Position numbers and translations under genes: made by a program. A model generated the notes under the pieces. That model searched no databases. It had not been told where the DNA came from and was given only the letters and a program-made list of their open reading frames with translations. DNA of 64,000 nucleotides from Nitrospira sp. Its GTDB lineage: Bacteria; Nitrospirota; Nitrospiria; Nitrospirales; Nitrospiraceae. Positions 1 through 64,000 of this stretch are shown one piece after another; position 1 is the stretch's first letter; each line of letters opens with the position of its first letter. The DNA is taken from NCBI GenBank assembly GCA_024998595.1, contig JACOEK010000005.1:1-64000 (forward strand), given 5' to 3'.

Positions 1-127
1 CGAAGCGGACGAATCGGCAGAACCGATCCACAGGAATCTCGCCCTTGCGGTAGGCGCGGCGGATGGACTTCACGCTGATCTGTAAGATGGCCGCGAGTTG
101 ATCGATTGTTAACAACAAGGCTTTCAT
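1..127 (-). CDS. Excisionase/AlpA-like helix-turn-helix protein (partial, runs off left edge)
   Basis: Read on the minus strand from ATG at 127, this gives 42 codons open to the window edge, beginning MKALLLTIDQLAAILQIS and continuing into VKSIRRAYRKGEIP. That is the pattern of the small helix-turn-helix proteins (HTH_17/excisionase type) that bind DNA next to integrase genes. A strong ribosome binding site, GAGAGGAGAT, lies just upstream of the start. Such proteins regulate integrase or direct excision of integrated elements. Its position near the expected integrase end of a tRNA-integrated island fits that role. The C-terminus is not visible, so family assignment rests on the first 42 residues only. 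Confidence 0.55.
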   Translation of the reverse strand, partial: MKALLLTIDQLAAILQISVKSIRRAYRKGEIPVDRFCRFVRF

Positions 128-938
128 CGCATCTCCTCTCAAGTGGTATCCGCTGCGCACGGTGCCGACCTTACCGAGGCGCGCGTGGGTGGTGAAAGAT
201 CCCGTTCGTGGACGCTGGGGGACAGAAGGGGACAGGAAGGGACAGTAGTTTCAGGCAGGAACGTACCGTGATCCGAAGGAACTCATGAAGTGTCGGGCAA
301 TGATTGAGTCATGGCAATCCGACAGATTCCAACTCGAAGCTCACGGGAGCCGCTCCAGATTAAGCAAAACGGAGATGCGTGCATCTCGACGAAGAGGGCT
401 GAGCGCTGAGAGATTCCTGTGCAGCCATCGCCAGCAACTACGTAGACAAGCAATTCGCCGATGCATTTTTATCAAGAAACACCATCAGGGCCAAAAAACA
501 CCGACTAGGGATGAATGGCCCTATTGGGCCTGCGCCGCTGCCTTGCGGGGGTGTTCGGATGGAACGGTGCGGTTTAATGCAAACACGGTGCGAGAAGCAC
601 TGGGTATCGAATGTGGTTGATTGGATAAAAACAAAAAGTGCCGGAGGACTCTCTCACGGAAGGAGAGCAAAAAACGCTCTGGGAAGAGTCAAAAAACGGC
701 ACTACATATGTCGAATTTGCCCTTCATGTCACGTGAAAGGTTCAGAGACTTCAGAGCAAGCGGCCAACAACGTAGGAAGGTCTGAAGGTTAAGGTTGCGA
801 AAAATTCCATTCACACCCTGGGTTAAGCACGTAGGTTTCGCAAAAACTCCATTCTTGAGCCTTTATCTATTCAACCCGGGTGATTTTGTTGATGAAAACG
901 GGTATCCTTCGCGACTGCCGCAGCGCTAAGGGAGAACC
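128..938. other. Gene-poor gap upstream of hsdM with short repeats
   Basis: I see no convincing gene here; the open frames have no recognisable protein pattern and no good ribosome binding site. Three copies of GGGACAG lie at 219-225, 229-235 and 239-245, an exact 10-bp period. A 16-nt imperfect direct repeat occurs at 797-812 (GCGAAAAATTCCATTC) and 839-854 (CGCAAAAACTCCATTC). The promoter of the restriction operon should be near the end of this gap, but I could not assign clear -35/-10 elements. Confidence 0.5.
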
Positions 939-2567
939 ATGAATCCAACTGAGACCCAATTTCTCACTGACCTCGATAAGCGCCTTTGGACGGCGGCGAA
1001 CAAGCTGCTCCCGATGCTCGACGCGGCAGTCTATAAGCATGTCGCACTGGGCCTCATCTTCCTCAAGTACGTGTCGGATGCATTCAGGGAACGGCGTGCG
1101 GAGTTGACCGTCAACTTCCGAGATCCAAAACACGATTACTATCTGGGTGACGAGGCGCTAATCGATGGCGAGCTCGAAGCGCGGGATTACTACACCGAGA
1201 AAAACGTGTTTTGGGTACCGGCGCTGGCGCGATGGGATTTTTTGCAGGCCAACGCCACAGTCGCACTGGGCGCCAAGCTCAAGGTTAAGAACGGCAAAAC
1301 TCAGGAGTACGAATTCAAAGGCATCGGTCGCCTGCTTGACGACGCGCTTGAAGCGGTCGAAAAGGAAAATCCCAAGCTTAAAGGTGTATTGGAGAAAGAC
1401 TATGCCCGCAAGCAGATCGACTCTGCACTCCCAGGTCTGATCGGCCTCATCGCCGAAATTCCCTTCCAGCACCAAACGCTTAAGGCCAAGGATATTCTCG
1501 GGCATGTGTACGAGTACTTTCTCGGTCAGTTCGCAGTGGCGGAGGGCAAGAAGGGCGGGCAATATTACACCCCTAAGTCCATTGTCATGCTCATCGTTGA
1601 GATGCTTCAACCCTTCAAAGGCCGGGTGTACGACCCCTGTTGCGGGTCCGGCGGGTTTTTTGTGCAATCGGAGGAGTTCGTCAAAGAACATGGCGGCCGG
1701 ATTGGACAGATTTCCATCTATGGGCAGGAATCCAACCCCACCACTTGGCGGCTGGCTTCCATGAACATGGCTATTCGAGGCATGGACTTCGACTTCGGGA
1801 AGGAGCCTGCAAACACCTTCTCGCGGGACCTGCACCCAGACCTGCGCGCAGACTTTATTATGGCCAATCCGCCCTTCAATATGAAGGAATGGAACGAAGG
1901 AGTGCGCGATGATGACCCGCGCTGGAGATACGGTACACCACCAACCAGCAATGCCAACTTTGCCTGGATGCAGCACATGGTCTACCACCTGGCGCCCGAC
2001 GGCAGTCTGGGTTTATTGCTTGCAAACGGCTCTATGAGCTCTAACACCAACAATGAGGGTGAGATTCGCAAAACCCTACTGGAGGCCGATCTGGTCGAAT
2101 GTATGGTTGCCTTGCCAGGGCAGCTCTTCACCAACACCCAGATTCCCGCCTGCATCTGGTTTCTAACGCGCAGCAAGGCCGCGCGCAATGGCTGGCGTGA
2201 TCGTAGAGGCCAAACTCTCTTCGTCGATGCCCGCAATCTCGGTTACATGAAGGACCGTGTGCTGCGGGATTTCATGCGAGAAGACATCGACGAGATCGCC
2301 AATGTCTTTCACGCTTGGAGGAAGGGTGATGGCTATGCGGATGAAGCTGGCTTCTGTAAGTCGGCGACGCTCTCTGACATTAAGAATCACGACTACATGC
2401 TAACGCCAGCCCGCTACGTAGGGGCAACGGATCAGGAAGGAGACGGGGAGCTGTTCGAAGACAAGATGGCACGGCTGACGGCTCAGTTGAACGAGCAGTT
2501 TAGCGAAAGTGCGCAGCTACAGGAAGTGATCCGTTTAAACCTTTCTGGGCTTGGCTATGACGTATAA
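939..2567 (+). CDS. hsdM: Type I restriction-modification system, DNA methyltransferase subunit HsdM
   Basis: This is the N6-adenine methyltransferase subunit that, with HsdS, modifies host DNA and, with HsdR, forms the restriction complex. The 542-residue protein has the helical HsdM N-terminal domain (residues about 8-150). The methyltransferase fold follows, with the AdoMet-binding motif I DPCCGSGGF near residue 231 and the catalytic motif IV NPPF near residue 310. Length is normal for the family. The ATG at 939 has a purine-rich AAGGGAG site upstream. It is the first gene of an operon: hsdS overlaps its end, and the SIR2 gene and hsdR follow with start/stop overlaps. No defect is visible. 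Confidence 0.97.
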   Translation: MNPTETQFLTDLDKRLWTAANKLLPMLDAAVYKHVALGLIFLKYVSDAFRERRAELTVNFRDPKHDYYLGDEALIDGELEARDYYTEKNVFWVPALARWDFLQANATVALGAKLKVKNGKTQEYEFKGIGRLLDDALEAVEKENPKLKGVLEKDYARKQIDSALPGLIGLIAEIPFQHQTLKAKDILGHVYEYFLGQFAVAEGKKGGQYYTPKSIVMLIVEMLQPFKGRVYDPCCGSGGFFVQSEEFVKEHGGRIGQISIYGQESNPTTWRLASMNMAIRGMDFDFGKEPANTFSRDLHPDLRADFIMANPPFNMKEWNEGVRDDDPRWRYGTPPTSNANFAWMQHMVYHLAPDGSLGLLLANGSMSSNTNNEGEIRKTLLEADLVECMVALPGQLFTNTQIPACIWFLTRSKAARNGWRDRRGQTLFVDARNLGYMKDRVLRDFMREDIDEIANVFHAWRKGDGYADEAGFCKSATLSDIKNHDYMLTPARYVGATDQEGDGELFEDKMARLTAQLNEQFSESAQLQEVIRLNLSGLGYDV

Positions 2568-3891
2568 GGAAGCGGAGATTGGAGAAGTACCTGAAAAATG
2601 GGAAGTCACTGAACTCGTAACATATCTTGGTAGAATCACTTATGGGTTCACTAACCCAATGCCAGATACCGATAAGGGGCCGTGGAAAGTTACAGCCAAA
2701 GACATCGTCAATGGATATATCAACTACCAGACTGCTCGACATACGACGCAAGATGCTTTCGACAACGAACTCACTGATAAGAGTAAGCCCAGAATTGGTG
2801 ATGTTCTTCTTACAAAGGATGGGTCTATTGGTCGGGTGGCTGTTGTTGATCAAGATGGAATTTGCATTAACCAATCGGTCGCCCTACTTCGTCCGAATGA
2901 CAGGATACTTTCGTTTTTCCTAAAGTACCTGCTCCTTGCGCCACACTATCAGCGCGTGATGGAGCGCGATTCCGATGGTTCAACAATTAAGCACATTTAT
3001 ATTACGCGCGTCGATAAGATGCAGGTGGCAGTTCCGCCGATTGATGAGCAGAAAGGCATACTCAGCGTAGTTAAAACCCTAGATGACAAGATCGAGCTGA
3101 ACCGCCGGATGAACGAAACATTGGATGCCATCGCTCGGGCGATCTTCCGATCATGGTTCGTAGACTTCGACCCGGTACGCGCGAAAGTCAGCGGCGAACC
3201 CTCCGAGACCATCTGCCGCCGTCTCGGTCTTACCCCAGACTTCCTTGCCCTCTTTCCCAGCCGCTTCCAAGATTCTCAGGTCGGAGAAATCCCGGAAGGC
3301 TGGGCAGTTGGTACTGCCGATGAGTACTGCTTCTTGAATGCCAAATCTTGGACCCAAACCTCAATTCCAGATGTAGTTCATTACGTCGATCTCGCAAGTG
3401 CGAAAAATGGGGTCATTCTCGATGTCCAATCCGCTTCGTCCAGGACGGCCCCCAGCAGGGCGCGCCGGATTCTTCGTCCAGGTGACACTATCATTGGCAC
3501 TGTTCGACCAGGGAATCGCTCATTTGCACTCATCGGAGAAGCAGACCCTTCGCTAACAGGAAGCACAGGCTTCGCGGTCCTGTCGCCTAAGCGGCTGGAG
3601 CTACGTGAACTCGTTTACTTTCTTGCAACAAGCGACGAAAACATTGAAAGGCTGACCCGCCTGGCAGATGGCGCGGCGTATCCCGCCGTCCGTCCTGAAG
3701 TCGTCACAGCTGGGGTATGCGTTATTCCAGATCCAGGAATCATCGATGCATTTCATAAGGCGACGGCATCAATGATCGACCTACAGCTATCCAATCGAAT
3801 TAACAACTGTACACTCGCTGCCACACGCGACGCCCTCCTTCCAAGACTGCTCTCCGGCACATTACGCGTGCCGATCACCGGTGCCGCATGA
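2557..3891 (+). CDS. hsdS: Type I restriction-modification system, specificity subunit HsdS
   Basis: This subunit carries the DNA target specificity. The protein (about 444 residues) has two target-recognition domains, each followed by a helical conserved region. The first repeat ends near residue 210 (ARAIFRSWFVDFDPVRAK, the typical end of an HsdS half). The second starts with GEIPEGWAV near residue 245, mirroring IGEVPEKWEV at the N-terminus. The ATG at 2557 is preferred; a TTG at 2551 is in the same frame. Either start overlaps the hsdM stop at 2567. The stop overlaps the next start (ATGA at 3888-3891), so translation is probably coupled to the SIR2 gene. Target sequence cannot be predicted by eye. 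Confidence 0.95.
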   Translation: MTYKEAEIGEVPEKWEVTELVTYLGRITYGFTNPMPDTDKGPWKVTAKDIVNGYINYQTARHTTQDAFDNELTDKSKPRIGDVLLTKDGSIGRVAVVDQDGICINQSVALLRPNDRILSFFLKYLLLAPHYQRVMERDSDGSTIKHIYITRVDKMQVAVPPIDEQKGILSVVKTLDDKIELNRRMNETLDAIARAIFRSWFVDFDPVRAKVSGEPSETICRRLGLTPDFLALFPSRFQDSQVGEIPEGWAVGTADEYCFLNAKSWTQTSIPDVVHYVDLASAKNGVILDVQSASSRTAPSRARRILRPGDTIIGTVRPGNRSFALIGEADPSLTGSTGFAVLSPKRLELRELVYFLATSDENIERLTRLADGAAYPAVRPEVVTAGVCVIPDPGIIDAFHKATASMIDLQLSNRINNCTLAATRDALLPRLLSGTLRVPITGAA

Positions 3892-5024
3892 GTGACACCG
3901 ATAAACGGCAGAAAGATCTACTTTCAGAGGCAATACGCTTTCTGGCCAATCAATATGAGGCCAATCAGAGCTTTAATGACTTTTTCGATGGGGAGGAGCC
4001 GCTAAATATTCCCAGCCCACGCGACGATGTGAGTCCCTATCAGTACGAACCCAGCAAAGTCCTCTTTTGGGTTGACCGTGAAGCCTACGATGACGAGCGG
4101 GTTACATGGGAAAACGACACGAATCAGGCCAAACATAAAGCGGTGAGCGATCTTATTCGTGCCGGTTGTCTCGTAGCTCCATTTCAGGATCTTCTGGATG
4201 CGGTTGAGCGCGGGCGCGTGGTGCCATTCGTCGGGGCAGGGCTGTCGAAGGCGATCGGAATGCCTCTTTGGTCCGAAGCACTTAAGCAGTTGTTGGCACG
4301 CTTGCCCGGAGCCGATGCATCAGCCATTACCGTATTAATCGATTCCGGTCAGTATCTCGCTGCTGCGCAAGCGCTTGTAGACCATGATGCCGTGCAAACT
4401 ACTAATTTCATTCGTACTACGTACCGCGTTCAGAAAATGAAACTAGACGGTCCGATGCTTTTGTTGCCGCGTTTCGCTAAAGGCTGCATCGTGACGACAA
4501 ATTTCGATGACGCAATCGAACAGACTTATCGGCGTGACAAGGTAGAATTCGCCGCGTATATGCACGGTATCCAGGAGCACAATTTCTTTTCTCGGCTTGT
4601 CCGTGGAGACCGCTGCCTACTCAAACTGCACGGTGATGCCGACAATCCAACTACCCACATTCTCACGCAATCACAATATGCTGATGCTTACGGTAACCCC
4701 TTTAACTTCCATAAACCGCTGCCGAAAGCCTTACGTCAGATCTTCGTCTCACACTCGCTACTTTTTCTTGGATGCAGCCTCGACCAAGATTGGACGCTGG
4801 AGCTTTTCGAGCGGGCAAAGGCGGCGAGGGAGTACGAAATCCCCAACCACTACGCGATCCTCCCAGCCCCGGCACAGGCTCAGGCAAAACAACAAAAGGA
4901 AACACGTCTTCTCACATTGAATATTCAGCCGCTCTGGTATCCGGCGGGGCAGCACGAGTTTGTCGGAAGGTACCTCGAACTATTAACTGATGTGGGCGAA
5001 CGAAGAATTAACTTCAACGGATGA
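3888..5024 (+). CDS. SIR2-like domain protein embedded in the type I restriction operon
   Basis: The protein has 378 residues. A SIR2_2-type Rossmann core begins near residue 107 with PFVGAGLSKAIGMPLW (NAD-binding GAGxS). TTNFDDAIEQ near 204, LKLHGD near 246 and FLGCSLDQDW near 294 complete the set of SIR2 motifs. The first roughly 100 residues match nothing I recognise. SIR2 domains in defence proteins such as ThsA and the DSR proteins degrade NAD+ to abort phage infection. The gene starts inside the hsdS stop and ends inside the hsdR start (ATGA overlaps on both sides), so it is an integral, co-translated member of the operon. NADase activity and abortive infection are inferences. A deacetylase role is less likely because the Cys4 zinc module of true sirtuins is not evident. 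Confidence 0.9.
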   Translation: MSDTDKRQKDLLSEAIRFLANQYEANQSFNDFFDGEEPLNIPSPRDDVSPYQYEPSKVLFWVDREAYDDERVTWENDTNQAKHKAVSDLIRAGCLVAPFQDLLDAVERGRVVPFVGAGLSKAIGMPLWSEALKQLLARLPGADASAITVLIDSGQYLAAAQALVDHDAVQTTNFIRTTYRVQKMKLDGPMLLLPRFAKGCIVTTNFDDAIEQTYRRDKVEFAAYMHGIQEHNFFSRLVRGDRCLLKLHGDADNPTTHILTQSQYADAYGNPFNFHKPLPKALRQIFVSHSLLFLGCSLDQDWTLELFERAKAAREYEIPNHYAILPAPAQAQAKQQKETRLLTLNIQPLWYPAGQHEFVGRYLELLTDVGERRINFNG

Positions 5025-8000
5025 GGATTTGCGTGCTTGGCGAAGATGAACTCGAAAGACTTGCCTTGACTTGGTTTCAAGACACTGGCTGGGAGTATCG
5101 TCACGGACCCGATATTGCTCCTGACGGCGATGCCCCAGAGCGAGGAGACTATCGCGAGGTACTACTTCGAGGCCGACTGCTCGAAGCGTTGCGCCGCTTG
5201 AATCCAACGATACCGAATTCACTGCTCGATGATCTGGTGCACCGAGTTGCCAAGTTAGACCAGCCCTCCCTCATTCTCAATAACCGAATTTTTCATGAAT
5301 CACTGGTTGATGGTGTACTTGTAGAAGTTGAACAGGATGGCGAGAAGCGGGGCGACCGGGTTCGGTTGATCGACTTCGAGCATCCGGAGAGGAACCGCTT
5401 TCTCGTAGTAAACCAGTTCACGGTCCAAGGTATCAAACAACCGCGCCGGCCTGATCTGGTGTGCTTTATCAATGGTTTGCCCATCGCGGTCATTGAGCTG
5501 AAGAACCTGGCTGCAGAACAAGAGGATATTTGGTCTGCCTACAATCAGCTTGCCACTTATAAGGCGGAGATTGCCGACCTCTTTATCTTCAACGAGGCGC
5601 TGGTCATCTCCGACGGATTACACGCGCGGGTTGGTTCGTTGACCGCAAACCGTGAGCGATTTCTGCCCTGGCGCACGATTCGCACAGAAAAGGATCGGCC
5701 ACTACTTGAATTCGAACTGGAAAAGGTGGTGCGCGGATTTTTTGCACCAGACCTCCTGCTTGATTATCTTCGCTACTTTATTCTCTTTGAACAGGGCGAC
5801 GACGGGGTTGCCAAGAAGATTGCCGGCTATCATCAGTTTCATGCCGTGCGAGAGGCGGTTCGGGTGACAGTGATTGCCGCCATGCAGCCGAAGTCTCATG
5901 CGGTTGTGGAAGAACGAGCCACGTATGGCACGACAGTGCAGCCAGGCTCGCGCAAAGGCGGCATCGTCTGGCATACGCAGGGCTCTGGCAAGAGCATTTC
6001 CATGGTCTGCTTCACCGGCAAACTGACGCAGCAACCGGAAATGCAGAATCCAACCGTCGTCGTGGTGACAGATCGCAACGACTTGGATGGACAATTGTTC
6101 CAAACCTTCATGGGTGCGCGCTCATTGCTGAGAGAGATGCCGCAGCAGGCCGAAGATCGTGAAAAACTTCGTGCACTTCTCAATGGTAGACCTGCGGGCG
6201 GAATCATATTCACGACCGTTCAGAAATTTACTCCGGAGAAAGATGAAGTCCAGTTCCCTTGTCTCTCGAACCGCACAAATATAGTAGTCATTGCTGATGA
6301 AGCACATCGATCACAGTATGGGTTCCGCGCAGTACTAGATAAGAAGACAGGAAGATATAAGTACGGCTTCGCTAAACATCTGCGCGATGCGCTGCCGAAC
6401 GCGACCTTCGTTGGTTTCACTGGCACTCCTGTGGAGCGAGACGACAAGGACACTCGCGCTGTGTTCGGTGATTACGTGAGCATCTACGATATTCAAGATG
6501 CGGTAGACGATGGCGCTACTGTGCCAATCTTTTACGAAAGCCGATTGGCCAAGCTGGACATCAATCAAGGACAGATCGAACAACTCAACGACGATGTCGA
6601 AGAAGTCTTTGAGGACGAAGAGGATATAGCGAAGCGTCAAGCCGCCATGTCGAAGTGGGCAGCTCTAGAAAAACTCGTCGGTGCTGACCCGCGCATTCAA
6701 GAAGTCGCAGCAGACATCGTGCAGCACTTCGAGGCACGCACGACAGCAATTGAGGGCAAGTGCATGATCGTGACTATGAGCCGCGATATTTGCGTGAGGC
6801 TCTACGACGCCATCGTTGCCAGGCGTCCCACGTGGCACAGCAGTGACCCAGCTCAGGGGACAATCAAAGTTATCATGACGGGATCGGCGGCGGACACCGA
6901 ACTACTGCGACCACACATTTATAACGCCACCACCAAGAAGCAGCTGGAAAAGCGATTCAAGAATCCCAAAGACCCATTGAAGGTCGTGATCGTGCGGGAC
7001 ATGTGGCTCACCGGATTCGACGTGCCGTGTTTGCACACTATGTACGTGGACAAGCCTATGCGCGACCACAACCTGATGCAGGCTATTGCGCGTGTAAATC
7101 GTGTGTTTCGCGACAAAGAAGGCGGTTTAGTGGTGGACTATATCGGCATTGCTGCCGAATTGCGCCGTGCGTTGATGAATTACACCGAGAGCCGAGGGAA
7201 GGGTAATCCAACCAACGATGCACGAGAGAAGCTGGCGGTGTTGCTCAAATACGTCGAAGTGGCACGGGGAATTTTGCATGGATTCGATTACCGTATGTAC
7301 CGCACTGAAGCCACCCGGATACTCTTGCCCGCCGCGAATTTCGTGTTGGGCTTAGAAAATGGTAAGAAACGTTGGTTCGACACCGTCGTGGGAATTACGA
7401 GAGCTTTTTCGCTCTGCGGCACATTGGATGACGCCGTCCCATTAAGGGAGGAGGTCGCTTTCTTCCAGGCGATCAAGGCCGTGATTGCTAAAGCCACAAC
7501 CTCCGATAAGAAGCTTACTGAAGATCGTAAGAATGCGGTGCTGAAGCAAATTCTCAACAACGCGGTCGTTGCCGAGGGGGTAGAGGATATATTCAAGTTG
7601 GCGGGACTTCAGCGGCCAGATATCGGTGTTCTTTCAGATGCATTTCTAGAAGAGGTCCGCAATCTGCCGCAACGTAATTTTGCCGTTGAACTCCTTCAAA
7701 AATTACTCAATGACGAGGTGAAGTCGCGCGCTAGAACCAACGTCGTTCTCGAGAAGAAGTTTAGCGATCGGCTGTTGGCAGCACTGAACCGGTATCGTAG
7801 TCGTGCAATCGAGAGCGCCCAGGTAATCGAAGAGCTGATTGCAATGGCCAGAGAGTTCCGTGATTCTGCAAAACGTGGCGACGCGCTTGGTTTGAATCAA
7901 TCTGAGTTAGCCTTCTACGATGCCTTGGCTGACAATGAGAGTGCCGTGCGGGATCTTGGCGATGTAACGCTAAAGAAGATTGCCCACGAGTTAACCGATA

Positions 8001-8179
8001 AACTTAGAAATAGTACTTCGGTAGATTGGCAAAAACGCGAGAGCGTCCGCGCCAGACTGCGAAACCTGGTGCGCATCACGTTGCGACGATACAAGTATCC
8101 ACCTGATATGCAGGAGTTGGCTATTGAGCTCGTTCTCAAACAGGCCGAGCGGTTATCTGAGGAGTGGAGTACAAATTAA
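5021..8179 (+). CDS. hsdR: Type I restriction-modification system, endonuclease/translocase subunit HsdR
   Basis: This is the ATP-dependent motor and nuclease of the type I complex. The 1,052-residue protein begins with a PD-(D/E)XK nuclease (RRPDLVCFINGLPIAVIELKN region, residues about 145-165: D then E-x-K). The superfamily 2 helicase follows, with Walker A HTQGSGKS near 316, the DEAH box ADEAHRSQYG near 426, motif III GFTGTPV near 465 and motif VI AIARVNR near 686. A long C-terminal helical region should dock to HsdM. Length is typical. The start overlaps the SIR2 stop by 4 nt. No inactivating change is visible, so the system is probably functional. Confidence 0.97.
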   Translation: MRICVLGEDELERLALTWFQDTGWEYRHGPDIAPDGDAPERGDYREVLLRGRLLEALRRLNPTIPNSLLDDLVHRVAKLDQPSLILNNRIFHESLVDGVLVEVEQDGEKRGDRVRLIDFEHPERNRFLVVNQFTVQGIKQPRRPDLVCFINGLPIAVIELKNLAAEQEDIWSAYNQLATYKAEIADLFIFNEALVISDGLHARVGSLTANRERFLPWRTIRTEKDRPLLEFELEKVVRGFFAPDLLLDYLRYFILFEQGDDGVAKKIAGYHQFHAVREAVRVTVIAAMQPKSHAVVEERATYGTTVQPGSRKGGIVWHTQGSGKSISMVCFTGKLTQQPEMQNPTVVVVTDRNDLDGQLFQTFMGARSLLREMPQQAEDREKLRALLNGRPAGGIIFTTVQKFTPEKDEVQFPCLSNRTNIVVIADEAHRSQYGFRAVLDKKTGRYKYGFAKHLRDALPNATFVGFTGTPVERDDKDTRAVFGDYVSIYDIQDAVDDGATVPIFYESRLAKLDINQGQIEQLNDDVEEVFEDEEDIAKRQAAMSKWAALEKLVGADPRIQEVAADIVQHFEARTTAIEGKCMIVTMSRDICVRLYDAIVARRPTWHSSDPAQGTIKVIMTGSAADTELLRPHIYNATTKKQLEKRFKNPKDPLKVVIVRDMWLTGFDVPCLHTMYVDKPMRDHNLMQAIARVNRVFRDKEGGLVVDYIGIAAELRRALMNYTESRGKGNPTNDAREKLAVLLKYVEVARGILHGFDYRMYRTEATRILLPAANFVLGLENGKKRWFDTVVGITRAFSLCGTLDDAVPLREEVAFFQAIKAVIAKATTSDKKLTEDRKNAVLKQILNNAVVAEGVEDIFKLAGLQRPDIGVLSDAFLEEVRNLPQRNFAVELLQKLLNDEVKSRARTNVVLEKKFSDRLLAALNRYRSRAIESAQVIEELIAMAREFRDSAKRGDALGLNQSELAFYDALADNESAVRDLGDVTLKKIAHELTDKLRNSTSVDWQKRESVRARLRNLVRITLRRYKYPPDMQELAIELVLKQAERLSEEWSTN

Positions 8180-8302
8180 ATTGCTGTGGGTGTGTTTCAG
8201 CTAAGAGACTCGGTTTTAATAAACTTTTTAAGCATTGCCGTGAAGGTCAAGCACGCACCATAGATGTCTTGTGAATGATCATCGCACTCAACCAACCTAA
8301 CG

Positions 8303-9655
8303 ATGCCTCCTTCACGATCAATCAAAGTAACTTTGCCCTATAGCGGCTTTGTGCTGGCCTTCGAGCCTAAAAGAACGCCCAAGATAGTGGAGCGCCTCTC
8401 CGTAGAAGGAGAGGCGGTTGAAGCTTTTTCCGCGATGGATTGGAAATTCGAACCTCGGGAGTTAGCTTTGATTGTATTTGATCGGAATCAAATGAGCATC
8501 GGAGCAGCAGTCTTAATGGAAAGAATGTACGGCAGTGGCGGTACAGCAAAGCTAAAAATGCGGCTAACTAACCCTGTGATCTTCAGTAAACCTGTTGAGG
8601 CTGAATCTGTACATGAAATATTGTCTCTTCAGCGACATGTCAGTACAGCAGAAAATGTGCAGCGCATCACTCCTGACCTTTGGCCCAAGCTTATCACATT
8701 ACTGAAAACATTAAGACCTGACTCGGCAACCGCCTTGAATCAGCTTTTCGCTGAACGCGATAAAGAGCGGCGTCTGTTTGGTGATGGTGACCGACTTTTG
8801 AGGCTAGTCGAGCAACGGGACTGTGTGGGTTTGACCCTTGAGATGGCAGGTTTAGATCGAAAGACGACACTTCGGTCCTTGAACGTTGGTGTGACTGACA
8901 AGGCAAGATCAATTCTTGACCTTCTCGATAACGAGTCTTTACACGAGCAAGACGCTATTCGTCATGATGAACGAGTGTTTGAAGGGTTATTGAATGGCCA
9001 AATGAGACACGGCGTTTTTACCGACGGTAAGGATCGTGCTGTTCGAATACATGTCTACGATAAAAAACCACTCGAATCCGTTCTTGGCATCGATTTGTTG
9101 GTCTTTCAGGAGGCTTATCAGTCCTTTATCTTGCTTCAATACAAAATGATGAAGACTAGCCATGAGAAGAATGGAAAAACGTGGTCCTATCTGGTCGATT
9201 CTCAACTATGGAAGCAAATGGAGCTAATGGATCGCGCTCAAGCCAAAATATACGAAAAGGAAGTGCCGGAAAAGGTAATGTGGGACTGGAGATTGAATGG
9301 ATCTCCGTTCTATTTCAAATTTTGCGAGGCGACCCGTTCGACAGCACGGGCAGATGGCTTGGTAAGAGGCCTCACGATTAGTTTTGAGCATTTAACTCAC
9401 TTTTTATCGTTAGACGAGTCAAGAGGAGAGCAAGGAGGACGGCGGGTTGGTTATACCAATTGTCCTCGGTATTTGAACAATACCCAGTTCGTTGAGTTAG
9501 CACGAGACGGGTGGATTGGCTGCGATCGAAGTGGATACGAGTTTGTAAGAGGCATACTGGAGGCAGGGGAAGCTGGAGGACGTCTTGCCATGTTTGCTGT
9601 AGTCGAAGCCCCTCGTGCATCGAACGCAATTGAGCGTGGTTGGCGACGTAAATAA
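8303..9655 (+). CDS. Hypothetical defence-island protein, possible Mrr-like nuclease
   Basis: I do not recognise this 450-residue protein as a named family. Near residues 265-290 it contains GIDLLVFQEAY followed by ILLQYK: an Asp in a GxDLL strand, then Q-x-K 15 residues later. That spacing resembles the D...QxK variant of the PD-(D/E)XK fold seen in Mrr-type enzymes, so a nuclease role is plausible but unproven. Residues 100-220 look helical. There is no signal peptide or membrane segment. The gene sits 123 bp after hsdR and 48 bp before a GmrSD-like gene on the same strand, so the pair may be a unit. Base composition matches the neighbouring defence genes. Confidence 0.6.
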   Translation: MPPSRSIKVTLPYSGFVLAFEPKRTPKIVERLSVEGEAVEAFSAMDWKFEPRELALIVFDRNQMSIGAAVLMERMYGSGGTAKLKMRLTNPVIFSKPVEAESVHEILSLQRHVSTAENVQRITPDLWPKLITLLKTLRPDSATALNQLFAERDKERRLFGDGDRLLRLVEQRDCVGLTLEMAGLDRKTTLRSLNVGVTDKARSILDLLDNESLHEQDAIRHDERVFEGLLNGQMRHGVFTDGKDRAVRIHVYDKKPLESVLGIDLLVFQEAYQSFILLQYKMMKTSHEKNGKTWSYLVDSQLWKQMELMDRAQAKIYEKEVPEKVMWDWRLNGSPFYFKFCEATRSTARADGLVRGLTISFEHLTHFLSLDESRGEQGGRRVGYTNCPRYLNNTQFVELARDGWIGCDRSGYEFVRGILEAGEAGGRLAMFAVVEAPRASNAIERGWRRK

Positions 9656-9703
9656 GGTTTTTAGGCCACCACAGGATATTCAGAGAAAGGATATAGAAAG
9701 TCC

Positions 9704-11887
9704 GTGGAAACTCAAGTCCGCACGCCACAGATGGTGTTTATGCAACCTCAGCGGCTCGTAGTTCCCCTCTTCCAACGTCCCTACGTATGGAACGAGGAGA
9801 ATCAGTGGGAGCCATTGTGGAATGATGTCGTTCGGGTGGCGGACAGGGTTCTTAAGAAACCCTATGAGAAGCACCACCCCCATTTTCTCGGTGCCGTTGT
9901 GCTGCAGCAGGTTCAAAAACAGACCGGCCAGATGCAAGAGCGAACCATAATCGATGGTCAACAGCGGCTTACGACTCTGCAGTTGTTGTTGGACGCATTG
10001 CATGCCGAGCTTCTATCGGTCGAAGCGGTGTCCGCAGCTTTGAGAATCGAACCACTAGTCATGAACGCCGAACCTTTCTGCTCCAGGCCGGAGGATCGTT
10101 TCAAAGTTTGGCCGACGAACCGTGACCGGCCGGCATTCAACGCGGTTATGGGTGCCAAGCCTCCCGTTGACTACGCAGTGGTCGGCTACCGTGGTGAGCG
10201 CATGGTCGAGGCGCATCGCTATTTCAGTGAGCAGGCGCGCGAGTGGCTCGTTCTTGGTGAGGAGGCCGTTGGAGCGCGCGCGGCAGCAATCGAGACGACT
10301 GTGCGGGAGCTTCTGCAGGTAGTGGTTATTGACCTGACTCTCGATGAGAACGCTCAGGAGATTTTTGAAACGCTGAACGCACGTGGTGCGCAACTTACCG
10401 CAGCGGACCTGATCAAGAACTTGATTTTTCAAAGGCTGTTGGAAACAGACACAAACGTGGAGAATGCTTACCAAAGTAATTGGAAGGAATTCGAGACCGG
10501 TTTTTGGGAAGCTGAGGTAAGTGTTGGACGGCTTAGGGCTCCTCGCTCCTCGATTTTTTTCAATCACTGGCTGATTGCGCGGACCGGCGAAGAAGTTGTT
10601 GCGAGGGAGGTGTTTGCTCGATTCAAGAGGTTCGCGGATCACGATTCCGGACTGCCCATGCCCAAACTGCTCACGCAAATTCATGACGCGTCACGTGTTT
10701 ATCGTCAGTTCGTCACTAGCGCATCAACCCAGACCGGACCGGTCGATCGTATCGGTTTATTCGGTTATCGGACTGGTGTACTGGAGAGTGAAGTCATCAA
10801 ACCACTCGTGCTCTGCTTACTTGATCCCGAAGAGGCGACCATTCCTGATGCCCAATTTGTCAAAGCTCTGGATGTCGTGGAGAGCTGGATGATCCGCAGA
10901 ATGCTCGTACGTGCCACCACCAAGGCATATAACCAGTTGGTGGCCGAACTCATTTCGGAGCTTCGGAGAGGAAAACGGGAGAATGCAGGGGATGTTATTG
11001 AGTCATTCTTAGCCGGACAAACAAGTGGTAGTCGGTACTGGCCAGACGACGCGGAGATAAAGGGAGAACTTAGTGTATTGCTTGCCTATCGTCGCCTAGG
11101 TCGAGGGCGACTTCGCATGGTTCTCGAAGCTATAGAAGATGATTTGCGCGGCTGGAGAGGTGGAAAGCCGGGCCTTGGTGATGAGCGTGCAGCTAGGGGA
11201 AGATATGCCATCGAGCATGTCATGCCCAGAAAATGGGTTGCTCATTGGCCGTTACAGAAGGAGGGGCAAGACGAAGCAGAGCGTGACCGTGTGATTCACA
11301 CTTTCGGGAATCTGACGCTCCTGACCGGCAAACTGAATTCCAAAGTCTCAAACGGACCTTGGCAGGGAAGTGGAGGGAAGCGAGAAGGCCTTGAGGCTCA
11401 CGATGTTCTGTTATTGAATCGGGAGCTGTTGAAGAGGGCACGTAACGAATGGACTGATGAGGCAATTCAGGCACGTACGGAAGAACTGACTAATATCATA
11501 ATCCAGATATGGCCCGTCCCTCCGAATCACCGATCGGCATTTTCTCCTGAGAAACCACGAAAGCGTAAAAAGGTGCAACTTTCCGATCTCATCAACGGCG
11601 GCGCCCTAACACCAGGAATGCTCCTTTTTCCAAGGAGGAAGAAGTTCAGCGATAAGGTCGCCACGCTGCTTCCGGACGGTAAGGTAGAGGTCGATGGTGT
11701 GTCCTTTGTAAGTCCCTCCCCGGCCGCCAGCAAGATTGCTGGTCATGCAACGAATGGCTGGTGGTTCTTCTTAACAGACCAATCGTCACGGCGCTCGCTT
11801 CGGAACGTCCGGCGCGACTATGTCGAGGCCATGGCAGTGGATGCGGAGGATGATGAACCTGGCGACGATGACGATGATGAGGGATAG
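9704..11887 (+). CDS. GmrSD-type DUF262/DUF1524 protein with C-terminal RAMA-like domain
   Basis: The N-terminal half is DUF262 (ParB/GmrS-like NTPase): PLFQRPYVW near residue 20, the signature DGQQRLTTLQ near 85 and FETLNARG near 222. The second half contains the DUF1524 HNH-type nuclease with IEHVMPRKW near 505 and FGNLTLLTGKLNSKVSN near 535. The C-terminus (about 630-710, LSDLINGGALTPGMLL, then DGVSFVSPSPAASKIAG and NGWWFF) resembles a RAMA domain, predicted to read modified bases. An acidic tail ends the protein. GmrSD family enzymes are type IV restriction systems that cut glucosylated hydroxymethylcytosine phage DNA. The start is GTG at 9704. The target modification is unknown. Confidence 0.88.
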   Translation: METQVRTPQMVFMQPQRLVVPLFQRPYVWNEENQWEPLWNDVVRVADRVLKKPYEKHHPHFLGAVVLQQVQKQTGQMQERTIIDGQQRLTTLQLLLDALHAELLSVEAVSAALRIEPLVMNAEPFCSRPEDRFKVWPTNRDRPAFNAVMGAKPPVDYAVVGYRGERMVEAHRYFSEQAREWLVLGEEAVGARAAAIETTVRELLQVVVIDLTLDENAQEIFETLNARGAQLTAADLIKNLIFQRLLETDTNVENAYQSNWKEFETGFWEAEVSVGRLRAPRSSIFFNHWLIARTGEEVVAREVFARFKRFADHDSGLPMPKLLTQIHDASRVYRQFVTSASTQTGPVDRIGLFGYRTGVLESEVIKPLVLCLLDPEEATIPDAQFVKALDVVESWMIRRMLVRATTKAYNQLVAELISELRRGKRENAGDVIESFLAGQTSGSRYWPDDAEIKGELSVLLAYRRLGRGRLRMVLEAIEDDLRGWRGGKPGLGDERAARGRYAIEHVMPRKWVAHWPLQKEGQDEAERDRVIHTFGNLTLLTGKLNSKVSNGPWQGSGGKREGLEAHDVLLLNRELLKRARNEWTDEAIQARTEELTNIIIQIWPVPPNHRSAFSPEKPRKRKKVQLSDLINGGALTPGMLLFPRRKKFSDKVATLLPDGKVEVDGVSFVSPSPAASKIAGHATNGWWFFLTDQSSRRSLRNVRRDYVEAMAVDAEDDEPGDDDDDEG

Positions 11888-12044
11888 GCGAATTGCCCAA
11901 GCGAAGCAAGCTCCTGCGCGATGAAATCAAACGTCCTCCAAGCGAAAACTCAGTCTGCGGCGTCCTCAGATAGCCTTCAATGATGCCCGGACGTTGATGG
12001 TTGAAACCGACACTAGACGGCAACTTATAATTCACAGGTGACCA

Positions 12045-12992
12045 TTGAGCGGAATAAGTGTACTGATTGATGCGGCTATCGAATTTGAGCGCACTCACCA
12101 AATCGTTCTATTCACCCTTTTGGAAAAGTCCAACTTCGCTATACACCTCCTTGGATTTCCAAAGAATGCGGGCGTTGAATGGGAACCTGAAAGTCAGCTA
12201 TTTGACCTAAGGGTTAAAGGCGAAAGCCAACAGTGCCTATTGGAGATAAAGACGTGGTCTACTTTGAGCGAGAATCAAAGGGCCCGCCAAACGCAATACC
12301 TTCGGAGCACCAATAGCAAAGCTGTCTATGTTCTTCTCGCAACTTCATGGTTTGAACATACGCATCGTCAAGTGGAAGCGTTTTATCCATGTGCAACCAA
12401 GAAAGTTGGTTATGAAGAATTAATCGAAGCGCTACAAAAATTAATTGCAGATCACGATCTGGAATCTGACCTAGCCGAATTGGCATTAGCTTATAGAATG
12501 GCTTTGAAGAGTCAGTTTCTCCGAATCAAAGCGCAGTCCTTTTCCTCAAATTCTGGTTCCCGGCTCCTTCATTATTCATGTTACCACGTGATCCAGGAGA
12601 AGCTTAGTGACATTCATACAGCGATTTACACTGTGAATCATCCTGGCGGGGAGGTGTATATTCTCAACAACGAGGGTTGGCAGTATCCATTCATCCACGA
12701 CACGCGAGTAGAACTTTTCTACGAATTAGTTAATGGCAGGCTATGTATCAAATTTTTCGCAGACACTCCATCAGAAACTAAATTTTCGATCCGTAACATC
12801 ATACGGAAAGCAGTGCGATCAATTCTTATTGTTGACCAGCCAATTATCGATTCTGGCCGGTTGGGAGCTTACATGACTGCTTGTCAGATTGAGTTTGATT
12901 TCCTGGACCTTTCAAAGCTTGAAGAGGCCATATCTTTGTTCAGGAATGTCCACGAACGAATGCCAGAAATAGCGAATGCTTGTGTTGGTTAG
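12045..12992 (+). CDS. Putative PD-(D/E)XK nuclease-like protein
   Basis: This 315-residue protein starts at a TTG (12045) with AGGTG six bases upstream. Its N-terminal half has the PD-(D/E)XK pattern: ESQLFDLRVKG supplies the Asp, CLLEIKTW supplies E-x-K 13 residues later, and ENQRARQTQYL provides the usual downstream Gln helix. The strand before (FAIHLLGFPKNAGVEWEPES) fits the fold's first helix and strand. The C-terminal half (about 170-315) is unfamiliar and may bind a ligand or a partner. It lies at the end of the defence cluster, 157 bp after the GmrSD-like gene, with a small Cys-containing gene behind it. A nuclease is inferred from motif spacing only. Confidence 0.6.
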   Translation: MSGISVLIDAAIEFERTHQIVLFTLLEKSNFAIHLLGFPKNAGVEWEPESQLFDLRVKGESQQCLLEIKTWSTLSENQRARQTQYLRSTNSKAVYVLLATSWFEHTHRQVEAFYPCATKKVGYEELIEALQKLIADHDLESDLAELALAYRMALKSQFLRIKAQSFSSNSGSRLLHYSCYHVIQEKLSDIHTAIYTVNHPGGEVYILNNEGWQYPFIHDTRVELFYELVNGRLCIKFFADTPSETKFSIRNIIRKAVRSILIVDQPIIDSGRLGAYMTACQIEFDFLDLSKLEEAISLFRNVHERMPEIANACVG

Positions 12993-13015
12993 CTTCTAGA
13001 AATAGAGGTGAATTG

Positions 13016-13198
13016 ATGGGGTACTCAGAGAACTACTGCCAGGGTTGCAGAGAAAGGCATGACGCTAGCTTATGGTATCGCCGAGAGATTGAAAGAGATA
13101 TGACTCACGAACAGGAATGGCTCTGCGGTAATAAGCACGCAGAGCTTACAGACCAAGAACGGGAGCTCAAAGGTTGGGAGCTATCTGAACCGCTGTAG
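13016..13198 (+). CDS. Small cysteine-containing hypothetical protein
   Basis: A 60-residue protein starts at ATG 13016 with the site AGAGGTG at 13004-13010. It contains CQGC near residue 8 and a further Cys near residue 40 (WLCGN), a possible small metal-binding motif, and is otherwise charged and helical (Glu/Arg-rich). It follows the PD-(D/E)XK-like gene by 23 bp and is probably its operon partner. No family is recognised. Good start signals support a real gene. Confidence 0.5.
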   Translation: MGYSENYCQGCRERHDASLWYRREIERDMTHEQEWLCGNKHAELTDQERELKGWELSEPL

Positions 13199-13919
13199 GA
13201 CCGTAACCGCACTGTGCCATCACCGGTGTCTCAGGAAAAGGCTGAACCCCATTCTTTCCCAAATAGGCAGAGAGCATGCTCCTTAGGAAATACTGTATCG
13301 ACCATGTTGCCCACACTGAGTAACGCAAGTGTCCTATATAGGACAGCCTATTTGTAAGCTATTGTAAAACCGTGTATGAGATTGGAATGTTTTAGCATGT
13401 AAGCCATTGAGTTTACTTATCACCCGGGGCCCTTTTAAGGCGAAAAGTCCTCTAGTTCAAATACCAGCGGATGTAGTGCTCCTCTGAAATCGAGCACCTG
13501 AGTTGATTTTTGAGCCCGGTAATGAACTGGGCTTCGATACCGTAGCGCGTGTGGGCGGTTCTGGTTGTACCAGTCGACCCAATCTCGAATGATCCGACGC
13601 GCCTCCCACCATTCAAGCCTCATTCCAATCTCGTTTTACGTTGCCGTCCTCTTTGGGGGCGAAGTCACTTTGTATTGCCTCTGATACTGCTCCGGGCATG
13701 AAGGCCAGGCGTCACTTGCGACTATAGTAGAGATACTAGGGCGAGTTGGTCTCTCAATAATTTTCCCTGAAAATGGTTACATTGTGTTGCTGATAGGGCC
13801 ATCTGGCCGTATTGCTACTGCGTAGTATTTCGTCTACAAAAGCGCCATGGTTTCTTCTTCATTCGAGGATGGTGATAAGTAAATGCCTTGCAGCACAGGA
13901 TAGCTCTAACAGAAGCACT
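13199..13919. other. Intergenic scar between two island cargo blocks
   Basis: Apart from the IS3 remnant at 13435-13623, I see no gene in this stretch. Composition shifts here: the sequence before it resembles the moderately GC-rich defence genes, and the sequence after it is clearly AT-richer. It therefore looks like a junction between cargo of different origin. Confidence 0.45.
13435..13623 (-). pseudogene. IS3-family transposase C-terminal remnant
   Basis: The minus-strand reading contains ARRIIRDWVDWYNQNRPH followed by ALRYRSPVHYRAQ. This is the conserved end of the IS3-family OrfB integrase core (rve_3): the W-x-x-W-Y-N-x-x-R-P-H segment after the catalytic Glu. Only about 60 residues remain. 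A stop codon lies just upstream in this frame, and the expected preceding residues (RDWNEA) appear in another frame. The DDE core, OrfA and clear terminal inverted repeats are missing. It marks an old insertion event between the nuclease cluster and the lipoprotein cassette. Confidence 0.75.
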
Positions 13920-15056
13920 ATGATTAATCGAGATATGAATAATTTACTTAGATGTTTGGCAATAAGTATAAGTGTTTATTCATCATTTGGTTGTACCGTG
14001 ACAGGACAGTCAAGCCGTGAGATGAAGAGCGAAATCCTTAATTCATACCTGGTCAAGTCACTCAACCGATTCTATTCTGATGATGCAGCCATAAATAATT
14101 CCCTAATAAGTACGAATCTCTCCAGCAAACAAATCCGTGAAATAGAGCGAGAGATGAAGACGTTTTACGGGGCAGTTCAAGAGACAGCACTGAAGAAGAG
14201 ATCAATACTCGCACAATTTATGCGGAAAGATCCCCAGCTTCCAACTGCTACCTTAAGTATAGACAAAGAAAATGAACTTCCACGTGTTGAAACTAGTAGA
14301 AGGTTAGAAACAACCTTCAGTCCAAGAGTGCTGCAGGGGCTTTTTCGGGGAGCAATTCTGCAGGGAATAAAAGAAGGTAACCAATTTTTCGACGGTGGCG
14401 ATTCAAGACCTTTCACTTCATATGATCCTAGAGAAACTACTGATGATCAAAAGAAAGGGCTGAAGGCTCTTCTTGACGATGTTAAGAAAGTAAAGGAAAC
14501 GCCCGGCCATTTTCTGATTGTAGACATCTGGCTTGCCTTCTCTGACGAAAGGGAAGATTCGGACTGGTCAAATCTAGTCGACAATAAAATGTCTTCCTTA
14601 CGCCTTGAGGCCAGATATGCAGGCGCATTACTGTTTATTTTAGCTCATGAATATGCCCATATCATTTTGGATCACTTCGCGGAATTGGATGATCTGACGA
14701 CGAAACACCCCCTGGTGGATGGTAGGCCGTCACCAGAGCTCTGTCAAAGCTCAAACCGCTTTGAATATGAGGCAGACCTTATTGGTCTGTTGCTGCTCTC
14801 GCCTTATACCCAAGAAGCTTCATCCCCTCTTTTTGCAGTTCCGATCGCTGACGATTTCGTCGGTTATCGCAATTTTTTTGAATACAGTTATCCTCTTGTT
14901 GGATTTGGGTCCGCTCTTTGCCAGTATCCAAGTAATCGGGAAAGATTTGAGTTTGTTGCCCACCACGACAACGATCTAAAATCTGTGCGCGATGCAGAGT
15001 TTACTGCAAAATTGGAACACGTATGGGCTTCTTTAAAAGGAATCACCAGTGATTAA
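13920..15056 (+). CDS. Metallopeptidase-like lipoprotein (HExxH, M48-type)
   Basis: The protein (378 residues from ATG 13920; ATG 13935 is equally possible) begins with a lipoprotein signal: MNNLLRCLAISISVYSSFGC, lipobox SFGC, predicting an outer or inner membrane anchored periplasmic protein. A zinc peptidase motif HEYAH is near residue 243, preceded by a hydrophobic helix (ALLFILA). FEYEADLIG near 282 supplies the third ligand Glu in an ExxAD context, as in gluzincins. Overall similarity to a named family is not obvious. It is first in an AT-rich co-directional gene set (13.9-19.7 kb), and the next gene overlaps its end. A frame open from TTG 13812 exists, but the lipobox argues for the later start. 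Confidence 0.7.
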   Translation: MINRDMNNLLRCLAISISVYSSFGCTVTGQSSREMKSEILNSYLVKSLNRFYSDDAAINNSLISTNLSSKQIREIEREMKTFYGAVQETALKKRSILAQFMRKDPQLPTATLSIDKENELPRVETSRRLETTFSPRVLQGLFRGAILQGIKEGNQFFDGGDSRPFTSYDPRETTDDQKKGLKALLDDVKKVKETPGHFLIVDIWLAFSDEREDSDWSNLVDNKMSSLRLEARYAGALLFILAHEYAHIILDHFAELDDLTTKHPLVDGRPSPELCQSSNRFEYEADLIGLLLLSPYTQEASSPLFAVPIADDFVGYRNFFEYSYPLVGFGSALCQYPSNRERFEFVAHHDNDLKSVRDAEFTAKLEHVWASLKGITSD

Positions 15057-15363
15057 AGGTCTCTTAATACTGATTATCCTCTCATCTGCCCAAGCGGGTT
15101 GCGCTCCGAACGTTAACAATGTTGACGCGCTGCCTCATTACCTAGGCGATGGATGTAAGCAAGCATATGCAATGTTCCTGGGTAGCGACGAGCCTAGAGC
15201 TTTCGCCATTTCAAGAAATGGGAAGTGTGGGTTTGCATCAGGTCTAATCCATACAGATGCCGGTGTTGGAAGCGAAGCCGTTAAAGTTTGCGAGGCCCTC
15301 AACGGGACAAATTGCTTTATATATGCGTTGAACCATTCGGTAGTTGGAACGAACCATAATTAG
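15049..15363 (+). CDS. Small Cys-containing lipoprotein
   Basis: The gene starts at GTG 15049, overlapping the metallopeptidase gene by 8 bp, and encodes 104 residues. The signal MIKGLLILIILSSAQAGC has a lipobox (AQAGC). The mature part contains FAISRNGKCGFASG and a C-terminal ALNGTNCFIYALNHSVV. That pattern of a short strand plus a Cys pair recalls DUF4189-like or repeat modules of secreted proteins. It is probably co-translated with the upstream peptidase and may be its partner or inhibitor; that is inference from the overlap. Confidence 0.6.
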   Translation: MIKGLLILIILSSAQAGCAPNVNNVDALPHYLGDGCKQAYAMFLGSDEPRAFAISRNGKCGFASGLIHTDAGVGSEAVKVCEALNGTNCFIYALNHSVVGTNHN

Positions 15364-15384
15364 GACCGGACGAAAGGGGTATCT

Positions 15385-16251
15385 ATGTTCATTGGCAAGC
15401 TGGTGGGCCTTTTACTTGCAGTTCTTTTTTTATTCAGTCTTCAAAGCTGTAGCCTAATCGGGACCAGCACCAATCTTAATTCCGATCTTGACAATCTATT
15501 GGCCGAGTACGGATTTACAGCAATACGGCCACCTTCTCTCCTTACTCCTCCGGGAACAGTAGTACATGTCAGACATAGTAGTCCGTACGAGGTGGGAATC
15601 GTTTGTAGTACTATTGGTGCGGTCGGGGAAAGCACCAAGTGGCACGAGAGCGATTCAAACTCTTCGACACTCGCCCAAAAGGCATCCGGCACATTTGACG
15701 TAACGGCGAACTATCTATCTCTCATAAAAGGTGAGGCTAAATATCAAAGTGTAAAAAACATTAAGGCTACTTTACGTAATGTAAAAGTATTGGCGATATA
15801 CGACGAAGATATTGTAGCCGGTCTTAAAAAGCAGAGTGATAATTGCAAAACTGCAATGAAAGCAAAGCTGGATTCAAAAACTCCAATGACGATGGTTGAG
15901 TCAGCTCTGCAAGCAGACGTGGTTTACTCCGTGGATTTCGAAGACAGTGTCTCTCTAACGGGCGAGGAAAAGAACGCCATTCTGCAGGGATTGTCCCTAG
16001 CATTAAGTGCGAAGGCCGATACGACCACCAATTACTCTCTTCTGGGAACAGGATTATATTGGGGACTTGTAGATGACCCATCGAAGATAAACTTTTTCAA
16101 GCCCGCTGAATTAGCCTTAGGAATTTCAGGAACTGTACAAGTAGTGGCAAAAGGGCAAGGCGCAACGATGAGGGCACCAAAGGCTCCACGGCTGATCGGC
16201 CCGACAACACGCATGGGAAAAGAGGCGATTGTTGTATCTGATCAGCAATGA
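15385..16251 (+). CDS. Hypothetical lipoprotein
   Basis: This 288-residue protein begins with a hydrophobic signal (KLVGLLLAVLFLFSLQSC) and a lipobox LQSC, so it should be lipid-anchored. The mature region has a Gly/Ser/Thr-rich first half and a VVHVRHSSPYEVGIVC segment. A repeated-looking central part follows (FDVTANYLSLIKGEAKYQS). No domain is recognised. It follows the small lipoprotein by 21 bp and has a GAAAGGGG site upstream of the ATG, so it is probably in the same transcript. Confidence 0.6.
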   Translation: MFIGKLVGLLLAVLFLFSLQSCSLIGTSTNLNSDLDNLLAEYGFTAIRPPSLLTPPGTVVHVRHSSPYEVGIVCSTIGAVGESTKWHESDSNSSTLAQKASGTFDVTANYLSLIKGEAKYQSVKNIKATLRNVKVLAIYDEDIVAGLKKQSDNCKTAMKAKLDSKTPMTMVESALQADVVYSVDFEDSVSLTGEEKNAILQGLSLALSAKADTTTNYSLLGTGLYWGLVDDPSKINFFKPAELALGISGTVQVVAKGQGATMRAPKAPRLIGPTTRMGKEAIVVSDQQ

Positions 16252-16431
16252 TCGGGGACAGGTAACGTTACTCTGGCGAGAATAAAGACTTCTTTGACCG
16301 TAACAATAGATCTAAAAAAAAGAATTGGCACTGATCCCAGGATGTTCATTTAAACTCAGGTTATATGGAAGAATGTCTTCTTTAGTGGACCATCCTAAAT
16401 AGGCTCACAAGTCAACTTATACGGGAATACT

Positions 16432-16971
16432 ATGAAAAATGAAGTGATAAAATCTGGTTTCGTTTTTCCTCTTATTATTCTCTCCTCTATTTCACTCACA
16501 GCTTGTGCTGAACTACCGAATGCTAGCAAAAACAATTGTGCGGGCATTCAGAAGGCTGTCGTTATTGATACGGAAGCCGAACACATGTGGCTATGTCAAT
16601 CCGGTTCATCTGTTAAGGACTATGCAGTTGCAATAGGGAGCGGCGGACGAGATAAGCAGAAAGAAGGAGACAAGAAGTCGCCACTTGGAAGATATACCCT
16701 CGGAAGTCCACGGCCATCTGGGGAGGGATTTCATACATTTATCCCAATTGATTTTCCGAGGCAAGATCAAAAAGAACAAGGTTTCACGGGGGGCAAGATC
16801 GGAATACATGGCCCTCCCGAGAACTGGAGCTGGTTAGGCGCGACGACGACATGGGTTAATTGGACGAGAGGGTGTATTGCCGTGGGATCTGTTAGGGAAA
16901 TAGTTGAAGTAGCCGATTGGGTTCGAAGTAGTCAGGTCCAAGAAGTCATTCTTCGGCCTGAACATCCATGA
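16432..16971 (+). CDS. L,D-transpeptidase (YkuD) lipoprotein
   Basis: This 179-residue protein has a lipoprotein signal with lipobox LTAC (Cys about residue 25) and a YkuD domain from about residue 40. The catalytic motif is GIHG (His near 126) followed by WTRGCI (Cys near 148), the HxxG...RGC form of the family's SHGC site. KKSPLGRYTLG near 82 is the usual substrate-loop stretch. YkuD enzymes cross-link peptidoglycan or attach proteins to it through a Cys acyl-enzyme. Within this cassette it is a predicted periplasmic wall-modifying enzyme next to an amidase. It is shorter than housekeeping L,D-transpeptidases. Confidence 0.85.
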   Translation: MKNEVIKSGFVFPLIILSSISLTACAELPNASKNNCAGIQKAVVIDTEAEHMWLCQSGSSVKDYAVAIGSGGRDKQKEGDKKSPLGRYTLGSPRPSGEGFHTFIPIDFPRQDQKEQGFTGGKIGIHGPPENWSWLGATTTWVNWTRGCIAVGSVREIVEVADWVRSSQVQEVILRPEHP

Positions 16972-17037
16972 CGATCGGCTGATATTCAGAATGTTGGGGA
17001 CTGAGATGGTCTCAGGCAGAGATAAAGCGAATATAAA

Positions 17038-17874
17038 ATGGAACTTCAAGCATTTGTCGCACGCCTGCGCAAATTAAAGGAGCAGTTATTTATGAGGGGC
17101 CAGAAAAACAGTCAATCCCCAGCCGATTCAGAGGCAAGCCCAACTAAGTATGGCGGAGGGGTGGGGATAGGCCTTGTTTTGATTGTAATGCCCTGCTTTG
17201 CCCTATTCTGGATTTTGGCCCGACCGTCCGATCTGCTCACCGTCACTCTGCCAGTCCTAACAATTTTGGGAATCATGATTTTGTTTGGTTCTTTGGCTCT
17301 TGTCTCAACGCTTTTTAAACGGTTGTCTTTGAGCGATCCCGAACAACCTCTAGCACTGCCAGAAGGCTCGATCAGGGCTGTTATCGCATTGTCACTGATC
17401 GTGCTCTTCGCCATCATATCTATAATGCTCTACCAAACGGACTCAAAGCCTTACGTGCTTCCTGGAGTGAGCGCACTGTCTCTCGCAGAAATGCTAAAAA
17501 ATAAATCAATTAATCCTGTCGCAGTCATTCCTGAACCCTGTGGGAAGCTAGAAAATCCTTCTCAGAAAAATTGCGAGCCAAACGAACAAAAGTTTACCGT
17601 TCATATTCGTCCCGCTCCTGCTCAGGAGTCTATTGATCTCGCAAAACAGTTGTTGATTCTCATTGGAACGCTGATGACATCGGTAACAAGTTTTTATTTT
17701 GCTGCTCGTACCAGCGAGATAACGCGAAAGGCCGAAGCATCAACGATCGCATCAGCCGAGGACAAAACTGACCTTACACAAGATGAAAGCCATATCGATG
17801 GTTGTGGCATCCCTGTTGACAACCCCACTAAAGATGAAGAGTTGCCTCCTGCTAGAGGTGGAGTGAGTGCCTGA
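17038..17874 (+). CDS. Four-helix membrane protein of unknown function
   Basis: Of the 278 residues, hydrophobic segments lie at about 41-62 (GLVLIVMPCFALFWILA), 66-95 (LLTVTLPVLTILGIMILFG), 112-132 (AVIALSLIVLFAIISIML) and 205-225 (LLILIGTLMTSVTSFYFAAR). A periplasmic or cytoplasmic loop of about 70 residues with two Cys (PCGKLENPSQKNC) separates the third and fourth helices. The layout (SIRAVIAL helix, loop, LLILIGTL helix, short charged tail) recurs in poorly described bacterial membrane proteins. Its stop overlaps the start of the amidase gene, suggesting functional coupling, perhaps holin-like or anchoring. That is inference. Confidence 0.6.
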   Translation: MELQAFVARLRKLKEQLFMRGQKNSQSPADSEASPTKYGGGVGIGLVLIVMPCFALFWILARPSDLLTVTLPVLTILGIMILFGSLALVSTLFKRLSLSDPEQPLALPEGSIRAVIALSLIVLFAIISIMLYQTDSKPYVLPGVSALSLAEMLKNKSINPVAVIPEPCGKLENPSQKNCEPNEQKFTVHIRPAPAQESIDLAKQLLILIGTLMTSVTSFYFAARTSEITRKAEASTIASAEDKTDLTQDESHIDGCGIPVDNPTKDEELPPARGGVSA

Positions 17875-18682
17875 TATGACTAACTCATTAACTTGGTTAC
17901 TAGAAGTACTAGCAAATGCGGGACTCAAAGTTGCGGAGGTCGACGGATGGCAGACTCGCGGCCGTAATGACCTCGGAACCATTATGGGTGTTATGTGTCA
18001 CCACACTGGGGCTGTGGCTAAAGGCAATATGCCTGCTCTCCGGAGCCTTGTTGAGGGTCGTACAAACCCGAAGCCAACTCCGGGACCTTTGGCGAACCTA
18101 GGGGTGGGTCGCGATGGTACATACTATCTAATCGCCGCTGGCAGAGCGAACCATGCAGGGGAGGGCACCTGGCGGGGCGTGACGAATGGCAATGCCAGCT
18201 TTATTGGGATTGAGGTTGAAAATACGGGTGCCTCTGATGATTTCCCTTGGCCACCCGTCCAAATTGATGCTGTTTATCGAGGTGCGGCTGCCATACTGAA
18301 GTACCTCGGACGGACTGCAGATTTTTGTATCGGCCATAAAGAGTATGCATTGCCACTGGGCCGGAAAATTGATCCTAACATAAATATGGATGATTTTCGT
18401 CTGCGAGTTTCATCGATACTGGATGGAACAACACCGGCGCCGATCTTAGTTCCAGCAGTCGAACCAGCTACAGCTGCTGGGGGTCGCGGAAGACCAACAT
18501 TGCGACGTGGGATGATGGGACCTCTTGTCGAGTTAGTTCAAAGAAAATCTGGTGTACCTTTGGTCGATGGCATATTTGGGGCGAAGACAGAAGCTGCTAT
18601 GCGAGAGTTTCAACGCGTCCACGAGCTTGTCCCTGACGGTATAGTGGGTCCTAAGACGTGGGTAGCTTTGGACTCGATTTAA
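17867..18682 (+). CDS. N-acetylmuramoyl-L-alanine amidase with peptidoglycan-binding domain
   Basis: Residues about 25-180 form an Amidase_2/PGRP-type domain. Zinc ligands are likely the His in MCHHTG (near 44) and the final His of GHKEYALP (near 157); RKIDP follows. Residues about 205-270 form a PG_binding_1 domain (LRRGMMGPLVELVQRKSG, then DGIFGAKTEAAMREFQ and DGIVGPKTW). The enzyme cleaves the MurNAc-L-Ala bond. There is no signal peptide, as in phage endolysins. The start is GTG 17867 (overlapping the upstream stop) or ATG 17876; an AGAGGTGGAG site lies upstream. The adjoining membrane protein gene could aid export, giving a lysis-like pair, but no other phage gene is present. Confidence 0.85.
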   Translation: MPDMTNSLTWLLEVLANAGLKVAEVDGWQTRGRNDLGTIMGVMCHHTGAVAKGNMPALRSLVEGRTNPKPTPGPLANLGVGRDGTYYLIAAGRANHAGEGTWRGVTNGNASFIGIEVENTGASDDFPWPPVQIDAVYRGAAAILKYLGRTADFCIGHKEYALPLGRKIDPNINMDDFRLRVSSILDGTTPAPILVPAVEPATAAGGRGRPTLRRGMMGPLVELVQRKSGVPLVDGIFGAKTEAAMREFQRVHELVPDGIVGPKTWVALDSI

Positions 18683-18696
18683 GGCAAAGGAAAGAA

Positions 18697-19659
18697 ATGA
18701 TTATCAGGCTAATTTTACTTTTCATAATTGTTCTGTTGTATGGCTGCTCCACACGTCTACCAGCCACTCTCGGTGAGGAGGAGAGTGGGTATGGGTATAT
18801 TCCACTAGACGGACTGGCCGTAAAAGAAATCATGAGTAACTATACCTGCGTACCGTGGGAAAAAAGGATTCATGCCGGACCGAAGACCGACGATCTTGCG
18901 ACTTTTCTTAGCAAGAGCCCATTTGCGCCGTTATTATTGGCACTGCCAGATGTCTCGGTAAGATTCGCTGTGGCCAGCTTTGTAGGAAGCGGAGGCTTAT
19001 CATTCGGACCTGCCAAAGTTACTGCATCCAACCAATCATATAGGGCGATTCTCGATTATGTAAATGTTGATGCAATACCGGTGAGATTTCTTATTACCGC
19101 TTATAAGGAATCTAAGCCAGTTAGACTTAGTTCCGTGAAGAATGGAGAGGCTGATTATTATGAAGCGACACTCATTCCTGCACACAGTGAGGTGAAGTCT
19201 GAATCAAAATCTGCACTAGAAGGTGCGCTTGTAACAATACCCGTCTACGTAGGTATTGGACTCAGACTCACGGCTGACATTAAAGCGCTTGAAGGAGGTA
19301 TTCCATTGACTAGTTTGGGTGCTATAGCGATCGAGGCTGAAGCGAAGAGATTAAGTGGCACGCTGACAGTTCAAAGTATTGGTCTGACTGGTGAGGCTGT
19401 AGCAACAGCTCTTCCTTTACCGAGCAAATTAGACCAAACCACCATTGAGAATGGAATCCTAGCAATCGGGAGCACTCGGGCAGTCATCTACCGATCTTTG
19501 CTAGAGAACGGAGGCATCACAACAACTCCGCGCATTGTTGGGCTTTATAGCCCAATCGGTTCTTCGCCGGTCTTAGTTAACGCTATATATTCGGAGCTTG
19601 CCAGACAGCCGCCAGAATGGGAAAGACCTTGTAGGGCCTTCCCGAAACAGGGCGAGTAA
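18697..19659 (+). CDS. Hypothetical lipoprotein, last gene of the AT-rich cassette
   Basis: I place the start at ATG 18697, preceded by AAAGGAAAG, because it opens a clean lipoprotein signal: MIIRLILLFIIVLLYGC with lipobox LYGC. The 320-residue product has a mature part rich in strands with no recognised domain. It follows the amidase gene by 14 bp and may anchor or regulate it. The sequence is AT-rich like its neighbours. A longer reading from 18658 would lack any start signal and would bury the signal peptide. Confidence 0.6.
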   Translation: MIIRLILLFIIVLLYGCSTRLPATLGEEESGYGYIPLDGLAVKEIMSNYTCVPWEKRIHAGPKTDDLATFLSKSPFAPLLLALPDVSVRFAVASFVGSGGLSFGPAKVTASNQSYRAILDYVNVDAIPVRFLITAYKESKPVRLSSVKNGEADYYEATLIPAHSEVKSESKSALEGALVTIPVYVGIGLRLTADIKALEGGIPLTSLGAIAIEAEAKRLSGTLTVQSIGLTGEAVATALPLPSKLDQTTIENGILAIGSTRAVIYRSLLENGGITTTPRIVGLYSPIGSSPVLVNAIYSELARQPPEWERPCRAFPKQGE

Positions 19660-19722
19660 ACGATTTTTATGGATTTAATTTCTGGCGACGGTAGTGCATC
19701 AATGACCGATAGAACAAATACC

Positions 19723-20049
19723 TCAGTTCAACGCTGAAACGACGACGCTACGTCTCTCCTCGATATGCTTTCGAATCTTGTCCGGTAGTGCCTTCTCGGC
19801 CAGCCGCAATTCATAGGTCTTCTGCAAATTCATCCAGAATTCAGCCGTGGTATTGAAAAACGCTGCAAGACGCACGGCCGTGTCGCCCGTAATGCCCCGC
19901 TGTCCCTTGATGATTGCCGTAATCCGGTTTGGCGGCACCTCCAGTCCCTTGGCGAGTGTATTGGCGTTGATGGGGCAATCGGACCCTTTCATGAACTCTT
20001 CCAGCAAAATTTCTCCCGGATGCACCGGCCGCATGCCGTTCTTTACCAT
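19723..20049 (-). CDS. higA: HigA family antitoxin
   Basis: This 108-residue protein has an XRE/Cro-type helix-turn-helix. Family marks are HPGEILLEEFM near residue 9, ALAKGLEVPPNRITAIIKGQR-like spacing near 30-50 and TAEFWMNLQ near 68. HigA neutralises HigB by direct binding and represses the operon. It lies 12 bp downstream of the toxin gene in the toxin-first order typical of higBA. The nearby perfect palindrome at 20365-20380 is its likely operator. Confidence 0.93.
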   Translation of the reverse strand: MVKNGMRPVHPGEILLEEFMKGSDCPINANTLAKGLEVPPNRITAIIKGQRGITGDTAVRLAAFFNTTAEFWMNLQKTYELRLAEKALPDKIRKHIEERRSVVVSALN

Positions 20050-20061
20050 GGCCTTTCTCCT

Positions 20062-20340
20062 TCAGTGATAGTCTGCAATCTCGACATCGTGGGTGCCATC
20101 AGTTATCCATCTGAAACAGAGGCGCCATTGGTCGTTGATTCTGATGCTGTGCTGCCCCGTACGATTACCTTTCAATTTTTCCAAGCGATTGCCTGGAGGA
20201 GCCAGGAGGTCCTTCAGATCGGTTGCACTGTCTAGCATCACAAGTTTCCCTTCAGCCACATTGCGAATACCGGAGAACTCTCTGACGGATTCTCCGACAA
20301 ACAGGCGCTCAGTCTTGCTATCCCGGAAACTTCTAATCAC
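20062..20340 (-). CDS. higB: HigB family toxin (RelE-like mRNA interferase)
   Basis: This 92-residue protein has the HigB/RelE fold pattern. It opens MIRSFRDSKTERLF, LKDLLAPPGNRLEKLKG lies mid-protein, and the C-terminal strand is IRINDQWRLCFRW with basic and aromatic residues for mRNA binding. HigB toxins cut mRNA on the ribosome. The toxin precedes its antitoxin. The pair sits between the AT-rich cassette and the tRNA scar, a position suited to stabilising an island against loss. Confidence 0.93.
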   Translation of the reverse strand: MIRSFRDSKTERLFVGESVREFSGIRNVAEGKLVMLDSATDLKDLLAPPGNRLEKLKGNRTGQHSIRINDQWRLCFRWITDGTHDVEIADYH

Positions 20341-20364
20341 GGATCTTACGCTACCATTATTTTA

Positions 20365-20380
20365 CGCTTTACGTAAAGCG
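20365..20380. promoter_or_regulatory. Probable HigA operator palindrome
   Basis: CGCTTTACGTAAAGCG is a perfect 16-bp palindrome located 25 bp upstream of the higB start on the minus strand. It lies where the higBA promoter should be. HigA-type antitoxins bind short palindromes overlapping their promoter, so this is the likely autoregulatory site. Confidence 0.6.
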
Positions 20381-20531
20381 GATGTGCTAAATTTGTACTA
20401 AAAATTTTCAAAAAGGACTCCATTCACTAAAAACCGTGGAATCGTTGGAACCGACCTATCTTCTTGATTCGACGATAAAAACAGGGAAACCTTGGCAAAA
20501 TCAAGCCGCTATAGAAATACTACTTAACGAA

Positions 20532-20576
20532 CTTTTAAGGCGAGGGTCCTGGGTTCGAATCCCAGCCGACTCACCA
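20532..20576 (+). repeat. tRNA-Lys 3' fragment, probable att site at island border
   Basis: The 45 nt read as anticodon loop CTTTTAA (anticodon TTT), anticodon stem 3' strand GGCGA, variable loop GGGTC, T-arm CTGGG-TTCGAAT-CCCAG, acceptor 3' strand CCGACTC, discriminator A and CCA. All segment lengths match a tRNA exactly. The sequence just upstream (ACTTAACGAA) cannot form the 5' strand of the anticodon stem, which should be TCGCC, and there is no D-arm. It is therefore a 3' half only. Such direct copies arise when an integrase recombines in the anticodon loop region of a tRNA gene. Confidence 0.85.
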
Positions 20577-20785
20577 TATAACCTCAAACATCTCCGTATC
20601 CTTTTCAGTATCCGGTCATTTCTTCCTTTGTCTTCAATATGGAAGCCACCGCAATGGTTTATTCGACTTCTCCCTTATGAACCAGGCGACCGTAAACAAT
20701 ATTCAAACAGCCATTCGCACGGTAGGTCAGGCTCACCAGGGTACATCCTAGCTGTCAATGAGTAGTCTGCCTGACATAAGACATC

Positions 20786-21184
20786 ATGATGTGGAGACGA
20801 TCACTGGTCCTAATCGTGATCGCGGCCGGATTCTTCAGCCTCAGCGATAGCGTGTGGCTTGCTAGGGCTCAAACCGGTTCCAACCCATCTCAATCAACTT
20901 CTCCTGCGGCGATTTCTCCGATTCAACCGTCATCTGCCCCCACGAGCGGACTGCCGGCGAATGTATTGACTCCTTCTACCACCTCTCAACTGGCGCCGAG
21001 CTCCGGTGCGCGGTCGAACAACGCTCCAGTTCCTTTCAGCAGCGCGGGACGCGGCTTGCCGGGTATGCAGGGAGGGCCTCCACTGAATGCTCCCATGGGT
21101 GCCCAAGATCCTTCCAGAAGTTACATGCAGCCCCCTACAGTTGGTCCGTTATTTTGTGATCCAGCCCTGAACATTCAATGTTGA
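20786..21184 (+). CDS. Secreted Ser/Pro-rich hypothetical protein
   Basis: This 132-residue protein has a signal peptide (SLVLIVIAAGFFSLSDSVW, cleavage probably after ARA). The mature chain is almost wholly Ser, Pro, Ala and Gly, so it is likely disordered, and it ends with a Cys pair (FCDPALNIQC). There is no domain. It is the first gene on the chromosomal side of the island border. Function is unknown; a short surface or periplasmic linker protein is possible. Confidence 0.5.
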   Translation: MMWRRSLVLIVIAAGFFSLSDSVWLARAQTGSNPSQSTSPAAISPIQPSSAPTSGLPANVLTPSTTSQLAPSSGARSNNAPVPFSSAGRGLPGMQGGPPLNAPMGAQDPSRSYMQPPTVGPLFCDPALNIQC

Positions 21185-21296
21185 ATCATCGTAACCAGTG
21201 CCTTTCCTGAATAGTTCGCCATGCCGCGCTAGCTACTGTCCGCTGTCCATCGCTCAATCCTCCTGATCTAGACACGAGCCGAAATGAGGAATCTGA

Positions 21297-22046
21297 ATGA
21301 GCCAGTGTGGAATCGGGGCAAGCGAAGAAATGGGACAAAACACCAAATTGAACGAGCAAGCCATGGTCGATACGTCCTGTTTGGTCTGCGGAGGTACCCA
21401 TTGCGAAACGGTCGCTTCCATGGGAGAGATTGAAGAGCAAAACAAGATGCTCCAAATCTTTCACCAACAACGAAGGCGCTAGGACGCACAAGCGGATCTC
21501 AAGGATCGAACCTCTTTCTCGCAAGGCTATGCAACAGAGGTGGTCCGGTGCCTGACGTGCGGGTGTATCTATCGTAATCCGAGGCCGACCCTCCGCGCCG
21601 TCACGACTCAGTACGCGGAGGACGAGTACGGCGCAGAGCACCTCAAGGCTGAGTTTCAGGCGCAGGAGGCCTGGCCAGAAGGGAATATTACAGCATTCGC
21701 ACAACGCTGCGGCTTCTCTACCCCTGCACCCGTGGTGGTCGAAGTGGGAAGCTTTGTCGGTGGGTTTCTTGCTGATGCACAAAGGAAAGGGTGGGCGATT
21801 GTAGGGCTCGATCCGAGGAAAGAGGTCGTGAATTTTTGTCATGCCCAAGGGCTGCCTGTCATTCACGGCACGCTGAACGAGACCTCCCTTGCTTCTCAAT
21901 CAGCTGATGCCGTCGTCATTTGGAATACCTTAAACCATACATTCTCTGCTCTGTTGCCTGCGTGTCTTCTCCATTTCGGTCGCTGCCCTCTTGGATCTCT
22001 CGAACTAGGGATGATACGAGCTCTCCCCTCTGGATCCTTTTGGTAG
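21297..22046 (+). pseudogene. SAM-dependent methyltransferase pseudogene (internal stop, 3' truncation)
   Basis: The reading frame contains CLVCGG then CLTCGCIYRNPRP (the Cys4 zinc module of this methyltransferase group). A class I methyltransferase core VVVEVGSFVGGFL follows, with GLDPRKEVVNF and DAVVIWNTLNH. A single in-frame TAG at 21480-21482 interrupts it, and the frame reads on uninterrupted after it. The homology ends abruptly after NTLNH, so the C-terminal third is gone. It is decayed and probably inactive unless the TAG is read through. Confidence 0.75.
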
Positions 22047-22091
22047 GCTGTGGCGAGAAGTTCGTGCTGATTTAACCACAAGGAGGCTCTC

Positions 22092-22598
22092 ATGGCCGCG
22101 AAAGCCGCATTTGCGTCGGGGGTTGTCGAGATGTTGAAAGAGGATCACGAGAAGGTAAAGGAGTTGTTTGAAGAATATGAGTCCGCTGCGAGTCAGGAGC
22201 AAGCAGAAATCGCCGCGACGGCCATTTTTGAGCTGGAAATACACGCCGAGCTGGAGGAGAAACTCATCTATCCTGCCATTCGAGAGGCGATTGATGACAA
22301 CGATATGATGAATGAAGCGGTGGAAGAGCATCACTTGGTGCATGTGTTGATCGCCGAATTAAAAAAGTTGAAACCTAAGGATGAAAAGTTTCATGCCAAG
22401 TTCACGGTCCTGAGCGAACTCGTCAAACATCACATTGAGGAGGAAGAGGGAGAGCTGTTGCCTCAGGCGGAACGCCACGACATCGATTGGGATGTGCTGG
22501 AGGTTGCCGTCATGAAGCGCAAAGAAGCGCTGATGGCAAAGTCCTCGAAGAAGCCCGGCATGAAAGCCAAGACCACCGCCAAGTCACGGCGAGGGTGA
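22092..22598 (+). CDS. Hemerythrin-like (HHE) domain protein
   Basis: This 168-residue protein has the four-helix HHE pattern: LKEDHEKVKELF (His near 19), EIHAELEEKLIYP (His near 52, Glu 56), EEHHLVHVLI near 80 and LVKHHIEEEEGELLP near 118. These residues form a di-iron site that binds O2 or responds to NO and oxidative stress. A lysine-rich tail (KSSKKPGMKAKTTAKSRR) may bind nucleic acid. The site AAGGAGG lies upstream of ATG 22092. It is followed by CBS and DUF6496 genes, a group that looks stress-related. Confidence 0.93.
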   Translation: MAAKAAFASGVVEMLKEDHEKVKELFEEYESAASQEQAEIAATAIFELEIHAELEEKLIYPAIREAIDDNDMMNEAVEEHHLVHVLIAELKKLKPKDEKFHAKFTVLSELVKHHIEEEEGELLPQAERHDIDWDVLEVAVMKRKEALMAKSSKKPGMKAKTTAKSRRG

Positions 22599-22772
22599 CC
22601 GGTCGTCGCCTGATGCGAGCGTCCGGGCATGGGAAGGTCGGGTCGGGTGTAGGGCGGTGAGCGGAGAAAGTTCGGCGGGAGCGAATCTGGCGACGGAGGT
22701 TCGATAAGGACACCTATCCCGGCTGGATCGTTTCGAAAGATGCCGGATGGTATCGCGTCTGCGGTTCCAGGT

Positions 22773-22797
22773 GGGGGAGGATGCGTCATCCTCCCCC
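22773..22797. terminator. Strong hairpin between hemerythrin and CBS genes
   Basis: GGGGGAGGATG (22773-22783), loop CGT, and CATCCTCCCCC (22787-22797) form an 11-bp perfect stem. No T-run follows on the plus strand, so termination would be weak or factor-assisted. It lies 175 bp after the hemerythrin gene and 50 bp before the CBS gene. Confidence 0.4.
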
Positions 22798-22846
22798 CTA
22801 AAAACCGTACCGAGGCAATAGTTCGGCCAAAGGAGAAGGAGGAGGC

Positions 22847-23281
22847 ATGCCGTTACTGAAAGACATCATGACTCCTAGTGTCGAGGTGATCGCGCCAAAC
22901 GCGACGGCTGCAGACGCGGCTCGAAAGATGAGGGATTTGGACGTGGGGGCCATCCCGGTTTGTGATGGTGACAAGCTTCTGGGCATGGTCACGGATCGTG
23001 ATCTCGTCCTGCGTGTTCTAGCCATGAGTAGAAGTCCCGTCGAGGCACTGGTACGTGATGCGATGACGCCGGGACTGGTGTATTGTTTCGAGGATCAGGA
23101 TGCCGACGTAGCAGCTGACTTGATGGCGGAGAAACAGATTCGCCGGATACCGATCCTTTCAAAGAATAAGCAACTCGTAGGCATTGTCTCTCTGGGCGAT
23201 CTGGCTATCGATGGGTTGGATCCACACGAATCGGGCGAAGTGATTCACGGTGTCTCCGACCCTTCACGCGGCCGCCGTTAG
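22847..23281 (+). CDS. Two-CBS-domain protein
   Basis: This 144-residue protein consists of a Bateman pair. CBS1 runs about 1-60 (DIMTPSVEVIAPNATAADAA, then MVTDRDLVLRV) and CBS2 about 68-130 (DAMTPGLVYCFEDQ, IRRIPILS, LVGIVSLGDLA). Such stand-alone CBS proteins bind adenosine nucleotides and sense energy state; the partner is unknown. The start has a GGAGAAGGAGGAGG site directly upstream. Confidence 0.95.
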   Translation: MPLLKDIMTPSVEVIAPNATAADAARKMRDLDVGAIPVCDGDKLLGMVTDRDLVLRVLAMSRSPVEALVRDAMTPGLVYCFEDQDADVAADLMAEKQIRRIPILSKNKQLVGIVSLGDLAIDGLDPHESGEVIHGVSDPSRGRR

Positions 23282-23339
23282 TGGGAGATCTGTAGGTAGA
23301 TACGTTTCATGCGGAGCATCATGGCCGAGGAGGCGTACG

Positions 23340-23519
23340 ATGGCCCGATACAGCAAGGGTTCCCAGAAGTCCGTCAAAGAGGCGATGCACAAGAGAAGAA
23401 AAGGTACATTGAAAAGCGGGAGCGGCAAACAGGTGAAAAGTAAAAAGCAGGCGATTGCTATCGGGCTGTCCGAAGCTCGCAGGAAGGGTGAAAAAGTGCC
23501 GTCGAAAACATCCACGTAA
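23340..23519 (+). CDS. DUF6496 small basic protein
   Basis: I choose ATG 23340 because GAGGAGG lies just upstream and the product then matches the family from residue 1: RYSKGSQKSVKEAMHKRR, TLKSGSGK and KQAIAIGLSEARRKG. It has 59 residues and is very rich in Lys, Arg and Ser. The function of the family is unknown; its charge suggests DNA or RNA association. It is close behind the CBS gene on the same strand. Confidence 0.85.
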   Translation: MARYSKGSQKSVKEAMHKRRKGTLKSGSGKQVKSKKQAIAIGLSEARRKGEKVPSKTST

Positions 23520-23680
23520 GGCCGCAGAGACATGGTTTGAGTTTCCGGACCGAACTCCACTCTCCCTGACTACCCTGACTCGGGCTATCACTAGCTACGT
23601 TCCCCATACCAACAGGTCACAATACTTTTCTTCAGTCCGCTATTTTCTCATCCGTACCGGAAAGGTGATCGCTGTATTCA

Positions 23681-25030
23681 ATGGAAATCGCCCTACAGTA
23701 CGATCGGCTTCAATTCGCGGTCACGGCGACATTTCACTATCTCTTCCCGCAACTCACCATGGGTCTTGCGTTGTTCCTGCTGTACTTTCGTACCAGAGAC
23801 CTCCTGAGCGGAGGAGATCATTTTCACGAGGTGGCTCGCTTCTGGACCGGTATTTTTGCGTTGAGTTTTGCTTTCGGGGTGGTGACCGGCATCCCGCTGG
23901 AATTCCAATTCGGGACCAATTGGGCTGCGTTCTCCAACTATGCCGGAGGCATCATCGGTCAGACGCTCGCGATGGAGGGGGTGTTCGCATTTTTTCTGGA
24001 ATCATCGTTCCTGGGCGTACTCCTGTTCGGTGAATCGCGAGTGAGCCGACGTGTCCTCTGGGTGGCGAGCGCGATGTTGTTCGCTGGTGCCTGGCTTTCC
24101 GGCTACTTCATTCTCGCCACCAATGCATGGATGCAGCATCCCGTGGCCTATCAGGTCCTCGACAACGGGCATTTGGTCGTCGGCAGCCTCTGGGAACTGC
24201 TCACGAACCCGTGGCTCTTCTGGGAATTTAGCCACACGATGACGGCCGCGGTTGCGACCGGCTCATTCGTCATGGCGGCCGTGGGGGCCTTGTATCTCTT
24301 AGCCGATCGGCATCTGGCGCACGCCAAGACCTATGTGCGAACCGGAGTGGTAGCCGGGGCGCTGGCCTCGATATTGTTGATCACGCCGACCGGACATGAG
24401 AGCGCGCGCCAAGTGTTTGAGCATCAACCCATCAAGGGAGCGGCGTTCGAAGGTTTGTTTCGTAGCGAGCGCGGGGCCGACATCCTTCTGATCGGTCAGC
24501 CCAACTTGGAAACCATGACGATCGACAATCCGCTCGTGGTCCCATCGGCGCTGAGCCTCCTCGTCTATTACGATCTCTATGCCAAAGTGAAAGGGCTCGA
24601 TGCATTCCCTCCCCATGAATGGCCCGACCATATTGCCCTCTTGTACTTTTCCTATCACATCATGGCGGGACTGGGTACGTGGTTGGTGGTGGTGATGGGA
24701 TTGGCGCTGCTCTGGTTATGGCGGGACCGGCTGTTTACTTCCGGATGGCTCCTCTGGTTGCTGTTGTTGAGTGCGCCCGTGCCCTACATTGCGACCACCG
24801 CCGGTTGGATGACTGCGGAATTGGGCCGTCAACCCTGGTTGGTCTATGGACTCTTTCGCACGGCGGAGGGGATCTCGCCTCTGGTGCATTCGGGCAATAC
24901 CCTGTTCACCCTGCTCGGATTTCTCGGTCTCTATTTGGCGATGGGGCTACTGTTTGTGTTGTTGGTTGTCGAGAAGCTGCGCCAGGGGCCGGCCGAGCAG
25001 GTGCCGGTTGGCCGGCAAATCGGGAAATAG
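23681..25030 (+). CDS. cydA: Cytochrome bd-type quinol oxidase subunit I
   Basis: This 449-residue multi-pass membrane protein carries the haem b558/b595/d sites. The N-terminal His of FHYLFPQ (near 19), a central His in FSHTMTAAVATGSF (near 185) and the GRQPW motif with the preceding TAELG (near 390) correspond to the conserved CydA ligand and quinol-site residues. The length and compact Q-loop fit the short-loop (CIO-like) subfamily. It reduces O2 to water at the expense of quinol with high oxygen affinity. The cydB gene follows after 3 bp. Confidence 0.97.
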   Translation: MEIALQYDRLQFAVTATFHYLFPQLTMGLALFLLYFRTRDLLSGGDHFHEVARFWTGIFALSFAFGVVTGIPLEFQFGTNWAAFSNYAGGIIGQTLAMEGVFAFFLESSFLGVLLFGESRVSRRVLWVASAMLFAGAWLSGYFILATNAWMQHPVAYQVLDNGHLVVGSLWELLTNPWLFWEFSHTMTAAVATGSFVMAAVGALYLLADRHLAHAKTYVRTGVVAGALASILLITPTGHESARQVFEHQPIKGAAFEGLFRSERGADILLIGQPNLETMTIDNPLVVPSALSLLVYYDLYAKVKGLDAFPPHEWPDHIALLYFSYHIMAGLGTWLVVVMGLALLWLWRDRLFTSGWLLWLLLLSAPVPYIATTAGWMTAELGRQPWLVYGLFRTAEGISPLVHSGNTLFTLLGFLGLYLAMGLLFVLLVVEKLRQGPAEQVPVGRQIGK

Positions 25031-25033
25031 GGC

Positions 25034-26080
25034 ATGGAAACTCTCTGGTACACCGCCCTCACCCTCGTGTTGACGATCTACATCGTTCTGGATGGATACG
25101 ACTTGGGCGTCGCCATGCTCTTTCCCTTTGTGGCAACAGAGGAGGAGCGACGCATGGTGCGGGCCACCATCGCACCGGTGTGGACGGGGAATGAGGTGTG
25201 GTTGATTGCAGGGAGCGCGCTGTTATTTCTCTCCTTTCCCAGGGCCTATGCGGCAGGATTCAGCGGGTTTTATTTGGGTCTGATAATCCTCTTGTGGCTG
25301 TTGATGGGGCGCGGACTGGCATTTGAGTTACGGGGGCAGGTCGACCACCAGCTCTGGCGCCGCTTTTGGGATGCGATCTTCTTCGGTGCCGGTCTGTCGT
25401 TGGCCTTCCTCTTGGGCCTGTTTGTCGGCAACGTGATTCGCGGCGTGCCGCTGAATGCAGAAGGATATTTTTTCCTGCCCCTCTGGACCGACTTTCGTCC
25501 CGGCTCGAACCCGGGCATTCTGGATTGGTTCACGCTCTTGAGCGGCTGGACGATGGTGGCCCTGTTGGCCCTGCATGGGGCCACCTATCTTGCCATGAAG
25601 ACCCGCGGTCCACTGCAGGCAAAAGGACGGTCAATAGCCAGATGGGCCCTGTTCGTCGCCGGCCTGTTGTTGCTGGCCTTCTTCGCCGCTTTGCCGTTCG
25701 TCCGGACAACATTCACGACAAATTTTGAGATTCACCCTATGGGATACGTATGGCCGGTGGTCGGCCTCACCGCGCTGGCGTCGCTGTGGTTCAGCCATGC
25801 CCGCCAGAGGCAGGTGGCCGCCTTTGCATCGTCCAGTCTCCTGATAGCTTGTTTACTCGCGGTGATTGCCTGGGGCACGTATCCAAATCTCTTCGTTGCG
25901 ACGACCGAGCCGGCCAACAGCCTCACCATCGACAATTCGTCGGCAGGGAAAGACGGTCTTCAGGCTGCCCTGTGGTGGTTGCCGCTCGGGTTGGCGGTGG
26001 TAGTGCTGTATCAGATTCAGATCCATCGCATCTTCGCGCGACCAGTGACGCCGGACTCTCAGTCCCTGGCGGAGCATTGA
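25034..26080 (+). CDS. cydB: Cytochrome bd-type quinol oxidase subunit II
   Basis: This 348-residue membrane protein begins with the family signature LDGYDLGVAMLFPFV near residue 19 and IAPVWTGNEVWLI near 52, and has about eight to nine transmembrane helices. It forms the heterodimer with CydA. It is separated from cydA by only 3 bp, so the two are certainly co-transcribed. No small CydX gene is evident downstream. No anomaly is seen. Confidence 0.97.
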   Translation: METLWYTALTLVLTIYIVLDGYDLGVAMLFPFVATEEERRMVRATIAPVWTGNEVWLIAGSALLFLSFPRAYAAGFSGFYLGLIILLWLLMGRGLAFELRGQVDHQLWRRFWDAIFFGAGLSLAFLLGLFVGNVIRGVPLNAEGYFFLPLWTDFRPGSNPGILDWFTLLSGWTMVALLALHGATYLAMKTRGPLQAKGRSIARWALFVAGLLLLAFFAALPFVRTTFTTNFEIHPMGYVWPVVGLTALASLWFSHARQRQVAAFASSSLLIACLLAVIAWGTYPNLFVATTEPANSLTIDNSSAGKDGLQAALWWLPLGLAVVVLYQIQIHRIFARPVTPDSQSLAEH

Positions 26081-26183
26081 CCGGGACACCATTCGGCAAG
26101 GCTCAGCGATTCGCCAGGGTTTCGTCCAGTTCCAATCCGTTTCTCCCGGCGTACGCTGTCACTTCATTTCTAGGATTTCGTCC

Positions 26184-26429
26184 TTGTCTGGTGCTGCCGA
26201 CCATGTCGCATATCCCGATCAAGTCGAAGCAGCCGCGGCGACGGTCGAGAGCCGGTTCGGCCCCATCGATGTGTGGGTAAATAATGCGATGGCGTCGGTG
26301 CTTTCGCCGGCCATGAAGATGACAGCTGAAGAGTATCAACGTGTCACGGATGTCACCTACCTCGGGTATGTTTATGGAACATTGGCTGCTCTGCGGCGCA
26401 TGGTGCCGCGAGAATGCGTCGTCCTTTAG
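26184..26429 (+). pseudogene. Short-chain dehydrogenase (SDR) remnant
   Basis: The frame encodes QVEAAAATVESRFGPIDVWV, then NNAMASV and MTAEEYQRVTDVTYLGYVYG, the central part of a classical SDR (the NNA motif). The N-terminal Rossmann GxxxGxG segment is missing. The reading ends right after ALRRMVPRE, before the catalytic Ser and YxxxK. Its stop overlaps the stop of the convergent SGNH gene. It is a truncated leftover, not a functional enzyme. Confidence 0.75.
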
Positions 26430-27508
26430 CGGCGAGGAGGCAGAGGAAATTCCGCCCGGATGTGTTTCGCAAGTGCCTGCGCTGCCAGTTCGTGCCCGCG
26501 TTCGCTCCAGTGACTGCCGTCTGCACAATAGACATCTTCACCACGGGCGTCTGCGGCTTGAACCGACTGGGGCACATCGTCCCAATAGGTGATCGCATGG
26601 TGCGCGGAAATGTCGCGGAAAGCCTGGCTGTAGGGTTCCGCTTCCGTACAATCGAATGCCATGATCGGCCGTGTGCCCACCCGCGCCCGCACCCGTCCCA
26701 TCAACTCGTCCGTGACGGCGACCGCCCGGGCAAATCCGGCATGACGCATCCCCTCCGCTTCGATGTCCACTTCAACCGTATCTCTCGTATTGGCGGCTCG
26801 TAGCCGATCCAGCCTGGTCACCACGAAGTAGAGAAACCGGCTATGACGATTGATCCAATCTCTCACCTGGAGAGACGATTCCTTCGGCGAGAGGAGCTGG
26901 ACCTTACCGTTTCGCCAGTAGGGCCGCACCCAGCCGTTGTTATTGATGCGGCTGAGGCGCTCGAGCTCATTATCGTTATTGATGAAGTCATTGACGCAGT
27001 ATTGCCACAGGATGATATCGGGGCGAATGATATCGAGGTATCGGTCGAGCACGAGAAATTCCTGTAGTGTGCCATACCCTCCGGCTCCATACGCGAAGAC
27101 TTCGACATCGAGAAGTTTGGACAAGAGCGCGTGATAGGTCCGGTCGTCCGAGACGGCGGTGGCATGGGTAAATGAATCCCCCATGACCAGCATTTTGAGG
27201 CGGCGGGAGTTCACATCTCCAAAACTGCGAAATCCATACTGCGTCTGGGATCGGCGGACCGGATAGAGTGTGCCGTTCTTGGTTCTTTCCACCAGCGCTT
27301 CCTGATAATGCTCGGTGGCTTTCCATCCCAGGTCTTGGTCCAGGGTAATGGGACCGATTCGTCCTCCTGCGTTACTTTCAAAAAATGGAATGCCGTCCCG
27401 AATCAGGTGAACGGAACGGATCACCACTTCACCCAGACCCAAGAGTAGCCCTATGAGTACAAAGATCACCGCGCCTGACGCAGTAACCATTGCGAGTTTT
27501 TTGCCCAC
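26426..27508 (-). CDS. SGNH/GDSL hydrolase family protein, membrane-anchored
   Basis: This 360-residue protein has an N-terminal transmembrane helix (AVIFVLIGLLLGLGEVVI). The SGNH core has block I VMGDSFTHA near residue 110, a Gly in AYGAGGYGT near 138, Asn in CVNDFINN near 170 and the catalytic dyad DGSHWSERGH near 338. Such proteins often act as O-acetylesterases or acyltransferase partners on surface polysaccharides. The neighbouring glycosyltransferase and Wzt-like ATPase genes support that role, though the substrate is unknown. Confidence 0.85.
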   Translation of the reverse strand: MGKKLAMVTASGAVIFVLIGLLLGLGEVVIRSVHLIRDGIPFFESNAGGRIGPITLDQDLGWKATEHYQEALVERTKNGTLYPVRRSQTQYGFRSFGDVNSRRLKMLVMGDSFTHATAVSDDRTYHALLSKLLDVEVFAYGAGGYGTLQEFLVLDRYLDIIRPDIILWQYCVNDFINNDNELERLSRINNNGWVRPYWRNGKVQLLSPKESSLQVRDWINRHSRFLYFVVTRLDRLRAANTRDTVEVDIEAEGMRHAGFARAVAVTDELMGRVRARVGTRPIMAFDCTEAEPYSQAFRDISAHHAITYWDDVPQSVQAADARGEDVYCADGSHWSERGHELAAQALAKHIRAEFPLPPRR

Positions 27509-27974
27509 GGCATTCCTAGCGCACTGTGCGAGAGGTGCGCGATCTCGAGCCGGATCCCATCTACGCGTGTGATCGCCTCACACAGACATCATTCCGACAG
27601 TCGGCGAAAGTCTCATGTTCCGGCTACAAATACTATCAGGTATTCCCTGACAGACAATGAAAATTGCTCATGACATGCGCGGGGAGAGAGGGTAGGGGCA
27701 GAGGGTTTTGTCAATGCATCAGCGAGCGTTTCGGTGGCGCCCAAGACCATCCGAGACGTGTGGGAAGCTGTCGCACATTCGGTCATAGTGTCACACCCCT
27801 GTAATTTGTGGTTGAGGCAGCCGCGGTATCTGTGCAAGATAGGGGACGTGCTCGCAGTACTCTGCCAGTGACCTGTAGTACCCACTTCCTGAAACATCTT
27901 CACTACAGTGCTCCCATCGTGGATGGGACACGGCATGTCGTGAAGAACTATGTGTGAGAAAGGAATGAAACAGT
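27509..27974. other. Divergent intergenic region, no gene seen
   Basis: This 466-bp stretch separates the minus-strand SGNH gene from the plus-strand lipoprotein gene and must hold both promoters. Frames open here have no recognisable pattern. I found no clear -35/-10 pair, repeat or RNA gene. Confidence 0.5.
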
Positions 27975-28340
27975 ATGACGAGGCAGCGCTTGAACACCTG
28001 GTATATGCGCAGTTGGATGGTGGCCATATTGACAGTGGGGTCTTTCACGGCCGGATGTATGCACCATCCCGGCGGTATCGCGCCTTCGACCAAGCCGCTC
28101 GCTCCGGGTGGATATACCGAACTCGGCAAGGTGCGGGGGCAGGATTGTGTGTACCATCTCCTGGGCTTGATTCCCGTGACCGGCGGGAATGAGATGCGCA
28201 ACGCCATCGAGGATGCCTTACGCACGAAACCCCTCGCGGACGCGATGGTTGAGGTCACGGTGGACGGCTACTTTCAATACTTCATTCTCTTTTCTCGGGC
28301 CTGCACCCAAGTGTACGGAACGGCGGTGGAAACAAAGTAA
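27975..28340 (+). CDS. TRL-like lipoprotein
   Basis: This 121-residue protein has a lipoprotein signal (MVAILTVGSFTAGC, lipobox TAGC). The mature pattern resembles the TRL family: KVRGQDCVYHLLGLIPVTGG, then AIEDALRTKPLADAM, VEVTVDGYFQYF and CTQVYGTAV. These small outer membrane lipoproteins have no established function. An AAAGGA site lies upstream of ATG 27975. It is probably a stand-alone gene before the ABC ATPase. Confidence 0.7.
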   Translation: MTRQRLNTWYMRSWMVAILTVGSFTAGCMHHPGGIAPSTKPLAPGGYTELGKVRGQDCVYHLLGLIPVTGGNEMRNAIEDALRTKPLADAMVEVTVDGYFQYFILFSRACTQVYGTAVETK

Positions 28341-28475
28341 TCACCACGTTAGGGAGCCGCTCTTGTTCGGTCCCGCCCTCTGCTAGGGAAAGTCCGAGGT
28401 GATCTGCAGAAAAATGTGTGCCACATAGATGGAGCGAAAACTTTTTTTATCCATCTTGCGGTTCTCATCTGACTT

Positions 28476-29768
28476 ATGGGCAACGTAGCCATCTCGGTCG
28501 ATCGCCTGACCAAACGCTATTCCATCGGCGTGCAGGCGCGTCACGATACCATTCGTGATCGCGTCGCGGCTGCGATGTCATGGTGGAAGCAGAGTCGTGT
28601 GAAGGAGTCGGGGAAGAGGCGGGAATTTTTCGCGCTGACTGATGTCTCCTTTGACGTGAAGCCCGGGGAAGTGTTCGGCATTATCGGCCATAACGGGGCC
28701 GGAAAAAGCACTCTCCTGAAGATCCTCTCGAGAATCACGGCTCCTACATCGGGGTGCGCCGATATCTATGGCCGTGTCGGTTCGCTTCTTGAGGTCGGCA
28801 CGGGTTTTCATCCTGAGCTGACGGGGCGCGAAAATATTTATCTGAATGGTTCTCTTCTGGGTATGCGCCGGACCGAGATCGCGGCCAAGTTAGATGAGAT
28901 CATCGATTTCGCTGGTGTGGAGGAATTCATCGACACGCCGGTGAAACGCTATTCAAGCGGCATGTATGTGCGATTGGCTTTTTCTGTGGCCGCCCATTTC
29001 GAGCCCGATATCCTCATCGTGGATGAAGTCCTGGCGGTAGGTGATGCCGGTTTTCAGCAGAAATGTTTAGGAAAGATGCGACAGGCCAGTCGGGGCGGGC
29101 GGACGGTGTTGGTGGTCAGTCACAATCTGCCGGTCATTGAAAATCTTTGCCAGCGTGCGCTGTTCCTGTCGCAGGGACGTGTGGCCTTAACGGGTCCGGC
29201 GCGGGAGGTGGTGGACGCCTATGCAGGAATGACAGCCGATTTGGCGAAAAGCGCGTTGCACGCCCGCACCGACAGGCAAGGGAAAGGCCACGTCATGGCG
29301 ACGGCGATCGAGCTGCTCGATAAGCATCGCCATGTCTCCTCGTCGGCCATTTGTGGTCGAGAGACGATCGTGCGATGGCATTATAGGTGCCTGCCGGGAA
29401 CAGTCATTCGGCGCTGCCGCGTAGAGCTGTCTTTACATGCTCGAATTGGCGATCCCTATGAGACGGCGTACTTTCTCATGTCAACCGATCTCGTGAGCCC
29501 ATTACCTCTCGATTTGTCCGGAGAAGGCTATATTGATTTCCGCGTCCCGGATTGGCCCCTGTCCGGCGGACAGTATTATGTCATGTCATACGTAGAAAGT
29601 GACAAGGAAGTTCAAGATTGGGTGCACAGTGCCGCGCTGTTAACGGTGGTCGATGGCGACTTTTACGGGACGGGTAAGAGTTATCCTCCAAATTGGAGAG
29701 GGAAATCCGTGTTGATTAAATACGATTGGACACAGGCGGCTCACGAGGTCGTGCCCTCCTTTTTGTGA
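28476..29768 (+). CDS. ABC transporter ATP-binding protein, polysaccharide export (Wzt-like)
   Basis: This 430-residue protein has an ABC ATPase domain (residues 1-245) with Walker A GHNGAGKS near 70, signature YSSGMYVRLAF near 165 and Walker B DILIVDEVLAVGD near 185. A C-terminal domain (about 270-425) resembles the Wzt carbohydrate-binding domain that recognises the capped O-antigen. The family powers export of polysaccharide through a Wzm-type permease. No such permease gene is adjacent, which is unusual. A GT4 glycosyltransferase gene follows. Confidence 0.93.
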   Translation: MGNVAISVDRLTKRYSIGVQARHDTIRDRVAAAMSWWKQSRVKESGKRREFFALTDVSFDVKPGEVFGIIGHNGAGKSTLLKILSRITAPTSGCADIYGRVGSLLEVGTGFHPELTGRENIYLNGSLLGMRRTEIAAKLDEIIDFAGVEEFIDTPVKRYSSGMYVRLAFSVAAHFEPDILIVDEVLAVGDAGFQQKCLGKMRQASRGGRTVLVVSHNLPVIENLCQRALFLSQGRVALTGPAREVVDAYAGMTADLAKSALHARTDRQGKGHVMATAIELLDKHRHVSSSAICGRETIVRWHYRCLPGTVIRRCRVELSLHARIGDPYETAYFLMSTDLVSPLPLDLSGEGYIDFRVPDWPLSGGQYYVMSYVESDKEVQDWVHSAALLTVVDGDFYGTGKSYPPNWRGKSVLIKYDWTQAAHEVVPSFL

Positions 29769-29910
29769 CCGATCGGACCAACGCGCGATGTGACTGAGCG
29801 AATTCTCGGGATATGCCTAGTGGAGCGCGGGAACGAACCAGATATGATCGGGGCTCATCGTACAACATTTCCCCTCACAACTTGGTGGAAGATGAATAGG
29901 GAACCTGATC

Positions 29911-31272
29911 ATGTCAAGAAGTACCATTCCCCTGGAATTAGACGGGCATGAGCAGGATGACATCTGCCCTAGCCGTGGCACCCGCAGTGGATCCCCCAAG
30001 GTCGTTCACCTCAGCACCTATGACATCGCGGGCGGTGCCGCGCGAGCCGCCTATCGCCTGCATGACGGCTTGCGCAAGGCGGGCGTCGACTCTTCCATGT
30101 TTGTCCGCGAAGCGCGGACTACGGACAGTTCCGTCATCAAATTCGAACCGACGAAAACATTTTGCAAGAGAGCTGAGCGCCGCATTCGGCGTGAACAGAT
30201 CGATCGAAAACTTCGTCCGGCCGTCCCTCCCGATAGTGACACGGTGGAACCCTTTCGAACCGATCGCTCTGAATATGGTCTCGACATACTCCCGCAACTT
30301 CCTCCGTATGACATTCTGAATCTGCACTGGATCGCGGATTTTGTCGATTATCCTTCCTTCTTCGGGGCTTTCTCGAAGAACACACGTATTGTGTGGACGC
30401 TCCACGACATGAACGCCTTCACCGGCGGGTGTCATTATGACCTGGGGTGCGGTCGCTACCTCAGTGAATGCGGGAATTGCCCCCAGTTGCTTGCGGCAGG
30501 ACCGAATGACCTTTCCCGTGAAATCTGGACACGGAAGAAATCACTCTTCGACCAACTTTCAGAGGAGCAGATTCACTTCGCGACGCCGAGTACCTGGCTG
30601 GCAGAGGAAGTTCACCGAAGCCCGATTTTGGGCCGTTTCCCCGTTTCGGTGATTCCCTATGGGCTCGACCTGGCTGAATTTGCGCCTCGTGACGTCGGTA
30701 GCGCCAGAGAGGTATTCGGGATTCCCCACGAGGCCAAAGTGATCTTATTCGTCGCCGACGGACTGCCGCTCTTCCGGAAGGGATTCGAGGTCTTGGTGCG
30801 GGCGCTAGAGCATATACGCAGTTGGATTCCTGAACTTCATCTGGTCACGGTGGGTCATAATAGTCCTGACTTGGGTCGTCATATTCCGCATTCCTACCTC
30901 GGGCACATCAACAGCGATCGATTGCTGTCGAATATCTATAGCGCCGCTGATTTGTTGGTCATCCCCTCGTTGCAGGACAATCTTCCGAATACGGTTCTTG
31001 AATCGATGGCATGTGGAACGCCGGCAGTGGGCTTTGAGGTCGGAGGCATTCCCGACATGATTCAGCATCGTCAGACCGGGTTGCTGGTAGCGCCTGGCGA
31101 GGCCAGGGCATTGGGGGCGGCCATGGTAGAACTGTTACAGAATCCGGAACGCCGAAGGGCGCTCGGGGCGAACTGTCGCCAACATGCCCTTAACCATTTT
31201 TCTCTGGAAGAACAGGCCGAACGGTACTGCCAACTCTATACGGACATTTTGCATGAACGTGTCGTGGGGTAA
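29911..31272 (+). CDS. Glycosyltransferase family 4 protein
   Basis: This 453-residue protein has a GT-B fold. The N-terminal domain begins [20 protein letters not shown] (residues about 31-50). The C-terminal donor-binding domain has PYGLDLAEF near 248 and the GT4 motif [18 protein letters not shown] near 362, with the E-x7-E pattern. It should add a sugar from an NDP- or GDP-sugar to a surface glycan. It lies 142 bp after the Wzt-like gene and is plausibly part of the same polysaccharide pathway. The exact sugar cannot be told. Confidence 0.93.
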
Positions 31273-31316
31273 TTTCGAATGGTGAGACTGGCACATCTTC
31301 AGCCGTGGAGGTGCGT

Positions 31317-31496
31317 ATGTTTCTGAAATGGGCAGCAGTATTTTTTGTGATCGCCATGGTGGCTGCGGCATTCGGGTTTACGGGGATTGCTGAAGGCGCT
31401 TCCGATGTAGCGAAGATACTCTTCTACATCTTCCTGGCGATCTTCTTCACCTTTGTCGTCTCGGGAGTGGTGGTCGCGCGTAAGCTGACGACGTGA
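31317..31496 (+). CDS. DUF1328 small membrane protein
   Basis: I start at ATG 31317, preceded by GGAGGTG. The 59-residue product [20 protein letters not shown] continues with [20 protein letters not shown] and a second helix [12 protein letters not shown]. This is the two-helix pattern of the DUF1328/YtjA family, found widely and of unknown function. It is a lone gene. Confidence 0.9.
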
Positions 31497-31655
31497 GGCT
31501 CTCAGCGGTGTGACGACCGCGCTCGAACGAGAGGACAGGTTTCACGTCAGTCCTCCCTGCTGGCTGCCGGTGAGGTGGCGCGGTGCCATGCCGCGTCACC
31601 TGCATTTCTTGTTGAGATCCGCCTATAACCTCTCACCCTCGCCCCTCAGACGATG

Positions 31656-31690
31656 GTGCATTTGCACCGAGGTGGTGTGATTCCACCACT
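31656..31690. promoter_or_regulatory. Pair of adjacent inverted repeats upstream of response regulator
   Basis: GGTGCA-TT-TGCACC (31656-31669) is followed at once by GTGGTG-TGATTC-CACCAC (31673-31690). A further perfect 12-bp palindrome, ATCGGTACCGAT, lies at 31743-31754. All are in the 335-bp gap before the response regulator. They may be operators or leader hairpins. Confidence 0.4.
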
Positions 31691-31831
31691 CGCAAGCGTG
31701 CGCCGTTCGATGCCCGAGAAATAGCCATTGCTAACCCATTGAATCGGTACCGATCATTCGTGCACCTCACAGGTCTTGTCCTTGCATCGCAACACGGAGG
31801 GACGAATGCGTCTGGTGAAGGGAGGGACACC

Positions 31832-32281
31832 ATGGGAATGGCATGGCCATTCGGGCTGAGTACGGGCGACAAGGGTGACAAGGTCAGTTTGGGCCGCGTA
31901 CTAGTGGTGGATGACGAAGAGTCGATCCGAAGTTTGCTTCGCATGATGCTGACGCAGGCAGGGTATGACGTGGAAGAAGCGGAAGACGGTGGACGGGCGG
32001 TTGAAGTCTTGAACAGCGGCGACAATCCACTGATGGTGGACGCGATTATTTGCGACATCCGCATGCCGCGCATCAACGGAGTGGAGGCGATTGCCTATTT
32101 TCGAGCCCAATACCCTTCCATGCCGGTCATTGTGTTGACCGGCTATCATGACGAACCATTGGCACTTTCTTTGCGCCGGCAAGGCATTGTGGAGTTTTTG
32201 GAGAAACCGGCGGAGCGGGAGCAGATCCTGGCGTCCGTGGCACAGGCCATTGCCGGGCGTCGCATCAGTTTCTACCCGTAA
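31832..32281 (+). CDS. Stand-alone response regulator (receiver domain only)
   Basis: I prefer ATG 31832 because GGGAGGG is immediately upstream; an open frame extends back to 31739. The 149-residue protein is a single CheY-like receiver: acidic pocket VVDDEES near 29, phosphorylation Asp in CDIRMPRINGVEA near 75, Thr in VLTGYHD near 103 and Lys in EKPAE near 125. There is no output domain, so it should act through protein contacts. No kinase gene is adjacent. Confidence 0.9.
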   Translation: MGMAWPFGLSTGDKGDKVSLGRVLVVDDEESIRSLLRMMLTQAGYDVEEAEDGGRAVEVLNSGDNPLMVDAIICDIRMPRINGVEAIAYFRAQYPSMPVIVLTGYHDEPLALSLRRQGIVEFLEKPAEREQILASVAQAIAGRRISFYP

Positions 32282-32376
32282 CGCGAAGTTGTCTCCTTCC
32301 TGTTTGATTTTCGTCGGGCGGCTTCTTAGAATCCTCCGGTACGACAGCTATCGTTTGATCAGGAGGATCAGCATCT

Positions 32377-33060
32377 ATGTTCGACTTCATCGCCCGAAGG
32401 ACGTTTTATGCACCGCTCCGCCACTTCGCGGCCGCAGGCCTGGCAGGGCTTCTTTTGACAGCATTCCTGCCGGCCGATCTCAGTGCCGCCCGCGGAGGCA
32501 CGGGCCAGGGTGGAGGGAAGACCGAGGTCTTGCCGGTTCAAAAAGCGGCCCCTGCAGTGGTCATCATTGACGCTCCGGGTAGTGAGGCGGACTTGCGTCG
32601 ACAGCTACGCAGCAAGAACGGCGTGGCCGAACTCGGCGCATCGACCTCGAAAACCATGTTTTCGCAAGCCCCGACGGGAACGTTTGGCTATATTTTGCCT
32701 AAATTTTTGGGACTGGCCCTGGTGACGCAGAGTCCGGATCTCGCTCTTGATCGGGTGTCTCCTGCTACGAATGCCTATGAAGTTCATAAGCTGGCTGATG
32801 GAAGCGGTCTATTGGTAGGGTTTATGGGCAAGGATGTGCTCACTCAGGTGGCCCCTAGTCAGCGGCCGAAGAGCGTGCGCATTGCACTCCATTCGAATCC
32901 ATCGGAGAAGGCTCCGCACATTGTGGCAGTACCGCTGGTGAAACTCGCGGCCGACATGATGCCCCTCCGGATCGACCCGAAAAATCCTGACAGCCCGGTC
33001 GTGTTTGAAATGGATCTGCAGAGCTCGTCCACCCGTGCGTCCACACAGGGCGGGCAATAG
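32377..33060 (+). CDS. Secreted hypothetical protein
   Basis: This 227-residue protein has an N-terminal signal (LRHFAAAGLAGLLLTAFLPADLSAA). A Gly-rich linker and a mature domain of unknown type follow (GTFGYILPKFLGLALVTQS in the centre). A Ser/Thr/Gln-rich tail ends it. No family is recognised. It has a GGAGGA-like site near the start and faces the minus-strand gene at 33171. Confidence 0.5.
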   Translation: MFDFIARRTFYAPLRHFAAAGLAGLLLTAFLPADLSAARGGTGQGGGKTEVLPVQKAAPAVVIIDAPGSEADLRRQLRSKNGVAELGASTSKTMFSQAPTGTFGYILPKFLGLALVTQSPDLALDRVSPATNAYEVHKLADGSGLLVGFMGKDVLTQVAPSQRPKSVRIALHSNPSEKAPHIVAVPLVKLAADMMPLRIDPKNPDSPVVFEMDLQSSSTRASTQGGQ

Positions 33061-33077
33061 GCTCTGAGCAAGTTTGC

Positions 33078-33105
33078 GGGAGGCGGCAGGGCTTCGTCGC
33101 CTCCC
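33078..33105. terminator. Hairpin between convergent genes
   Basis: GGGAGGCG (33078-33085) and CGCCTCCC (33098-33105) form an 8-bp perfect stem with a 12-nt loop. It lies 18 bp after the plus-strand gene and 66 bp beyond the minus-strand gene's stop. It lacks a T-run, so it may serve both directions weakly. Confidence 0.35.
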
Positions 33106-33170
33106 GGTCACTGCGCGCTTTCGAACCTCATCGTATGAGGCCGGCACTCGTTACCGGCGGTCTTTTCTCC

Positions 33171-33509
33171 CTACTCCCCGACCTTCACTGTTACGCTGTG
33201 TGTGGCCGTTCCCGCATCTTTATGGTCGTGATCGGCGATTTTGACCGTAATGGTGTGTTCCCCTTTGGGTACCTGCGTGAACGTGCCCTTGAAGCCCTTC
33301 TGGTAAGCGCCGTCGAGGTAGACGTGGGCGTGATTGCCCGCCGGCGCATTCAAAATCTCGTATTTAATTTCGAAGGTCTCGGGCACGGAATCCCCGTTGC
33401 GCGGAGAGAGGATGTTGATGGTGGTCGAATTTTCAGCGACGCACCAGGAACTCAGGGCCAGTGTTGCGCCAAGGGTCACACTGCAGGCGGACAGAATCAG
33501 ACGGGTCAT
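33171..33509 (-). CDS. Small periplasmic Ig-like/hypothetical protein
   Basis: This 112-residue protein has a signal peptide (LILSACSVTLGATLALSSWC, cleavage near AEN). The all-beta mature domain includes INILSPRNGDSVPETFEIKY, HAHVYLDGAYQKGF and GEHTITVKIADHDHKDAG. The layout resembles periplasmic Ig-like domains of the DUF4399 type. The His-rich HDHKD may bind metal. Function is unknown. It lies just downstream of the MOSC gene on the same strand. Confidence 0.6.
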   Translation of the reverse strand: MTRLILSACSVTLGATLALSSWCVAENSTTINILSPRNGDSVPETFEIKYEILNAPAGNHAHVYLDGAYQKGFKGTFTQVPKGEHTITVKIADHDHKDAGTATHSVTVKVGE

Positions 33510-33533
33510 AACACCTCCCGGGAAGAGTGATGA

Positions 33534-34268
33534 TTAAGCATGGGGATCGCCGAATTGTCGTTGCTGCGGCTCCGGACTATTCTGCTGTCGGCTACGCTGC
33601 CGCAACGTGTGTTGCCAACTGGCGGAAAGCAGGGGGCAGAGGCTCAACTGCTCAGCCGCTTTCAGATTTCCCCGCTCCTGATGCATGATCCGATTGGCCA
33701 TGCTGACGGTCCATTCAGGATGAGGGCGATCCGTGAGGCGCAGCCTGAGATTCGATTCAACGAGCCCTTCTTGGAGGACTCGAAAATACCACCCCGTGAA
33801 TCCGGTCTGTTCAACCTGCACGGCCAGATCCTTGATCTGCCAGCGCCGGGCTAATTTCCAGCAGGGCTGACGGGGCTGAGAAATCTGGACGACGGCTGAC
33901 CCCACGGAAAAAGTATCTCCAATGCAGACGTCTGCTTCCGTCAGTCCTTCGAGGGTGAAATTTTCGCCGAACTCGCCGCCGATCAGTTGCCGCTGCGGCA
34001 GGATGCTGTTCCAGTGGAACCAGTGCTCAAATGGATACACGCAGACGGCCTTGTCGAGGCCTCCATGGTGGACCAGATCGGCCTGGCCATCACCCTCCAA
34101 GTTATGTGCCTGCAGCTGGATTGGTCCGAGAACGGGACGTTTAAAGATGCCGGTCGTCCATGGTTGCGGCGAGCGGTCTTCGAGGCTCCCCGGGTGGTCA
34201 TGCTCAGGAAGCCCCACCTGGATGGATCGTATCAACCCGGTGATCTGTTGCACCTGTGTCTGTCTCAT
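33534..34268 (-). CDS. MOSC domain protein (YiiM-like)
   Basis: This 244-residue protein has a MOSC beta-barrel: GDGQADLVHHGGLDKAVCVY near residue 60, GEFGENFTLEGLTEADVCIG near 97 and the conserved Cys in SQPRQPCWKLARR near 137. A C-terminal YiiM-type 3-alpha extension (GWYFRVLQEG) follows. MOSC proteins handle activated sulfur or molybdenum cofactor; YiiM forms reduce N-hydroxylated compounds. It is divergent from the LysR regulator gene, which may control it. Confidence 0.9.
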   Translation of the reverse strand: MRQTQVQQITGLIRSIQVGLPEHDHPGSLEDRSPQPWTTGIFKRPVLGPIQLQAHNLEGDGQADLVHHGGLDKAVCVYPFEHWFHWNSILPQRQLIGGEFGENFTLEGLTEADVCIGDTFSVGSAVVQISQPRQPCWKLARRWQIKDLAVQVEQTGFTGWYFRVLQEGLVESNLRLRLTDRPHPEWTVSMANRIMHQERGNLKAAEQLSLCPLLSASWQHTLRQRSRQQNSPEPQQRQFGDPHA

Positions 34269-34335
34269 GGGGACTGCCGTTGGTGATCGGCGTCACCCTA
34301 GTGTCCGGCCGGCTGAGGCGTCAAAGTGTTTGTTC

Positions 34336-34350
34336 TGATTAGATCAATCA
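34336..34350. promoter_or_regulatory. Candidate LysR-type operator
   Basis: TGATT-AGATC-AATCA is a perfect 5-bp inverted repeat in the 106-bp gap between the divergent MOSC and LysR genes. LysR-type regulators bind such partly symmetrical T/A-ended sites near their own and the target promoter. The assignment rests on position and symmetry only. Confidence 0.45.
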
Positions 34351-34374
34351 CTTCCAGTTATGATAAGAGGTGGC

Positions 34375-35283
34375 ATGGAATTTCGTCATCTCCGGTATTT
34401 TCTCGCGGTCGCCGACGCCTTGCATTTTACCAAAGCCGCTGAGGGGCTTCCGGTCTCTCAGCCGGCCTTGTCCGCCCAGATCAAACAATTGGAACAGGAA
34501 GTGGGAGTGCCGCTCTTCGACCGCGTGGGGCGATCGGTGCAATTGACGCGGGCCGGATTGATCTTTCGCGAACATGCCCGGCGGGCCTTGCGGGAAATGG
34601 AACTGGCGCAAGTCGCCATTGCTCAAGAGGAAGGCCTGCAGCGAGGCACGCTCACCGTGGGCGTGGTGCAAACCGTCAATGCCTACCTGGTCCCTGAGAT
34701 TGTCGGGCGGTTCTCGAGCCTGCATCCGCACGTCGCGCTCAAACTCGATGAACTGTCCGGGCCGGACATTGAAGCAGGCGTGAAGAGCGGGTTGCTGGAA
34801 CTGGGCATCGGGTTTGTTCCTGCAGGATCCGACCGCATTGAGACCCAGCCGTTGTTTGAGGAAGATTTTGTCTTGATCGTTTCACCCCGGCATCACTTCG
34901 CCACACGCCGCCACCTGCCGTTGGCGTCCCTGGCGGATGAGCCCTTGGTCCTCCTGCCGGACATTTTTTGCACGCGCCGGTTGTTGAATGCGAGTTTCGA
35001 GCAGGCTGGCATCGTGCCGAAGGTGACGGTTGAAATGAATTCGATTGAAGGCATCCTCGCGACGGTCAAGACCAGCAAATTGGCGACCGTGCTACCCCGC
35101 CTGTCTCTGGGATTGGAGGTCAACGACGGGCTTCGCGGGATTCCGCTCACCAATCCGACACCCAGACGGGGCCTCGGACTGTTATGGAAGAGGGGCGGTT
35201 ACCGGAGCGGGGCGGCACAAGCGCTTGCCGATCAGGTGCGCATTGCCGTCAACAAACGCTGGAGGCGAAAGACGAACAGGTGA
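34375..35283 (+). CDS. LysR-family transcriptional regulator (CynR-like)
   Basis: I use ATG 34375 (AAGAGGTGGC upstream), which gives MEFRHLRYFLAVADALHFTK, the exact LysR N-terminus. The winged helix-turn-helix (about 1-60, QPALSAQIKQLEQEVGVPLF) is followed by a linker helix and a periplasmic-binding-like effector domain (about 92-295, LTVGVVQTVNAYLVPEIV). The protein has 302 residues, normal for the family. The inducer is unknown. It is divergently arranged with the MOSC gene, the usual layout for a regulator and its target. Confidence 0.95.
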   Translation: MEFRHLRYFLAVADALHFTKAAEGLPVSQPALSAQIKQLEQEVGVPLFDRVGRSVQLTRAGLIFREHARRALREMELAQVAIAQEEGLQRGTLTVGVVQTVNAYLVPEIVGRFSSLHPHVALKLDELSGPDIEAGVKSGLLELGIGFVPAGSDRIETQPLFEEDFVLIVSPRHHFATRRHLPLASLADEPLVLLPDIFCTRRLLNASFEQAGIVPKVTVEMNSIEGILATVKTSKLATVLPRLSLGLEVNDGLRGIPLTNPTPRRGLGLLWKRGGYRSGAAQALADQVRIAVNKRWRRKTNR

Positions 35284-35422
35284 CTTTCGGTACAGGTTCG
35301 ATCTTGTACGGACCTGACGCGGGGACCAATTCTGACCACATTTTTTTTGGATGGTTTGTAACCTGTGCCTCTCTGCGGACGACTTGTATGGTAACGGGCC
35401 CTACCTGTGGTCCTGAGGGCGG

Positions 35423-36082
35423 ATGGGGTATGATGCTGAAGTCCACGCAACGGCAGGGGAGAAGGTCCGCTTTACAGGAGTGCAGGTACTCGTGTCCGAT
35501 GACGCCGAATGTATCGACCGAGTCTTGCGTGGTGACATCGATCGGTTCAGCGAATTGATCACCCGGTATCAGCCCCATGTGCTGAAGATTGTGCAGGGCC
35601 ATGTGCCGGCGGATCGTGCCGCGGAGGTCGCGCATGACGTGTTTGTTCGCGCCTTTGCAGGGCTTTCGCAGTACGCAGGACAGGTTCCGTTCGAACATTG
35701 GTTGTCTCGCCTCAGCGTTCGAGCCTGTTATGATTTTTGGCGGGCACATCGTCGGACGGACGTGCCCGTAAGCGGGTTGACCGACGACCAGGTGGGATGG
35801 CTGGATCGTGCGTTGGCGGCAGAATCCAGTCAACAGTTCCGGGATCAGGCCGATCGGCGTGACTCGCTGGAGGTGTTGGAGTGGGCGTTGGCACAACTTT
35901 CACCCGAACACCGTCTGGTCTTGACCTTGGTGTCGCTTGAGGGCCGTTCCGTGCGTGAGGCGGCCGAGCTGTTGGGGTGGACGGTGGTGAACGTGAAGGT
36001 GCGGTGTTATCGAGGCAGGCAAGCGTTGCGGACTATTTTTCTTCGGGAATGGGAGCGTCAGCAGCATGACCGTCCATCGTAA
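35423..36082 (+). CDS. ECF-type RNA polymerase sigma factor
   Basis: The protein (219 residues from ATG 35423; GTG 35480 or 35492 are alternatives closer to the domain start) has sigma region 2 (DRFSELITRYQPHVLKIVQG, then AAEVAHDVFVRAFAGLSQY and FEHWLSRLSVRACYDFWR). Region 4 follows (LEVLEWALAQLSPEHRLVLT, VREAAELLGWTVVNVKVR). It should direct transcription of an envelope or metal stress regulon. It is followed, with a 17-bp overlap, by a small one-helix membrane gene, then a Spy-like gene and an RND pump. That order resembles the CnrYXH module. Confidence 0.93.
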   Translation: MGYDAEVHATAGEKVRFTGVQVLVSDDAECIDRVLRGDIDRFSELITRYQPHVLKIVQGHVPADRAAEVAHDVFVRAFAGLSQYAGQVPFEHWLSRLSVRACYDFWRAHRRTDVPVSGLTDDQVGWLDRALAAESSQQFRDQADRRDSLEVLEWALAQLSPEHRLVLTLVSLEGRSVREAAELLGWTVVNVKVRCYRGRQALRTIFLREWERQQHDRPS

Positions 36083-36386
36083 GCCCACATTTGAACAGAT
36101 TGAGCCGCTTCTGGCGCAGGCGCATCGCACTCGCGGCGAGGTGGCTGTCGGGGAGGAACTGGCTCAGCAGGTCATGCGAACGATCCGGCGCGATGCCGCG
36201 CAACATCCTGCGTCTTCTCTCCTGATCTGGGCAGAGCCGTTGGTGTGGCGTGTGGCCTCTGTTGCGGCGCTCGTGGCCTTGTGCTTTGCCGGGTCTGTCG
36301 CCGTCTACACCAAACAACATGCTGTTCCGGTTGCGGCCGTCTGGCTTGAAGAGTTTGACGCGGGGTCCCCGTTTCCTGACAAGTAA
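36066..36386 (+). CDS. Small one-helix membrane protein, probable anti-sigma factor
   Basis: This 106-residue protein overlaps the sigma gene by 17 bp. A cytoplasmic N-terminal helical part of about 60 residues is followed by one transmembrane helix (RVASVAALVALCFAGSVAVY) and a short periplasmic tail. This matches the layout of small anti-sigma proteins such as CnrY. No zinc-finger HxxxCxxC motif is present. The role is inferred from layout and coupling to the sigma gene. Confidence 0.65.
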   Translation: MTVHRKPTFEQIEPLLAQAHRTRGEVAVGEELAQQVMRTIRRDAAQHPASSLLIWAEPLVWRVASVAALVALCFAGSVAVYTKQHAVPVAAVWLEEFDAGSPFPDK

Positions 36387-36413
36387 CTCGGTCGGAGGCT
36401 TGAGGCACGAAGT

Positions 36414-36836
36414 ATGTCACGCACCGGATTGTGGATCGGACTGAGCGTCCTCTTTTTCGCCGGGGCCTTGATGGGCGGCGTGGGGACAGCGCTCTACTAT
36501 CAGTACGAGGATGAGCATCGATGTGAGCGGGGGCCGGGAGCTCGACAGGAACGCATCATGAAACGGCTGACCCAGGAGCTGACCCTGTCGGCTACTCAAC
36601 AGGCGGAGCTTGAGCCGATCGTGGCACGCGCCCATCTTGAATTGTTGCGGCTGCGTGTACAACACCAACCGGATGTCGATCGAGTGCTCGATCTGGGAAT
36701 GCACGAACTGAAGGCGAAGTTATCGTCGGAGCAGCAGGCCAAGTTGGACGGGCTCCATGCGCAGCTTCAGCAGCGCTGGCGCATGACCCGCGAGTATGTC
36801 CGGCAGGCGCAGGATGCCGGGGGACGGAAGGAATAG
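36414..36836 (+). CDS. Spy/CnrX-like periplasmic metal- or stress-sensing protein
   Basis: This 140-residue protein has an N-terminal membrane anchor ([20 protein letters not shown]) and a helical periplasmic domain ([20 protein letters not shown], then [20 protein letters not shown]). This is the LTxxQ-type pattern of the Spy/CpxP/ZraP/CnrX group. CnrX senses Ni/Co and passes the signal to CnrY. A HRCERG Cys lies just after the anchor. It lies between the anti-sigma-like gene and the pump genes. Confidence 0.85.
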
Positions 36837-38080
36837 TGGCGATGGCTGAGTCTGTGAGATTTTCGACGCTCTTGAAACGGTGGATGATCGGGCTTTCCGC
36901 GGCTTGCCTGTTGGCGGTGGGAGCCTATGTCATGATGACCAGGTCTGGTGAAGCGCAACCAGGACGCGCGGAGAAACGTCCTGCCGTGGCTGCGCGGAAT
37001 ACGCCGGTCGTGGCCGCCGTGGCGAAAACCGGGGAGATCAATATTTATCTGAACGGCTTGGGTTCCGTCATTCCGATGAATACGGTCACGGTGAAAAGCC
37101 GGGTGGACGGCCAGTTGATGCGCGTGCTCTTCAAAGAAGGCCAACTCGTGCAGAACGGCGAATTGCTGGCGCAAATCGATCCGCGTCCCTTTGAAGTGCA
37201 GTTGATCCAGGCCCAGGGACAAATGGCGCGCGATCAGGCGCAGATGAAAAATGCGCAATTGGATCTGGAGCGCTATCGCGACCTGTACAAACAGAATTTC
37301 ATTCCCAAGCAGCAGCTCGATACGCAGGAAGCCCTGGTGCGTCAGTACGAGGGCATCGTCAAGGCTGATCAAGGACAGATCGACAATGCCAAGCTGCAGT
37401 TGACCTATTCGAGCATCACTGCGCCGATCAATGGCCGGATAGGACTGCGCCTCGTGGACGCGGGCAATATCGTGCACGCGAACGATGCCAACGGGTTGCT
37501 GGTCATTACGCAATTGCAACCGATCACCGTCGTGTTCGCGCTGGCGGAAGATCACCTGCCTGCCGTGTTCGAGCGGCTCAAGGCCGGGAAGCCATTGGTC
37601 GTGGAGGCCTTCGATCGCGAGCAGAAGCGCAAATTAGCCACGGGAACCCTGCTCACCGTCGACAATCAAATCGACCCGACTACCGGGACTGTTCGCTTGA
37701 AGGCGGTGTTTCCGAACGACGACAGTGCGCTCTTCCCCAATCAGTTCGTGAACGCCCGCCTGTTACTCGATATCAAGCAAGGCTCGATCGTGGTGCCGTC
37801 CGCGGCCATTCAGCGCGGCCCCAAGGGCACCTTTGTCTACGTGGTCAATGAGGCGGAACAGACGGTCAGCGTGCGCGCAGTCACCGTAGGTGTGTCGCAG
37901 GGCGAAGACACCTCGATCGACAGCGGACTGGCGTCAGGCGAAACCGTCGTGGTGGATGGAACTGAAAAGTTGCGTGAGGGCAGCAAGGTGGACATGCGGC
38001 CCTCGGGCGGAGCGGTTCCGACCAGTCAGGAGAATCCTCCGGCCGGAGGGGAACGGAAAAAACAGGGGAACCGCACGTGA
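36836..38080 (+). CDS. RND efflux periplasmic adaptor subunit (MdtA-like)
   Basis: This 414-residue membrane fusion protein has an N-terminal helix ([19 protein letters not shown]) and a lipoyl half-motif [20 protein letters not shown] near 84. The hairpin of coiled helices covers about 115-165 ([19 protein letters not shown]). The second lipoyl half is [20 protein letters not shown] near 196, followed by barrel and MP domains. It couples the two permeases below to an outer membrane channel. The start is GTG 36836 within the upstream stop, or ATG 36842. The stop overlaps the next start. No outer membrane channel gene is adjacent. Confidence 0.95.
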
Positions 38081-41000
38081 ACCCGTCGCGCCTGTTCATC
38101 GTGCGGCCGGTGGCGACGGTCCTGACGATGATTGCGATTCTGCTGGCCGGGGCGCTGGCATATCGTCACCTGCCTGTTTCCGCCCTGCCTCAGGTCGATT
38201 ACCCAACCATCCAAGTGCTGACGTTTTACCCCGGTGCCGGGCCGGACGTGATGACGTCCTCCATTACGGCTCCGCTGGAACGGCAGTTCGGGCAGATGCC
38301 CGGACTCAACCAGATGACCTCGGCGAGTTCCGGGGGCAGTTCGGTCGTCACCCTCCAATTCAGTCTCGATATCGACCTGGACGTGGCCGAGCAGGAGGTC
38401 CAGGCAGCCATGAATTCGGCGGCCACGTTTCTGCCTCGCGACCTTCCTGCGCCCCCTGTCTATAGCAAGGTCAATCCCGCAGATGCGCCGATCCTCACGT
38501 TGGCGTTGACCTCGGCCACCTTGCCCCTGTCGCAGGTGCGTGATTTCGCGGAAACCCGGTTTGCGCAAAAAATTTCGCAATTGTCCGGTGTCGGCCTCGT
38601 AAGCATCAGCGGGGGACAACGTCCGGCTGTGCGTATCCAGGCCAATCCGCGTGCATTGGCCGCCTACGGCCTCACGCTGGAAGATCTGCGCGTCGTGGTG
38701 GCTGCTGCCAACGTGAATCAAGCAAAAGGGGGGTTCGACGGTCCACGCCGCGCATCGATCATCAATGCCACGGACCAGTTATTCGCCGGTAAGGACTACA
38801 AGGCGTTGATCGTCGCCTATCGCAATGGTGCTCCCGTTCGGCTGTCGGAAGTCGCCGACGTGATCGACGATGTCGAGAATACCAAGCAGGCGGCGTGGAT
38901 GAACGAGACGCCGGCGGTGATCGTCAACATTCAGCGCCAGCCGGGGACGAATGTCATTGAGGTTGTCGACCGGGTGAAGAAGTTGCTGCCCCAATTGCAG
39001 GGCACCTTGCCGTCATCGGTGCAGGTCTCGGTGTTGACGGACCGCACGACCTCAATCCGTGCGACCGTTCGTGACGTGCAGTTTGAATTGGTTCTGGCGG
39101 TGGCTCTCGTGATCCTGGTGATTTTTTTGTTTCTCCGGACGGTTCCTGCCACGGTGATTCCGGCGGTGGCGGTGCCCCTGTCCCTGATCGGAACTTTCGG
39201 CGTCATGTACCTCATGGGCTTCAGCCTGAACAATCTGACCTTGATGGCGTTGACGATTTCCACCGGCTTCGTCGTAGACGATGCCATCGTGATGATCGAG
39301 AACATCGCGCGGTACATCGAGCGGGGAGAATCGCCCTTCCAGGCCGCCCTGAAGGGTTCGAAGCAAATCGCCTTCACGATCTTGTCGTTGACGGTGTCTC
39401 TGATCGCGGTGCTGATTCCCTTGTTGTTCATGGGCGATGTGGTGGGGCGCTTGTTCCGGGAATTCGCCGTGACGCTGAGCATCACGATTCTCATTTCAGC
39501 CGTGGTGTCCCTCACCCTGACCCCGATGATGTGTGCCAGGCTCTTGCGCGAGCGGCGGGAGGAGCACCCCGGGCCGTTGTCACGGGCATCTCAGCGGGTG
39601 CTGGATCGCATCATCGCGGGATATGGAAGAAGCCTGCAGTGGGTGCTGCGGCGACAACAGGCGACGCTGGTCGTGACGGGAGCCACACTGGTGGTCACCA
39701 TCGCGCTGTATGTGCTGATTCCCAAGGGGTTCTTTCCGCTCCAGGACACCGGCGTCATTCTCGGCATCACGGAGGGACCACAAACCGTGTCGTTCGGCAC
39801 GATGGCGGAACGGCAGCAGTCCCTGGCTCGCGCCATCCTTGAGGAGCCGACCGTGGAAAGCCTCACCTCGTTTATTGGTGTGGACGGGACGAATACGACG
39901 CTCAACAGCGGGCGCATGTACATCAACCTGAAGCCTCTGGGAGACCGGCTGGTCGGCGCAGGGGACATCATCAGGCGGCTAGAATCACGCGTGGCCGAGG
40001 TAGACGGCATCACATTGCACATGCAGCCGGTGCAGGATCTCACGGTTGAGGATCGGGTGAGCCGGACGCAATTTCAATATACGTTGGAAGATGCCGATCC
40101 GGAGGAGTTGAACCGCTGGGCCCCGAAACTGCTGGAAAGCCTGCAGCTACGATCTGAACTGCGCGATGTCAGCAGCGATCAACAGAATTTTGGTCTGGCC
40201 TCCATGGTGGAGATCGACCGCAATACGGCATCGCGCATGGGGATCACGCCGCAACTCATCACGGATACCCTGTACGATGCGTTCGGCCAGCGGCAGGTCT
40301 CGACCATGTTCACGCAGTTGAATCAGTATCGCGTAATTCTGGAAGTGATGCCGGAGTTCCAAAAAGGCCCGGACGCGCTGCAAGCTCTGGAGGTACGCGG
40401 AACGGGCGGATCCGTGCCCTTGAACGTCTTCACTCGGGTCACGGACATCACCGTGCCCCTCGTCATCAGCAGGCAGGGGCAGTTCCCCGCAGTGACGATC
40501 TCCTTCAACCTTGCGCCGAATGGTTCACTAGGTGAGGCGGTGGAGGCGATTCGGCACGTCACTCAGGAGTTGGGACTGCCCCCCAGTATCCGCGGGAGTT
40601 TCCAAGGCGCCGCGCAAGCCTTTCAAAATTCTCTGGAACATGAACCGTTGCTGATCTTGGCCGCGTTAATCACGGTCTATATCGTGCTTGGTATTTTGTA
40701 CGAGAGCTATATCCATCCCCTCACGATTCTCTCGACCCTTCCGTCTGCCGGCGTGGGTGCGCTGCTGGCCCTCATGTTGTTTCGTATGGAATTCAGTATT
40801 ATCGCCCTGATCGGCATTATTCTGTTGATCGGGATCGTGAAGAAGAATGCCATCATGATGATCGATTTTGCCTTGGATGCCGAGCGCACTGAAGGGAAGC
40901 CGCCGGAACAGGCCATTTATGAGGCCGGGCTCCTGCGGTTTCGTCCCATCATGATGACGACCATGGCTGCGCTCTTCGGGGCGCTGCCGTTGGCGATGGG

Positions 41001-41190
41001 GGCTGGGGTCGGCTCGGAGCTGCGGCGTCCGCTGGGGATCGCGATCGTCGGGGGACTGGTCTTGAGCCAGCTCCTGACGCTGTACACCACACCGGTGGTA
41101 TATCTCGCCCTTGATCGGCTGGCGGCCCGTTTCCGCCGAAGTCCGAGGGAGGTCACCATGGGCGAGGTTGTGCCGATAGGTCCGCCATGA
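38077..41190 (+). CDS. RND efflux permease, first of pair (MdtB-like, HAE-1 type)
   Basis: This 1,037-residue 12-helix proton-driven pump starts at GTG 38077, overlapping the adaptor stop. The TM4 proton-relay motif [13 protein letters not shown] near residue 400 is of the drug/hydrophobe (HAE-1) type, not the heavy-metal type. Other marks are [17 protein letters not shown] near 47 and [21 protein letters not shown] near 870. The paired arrangement with a second RND gene in one operon is that of MdtB and MdtC, which work as a heterotrimer exporting bile salts, novobiocin and similar compounds. Substrate here is unknown. Confidence 0.96.
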
Positions 41191-44100
41191 ATATTTCGGC
41201 ACCTTTTGTACGGCGTCCCGTGGCGACTACCTTGCTCACGATCGGTGCGACCTTGGTCGGGATCGTGGCCTTCCCCTTTCTGCCGGTGGCCTCGCTTCCG
41301 CAGGTCGAGTTTCCGACGATCAATGTGTCGGCGTCTTTGCCGGGAGCCAGTCCCGAGACGATGGCCTCTTCCGTCGCCGCTCCGTTGGAGCGCCAGTTCA
41401 CTCGCATTGCCGGTGTGACGGAGATGACGTCCACCAGCACGATCGGCGGAACCAACGTCACCCTTCAGTTTGAACTCAACCGCGATATCGACGGGGCCGC
41501 GCGTGACGTGCAGGCGGCGATCAATGCCGCCCGAGCCGATCTCCCGACGAATCTGCCGAATGCGCCCAAGTACAGCAAGGTTAATCCTGCCGATGGCCCC
41601 ATTCTCATTTTGGCCATCACGTCTGACCTCGTCACCCGTGGGCAAATGTATGATGCGGCATCGAGCATCCTGCAGCAGAAACTGTCGCAGGTGGAAGGCG
41701 TGGGACAGGTGGCCGTGGGCGGAGGGTCATTGCCGGCGGTCCGGGTGGATCTCAATCCCACCGCGTTGAATAAGTATGGCATCGGGTTAGGAGAAGTACG
41801 TCAGGTCCTCAACAATACCAATGTGAATCGCCCGAAAGGGCAACTGACGGCCGACGATCGCACATGGGAAATCAGGACCAATGATCAGCTGCACAAAGCT
41901 GATGAGTATCTGCCGTTGATCGTGGCGTACCGAAACGGGCGCGCGGTGCAGCTGTCGGATGTGGCGGCGGTGGAGTCCTCAGTCGAAGACTTGCGGACCA
42001 TGGGGGTGGCGAACGGGACGCCGGCCGTCCTGGTGATCATCTATCGGCAGGCCGGAGCGAACATCATTGAAACCGTGGATCGTCTCCGTGCACGCCTGCC
42101 TCAGTTGGAAGCCTCCCTGCCGGGTAGCATGGCCCTGTCGATCGTGATGGACCGTACGCCCGTCATTCGCGCATCGTTGCACGACGTCGAACGGACCCTG
42201 GCCATTTCCGTTGCCCTCGTGATTCTCGTGGTGTTTGCGTTTCTTCGCGATCTGCGCGCCACGTTAATTCCGGCCGTGGCCGTTCCCGTATCGCTCATTT
42301 CCACCTTCGGGGTTATGTACGTGCTGGGGTATAGCCTCGACAATCTGTCACTAATGGCCCTCACGATTGCGACGGGATTCGTGGTGGATGACGCGATTGT
42401 GGTGTTGGAAAATATCACACGTTATCGGGAGCAGGGAGTGCCCGCCATGGAAGCGGCCTTGCGGGGCGCCAAGGATATCGCGTTTACGGTCGTCTCGATG
42501 ACCCTCTCGCTGGTCGCGGTGTTCATTCCGATCTTTCTGATGGGTGGGATGTTAGGCCGACTGTTTCGTGAATTTGCCGTCACGCTGTCTGTGGCGATTC
42601 TGGTGTCCCTGGTCATCTCCCTGACGACGATTCCCATGCTGTGCGCGCGCGTGCTGAAGTCAGATTCACCTCCTAATCATGGTCGGTGGTATCGAATGAG
42701 CGAACGGGGGTTCGGCGTGATGTTGCGTGGATACGCGACCAGCCTGACCTGGGTGCTCCGGCATCCGCGTCTGATGCTGGTAGTGACGTTGGCCACCATG
42801 GCCCTCACGGTGTATCTCTACATCCTCGTGCCGAAAGGATTTTTCCCCCAGCAGGACACCGGGCGATTGTTCGGAAATATCCAGGCGGCGCAGGATATCT
42901 CCTTTCAGGCGATGCGGCAGAAACTGACCGAAGTGGTAGAAATCATCAAGAGCGACCCTGCCGTTTCGAGCATCACCGGCTTTACGGGCGGCGGAGGGCA
43001 TGCCGGCACGACCAATACGGGGCGGATGTTTATTGCCCTGAAGCCACTCGAAGAACGCGGCCTCAGTTCCGACGAGGTCATTGGCCGGCTGCGTCCTAAG
43101 CTGGCGAAGGTACCAGGTGCTCCCACCTATCTGCAGGCCATTCAGGATCTGCGCATCGGGGGCCGGGCCAGCAGCGCACAATACCAATATACGCTGCAGA
43201 GCATGGATCTCGCCGATCTCAACACCTGGGCGCCGAAGGTTGACGCTAAACTGCGGACACTTCCGGAGATTGTGGATGTGAACAGTGATCAGCAGGATCG
43301 TGGCCAACAATCATTGGTCGTATTCGATCGAACGACGGCGTCTCGGCTGGGGTTGAGCCCTCAACTGATCGACGATACGTTATACGACGCCTTCGGCCAG
43401 CGGCAGGTGTCGATCATGTATACACCGCTCAATCAGTACCACGTGGTGATGGAGGTCGCGCCGCAGTACTGGCAGAATCCCTCCGCGCTCCATGAAATTT
43501 ATGTCCGCTCCCCGAGCGGTGCTCAAGTGCCCTTGAGCGCAGTCACGCGGTACGAGCCGGCCAATACTATTCTGTCCGTCAATCATCAAGGTCAGTTTCC
43601 AGCCGTGACGCTATCGTTCAATATGGCTGCCGGTGTGTCTTTGGGCGAGGCTGTGGTGGCGGTCGACCTGGCCATGCGCGACATTGGTTTGCCGGCGAAT
43701 GTGCGCGGGACATTCCAGGGAACGGCCAAGGCCTTTCAATCGTCGGTTGAGAATCAGCCTTGGTTGATTCTGGCGGCATTGGTCACGGTGTACATCGTGC
43801 TGGGGATTCTCTATGAAAGTTACATACATCCCCTCACAATTCTCTCCACGCTCCCTTCTGCCGGGGTGGGTGCTTTGCTGGCGTTGCTGCTGTTTAAAAC
43901 AGAGCTCAGCATGATCGCCTTGATCGGGATCATGCTCCTGATCGGTATTGTGAAGAAGAATGCCATCATGATGATCGATTTTGCCTTGCAGAGTGAACGA
44001 ATGGGAGAAGGGAAAACTCCCCAGGCGGCGATTTATGAAGCCTGCCTGCTGCGGTTCCGTCCGATCATGATGACCACGGCGGCGGCCCTGCTTGGTGCGT

Positions 44101-44288
44101 TGCCCTTGGCCGTGGGCATGGGGGTGGGATCGGAATTGCGGCGCCCGCTCGGCATCGCCATTGTCGGCGGCCTATTAGTAAGTCAGGTTCTTACTCTCTA
44201 CACTACACCTGTCATGTACCTGCTTCTCGACCGTCTTCGACTGCGCTGGGTCCGGACCCGAGAAGCCTCCCCGCATCCCGCCGCATAG
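41187..44288 (+). CDS. RND efflux permease, second of pair (MdtC-like, HAE-1 type)
   Basis: This 1,033-residue protein is homologous to its upstream neighbour, with [17 protein letters not shown] near 45 and the TM4 motif [13 protein letters not shown] near 395. It shares the nearly identical [15 protein letters not shown] block near 870 and [17 protein letters not shown] near 915. The ATG overlaps the previous stop (ATGA). Conservation of the TM4 Asp pair in both subunits means both can relay protons. The gene ends the sigma-to-pump operon; a Fur-box-like promoter and terminator lie downstream. Confidence 0.96.
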
Positions 44289-44341
44289 AGTTTGTAACAC
44301 AGATGAATGTGTGCTCCGCTGGTACGGGGAAGATATGCGCA

Positions 44342-44369
44342 TTGACAACCGTTTCATAGTCATGATATT
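44342..44369 (+). promoter_or_regulatory. Candidate sigma-70-type promoter upstream of tonB
   Basis: TTGACA at 44342-44347 (a consensus -35) is followed 16 bp later by GATATT at 44364-44369, an acceptable -10. Transcription would start near 44376. The -10 overlaps the Fur-box-like sequence, so the two fit as a repressible promoter. Confidence 0.5.
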
Positions 44370-44382
44370 GAGAATTGCTATC
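44364..44382. promoter_or_regulatory. Fur-box-like operator
   Basis: GATATTGAGAATTGCTATC agrees with the 19-bp Fur consensus GATAATGATAATCATTATC at 14 positions, including both GATA/TATC ends. It overlaps the -10 of a candidate promoter and precedes tonB. Iron-responsive repression by Fur is the likely function; no fur gene is in the window. Confidence 0.55.
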
Positions 44383-44525
44383 AAGACTTAAGGAGAAAGC
44401 AGCAGTACTCTCGTCGGTGATACGGATAGTGCGTCGAGTTCGCTCAACATTGGAATAAGGCCAGCGACCCCTGCGGTCAGAGCCCAAAGCTGTCTCACGA
44501 CAGCTTTGGGCTTTTTCTTTTTGTG
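44376..44525 (+). ncRNA. Candidate short iron-responsive RNA or tonB leader
   Basis: Between the candidate Fur-controlled promoter and the strong terminator ending near 44525 lie about 150 nt with no plausible coding frame. Transcription would make either a stand-alone small RNA, as RyhB and PrrF are made, or a leader that attenuates tonB. The terminator could alternatively just end the pump operon. Confidence 0.3.
44481..44525 (+). terminator. Strong intrinsic terminator upstream of tonB
   Basis: AGCCCAAAGCTGTC (44481-44494), loop TCAC, and GACAGCTTTGGGCT (44499-44512) form a perfect 14-bp stem, followed by TTTTCTTTTT. It lies 42 bp before the tonB start and 193 bp after the pump operon. 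Confidence 0.9.
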
Positions 44526-44566
44526 CCTGCGACCTGGTTGCGTTTTCTGGAGAGGGAGGTCGGAGA

Positions 44567-45607
44567 ATGTCGGAAATCGCGCTCAGATCGAATCTCGCAC
44601 ACATGCGGGGATCTCGTAGCGGCGGATGGTTGATCTCATTGGTGCTGCATGGCGGAGTCGTGGCTCTTGCGATGCAGGCCGTCATGGATGTCAAACCGCA
44701 TCTACAAACGGAGACCTTCAAATGGGACGTAGCATTACAGCAGGCTCCCGCGCCGAGTCCTGCCGTTGCTCAATCCCACCCTCCACAAGAGTCAGTTCCT
44801 CAGCCGGCACAGGCGCAACCTGCGTCTCGTCCGATGCCGCGTCCTTCCCGGGCTCCGGTGCCTCAGGTCGTGGAGCGGAAGGCAGTCGTTCAAACGGCTC
44901 AGCCCGCGCAACTCACCCCACGGGTGGTGGAACGAGCCGCACTTCAGGACCGTCAGGCGGTGGTGACAGAGGTACAGCCAATTGCCTCGCAACCGATTCA
45001 CGAAACGCCAGTTGCCCAGGTGCAAGAGGTCGTGCAGCAGGAACGTCACGACACTGTTCACACCGACGAAGCGCAGATCGTCACGGCGCAGTCGTCTGAA
45101 GCACTCATTCAGGAGTCGGCGGTTCCCGTCGAAACTGTGGCGACCACGGTAGAACAGTCAGCCATCGTCGCGCAGGCGGTGGTTGAGACCCAGGCGTCTG
45201 CCGTGTCCACACCGGCTCCCGTTAGTGAGCCGCAGCATACAGTCGAGTCGGAGGCGGCGGTGGTGCATCAGAGCGCAGTCGCGCATCGAGAGGTGCGCAA
45301 CACGGCCACGGCCCAGGCTGACCTTGGTTGGTTAGCGGAGTCGCTGTGGACACGGATTGAACAACTAAAGCGTTACCCCAGGCAGGCGCGAGCGCGTCGG
45401 TGGGAAGGCAAGGTGGTCCTGGAAGCGGTGATCCGCCATGACGGAACGATTCTCGAATGTCTGGTCGCCGAAAGTTCCGGCCATGGCTTGCTGGATCAGG
45501 ATGCCATCTCGGTGTTGCGGAAAGCGTCTCCGCTTGCTCTGAAACACCCGCTGGGAAAAGAGCAAATTACCATTCTTGTGCCGATTGCCTACCGGCTTGA
45601 AAGTTAG
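44567..45607 (+). CDS. tonB: TonB energy transducer
   Basis: This 346-residue protein has one N-terminal membrane helix (GGWLISLVLHGGVVALAMQA near 20). A long Pro/Ala/Gln/Val-rich periplasmic spacer (about 60-255) follows, and then the TonB C-terminal domain (about 260-345: KRYPRQARARRWEGKVVLEA, then SSGHGLLDQDAISVLRKA). TonB transmits proton-motive force from ExbBD to outer membrane receptors. No exbB/exbD genes are adjacent. A TonB-dependent receptor gene lies 0.9 kb downstream on the same strand. An iron-responsive promoter is suggested by the upstream Fur-box-like site. Confidence 0.93.
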   Translation: MSEIALRSNLAHMRGSRSGGWLISLVLHGGVVALAMQAVMDVKPHLQTETFKWDVALQQAPAPSPAVAQSHPPQESVPQPAQAQPASRPMPRPSRAPVPQVVERKAVVQTAQPAQLTPRVVERAALQDRQAVVTEVQPIASQPIHETPVAQVQEVVQQERHDTVHTDEAQIVTAQSSEALIQESAVPVETVATTVEQSAIVAQAVVETQASAVSTPAPVSEPQHTVESEAAVVHQSAVAHREVRNTATAQADLGWLAESLWTRIEQLKRYPRQARARRWEGKVVLEAVIRHDGTILECLVAESSGHGLLDQDAISVLRKASPLALKHPLGKEQITILVPIAYRLES

Positions 45608-45648
45608 TAGCAGCAGCGTCATCTCACAGGGACCAAAGGAGTTTCATC

Positions 45649-46107
45649 ATGAACGGTGTCATGCAGAAAATGCGGAGCAGATTGTCAGGCGCTGTGCTGT
45701 GCAGCGCATGCCTGTTGTGGCTGGGGGCGGGGACGGTCCTAGCTCAGCCGAAAGGCGAGAAGACCTTTCAGGCGGTCGCGACCGATGCAAAAGGCGTCGA
45801 GACCGAGGTGCACGGAGTCATCTTCTACTGGGAGGAGAAAATAAGTGAAACCTCGTTCGTCCCGCACGAGCTGAAAGAAGTGCCGGTCAAACGCGGAACC
45901 GCCACCGTGAAGATCAAGTTCGATGTCATCAAATCGATCGACGTGAGGCCATCCGGAAACGGGACGCCACCGGCAGTATCGATTACGTTGAATGACGGAA
46001 AGGCTGGAGAGTTTACTCTGGCCATAGCGGGGAGTTTTAAGGGGCAATCGGATTTCGGCGAGGTCGAATTGCCGGCGGTCGAACTCAAACGAATCGCCTT
46101 TAAATAA
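45649..46107 (+). CDS. Secreted hypothetical protein between tonB and the receptor gene
   Basis: This 152-residue protein has a clear signal peptide (LSGAVLCSACLLWLGAGTVLA, cleavage after LAQ). The mature domain, about 120 residues, is strand-rich (VHGVIFYWEEKISETSF, VKIKFDVIKSIDV, FTLAIAGSFKGQS, ELPAVELKRIAF). It is not recognised. An AAAGGAG site precedes the ATG. Its place in the tonB group suggests a periplasmic accessory role, by context only. Confidence 0.55.
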   Translation: MNGVMQKMRSRLSGAVLCSACLLWLGAGTVLAQPKGEKTFQAVATDAKGVETEVHGVIFYWEEKISETSFVPHELKEVPVKRGTATVKIKFDVIKSIDVRPSGNGTPPAVSITLNDGKAGEFTLAIAGSFKGQSDFGEVELPAVELKRIAFK

Positions 46108-46163
46108 ATTCGACGATCAATCGAGAACCGCGGCAGAGAAGGCCGTCGGGCGGAGGAACTGGC

Positions 46164-46352
46164 ATGACGAACAGCACGAAGCACGAAACAGCGCGGATTC
46201 TGACTTGCGACGATGTGCGTTGTCGGTGCGGACAGCTTGTGGCTCGATGGGCGGAGCAGGGGATTGAAATTAAGTGCAAGCGGTGCCGGCGTCTCGTAAC
46301 CATTGCCTTCGATGCCATCGCAGGGAGGCCGCCGGCGATTCTCGCGACATAG
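46164..46352 (+). CDS. Small Com-like zinc-ribbon protein
   Basis: This 62-residue protein has VRCRCGQLVARW near residue 18 and IEIKCKRCRRLVTI near 35: two CxC/CxxC pairs 16 residues apart, the pattern of the Mu Com zinc-finger family. That family binds nucleic acid to regulate translation in phage Mu; chromosomal versions are uncharacterised. It lies between the secreted protein and the receptor gene, followed by a terminator. Confidence 0.65.
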   Translation: MTNSTKHETARILTCDDVRCRCGQLVARWAEQGIEIKCKRCRRLVTIAFDAIAGRPPAILAT

Positions 46353-46404
46353 CCCGTTCCTGATCGAATAATTTCATAGAGGCCAAAGGACCGACATTGT
46401 CCAG

Positions 46405-46440
46405 AGCCCAAGACCGTGCATGCGGTCTTGGGCTTTGTTG
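46405..46440 (+). terminator. Intrinsic terminator upstream of TonB-dependent receptor
   Basis: AGCCCAAGACCG (46405-46416), loop TGCATG, and CGGTCTTGGGCT (46423-46434) form a 12-bp perfect stem, followed by TTGTTG. It ends the tonB group 53 bp after the Com-like gene. The stem ends match those of the terminator before tonB. Confidence 0.75.
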
Positions 46441-46491
46441 TCTATGCGTAAGCACCGTGCAGAGAAGTATGAAGAAGGAGAAGAAACAAAC

Positions 46492-48675
46492 ATGGCGGTA
46501 ACTATCGGGGTTGTGAGTAGGGGAACAGTGTGTCTGTTTGCGATGGGACTGATCTGGGCGGGGGGAACCTATGCTCAGACTGAAGGGGGAGAGGCCGCAG
46601 CTCCGGCACAGGATGCTTCCCCGGCTCAGTCTCCAAGTGAAGGCTCCACATCTGAAACGGCTGAATCGCCGAAGGCCAAGCCCGTGAAAATTCCGGAAGT
46701 GGTCGTCAAAGACGTGCATGAACGAAACGAGCCGGATCAGGAGTTGGTGAAGGATATCGCGGGAACGGTCAATGTCGTCACTCGCGAGGAAATTCAGCGC
46801 GCCAGGCCGAAAAATGCAGACGAGATGCTGCGGCGCATTCCCGGAGTCAATGTGTTGGACGAATATGGTCAGGGGTTGCGGCCCAACATTGGTATCCGGG
46901 GCATGGATCCCCGACGCAGCAAAAACATTCTGCTGATGTTGGACGATATCCCCCTACAACCGGCCCTGTTTGGAGATGCCTCGACCTATTACATGGTGCC
47001 AATCGAACGCATCGACCATATTGAGGTCATCAAGGGAGGAGCCTCGGTCCTCTATTCGCCGAATACTCAGGGAGGCTTGATCAACTTCATTCAGAAACGG
47101 ATTCCTACGACGCCGACCTTCTCGACCACGAATACGTTCGGCAGTTTCAATCTGTTTCAGTCGGACACGCAGTACGGCGGCTATTTCGGAAATTTCGGCG
47201 CGCAGCTCGGGTACGTGCGGCGCCAATCGGACGGTTTCAGAGACCGCAGTAAATCACAGTTAGATGATTTCACGATGCGATTCGAAGCCAACCCCGACGA
47301 TCGGACCCGCATTACGACGAACATCTCCTGGTACGACGAAACCACGCAGACGCCGGGAAGTATCACGCCCACGCAATACCGAAACGACCGCACGCTCGCG
47401 GGAAAACCGAATGACGAATTCAAAGGGCAACGTGGAGCGATCGACGTGACGGCCAGTCGGGAGATCGACGCCCACAACACGGCCAAGGTCATCGTGTACG
47501 GCAATGTGTTCGAACGAAATTGGTACATCCAGGACCAGGCCGCCAACGGCACGCTGCTCTCGACCAGCACAAACTTTCTGCGCAAGTTCAATGTCTTCGG
47601 CGTCATGCCGCAGCATCAGTTCAAATTCTCGCTGTTTGGATTGGATCAACAGATCACCTCCGGCGTTCGGTACCACGCCGAGCGCCTGACCGACGTTACA
47701 GGAATTGGCACGGCAGGCTCGAAGATCAGCCGTACGACCAACAATGCCGATCTGGAGTCGGTGGCCTATGCCGCCTACACGGAGACGGCGATTCGCCTGA
47801 CCGAGGCTCTCACCATTTCTCCGGGCATACGCTGGGAGCAGGTGAATCAAAGCCGCGAGACGATGAACGCGATCCCTCCGGCAGCGCAGCCGAATTTCAA
47901 GAGCTATAAGACCACGCAAGGACTCATCTATGGCACCGGGGTCAAGTATCAACTCACCCCGGACAGCATGCTGTTCGGCCATGTCCATACGACTTTCCGG
48001 CCGCCGACTTTCGCCAATGCGGTCGATCCAACGAGCGGGACCACCCAAGACCTCTCTGCTGAACGCGCGTTGAGTTCGGATATTGGCTTCCGTTCCATTC
48101 TCGTGCCCGGTGTGAGTGCCGAAGTCGCTCTGTTTCGAACCGAATTCAGCAATCAGATCGTCCAGCAAGGCAGCCAGTTCGTCAACGCCGGCAAAACACT
48201 TATGGAAGGAATCGAGAGTACCGTCAGCCTTGATTGGGGCGAAATAGTCCGTCCGCTGCAGGGCTTCGTGACCAGAGGTAGCATCACACTTTTGCGGCCA
48301 AAATCGCTGTTCGGAACGACCGACGGGAAAGACCTGCCCTATGCCCCGCGCATGACGTTCTACGGATTGGTGGGGTATTACCACCCGACCGGGGCGTCGA
48401 TCGAAGCCGATGCCATGTACGTCGCGCAGCAGTTTACCGATGGCGCGAATACCCAGACGGAAAATGCGCTGGGAACCAACGGCGCTATCCCTTCCTATAC
48501 CATCTGGAACCTCCGGCTCAATTATGCCCCGCCGAAGGCGAAGTGGGCCATTTTCGCCGGCGTGCGCAACCTCACCGACGAATCGTTCATCGCACAACGT
48601 ACCACCGGCAGTTTCATCGGCATTCAGCCCGGTGAAATCCGGAATTTCTACGGCGGTGTCTCCTGGAGATTTTAG
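46492..48675 (+). CDS. TonB-dependent outer membrane receptor (FecA-like)
   Basis: I start at ATG 46492 (AAGGAG upstream), which gives a signal peptide ending GGTYAQ. A low-complexity Ala/Pro/Ser linker follows, then a TonB-box-like IPEVVVKD near 66. The plug domain (about 80-200) has RRIPGVNVLDEYG, PNIGIRGMDPRRS and HIEVIKGGASVLYSPNTQGG. A 22-strand barrel ends in the canonical aromatic C-terminus (GGVSWRF). At 727 residues it resembles ferric dicitrate/siderophore receptors. It probably imports a metal chelate with energy from TonB. Substrate is unknown; no anti-sigma signalling extension is present. Confidence 0.93.
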   Translation: MAVTIGVVSRGTVCLFAMGLIWAGGTYAQTEGGEAAAPAQDASPAQSPSEGSTSETAESPKAKPVKIPEVVVKDVHERNEPDQELVKDIAGTVNVVTREEIQRARPKNADEMLRRIPGVNVLDEYGQGLRPNIGIRGMDPRRSKNILLMLDDIPLQPALFGDASTYYMVPIERIDHIEVIKGGASVLYSPNTQGGLINFIQKRIPTTPTFSTTNTFGSFNLFQSDTQYGGYFGNFGAQLGYVRRQSDGFRDRSKSQLDDFTMRFEANPDDRTRITTNISWYDETTQTPGSITPTQYRNDRTLAGKPNDEFKGQRGAIDVTASREIDAHNTAKVIVYGNVFERNWYIQDQAANGTLLSTSTNFLRKFNVFGVMPQHQFKFSLFGLDQQITSGVRYHAERLTDVTGIGTAGSKISRTTNNADLESVAYAAYTETAIRLTEALTISPGIRWEQVNQSRETMNAIPPAAQPNFKSYKTTQGLIYGTGVKYQLTPDSMLFGHVHTTFRPPTFANAVDPTSGTTQDLSAERALSSDIGFRSILVPGVSAEVALFRTEFSNQIVQQGSQFVNAGKTLMEGIESTVSLDWGEIVRPLQGFVTRGSITLLRPKSLFGTTDGKDLPYAPRMTFYGLVGYYHPTGASIEADAMYVAQQFTDGANTQTENALGTNGAIPSYTIWNLRLNYAPPKAKWAIFAGVRNLTDESFIAQRTTGSFIGIQPGEIRNFYGGVSWRF

Positions 48676-48721
48676 CGAGACCTTGCACCTTTGGGCCGAA
48701 ATTGAAAAAGGAGTGACGCAG

Positions 48722-49531
48722 ATGAATTGGAACATCTTCAATCGTGGATTGTGGGGGATCTTAGTGATGGCAGCGCTGTTGCAGGCAGCTCCGGTTCAGG
48801 CCCATTTCGTTTGGGTGGAGACGGACGCGACGGCGCCGGCCGACAAGGGGCAGCCGGTGAAAGTGTATTTCGGTGAATACGCCGAATTTTTACGAGAAGA
48901 GCGCGGTGGCCGGCTTGATTCCATCGACGGCGTCACCCTGCGCGTGCAGGATCCGAAGCGCGGGAAGACGGATGTCCCGCTGACGAAGCAGGTCAACCAC
49001 TTTGTCGGTGCCGTCTCATCCTGTGTGCCGGGACGGAACGCGGTGGTCGCGGAACAGGCGAAAGCTCCGGTTCAGGATCTGCGCAAGCATGATCTGGGCA
49101 TCGTCAAGCCGATGTTTTACGCTCGCACCTATTTCGTTTGTCTGGAGGAGAGCCGGGTCAATGAACACGAACGGGACCATTCGACGCCGCTGACGCTGGA
49201 TCTGATCCCGCTCACTACAGGGCTGAATCTTGCCTCGGGCCGCGTGACCCCGGGTCCGGGCGGCGAGATCGTCGTGAAAGCGCTCTTCAATGGGCAACGT
49301 CTACCGGGGACGCAGGTGCTGGTGCATGCGCCCAATGGATGGGACAAGGAGCTCAAAACGGATGCCGATGGCATTGTGTCATTCACGCCACTCTGGCCAG
49401 GCCGGTATGTCTTGGAGATGATTCATGTTGAAAAGACCCCGGGGGAATTCGAGGGGACGGCCTATGAGGCGTTGCGCCATCGCAGCACCCTGGCCCTGCA
49501 GGTGAGGGCCGAGCGCCCCACGGAGCAGTGA
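48722..49531 (+). CDS. DUF4198 periplasmic protein
   Basis: I choose ATG 48722 with AAAAGGAGTG upstream. The 269-residue product has a signal peptide (GILVMAALLQAAPVQA) immediately followed by HFVWVE at the mature N-terminus, typical of DUF4198 proteins that may bind metal through that His. GQPVKVYFGEYAEF is near residue 45. A C-terminal Ig-like or carboxypeptidase-regulatory-like domain contains LPGTQVLVHAPNGWDKE. Such proteins accompany TonB-dependent receptors and Ni/Co uptake. It follows the receptor by 46 bp and is followed by a PepSY gene. Confidence 0.88.
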   Translation: MNWNIFNRGLWGILVMAALLQAAPVQAHFVWVETDATAPADKGQPVKVYFGEYAEFLREERGGRLDSIDGVTLRVQDPKRGKTDVPLTKQVNHFVGAVSSCVPGRNAVVAEQAKAPVQDLRKHDLGIVKPMFYARTYFVCLEESRVNEHERDHSTPLTLDLIPLTTGLNLASGRVTPGPGGEIVVKALFNGQRLPGTQVLVHAPNGWDKELKTDADGIVSFTPLWPGRYVLEMIHVEKTPGEFEGTAYEALRHRSTLALQVRAERPTEQ

Positions 49532-49532
49532 G

Positions 49533-50339
49533 ATGAGTCGCGGCGGATCTGGACGGATCGTCAGACTGGCCCATCGCTGGCTGGGCATGGGAGCGCTGGG
49601 CTTTGTTTTGCTCTCCGTCGTCACCGGCCTGTTGTGGGCGGACGCGAAGTTTCTCTATTGGGACGATCATTATAAGGAGAAGGTTCGGCCGCTAGCTGGC
49701 CCGGCGCTGGAGACGGCCACACTGTCGGTCGATAAAGCAATCCTGGCGGCCAAGGAAGCCGTGGGCGGGCGGGCGTTGGTTGAGCAGGTGTTGCTGCGGT
49801 CTGATTTCGGCCGGTTGTTGTATGAACTCAAATTACGGGTCGAGGGCGTGTCCACCACGCTCTTGGTCGACGCCCGGAACGGTGAGCGCCTGTCGCCGAT
49901 TTCGGTCGATCTGGCGCCGGTGATCGCACAGCAGTATGTGCGGACGCCGGCGTCGGTGACGGCCGTGGAGATTGAGCGGTATACACCACGAAAGAAAAAA
50001 CGTGCTCAGGATGCGGTGCGTGTTCGATTCGACGATGCCGATGCCACCGAGATCGTGCTCGATCGGCAGACGGGGGACATCCTCGAAGATGAAGGGCGAT
50101 GGCGGCGTGTGCATTTTGCCGTGATGCAATTGCACCAGTTGAACTTTTTCGGGTTCGAGAAAACCTTGCTCAATATTCCGGGCGTGCCGATTCTGCTGAT
50201 GAGCCTATCAGGATGTCTGTTGTGGATCTTTCATCGCGCAAGGGCGCGGCGTTCGAAATCGATCGCGTCGGCCGGCGATACGTCGCTGCTTTCCGCCCGT
50301 TCGACGGGCGAACCAAAGGAGATTCCTCCCCTGTCCTGA
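49533..50339 (+). CDS. PepSY-associated membrane protein
   Basis: This 268-residue protein has an N-terminal helix (LGMGALGFVLLSVVTGLLW) and two periplasmic PepSY-like modules (about 60-200, ILAAKEAVGGRALVEQVLLR, then ATEIVLDRQTGDIL). A second helix near the C-terminus is preceded by a His-containing VMQLHQLNFFG segment. Related PepSY membrane proteins act as reductases or helpers in siderophore-iron release. It starts 1 bp after the DUF4198 stop and closes the metal-uptake group. Confidence 0.85.
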   Translation: MSRGGSGRIVRLAHRWLGMGALGFVLLSVVTGLLWADAKFLYWDDHYKEKVRPLAGPALETATLSVDKAILAAKEAVGGRALVEQVLLRSDFGRLLYELKLRVEGVSTTLLVDARNGERLSPISVDLAPVIAQQYVRTPASVTAVEIERYTPRKKKRAQDAVRVRFDDADATEIVLDRQTGDILEDEGRWRRVHFAVMQLHQLNFFGFEKTLLNIPGVPILLMSLSGCLLWIFHRARARRSKSIASAGDTSLLSARSTGEPKEIPPLS

Positions 50340-50410
50340 TCGTCCGCCGGCTGATGGTACGGTGGCGTTTTCTTGCGCCGGTTGTTTAGAATGTCTCCTC
50401 TGGGGTGGGG

Positions 50411-52444
50411 ATGACGATTCGTACCATCAAGGGCCGCATTGTACTGGCCATCGTGCTGGTGGGCTGCATCCCGTTGTTGATCGGGCTGGTCCTCGCCTAC
50501 ATGTCCGGTATGCAGTCGCTGCGCGACGTCATCGGCGGCAATCTGCAAGCGGTGGCGATTCAGGCCGCCGACCGAGTGACGATGCTCGTGCAAAGCGAAA
50601 TCCAGGCCGCTCGGCTGCTGGGGTCGGCACCATTGCGCGTCCGCCAGCCGGTCGAGGCGGCCAACGCTTCCTATCCACAAGACAACGCCGAAACCGAACG
50701 CATCATTCAGACCCGCACGCAGGTTTGGGAGAAGGGGAAGGAAGCCGCCGCTCAACTGCTCCATCGGGATCTGTCTCGATTTCTCCTCGATACCAAAGTT
50801 AGAAGCGGCGACAAACTCGTCGGATTGTTGATTGTCGATCAATACGGAGCGCTGGTCGCCTCGAGTTCCGAGCCCGATCATTATTCGTTCAGCGGGGAGC
50901 CCTGGTGGGAGGCGGTGCGCGCGGGCGGCATCGACCATGTCTATCTTAGCGGGATGATGGCCGCTCAAGTGGGGTCGTTCCGAACACCGGAAGAAACCTT
51001 CGATGTTGCGGTGCCCATACTCGATGACCGGCACCACACCGTGATCGGTGCGGTGAAAGCGTCGTACCGGTTCGACTCCCTCTTCGGCATGATCAATCAG
51101 ATCCGCATCGGACAGACGGGCCACGCCATGCTGTTCAATGCGGCGGGAGAGCCACTGGTCTGCCCCATCCTGCCCCGTCAGGCGCATCGCATTCCAGGAC
51201 AGTTGATGACGATGATTGTGTCAGCCGATCCCGGTTGGGGCATTGCGGATGACGATGGCCATGGGGGAACGGACACGGTGGTGGGATTTGCTCCCGTGAC
51301 AGGACTGATGTTGCCGGATAACACCTGGCACATCTTTGTGCGGCAGCAACCGGTGGAAAGTTATGCCCCGATTCGCGATCAGCTCAGGAATCTGGCGGCC
51401 ATCGGACTGGTCATGGTCGGTTTGCTTTGGGCAATGGGACGGTATGTGGCGACGCGAATTGCCCGACCGATCCAGGTGCTCAAAACAGGCGTGGAGGCGA
51501 TCAGCCGCGGCACCTACGACGGACCGCTCGATGTGAAAACCGGCGATGAATTTGAGGAACTGGCCGTGGCGGTACATCGCATGGCCGACCGGCTGCAAGC
51601 GTCGCGGGCGGAGTTGGAATCGCTGAACGCCGAGTTGACGCATCGGGTCGAGGAGAAAACGGCGGAAATTACCCGGCAGATGCGAAAGCTGGAATTGTCG
51701 GAGCGGTTGGCGACGCTCGGCAAGGTCGCCAGCGGCATTGCGCATGAAATCAACAATCCGTTAAGCATCATTTTGAACCGCATTGAATGTATGGAGGCCG
51801 ACGCGGCACAGTCTCACGTTCCGGAGGAGGTCACTCGCGATCTGATCACCATCCGCTCTCAAGCGGAACGGATCTCCCGGGTGACGCGCAGCATTCTCAC
51901 CTTGTCCCGGGGGACCGTGTCGATGCTGAAGCCGCTGGATCTCAACTGCGTGGCACGCACTTGTGTGACCATGGCGGGGGAACGGGTGGCAGCGCTCTCC
52001 GTCCGCATCGATGCAGAACTCGCACCGGAATTGCCTCCGGTCATGGGGGATCGCGACCGATTGGAAACCGTGCTGCTCAATGTGCTCAACAACGCCATCG
52101 ATGCTGTGACCGCCTGCGGCGATCACGGGGTGGTGACGGTGCGCACAGCCTGGATGCAGCTCAATGGGGACGAATGGGTACGCGTCAGCGTATCGGATAA
52201 CGGACCGGGTGTGCCGGCCGCGATCGTGGACCGTATCTTCGACCCCTTTTTTACTACCAAGCCGGCCGGCCAGGGGACGGGCTTGGGGTTGTTTCTGAGT
52301 TATGGAATTGTCTCGGACCATCGCGGCCGCATTGAGGTGCGCAATGATGCGGTCGGCGCCGTCTTTGATGTCTATCTGCCGGCGGTGGGTCTCGGCGAGC
52401 GAGTCCATGAAGGAGTACCATGGGGATTGCAGGAAAGATCCTGA
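50411..52444 (+). CDS. Sensor histidine kinase with extracellular Cache-like domain
   Basis: This roughly 677-residue membrane kinase has TM1 near 10-33. A periplasmic double-Cache-like sensor spans about 35-310 ([20 protein letters not shown]). TM2 is near 320-340, then HAMP ([19 protein letters not shown]) and a coiled coil. The H-box is [14 protein letters not shown] (phospho-His near 450), and the ATPase has [17 protein letters not shown] and GQGTGLGLF. It should phosphorylate the NtrC-type regulator encoded by the next gene, which overlaps it by 25 bp. The signal is unknown; small ligands bind many Cache domains. Confidence 0.95.
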
Positions 52445-53838
52445 TCGTCGATGACGAGCAGGATGCGCTCGATAATTGTCGTCGGATTCTCAGTCGTGGG
52501 CCTTACGATTGCCTGACGGAGTGTAATTCCTCGCGTGCCCTCGATGTCATTCAACGCGAACGGCCGGGCCTGATCCTCACTGATTTGCGCATGCCCGATC
52601 TCGACGGGATTGAAGTGTTGGCTGCGGCCAAACGCTTCGATCCATCGGTGCAGGTGGTGCTGCTGACGGCTCATGCCACGGTGCAGACGGCGGTCACCTC
52701 GATGCGGTACGGCGCGTTCGATTACATCACGAAGCCGTTCACGAGTGCTGACCTCCTCCAAGTGGCCCGCCGTGCATTCGGCGAGGATGGAGTAGGGGCA
52801 TCAACGACTCAGAGCGCGGGTGAGGTGGCCGCTTCCCTCGACCAGAGCCGGCCCGGGAAGCGGATGGGGCTGTCACGCGTCATCGGGGAAAGCCCGGCTA
52901 TGGAATCGGTCTTCAGCTTGGTCGACAAGGTGGCGCCCACGCATTCCAACGTGCTGGTCTACGGGGAAAGCGGAACGGGAAAAGAACTGGTCGCACGCGC
53001 GATTCACGACGCCAGTCTGCGAGCTGACCGTCCGTTCATTCCGGTGGACTGCGTCTCGCTGCCTGATACCCTCCTTGAATCGGAACTGTTCGGCCATGAG
53101 AAGGGCGCCTTTACCGGCGCACATGTGTCGAAGCCGGGGTTGTTCGAGGTGGCAGCAGGTGGAACGGTGTTTCTAGACGAGGTCAGCGGGATGAGTCAGA
53201 CCTTGCAGTCGCGGCTGTTACGGGTGTTACAGGAACGGCAGATGCGGCGGGTCGGCGGTATCCGGTTTTTGGATGTCGATGTGCGGGTGATTGCGGCGTC
53301 AAACCAGGATCTTGAAGCCGCCTGCCGACGCGGGGAGTTTCGCGAGGACCTTTATTACCGCCTGAATGTCATTCCGATCGTGTTGCCACCGTTGCGAAGC
53401 AGAGAAGGTGATATTCCAATTCTGGCGCGAGAGTTTCTCCGCCGATTCATGAAGCAGCAGGGGGCGGCCCTTGGCTTCGTCCCGAACCTCGACCCCACGG
53501 CCACGGAGTTGCTGTGTGGATATGCATGGCCGGGGAATGTGCGCGAATTACAAAACGTCATCGAGCGCGCTGCGGTGCTGGCCGATGGCCCATTGATCAC
53601 AGCGGAGCATTTGCCAGAACGCCTGCGTCAGGTGGTGGTCGACGAGACGGGGCCGGGAGAAGCCGGCTCCTTCAAACATGCGAAGCAGGCGGCGGTTACA
53701 ACGTTCGAGCGGAGTTTTCTGATCGAACTCCTCAAGCGAAACGATGGTCATATGGGACGCGCTGCCCGGGAGGCCGGTGTTGATCGGAAGACCGTCGAGC
53801 GGATGGTCAAGAAACACGGGCTCCGCGATTTGATCTGA
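52420..53838 (+). CDS. NtrC-family sigma-54-dependent response regulator
   Basis: This 472-residue protein has a receiver (1-125; IVDDEQDA, Asp in LTDLRMPDLDG near 53, Lys in TKPFTS). The AAA+ sigma-54 activator domain covers about 155-390, with Walker A GESGTGKE, sigma-54 contact loop GAFTGA and KTVER-type C-terminal Fis helix-turn-helix (GRAAREAGVDRKTVERMV). It activates sigma-54 promoters when phosphorylated. ATG 52420 has AAGGAG upstream and overlaps the kinase gene. The next gene downstream is the giant multicopper oxidase, a candidate target. Confidence 0.96.
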   Translation: MGIAGKILIVDDEQDALDNCRRILSRGPYDCLTECNSSRALDVIQRERPGLILTDLRMPDLDGIEVLAAAKRFDPSVQVVLLTAHATVQTAVTSMRYGAFDYITKPFTSADLLQVARRAFGEDGVGASTTQSAGEVAASLDQSRPGKRMGLSRVIGESPAMESVFSLVDKVAPTHSNVLVYGESGTGKELVARAIHDASLRADRPFIPVDCVSLPDTLLESELFGHEKGAFTGAHVSKPGLFEVAAGGTVFLDEVSGMSQTLQSRLLRVLQERQMRRVGGIRFLDVDVRVIAASNQDLEAACRRGEFREDLYYRLNVIPIVLPPLRSREGDIPILAREFLRRFMKQQGAALGFVPNLDPTATELLCGYAWPGNVRELQNVIERAAVLADGPLITAEHLPERLRQVVVDETGPGEAGSFKHAKQAAVTTFERSFLIELLKRNDGHMGRAAREAGVDRKTVERMVKKHGLRDLI

Positions 53839-53930
53839 CGGGCCGGTAGATGGCTGGTAAGCTTTCTGACAATCGTCGGCTACGTGTGTCGAAAGGTCCC
53901 GAGTCGTACCTTTGTCGAATGGGGCGCCGA

Positions 53931-53945
53931 TGTCCCATTGGGACA
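53931..53945. promoter_or_regulatory. Palindrome TGTCCCATTGGGACA, candidate enhancer/operator
   Basis: This perfect 6-bp inverted repeat (TGTCCC-ATT-GGGACA) lies about 400 bp upstream of the multicopper oxidase start and 93 bp after the NtrC-type regulator gene. NtrC-type activators bind such symmetrical sites upstream of promoters. A second inverted repeat, ATGGGGCG-CCGT-CGCCCCAT, lies at 54010-54029. I could not find a convincing sigma-54 -24/-12 element nearby. Confidence 0.4.
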
Positions 53946-54244
53946 AATTTTTCGGACACTCCTATATCGCCTTCTCACTCGATGTGTTTCTAGTATTTGC
54001 CGGTTTTTGATGGGGCGCCGTCGCCCCATTTATCTTCTCTCCTCCGCATGTCGCTGTCCATAAATTCCAACAAAGCCTGAGTTTCCCGCTCTCGATGAAT
54101 CTGGAACGAGAGTTGCTCTGATATCCGCCGTCTTTTTGTGCGCAATGTTTTTATGCGCAGCGATGAGTGCGCCATCGTCTTGTTGTCGCCAATCAAGGGT
54201 GTGGAAACCGAAGGACCGGCCTCCTGGTGTTTCCACTCCATGAG

Positions 54245-54268
54245 GTGCAGGCCTTTACGGGCCTGCAC
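54245..54268 (+). promoter_or_regulatory. Leader hairpin upstream of the multicopper oxidase
   Basis: GTGCAGGCC (54245-54253), loop TTTACG, and GGCCTGCAC (54260-54268) form a 9-bp perfect stem about 80 bp before the start codon at 54346. No T-run follows, so it is more likely a leader structure or protein site than a terminator. Confidence 0.4.
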
Positions 54269-54345
54269 CGTGCGCGACGCCGGTTCGATGGCAGAGAGTG
54301 GGGATGCGGAGGTTTGTTTCATGGTTTCAAGAGGAGGTAGGTCTA

Positions 54346-57300
54346 ATGAGATCGGTACGTAGCGGGCCTAAGAAACTCAGTAAGCGCAGGTCCCAGGCGG
54401 CCTGGAAGCTTCTGTTGGGAGTGATGCTTCCATCGTTCTGCGTTGGAGCATTCCAAGTCGCCTCGGCAGCGCCGCCGGACATGCATGCGGCGGCGCACAA
54501 TCAGCCGGCATGGGCTGAGCAGTTGAAGGGGCAGACGATCATCGAGGATGCGAAAGAAGGTCATGTCGAGCGCACCGCGATGATGGAGCGCCAGCACCAG
54601 CGCATTATGGAGAAGATCAACGAGCAGTTGGTGCATGACGCTGAAGCGCAGCGCACAGGCGGCCAGTACAACAACGTCAACATGCTCCACCAGTACGGCG
54701 CCGGGAATCAGGATTTGTTATTGATGTCGAATGGCGCCGAGCCCGTCTCTTCAATGGGCGGGAAGTGTCCAGCCAGCGCGCCGGTCCGCACGTACGACGT
54801 CTCGGCGATCAATGTCGAAATCACCTTGAACATGTGGCTCGATTTCTATCCCGGCTACATGTACTCGCTGACCGAAAATATCGACAAGGTTCGCGCGGAG
54901 GAGACCAAGAATAAAGAGGCCCGTGACAAAGAAGGGTACGATCCGGGTGCTGTCATGAACGGGTTGCAGAATCAGTTCATTCAGCCGCTGGTCCTTCGAG
55001 GCAATCAAGGTGATTGCGTGAAGCTGACTCTCCGCAATCAGTTGGAGGGTGATGAAGAAGTCAGTCTGAATATCCATGGTTCTAGCATGGTCATGTCCGC
55101 CACGGGACAGCCGGCCTCGACCACCAATCCCGACAGCATTGCCGCCAAGGGCAAAGCCGTGGAGATGGAATGGTATATCCCGCCGACCCAACAGGAGGGC
55201 AGCCGGCAATTCCATTCCTACAGCAATGATCGCGAGTTGACCGTGATGGGTCTCTTCGGATCCTTCGTGATCGAGCCGAAGGGGTCTGAATACCTCGAGC
55301 CGCTGGGAACCGGTGATCCTCAGCCGACCAAGAGCGGCTGGCAGGCGATCATCAAGAACGGCAGCGGACCGGATTTCCGGGAATTCGTGCTGTTCTATCA
55401 TGAAGTCGGCGACGAAGCCTTCCGTCCGTTGAACAAGAAGGGCGACTTCATCCCACAGCGCGATCCGCTCACCGACGTCTATCGTCCGGTGGCCCGTGCG
55501 TTGAACTATCGCAGCGAGCCGTTCGGCGTCGACAATATGCAGACGCAGCACGAATACTTCGGCTTCGAGGATGAGTCAATGGCCTACAGCGCCTACACAT
55601 TCGGCGATCCGGCCACGACGATTCCGCGCAGCTACCTCGGTGACCCGGCCAAGTTCCGGCTGGTGCATGGAGGCTCCGAAGTGTTCCACTCGCACCACCC
55701 CCACGGTGGATCGATTCGTTGGCCGCGGAGTCCGCGGGCCATCGACGAAATGCCCTTGTGGCATGCGGCGAAGAACGGTCCTGTGAAATATCCCGTGATC
55801 CGGACGAAGTCCGATCGCGTCGACGTGGAAGTCATCGGGCCGTCCGAGACCATGGACCTGGAAACGGAGTGCGGATCCGGTCTCTGCCAGCAGTTGGCCG
55901 GAGACTTCCTCTTCCACTGCCACGTGGCCCATCACTACATCGCAGGTATGTGGGGATACTGGCGTGTCTACAACACCATTCAACAGGGGGCGAATCACAA
56001 CGACGTGATGCCTGACCTGTTGGAGTTGCCGGACCGCAAGGGCCGCATCAAGACGGGTGTCACCTCGGACGAGCTGATCGGCAAGACCGTCGATTGGTTC
56101 GGCAAGCAGTTCAAGATCATCGAGAAGGGCAAGACCGATTGGAAGGCCGACCCGGCCATCGTCACCATCAAGGACTGGGTCGAAATGCAATTTCCTCCGC
56201 AGGGTCTTCCGGGCCATAAGAAAGATGAGCGCGATCAGACCAGATCCTATGATGCCAGTGTCCTGAATTGGGGCTGGCAGGGTACTCGCGCCGTGACCGA
56301 ACCTGAGAATACGGTGCCGAATCCGCGGTATCAGTCGGCCCATCCTGGCGAGCGGCTGCCGATCGTGTTCGAGCCGTTGACCGGCAAAGTGTCCTGGCCG
56401 CATTTGAAGCCGCACTTCGGTCGGCGGGTGCCGTTCTCGAAAGGTCACAATCCGTCCCCCTGGCTGGAGATGATCCATCTCGAGGAGGATGGTCTTCCGA
56501 GTTCCTATCCCGCCAAGCCGGGTGAGAACGGACGCTGGAGTCTGTGTCCGGAGAATGCCGGCTCGAAGAAATACAACGTGCACTTCATCCATACGCCGAT
56601 GATGCTCGCCGACAAACAGGGAGACACGCCGGCCATCACGGATGAAGGCGGGTTGATTTATGTGTTGCATGAAGAGGAAGCGGCCATTCGCAAAAACAAC
56701 GACCTGAAGTTTCCGTTGGTCGTGCGGTCGAACATCTACGATTGCGTCGATTGGATGTTGACCAGCGAGTGGGATGACGACGACTTCGGGAATTTCCATG
56801 CCTCGAAGGTCAATACCCATTGGCACTTCCTGCAGTTCGACAACCAGTCGTCGGACGGCGTGATCACCGGGTTCTCCAATGAACAGTCGGTGCGCCCGTT
56901 CACCATGCTGGAAAAGAAGACCGACAAGGGCTTGCCCTTGCCGTTGAACACCACGTTCACGAAGGCGGGGAAGAAGGGCGAGCGCGTCATCACCCTGAAG
57001 AATGCCGCGCAGTATCACCCGGGCATCGAGATCCTGATCGGCGCGGATAACGTCGGCGGGAATGAAGTGGGACGAATCCAGTCGATCAAGGGCAACGAGA
57101 TCACACTCGTGCGGCCGTTGAAGCACGATCATCCTGTGAAGGATATCGTGACGGTGGAATTCGTCCGGCAGCGTTTCTGGGTGGATTCCGATGTGGGCAC
57201 GGTGTTCTGGCACGACCATGCGTTGGGCCGGATTACCTGGGGCCACGGCGGATTCGGCACGATGATTGTCGAACCGGTCGGATCGACCTATCACAATCCG

Positions 57301-59226
57301 AAGACCGGAGCGCCGATCCGGAGCGGTCCGTTGGCGGACATCCGCACTGCGGAGCCTGTGGGCTACGGGGTGAACGGCAGCTTCCGTGAGTTGATGGTGC
57401 AGTTGAACGACAGCGTGCCGCACACCATCAATATCGTCACGGCGGGCAATCCTCCCGGGCAGCCGGTGGAAATTGCCCTGGAAGCGGGGAAGACCATTTC
57501 GTTCCCGATTCCAGACCATATCAAGATGACGCCGATGCCGTTCCTGAACGGCGGTACCCATACGACGGGCGGCAGCTTGAACTTCAGGGCGGAGCCGATC
57601 AGCGGACGCCTGAAGGCGAATCCGGATCCGTCGAAGCTCTTCAGCAGCGCCGTGCACGGCGATCCGTACACCCCCATGTTGCGAGCCTATCTGGGTGACA
57701 CGATCGTATTCCGGTTGCTGCAGACCATGACCAACGAAAGCATGGTCTGGACAATATCCGGTCATACCTATCTGACTGAGCGGTATGCCGGCGATGCAAA
57801 CCGGAAGAACTCCATCCATGTCGGTATCGCAGAACGCTACGATCTGGTGGTTCCGCAAGCAGGCGGACCGAGACTGCAAGCGGGTGACTATATTCATTTC
57901 AATGGTCGCTCGTCCAAGTTCTCGGAAGGCGCCTGGGGTATCGTGCGCGTCCTCGATAAGGATGTGGCGGATCTGCAGAAGTTGCCGGCCGGGTATAGCG
58001 GACGCAATGTGATTCCCGCGGCGCCGCCGGTGTGCCCAGCCGATGCGCCGGTGAAGAGTTTCAATGTCTCGGCGATCGATTTCCCGTCGATGAAGTTGAA
58101 CCCGAAGGCTCCGGATGCCATCGAGGTCGACTTCGAGCGGACCATTCAGATGGTCAATCCCGATGCCAAGATTTACGTCTTGGACGAGGATGTGGCAACG
58201 GTGGCGTCCGGCCTTCAGCCGATGCCGTTGACGTTGCGCGCGAACGTCGGGGACTGTCTCAAGGTCAAGCTGAGCAACAAGATGAAGCAGGGTCGGGCGT
58301 CGTTCTCGGCGCTGGGCCTGGCGTTTGATCCGAAGGATTCCCTGGGTGCAAACGTCGGTAACAATCCGGGCGAGCAGACTGTCGCGCCGGGTGAGAGCCG
58401 CGTGTACACCTACTACGCTGATCCGTTCATCGGGGAGACCGCGTCCCTGGTGTGGGATTGGGGGAATGTCATGACCAATCCGCGCAACGGACTCTACGGC
58501 GGCATCGTGATCGGTCCTAAAGGGGCCACCTATCGCGATCCGAAGACCGGTGCGGATATTTCCACGAAGAACAGCTGGGTCGCCGATGTGATCGTGAATC
58601 GGACGATTCAAGGCTACGAACATCGCCAGAACTACCGCGATGTGGCCCTGTTCTTCCAAGACGAAGACAACATCATCGGTACGAGCTTCATGCCCTACGT
58701 GCAGAACACGGCGGGACTGACGGCCGTGAACTACCGCTCGGAACCCTATAAGTTCCGTGAAGCCAGTGGATGTTCGCTGGGTAAGGTGTTCCAACCCTGT
58801 TCGGTAGACAAACCGGAAAGCATTGCCACGCCGCTCATCGAAGCGCATGCGGGAGATCCCGTGCGTATCCATGTGTTCGGTGCGAGCAATGAACAGAACG
58901 GAATGTTCAGTGTGGAAAAACATGAATGGCCGATCGAGCCGTTCATGCGCGGCGCCGACCAGATTAGCGTCGTGGAGTTCTCAGCCTCGGAAACGCTGGA
59001 TGCCTTCATCCCTGCCGCGGGCGGAAGTTTCCGCCTGGCGGGTGATTATGTGTGGAGCAACCAGCGGTTGCCCTATGCCCAGTCGGGTCAATGGGGTCTG
59101 TTGAAGGTGTTGCCGGTGGACGATCAACGGATCCTGCCGTTGAGCCAGCAGGCACCTTCCGTCAAGCGGGCGGGATCTGAGTCTGGAGAGGCGCACGCCT
59201 CGAAGACTTCACATTCCATCCAATAA
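54346..59226 (+). CDS. Giant multidomain multicopper oxidase
   Basis: I start at ATG 54346 (AGAGGAGGTAGG upstream); 1,626 residues with a long basic signal region (cleavage near VASAAPP). It has several cupredoxin domains. The first half has SHHPHGG near 449 and the type 1/type 3 copper motif FHCHVAHHYIAGMWG near 523. The second half has NTHWHFLQF near 825 and FWHDHALG near 955. Together these supply all four His-pair motifs of a trinuclear site plus a type 1 site, but in permuted order. The HCH-type motif has two degenerate copies (DYIHFNGRSSKFSEGAWG near 1186; DYVWSNQRLPYAQSGQWG near 1567). CPASAPVRTYDVSAI and CPADAPVKSFNVSAI mark an internal duplication. It is probably an oxidase of a metal ion or small molecule; the substrate is unknown. 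Confidence 0.9.
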   Translation: MRSVRSGPKKLSKRRSQAAWKLLLGVMLPSFCVGAFQVASAAPPDMHAAAHNQPAWAEQLKGQTIIEDAKEGHVERTAMMERQHQRIMEKINEQLVHDAEAQRTGGQYNNVNMLHQYGAGNQDLLLMSNGAEPVSSMGGKCPASAPVRTYDVSAINVEITLNMWLDFYPGYMYSLTENIDKVRAEETKNKEARDKEGYDPGAVMNGLQNQFIQPLVLRGNQGDCVKLTLRNQLEGDEEVSLNIHGSSMVMSATGQPASTTNPDSIAAKGKAVEMEWYIPPTQQEGSRQFHSYSNDRELTVMGLFGSFVIEPKGSEYLEPLGTGDPQPTKSGWQAIIKNGSGPDFREFVLFYHEVGDEAFRPLNKKGDFIPQRDPLTDVYRPVARALNYRSEPFGVDNMQTQHEYFGFEDESMAYSAYTFGDPATTIPRSYLGDPAKFRLVHGGSEVFHSHHPHGGSIRWPRSPRAIDEMPLWHAAKNGPVKYPVIRTKSDRVDVEVIGPSETMDLETECGSGLCQQLAGDFLFHCHVAHHYIAGMWGYWRVYNTIQQGANHNDVMPDLLELPDRKGRIKTGVTSDELIGKTVDWFGKQFKIIEKGKTDWKADPAIVTIKDWVEMQFPPQGLPGHKKDERDQTRSYDASVLNWGWQGTRAVTEPENTVPNPRYQSAHPGERLPIVFEPLTGKVSWPHLKPHFGRRVPFSKGHNPSPWLEMIHLEEDGLPSSYPAKPGENGRWSLCPENAGSKKYNVHFIHTPMMLADKQGDTPAITDEGGLIYVLHEEEAAIRKNNDLKFPLVVRSNIYDCVDWMLTSEWDDDDFGNFHASKVNTHWHFLQFDNQSSDGVITGFSNEQSVRPFTMLEKKTDKGLPLPLNTTFTKAGKKGERVITLKNAAQYHPGIEILIGADNVGGNEVGRIQSIKGNEITLVRPLKHDHPVKDIVTVEFVRQRFWVDSDVGTVFWHDHALGRITWGHGGFGTMIVEPVGSTYHNPKTGAPIRSGPLADIRTAEPVGYGVNGSFRELMVQLNDSVPHTINIVTAGNPPGQPVEIALEAGKTISFPIPDHIKMTPMPFLNGGTHTTGGSLNFRAEPISGRLKANPDPSKLFSSAVHGDPYTPMLRAYLGDTIVFRLLQTMTNESMVWTISGHTYLTERYAGDANRKNSIHVGIAERYDLVVPQAGGPRLQAGDYIHFNGRSSKFSEGAWGIVRVLDKDVADLQKLPAGYSGRNVIPAAPPVCPADAPVKSFNVSAIDFPSMKLNPKAPDAIEVDFERTIQMVNPDAKIYVLDEDVATVASGLQPMPLTLRANVGDCLKVKLSNKMKQGRASFSALGLAFDPKDSLGANVGNNPGEQTVAPGESRVYTYYADPFIGETASLVWDWGNVMTNPRNGLYGGIVIGPKGATYRDPKTGADISTKNSWVADVIVNRTIQGYEHRQNYRDVALFFQDEDNIIGTSFMPYVQNTAGLTAVNYRSEPYKFREASGCSLGKVFQPCSVDKPESIATPLIEAHAGDPVRIHVFGASNEQNGMFSVEKHEWPIEPFMRGADQISVVEFSASETLDAFIPAAGGSFRLAGDYVWSNQRLPYAQSGQWGLLKVLPVDDQRILPLSQQAPSVKRAGSESGEAHASKTSHSIQ

Positions 59227-59294
59227 GGTGAGGGTAGCGGCCTCTCCTCACGGGGAGGTCGCTGCTTGGATGCAGCGCCGGTCCTAATCACCAG

Positions 59295-59330
59295 AGGGGG
59301 AAGCCGCAAGGCTTCCCCCTTGTTATTTGT
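59295..59330 (+). terminator. Intrinsic terminator after the multicopper oxidase
   Basis: AGGGGGAAGCC (59295-59305), loop GCAA, and GGCTTCCCCCT (59310-59320) form an 11-bp perfect stem followed by TGTTATTTGT. It lies 69 bp after the oxidase stop and ends that transcript. Confidence 0.85.
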
Positions 59331-59507
59331 AAGGAATGAATAGGATATGCTGTGGGTCGGAGAGGCTTCAGCCTTCATCCCGGCGGGATAGATGGCGAGT
59401 GCGTATGTTTGCGCTTCTATCCGATAACTTTTAAAATCCTCCTCTCTCTCGCACCACGTATCGTTCGTGTCATGGTCTTACACCGGGCTAGAAACGGGAT
59501 CCATGGT

Positions 59508-60488
59508 ATGGCTGTTTTTCTCAACCTCCTCTTAATCGCTGCGGGGAGCTTCTTAACCTCTCAAGCGTGGGCCTTTGGAGACCTGGGCCACCGAACGGTC
59601 GGAGCCATTGCCGATGCTCAGCTCACATCTGAAACGAGGGCGGCCGTCGGGTCACTCCTCCCTTCAGGAGAATCCTTGGCGACGGTCGCAGCCTGGCCGG
59701 ACGAGGTGAAACGCGCAAAGAAAAATCTCGGGCCATTGGCTCATGACGCGGAAGCTCAGCGCTTCAACGAAGACTTCCCCGACAATCGAGAGTGGCATTA
59801 TGTCGATCTTCCGCTGGATACCACCGCCTCTATGGAAGGGGCGGTTGGACGCCGCCGCAACGACATCGTGCAGACGATCAAGCGCTGCATCCGTGTCATT
59901 GAATCCAAGACCGTTCCTCATCACGAGATGACCAGGGCGCAGGCCTTGCGTTGGTTGGTTCACTTGCTCGGAGATCTTCACCAACCACTCCACCTCGGCA
60001 GTGGTTATTATTGGTTCGATGCTCACGGTCAGGCGCACCTCATTACCGACCCTCAGGAAGCGGCGGGGAAGGACGAGGATCGTGGCGGCACTCTTCTGTT
60101 CTATACAGCCGAAGATCACCTACACGCCTTCTGGGATGACCGTCTGGTGAGCGCGGTAGCCAAAGGCCGGGCGTATCGAGAAGTTGCTCAGGATCTTTTA
60201 GCACAAGGTCATCAACAGGTGTGGGACGGCCACGGCTCGTATCATCACTGGGTGGATCAGTGGGCGGTTGAGAGCATCAGGCTAGGAAAGTCGGCTTATG
60301 AGCGCCTCATTTTCGGCGCAGGGCAATTCGACGTGGACCATAATAGCCTGCAAAAGATTACAATCACCTTACCGCCCGGCTATGAACAGGACGAGGCACA
60401 ACTCGTGGAGCAGCAGTTAGCCAAGGCCGGTTACCGTCTTGCCGCGATCTTGAATGCCATGCAGTTTCCGGTGGCGGCTTCACACTGA
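59508..60488 (+). CDS. S1/P1 nuclease family protein
   Basis: Starting at ATG 59508 gives a signal peptide (MAVFLNLLLIAAGSFLTSQA) whose cleavage would leave a Trp near the mature N-terminus (WAFGDLGHRTVGAIA), the zinc-ligand Trp of this family. Further ligands are WPDEVKR (Asp), WHYVDLPL (His), LVHLLGDLHQPLHLG (two His, Asp) and FWDDR/HHWVDQWA near the C-terminus. S1/P1 enzymes use three zinc ions to cut single-stranded nucleic acid and act extracytoplasmically, probably for phosphate scavenging. ATG 59472 and an open frame to 59352 exist but would spoil the signal. Confidence 0.9.
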   Translation: MAVFLNLLLIAAGSFLTSQAWAFGDLGHRTVGAIADAQLTSETRAAVGSLLPSGESLATVAAWPDEVKRAKKNLGPLAHDAEAQRFNEDFPDNREWHYVDLPLDTTASMEGAVGRRRNDIVQTIKRCIRVIESKTVPHHEMTRAQALRWLVHLLGDLHQPLHLGSGYYWFDAHGQAHLITDPQEAAGKDEDRGGTLLFYTAEDHLHAFWDDRLVSAVAKGRAYREVAQDLLAQGHQQVWDGHGSYHHWVDQWAVESIRLGKSAYERLIFGAGQFDVDHNSLQKITITLPPGYEQDEAQLVEQQLAKAGYRLAAILNAMQFPVAASH

Positions 60489-60636
60489 GCGGGTCGGCCT
60501 CCGCATCGTTGTGAGTGACGCAGTGCGTCTCGAAATCATAGGGCCTGATACACGGAGGTCAGAAGGGCTGGCCGTTCCTGTCTGCTCAGAAGTGATCCAC
60601 TCCATCATCGTTCGGAAACCATAGAAGAGGCAGAGT

Positions 60637-62862
60637 TTAGGGGGCCACTTCAATCGTCAGCGACGTGGCGGTCCAGTCGGCTGCTGGAGCCAGGACGGAT
60701 GTCTGTGCTGTCGATTGAGCGATGCTTGGCGAGAGGTTCGTGCTCGCAGGTGGCTGAGGCGATGAGGGTACAGCCGTCGGAACCGTTGGCGTTGAAGGCG
60801 CGGCCGGTTGGCTGGTCAACGCTGCCGGAGTCGGATCATAGACCGAGGAAAGTCCCCGTGTGGCGATTCGGCTCAAGTCCTGGCGTAGGTTCGTGACACT
60901 GGTTGTGACGATCGATCGGGTCGTCACCTTCGCTGTGGTTACAATCCCAGGGGGCGAAGTGGTTGTGACCCGTTGGCGTATGGCCTGTGCCGTTTCGAGA
61001 TCCGTCGAGGCAAAGACACGTACCGTATCCGTGCCGGCCGGCGGGGAATAGTCCCAATGGAATCCGGCATGGTTGCCGGATTGCAGCGAGTCAGGGATGG
61101 TCACCACGTCACCGGCTCGCACTCGGCCTTCCGGGTAGAATGTGGCCTGCTGGTGTACGGTCGGAAACAGGAGATTCAAGCGCCCTTCGGAATCCACGTC
61201 GACGATGGTCAGGTAACTATCGGCGGTCGCCTGGATTTCCAGTTGCAGACTGTTGCCCGGCGTACGTGGTTCGCCTTCATGCCGGATGCGGTACTGCGCC
61301 GGCTGGGTGTCTGCGACCACAGCGATGCCTCGGGCCTGGCGGCGAGGCGTTCCGGAGATCCGCACATCGACTTTGATCTGTGCCGAGGGATTGTCGAGGG
61401 TCAACAGCTCGGAGGCGTTCGCCGAGCGGGACAGGACCAGCGCGAGTCCCGCACCCCACTGTGCGTTGTCCATGGCGAACGAACTGACCAGTTGAAGTCC
61501 GTCGGCCGAATACAACTGCAACTGATTCCCCTTCACCTCCACTAAGAATTGTGCGGGCTGACCCGGTTGGACGATCTGGACCTCGCGTCCCTGTTCACGC
61601 AGGACCTGCTCGATTTTTTCACGACGGTCGTTCGGAATATCCACGAGACGAATGGGCACGCGCTCCGTGGACGCGGCCGGCAGGAACGCGACGGCGCGCG
61701 CGCCGCTCGGAATGGGAAAGGCCGTCGCCTGTGGTGTGGCGACGGCGTCTTTCCCACGTTCCTGGGTCACCGTCAGCAGCCCGAGCGATTTGCCGGGCAA
61801 GAATCTGGTTTCGTTGGGCGGATACACGGCCCAGGTCGAACCCGACGCGGCTCCGAGCAGAAGGCCGTTCAGTAGAACTATCTCGCCTCCCTTGTGCGGT
61901 TTGACTTCAATCCAGGGCAAACGTGCCGTACCGCTCGTACTGGTCCCATCACCGGACTCCGAGGGGGCGGGCAGCAGCGGCGCATCCATGAGCGCAGGCG
62001 GCGCCTCTAGCTGTGGTTCCGGCATTGAGATCCGGCCGAAGTGGGCTTGGATCCGTTTCATCTCCCGTTCGACTCCGGAGAAAATTTCCCTCGGTGAGGC
62101 TGAAGGCCCGACCAATCCCATGCTGCGAGAGAGTGAATAGGAGAAGAAGCCATGGTAGCGGCCACCCACGGGCCCATCGAGGGCCTCCTGATTGGCAGCG
62201 GCGCCGGTCATGAGCACATACCGGGCGGCCGTGACCGGCACGACCTGACGGGTCTGAACCGGAGACGGGCGGTACAGTTCCGTCCTTGTATCCTTCGGGA
62301 CAGAGCGCGTCCGGATGTCCAGCGAACGAGTCGCCGTGCCGGAGTGGCAGGAATCGAGGACGATCAAGATGCTGCGCGCCTTCAGTCTCGCAACGATGGC
62401 TTCGAGCTCATCATCGGTGATGTCGGGAACGGTCGGGGTTCGCCCGTCGTGCGGGACCAGGGTTTCGTCGAGATGGTCGTCAGTTTCATCGCCGCTGAGG
62501 TCTTCGACCTGAGAGCCGTGACCCGAGTAATGGATATACACGACGTCCGATGGGCCGGTCTCCTGCACCAATCGGTCAAGGGCGGCAAGAATGCCGGCTC
62601 GGGTGGCAGCCTGGTCCGTGAGCAGCGCGATGTGTTGTGGGTGAAATCCCCACCGTGTGGTGAGGACCTGTCGCATGGTTTCGATATCGTTGAGTGAGCC
62701 GTTCAGTGTCGGAAGCACCTGATAGCGATTGATGCCGATCAACAGGGCCCGTTTGGTTCCTGATGTCGGTGGATCGGCGGCCTGACTCGACAACGGCTGA
62801 GCGACGAACAGGGCGAGGAGTGCGAGGCTCAGGATGGATTGTGTGGGGAAACGATGCGTCAT
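60637..62862 (-). CDS. Caspase-like (peptidase C14) protein with DUF4384
   Basis: This 741-residue protein has a signal peptide (SLALLALFVAQPLSSQAA). The caspase-like domain (about 37-260) has the catalytic His in YIHYSGHGSQ (H115) and Cys in VLDSCHSG (C172). A linker and DUF4384 domain follow (about 530-640; YLTIVDVDSEGRLNLLFPT, then FHWDYSPPAGTDTVRVFAS). The last 100 residues are Ser/Thr/Pro/Gln-rich. It is a predicted periplasmic cysteine protease of arginine- or lysine-type specificity. It is third in an operon behind an ECF sigma and its anti-sigma (gap 49 bp). Physiological target unknown. Confidence 0.9.
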   Translation of the reverse strand: MTHRFPTQSILSLALLALFVAQPLSSQAADPPTSGTKRALLIGINRYQVLPTLNGSLNDIETMRQVLTTRWGFHPQHIALLTDQAATRAGILAALDRLVQETGPSDVVYIHYSGHGSQVEDLSGDETDDHLDETLVPHDGRTPTVPDITDDELEAIVARLKARSILIVLDSCHSGTATRSLDIRTRSVPKDTRTELYRPSPVQTRQVVPVTAARYVLMTGAAANQEALDGPVGGRYHGFFSYSLSRSMGLVGPSASPREIFSGVEREMKRIQAHFGRISMPEPQLEAPPALMDAPLLPAPSESGDGTSTSGTARLPWIEVKPHKGGEIVLLNGLLLGAASGSTWAVYPPNETRFLPGKSLGLLTVTQERGKDAVATPQATAFPIPSGARAVAFLPAASTERVPIRLVDIPNDRREKIEQVLREQGREVQIVQPGQPAQFLVEVKGNQLQLYSADGLQLVSSFAMDNAQWGAGLALVLSRSANASELLTLDNPSAQIKVDVRISGTPRRQARGIAVVADTQPAQYRIRHEGEPRTPGNSLQLEIQATADSYLTIVDVDSEGRLNLLFPTVHQQATFYPEGRVRAGDVVTIPDSLQSGNHAGFHWDYSPPAGTDTVRVFASTDLETAQAIRQRVTTTSPPGIVTTAKVTTRSIVTTSVTNLRQDLSRIATRGLSSVYDPTPAALTSQPAAPSTPTVPTAVPSSPQPPASTNLSPSIAQSTAQTSVLAPAADWTATSLTIEVAP

Positions 62863-62911
62863 AAACGGCCCTCGTGTCGCAATGGGTGAGTCGCGCGCTC
62901 TCCAAAAAGGT

Positions 62912-63589
62912 TCACGGTGCGAGGCGCTCCGCCCGTCGAATCACATCGGATTGCTGTTGCAGCCTGTGAAGCTGCTGGTCGAGAGAACGTGCCTCGGTCG
63001 AGGAAATCTCAATCGTGTAGCGCCCGTCGGTGCTGGGGCCATCAACGAGTCGGCCGTTCAACGCCAGGATGGTGGCGCGGATACGCGCTTCCGGGATCGA
63101 TTCCTGAAAGACGAGGACGACGCGTGTGGAGAGAGGTTGGATTCCACGGGAGGCGATGTTACTCGGCGGCAAGGCGGTCTGTTCGCCGGCAGTCCAAAGC
63201 AGGAGAGTCAGTTGGCCGACCAGGAGCGTGACCGCCAACGCAGGGATCCAACGCGGGGCGAAGAGCCGCCGAAACCACTGCTCCACGGATTCGGCGACGC
63301 CTTCCCCGGTTCTGGTGTGCGGCGCCGGTTGTGCGAATGTTCCTTCGGCCTGAATACGGCCCATCACCTGCTGCTGCACGCGAAGTTCGGGCGTGCTTTC
63401 TTCCAGAAATGCGGTTTTCATCGGGAGGTGCAGTCGGGCGAGGTGGGCCAGTTCGGTGCGGCAATCCGCACAGGTTGCGAGATGCTCGTCTACCGCTTGC
63501 CGCTCGGATTCCTTCAAAGTCCCCGTCAGGTACCAGGGGAGTAGTGTGGCCGTCGGGTGCGCCGGGGCCAGGTCGGGGCGCGTCGTCAT
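62912..63589 (-). CDS. Zinc-finger anti-sigma factor
   Basis: This 225-residue protein has an N-terminal zf-HC2 anti-sigma domain: LLPWYLTGTLKESERQAV, then HLATCADCRTEL with HxxxCxxC. One transmembrane helix follows (PALAVTLLVGQLTLLLWTAG near 116). A periplasmic domain (about 145-225, TRVVLVFQESIPEARIRATI) resembles a ferredoxin-like sensor fold. It should hold the adjacent ECF sigma inactive. Its start overlaps the sigma stop by 4 bp, and the caspase gene follows. Confidence 0.9.
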   Translation of the reverse strand: MTTRPDLAPAHPTATLLPWYLTGTLKESERQAVDEHLATCADCRTELAHLARLHLPMKTAFLEESTPELRVQQQVMGRIQAEGTFAQPAPHTRTGEGVAESVEQWFRRLFAPRWIPALAVTLLVGQLTLLLWTAGEQTALPPSNIASRGIQPLSTRVVLVFQESIPEARIRATILALNGRLVDGPSTDGRYTIEISSTEARSLDQQLHRLQQQSDVIRRAERLAP

Positions 63590-64000
63590 ACGACAGACTC
63601 CCTGGACAGCATCCGGTCCATCTGCCGTTTCAGCTGTTGTTTGGCATAGAACACGCGGGTCTTGACCGTATTTTCCGGAATGGTGAGCAGCAGTGCAATC
63701 TCCTCGTACGGCAGCTCTTCATAAAAGACCAGCCGCAAGATTTCCTGGTGTTCGGCTGACAGTTTCGAGAGCGCCTGGCGTGTCACGATCCCGAGTTGTT
63801 CGCGTTGGATCCCTTCGATGGGAGTTTCCTGCTGACTCGGAAGGTCCGGGACGTCCTCGAGGGGAGCGGTGGATTGACCGATCTTGCCGTTCCGTCTGAC
63901 CGCGTCGAGGGCCTTATGGCGCGCGATGCCGAAAATCCACGTTGAGACACGGGATTGATGGGTGAAGGTGCAGGCCCCGCGCCACAGCGCGAACATCACT
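63586..64000 (-). CDS. ECF RNA polymerase sigma factor (partial, runs off right edge)
   Basis: The 137 visible residues begin within region 2 (MFALWRGACTF, then RVSTWIFGIARHKALDAVRR, the DNA-melting stretch). Region 4 follows (LSKLSAEHQEILRLVFYEEL, then YEEIALLLTIPENTVKTRVF). The N-terminus lies beyond 64000; the Met at 63999 is probably internal. Its stop overlaps the anti-sigma start. It most likely controls its own operon, including the caspase gene. Confidence 0.93.
   Translation of the reverse strand, partial: VMFALWRGACTFTHQSRVSTWIFGIARHKALDAVRRNGKIGQSTAPLEDVPDLPSQQETPIEGIQREQLGIVTRQALSKLSAEHQEILRLVFYEELPYEEIALLLTIPENTVKTRVFYAKQQLKRQMDRMLSRESVV

Follow-up and report, generated by a model that had tools for sequence, protein, structure and literature searches.

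Genomic islands in tRNA genes are textbook knowledge, and to our knowledge most of these islands have no visible means of moving between cells. Nitrospira are nitrite-oxidising bacteria and important nitrifiers in wastewater treatment, and our search of the literature for Nitrospira inoviruses or tRNA-Lys islands found nothing on the subject. Islander-class tRNA islands have a regenerated tRNA and a displaced 3' fragment at their ends, a tyrosine integrase and an empty site (PMC4383910), and all of these recur at the locus described here. The integration step is no different from that of the Islander class, but the payload here has an inovirus virion module. Pseudomonas Pf prophages are also alike in having a filamentous module, their own tyrosine integrase, an excisionase and a tRNA target matched to the integrase, with genomes of 7.3-13 kb (PMC7549136), and filamentous and tailless Vibrio prophages are smaller than 16 kb (PMC11630473). 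Unlike Pf, the delimited elements described here span 13-35 kb, of which ~6 to 28 kb is cargo beyond the Rep-HTH end; they carry RadC in addition, and their proteins are related only remotely.

Two further groups are close in gene content. The Pseudomonas islands I23, I44 and I55 share with our elements an integrase, an HTH excisionase, RadC, an inovirus Gp2-like Rep, an HTH protein and defence cargo, as well as near-identical copies in divergent hosts, and they are described as having no genes of their own for transfer (Zhao et al., 2025; PMC12595487). They differ in that a conserved filamentous-phage module for structure and assembly is present here, and in that their target is tmRNA with intY/alpA, whereas the target here is tRNA-Lys and the excisionase-like protein matches HTH_17. 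The inoviruses surveyed by Roux et al. (2019; PMC6813254) are similar in the pI/Zot ATPase, small coat protein, rolling-circle Rep, integrases and, in some, toxin-antitoxin genes. On the other hand, HigBA lies here at the far end of a long cargo, and the main text of that survey makes no mention of Nitrospira.

The window, by which we mean the whole stretch of 64,000 nt analysed, is contig C8 of the Nitrospira genome G000 from its first base, and its left edge is the contig end. Positions 20532-20576 are very probably the attR core, that is, the right end of an integrative element of ~27.7 kb that is inserted in tRNA-Lys(TTT) downstream of purA and consists of an inovirus core and cargo. Its Zot is 28-33% identical to phages in the collection searched (best matches listed), and Zot and Rep are 24-33% identical to phage proteins of the collection among the matches listed. 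We do not class the element as an ordinary inovirus, because a length estimated at 27.7 kb here, and of 29.2 kb in G004 and G005, is too large; this size also counts against our main reading. Unusual here is that integrative elements of 13-35 kb form a family in which a phage virion module under purifying selection is combined with an exchangeable cargo. The conserved core of the island is a filamentous-phage module kept intact by selection, and a sister copy has recently moved between species as a unit, which makes the spread of defence islands testable in Nitrospira. It also suggests that the cargo of filamentous phages may go far beyond what the known isolates carry.

The attR core, its tRNA-Lys partner and the empty site

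The initial annotation, made from the window alone, had described the 45 nt at 20532-20576 as a tRNA running from the anticodon loop to CCA, with correct segment lengths and without the 5' half, and had attributed this to integration into a tRNA gene. An exact copy was found: the 45 nt (+) are nt 32-76 of an intact tRNA-Lys(TTT) gene on contig C9 (G000:C9:6710-6785, -; 45/45 nt, 100% identity), from the first anticodon-loop base through CCA. BLAST of window 20500-20600 against the whole of G000 hit just two places, the second with E 6.7e-17. ARAGORN reported no tRNA and Rfam no RNA family in the window, and from both blanks we conclude that the 5' half of the tRNA is missing at 20532-20576. 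Other 12-mers of tRNA-Lys(TTT) occur within the window only at 13429, inside a decayed older att site. Because the window begins at a contig end, the search for the left side was moved to other contigs. The tyrosine integrase adjoining the tRNA-Lys on C9 (410 aa, C9:5453-6685, Phage_integrase E 2.7e-36) converges on it, and the gene ends 24 bp from the 3' end of the tRNA. Thus, the intact tRNA-Lys with the same 45 nt and the adjacent integrase, both predicted to the left of the window, do exist, but on C9, a contig that we join to the window by inference.

The core is adjoined by a conserved attP left arm (atcaagccgctatagaaatactacttaacgaa, 20500-20531, +), and the same arm stands before 3'-half copies in G001, G011, G012 and G014. 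The C9 bases directly after the CCA of the intact tRNA-Lys are caataaatcaatcactt. A probable integrase arm-type site of 20 nt, TGTGCTAAATTTGTACTAAA (20383-20402, +), is exact to the pattern TGTGCTAAATTTGTRCTAAA and lies 149 nt before the core, and its partner on C9 lies 59 nt after CCA; 0 matches to the pattern are expected by chance in the window and in the C9 locus. TGTGCTAAATTTGTRCTAAA forms a tandem repeat. At the integrase end its units lie 59/70 nt after CCA, and at the far end they precede the core by 149/138 or 150/139 nt. The spacing is the same in most other elements with a 45-nt core, and the pattern is missing from the other integrase class. These repeats are probably integrase arm sites, to which the integrase would bind. 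The attR of G014 retains one of the two units, and a 4.6-kb element in G001 lacks them at the far end.

The integrases of the first class, to which this one belongs, are 83-98% identical and are found at tRNA-Lys in several Nitrospira species, and the element-side sequence flanking the core is common to the first-class elements at both ends. The second class (~29% identical) uses the same tRNA-Lys with a 48-nt core and different arms. The 4.6-kb element of G001 (FP929003, N. defluvii, 3548466-3553207) has the same integrase class and attR arm as the element here, without the inovirus module. G003 has a second-class integrase at the tRNA followed by two 3' halves, of which the nearer bears a first-class-like arm and the farther a second-class arm.

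An empty site was found in another Nitrospira genome, G027. On its contig C30, purA and an intact tRNA-Lys are followed contiguously, 217 bp on, by a homologue of the window gene at 20786-21184 (+, 132 aa), which is the first chromosomal gene beyond the island and serves as marker of the empty site. Past this gene, G027 carries methyltransferase, hemerythrin and CBS genes, the same as those right of the island in the window. The comparison with a related genome lacking the island, proposed at the outset, is thereby available. Of the cargo at 939-20340, relatives share only HigBA, the YkuD gene and short fragments, and conservation of the 0-20 kb region in relatives, named at the outset as the result that would speak against an island, was not what we found. 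The integration into the tRNA gene is borne out by the exact pair, the adjacent integrase and this empty site.

Some details of the flank vary. The methyltransferase gene at 21540-22046 of the window is much shorter than its G027 homologue (168 vs 370 aa), and the window lacks two genes that precede the hemerythrin gene in G027. In the complete genome G016, tRNA-Lys and purA lie ~1.34 Mb from the island's right flank, and a 3' half and an integrase stand at this second place; the hotspot is rearranged in this genome.

The inovirus module and the probable join between contigs

Near its left end, C9 carries purA, tRNA-Lys, the integrase and an HTH_17 gene. RadC follows on the opposite strand, and after it come a coat-like protein of 82 aa, Zot/pI, an Ace-like protein, a protein of 422 aa at the place of pIII, one of 87 aa and Rep, which the contig end truncates. 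The assembly ATPase of pI/Zot type (Pfam Zot E 1.5e-29; phrog_197 E 5.4e-48), the rolling-circle replication initiator (Rep_trans E 1.1e-36) and RadC (E 2e-39) are recognised by family matches. The 82-aa protein (C9:4092-4340) has no phrog match; by eye it looks like a coat protein, with a signal peptide and one membrane helix, and it is conserved at 94-100% in most copies. Of the larger proteins of the window and of C9 that were scanned, none was a relaxase or a type IV secretion protein.

The gene at the left edge of the window (2-160, -; Pfam HTH_17 E 1.4e-6) is an HTH_17 gene of this module, located upstream of Rep and cut by the contig end. It had been taken for an excisionase-like gene in agreement with an integrase to the left of the window. 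The HTH_17 match stands, but the homologues lie just upstream of Rep and not beside the integrase; in 11 copies, their distance to the matching point in Rep is 377-392 bp. We rejected it as the excisionase of the integrase on this ground, and also because a different HTH_17 gene adjoins the integrase.

Contig C6 ends, at the same point as C9, in another copy of the phage module that is 92% identical, and contigs C8 and C11 both start within an HTH gene of one kind. Most simply, the assembly broke in the Rep-HTH stretch common to both copies. Given the break-point distance of 377-392 bp in the 11 homologous copies, the gap between C9 and C8 is probably ~0.39 kb, and the element is probably ~27.7 kb long. 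We infer the C9-C8 join from the matching att sites, arms and gene order; the two element ends are on separate contigs in G000, and they lie in one continuous sequence in G004, G005 and G011. Exact end overlaps between G000 contigs were not found. Contig C12 (3.2 kb) was tried as the piece between C9 and C8 and rejected, with no inovirus genes recognised and no sequence common with C9. Joins of C9 to C11 and of C6 to C8 are unlikely, because C11 has a 39-nt repeat of tRNA-Arg(CCT) from C6 and not of tRNA-Lys. C6 and C11 together appear to hold a second element of ~13.1 kb at tRNA-Arg(CCT) with the 39-nt repeat.

This tRNA-Arg(CCT) (G000:C6:1080388-1080464; C11:5940-5981) appears to be a target on both sides: one element carries a repeat of its 3' part, and the inovirus element a repeat of 39 nt from its 5' end. 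Since the latter repeat is taken from the 5' end, the integrase of the inovirus element seems to use the 5' half of the tRNA. Another contig of G000, C10 (25.2 kb), has inverted repeats of ~609 bp near its ends, which are 97.5% identical.

Cargo and the fossil attR

From the integrase end, the order of the element is integrase, inovirus module, type I restriction-modification genes with SIR2 and GmrSD, fossil attR, envelope block, HigBA and attR. The defence part consists of HsdM (939-2567, +; Pfam N6_Mtase E 2.1e-110), HsdS (2551-3891, +; Pfam Methylase_S E 6.5e-18), HsdR (5021-8179, +; PADLOC REase_I 1136 bits), a SIR2-like protein between hsdS and hsdR (3888-5024, +; Pfam SIR2_2 E 2.4e-29; PADLOC ThsA E 1.6e-22) and a GmrSD-type (type IV) restriction enzyme with RAMA (9704-11887, +; Pfam GmrSD_N E 1.9e-34, GmrSD_C E 5.1e-25, RAMA E 3.8e-13). 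The envelope-related block (13812-19659, +) includes, by Pfam, a YkuD L,D-transpeptidase (16432-16971, +) and an amidase with a peptidoglycan-binding domain (17867-18682, +). Its remaining genes encode lipoprotein-like proteins or membrane segments without family match, and NCBIfam gave no match for the genes at 13812, 15385, 17038 and 18658. The block is followed by the HigA antitoxin (19723-20049, -; NCBIfam antidote_HigA E 1.7e-26) and a HigB-type toxin (20062-20340, -; Pfam HigB-like_toxin E 2.1e-15), conserved beside attR in G004, G005 and G011.

The cargo differs among related elements. In G004 it comprises a helicase with PLD domain, an MmeI/Eco57I-type methylase and an AIPR protein, then two Tle1-like phospholipases, and in G011 ResIII with an N6_N4 methylase and a YhcG nuclease, a HerA-type ATPase, an SNF2 helicase, then NAGPA, YkuD and a phosphoesterase. 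The recurring order is phage core, defence block, envelope block, HigBA and attR. Envelope-related genes (L,D-transpeptidase, amidase, Tle1-like phospholipases, lipoproteins) lie between the fossil attR and HigBA in three different elements.

The fossil attR (13330-13475, +) is of the second integrase class, with the palindrome TGTCCTATATAGGACA, TGTAAGNCATTG repeats and a decayed tRNA-Lys 3' half. Over 93 nt it matches functional attR arms of G018, G021 and G023 at 84-89% identity, and over 91 nt that of G003 at 86%. An IS transposase fragment with an rve domain lies beside it (13435-13623, -; Pfam rve_3 E 2.2e-6, rve_2 E 1.7e-5). A fossil attR is present at the corresponding place in G004, G005 and G011. 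Elements near tRNA-Ala(CGC) genes in other species contain it internally, as does an element near tRNA-Glu. The second attR at 13.33-13.47 kb indicates that the island is layered and was not made in one step, and its presence inside elements indicates that the element probably grew when an older unit joined a further block at its right, the composite now moving together. The initial annotation's term genomic island holds, but the island is more than an anonymous one, as it is built on an inovirus and holds an older att site.

Transfer of the element and competing readings

The elements of G004 and G005 are 29,244 bp long from tRNA to attR and differ by 3 mismatches (99.99% identity), two of which are within the attR core. 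The shared unit contains the inovirus module and ~20 kb of cargo. The left flanks are 79% identical, the right flanks do not align, and identity ends 1 nt after CCA. The near-identity of 29,244 bp in two species between diverged flanks indicates that phage module and cargo travel as one unit. If the two differences in the core stem from the old host gene, strand exchange took place before core position 28.

In the proposed mechanism, recombination by the tyrosine integrase between attP and the tRNA gene would take place within the anticodon loop or directly behind it. The displaced old 3' half would end up at the far end of the element; because the element brings a new 3' half, the tRNA would stay intact on the integrase side. 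The inovirus core comprises the integrase, the HTH_17 excisionase-like protein, RadC, coat, pIII-like protein, Zot/pI, rolling-circle Rep and HTH, and is followed by a variable restriction and SIR2 block, the envelope block with HigBA, and attR. Excision may be carried out by Int plus Xis, the element may replicate by rolling circle, HigBA may act as a retention module, and spread may occur by filamentous virions or a helper phage. The att pair, the integrase, the empty site, the arm-site repeats and the transfer of the sister element as one unit are shown directly.

A chance match or an unrelated tRNA pseudogene is a reading of the 45 nt to which we give a negligible probability, and we rejected it in view of the exact match over 45 nt, the att arms conserved across species and the empty site in G027. 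A small inovirus (~8 kb) could instead sit at tRNA-Lys side by side with one or more older independent islands, the inner att having been lost, so that the 45 nt would be the attR of the old island only. Tandem 3' halves at the hotspot in several species and the fossil attR within the window point in this direction. However, the 29,244-bp unit in two species spans both inovirus and cargo, the attL and attR arms belong to one integrase class, and none of the copies examined shows an inner att of at least 14-16 nt in the stretch from HTH to where the cargo begins. We therefore consider side-by-side islands improbable; such accretion accounts for the history of the element and not for its present unit.

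Within our main reading of one integrative element ending at 20532-20576, the transfer step can be explained in two ways. Median omega was 0.04-0.10 for coat, Zot, pIII-like, 87-aa, Rep and RadC genes and 0.24 for the Ace-like gene (18-23 copies, which include the G000 joins and related loci and are not fully independent, and with stops in two Zot copies), and these low values argue that the phage genes are in use. It is possible, though we hold it tentatively, that the whole element of 28-35 kb, with ~20 kb of defence and envelope genes, is an unusually large temperate filamentous phage that replicates by rolling circle and is extruded from the cell in the form of a very long filament. If so, a non-lytic phage would be a self-transmitting defence island in nitrite-oxidising bacteria. 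A rival for this step only, also somewhat doubtful to us, is that the inovirus genes are kept for replication or interference and the element moves in particles of a helper tailed phage. This route is reported for Pseudomonas islands that have an integrase, AlpA, RadC and an inovirus Gp2-like Rep, and the features shared with them speak for it (integrase, HTH excisionase, RadC, Rep, HTH, defence cargo and near-identical copies in distant hosts; PMC12595487). A pure hitchhiker would not need the coat, pIII-like, Ace-like and Zot genes, which are nevertheless present with omega of 0.05-0.24. Neither an excised circle nor an attP junction was seen; in searches of viral contigs in IMG/VR, a 33-nt stretch across the attR left arm and core was absent, and Rep and Zot gave no match either.

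The same order of tRNA-Lys, int, xis, RadC, inovirus genes, Rep, HTH, cargo, HigA, HigB and 3' half is found in G004, G005 and G011. Across the genus, the phage core occurs near several tRNA genes with different integrases. For about half of the phage-core copies no att pair was found, partly because contigs end, and the att pairs found delimit elements of 13.1 to 35.1 kb. An integrase 96% identical to that of Nitrospira also occurs in a record under the title Mesorhizobium (MAG contig JAHBYX010000018), which may be a misbinned contig.
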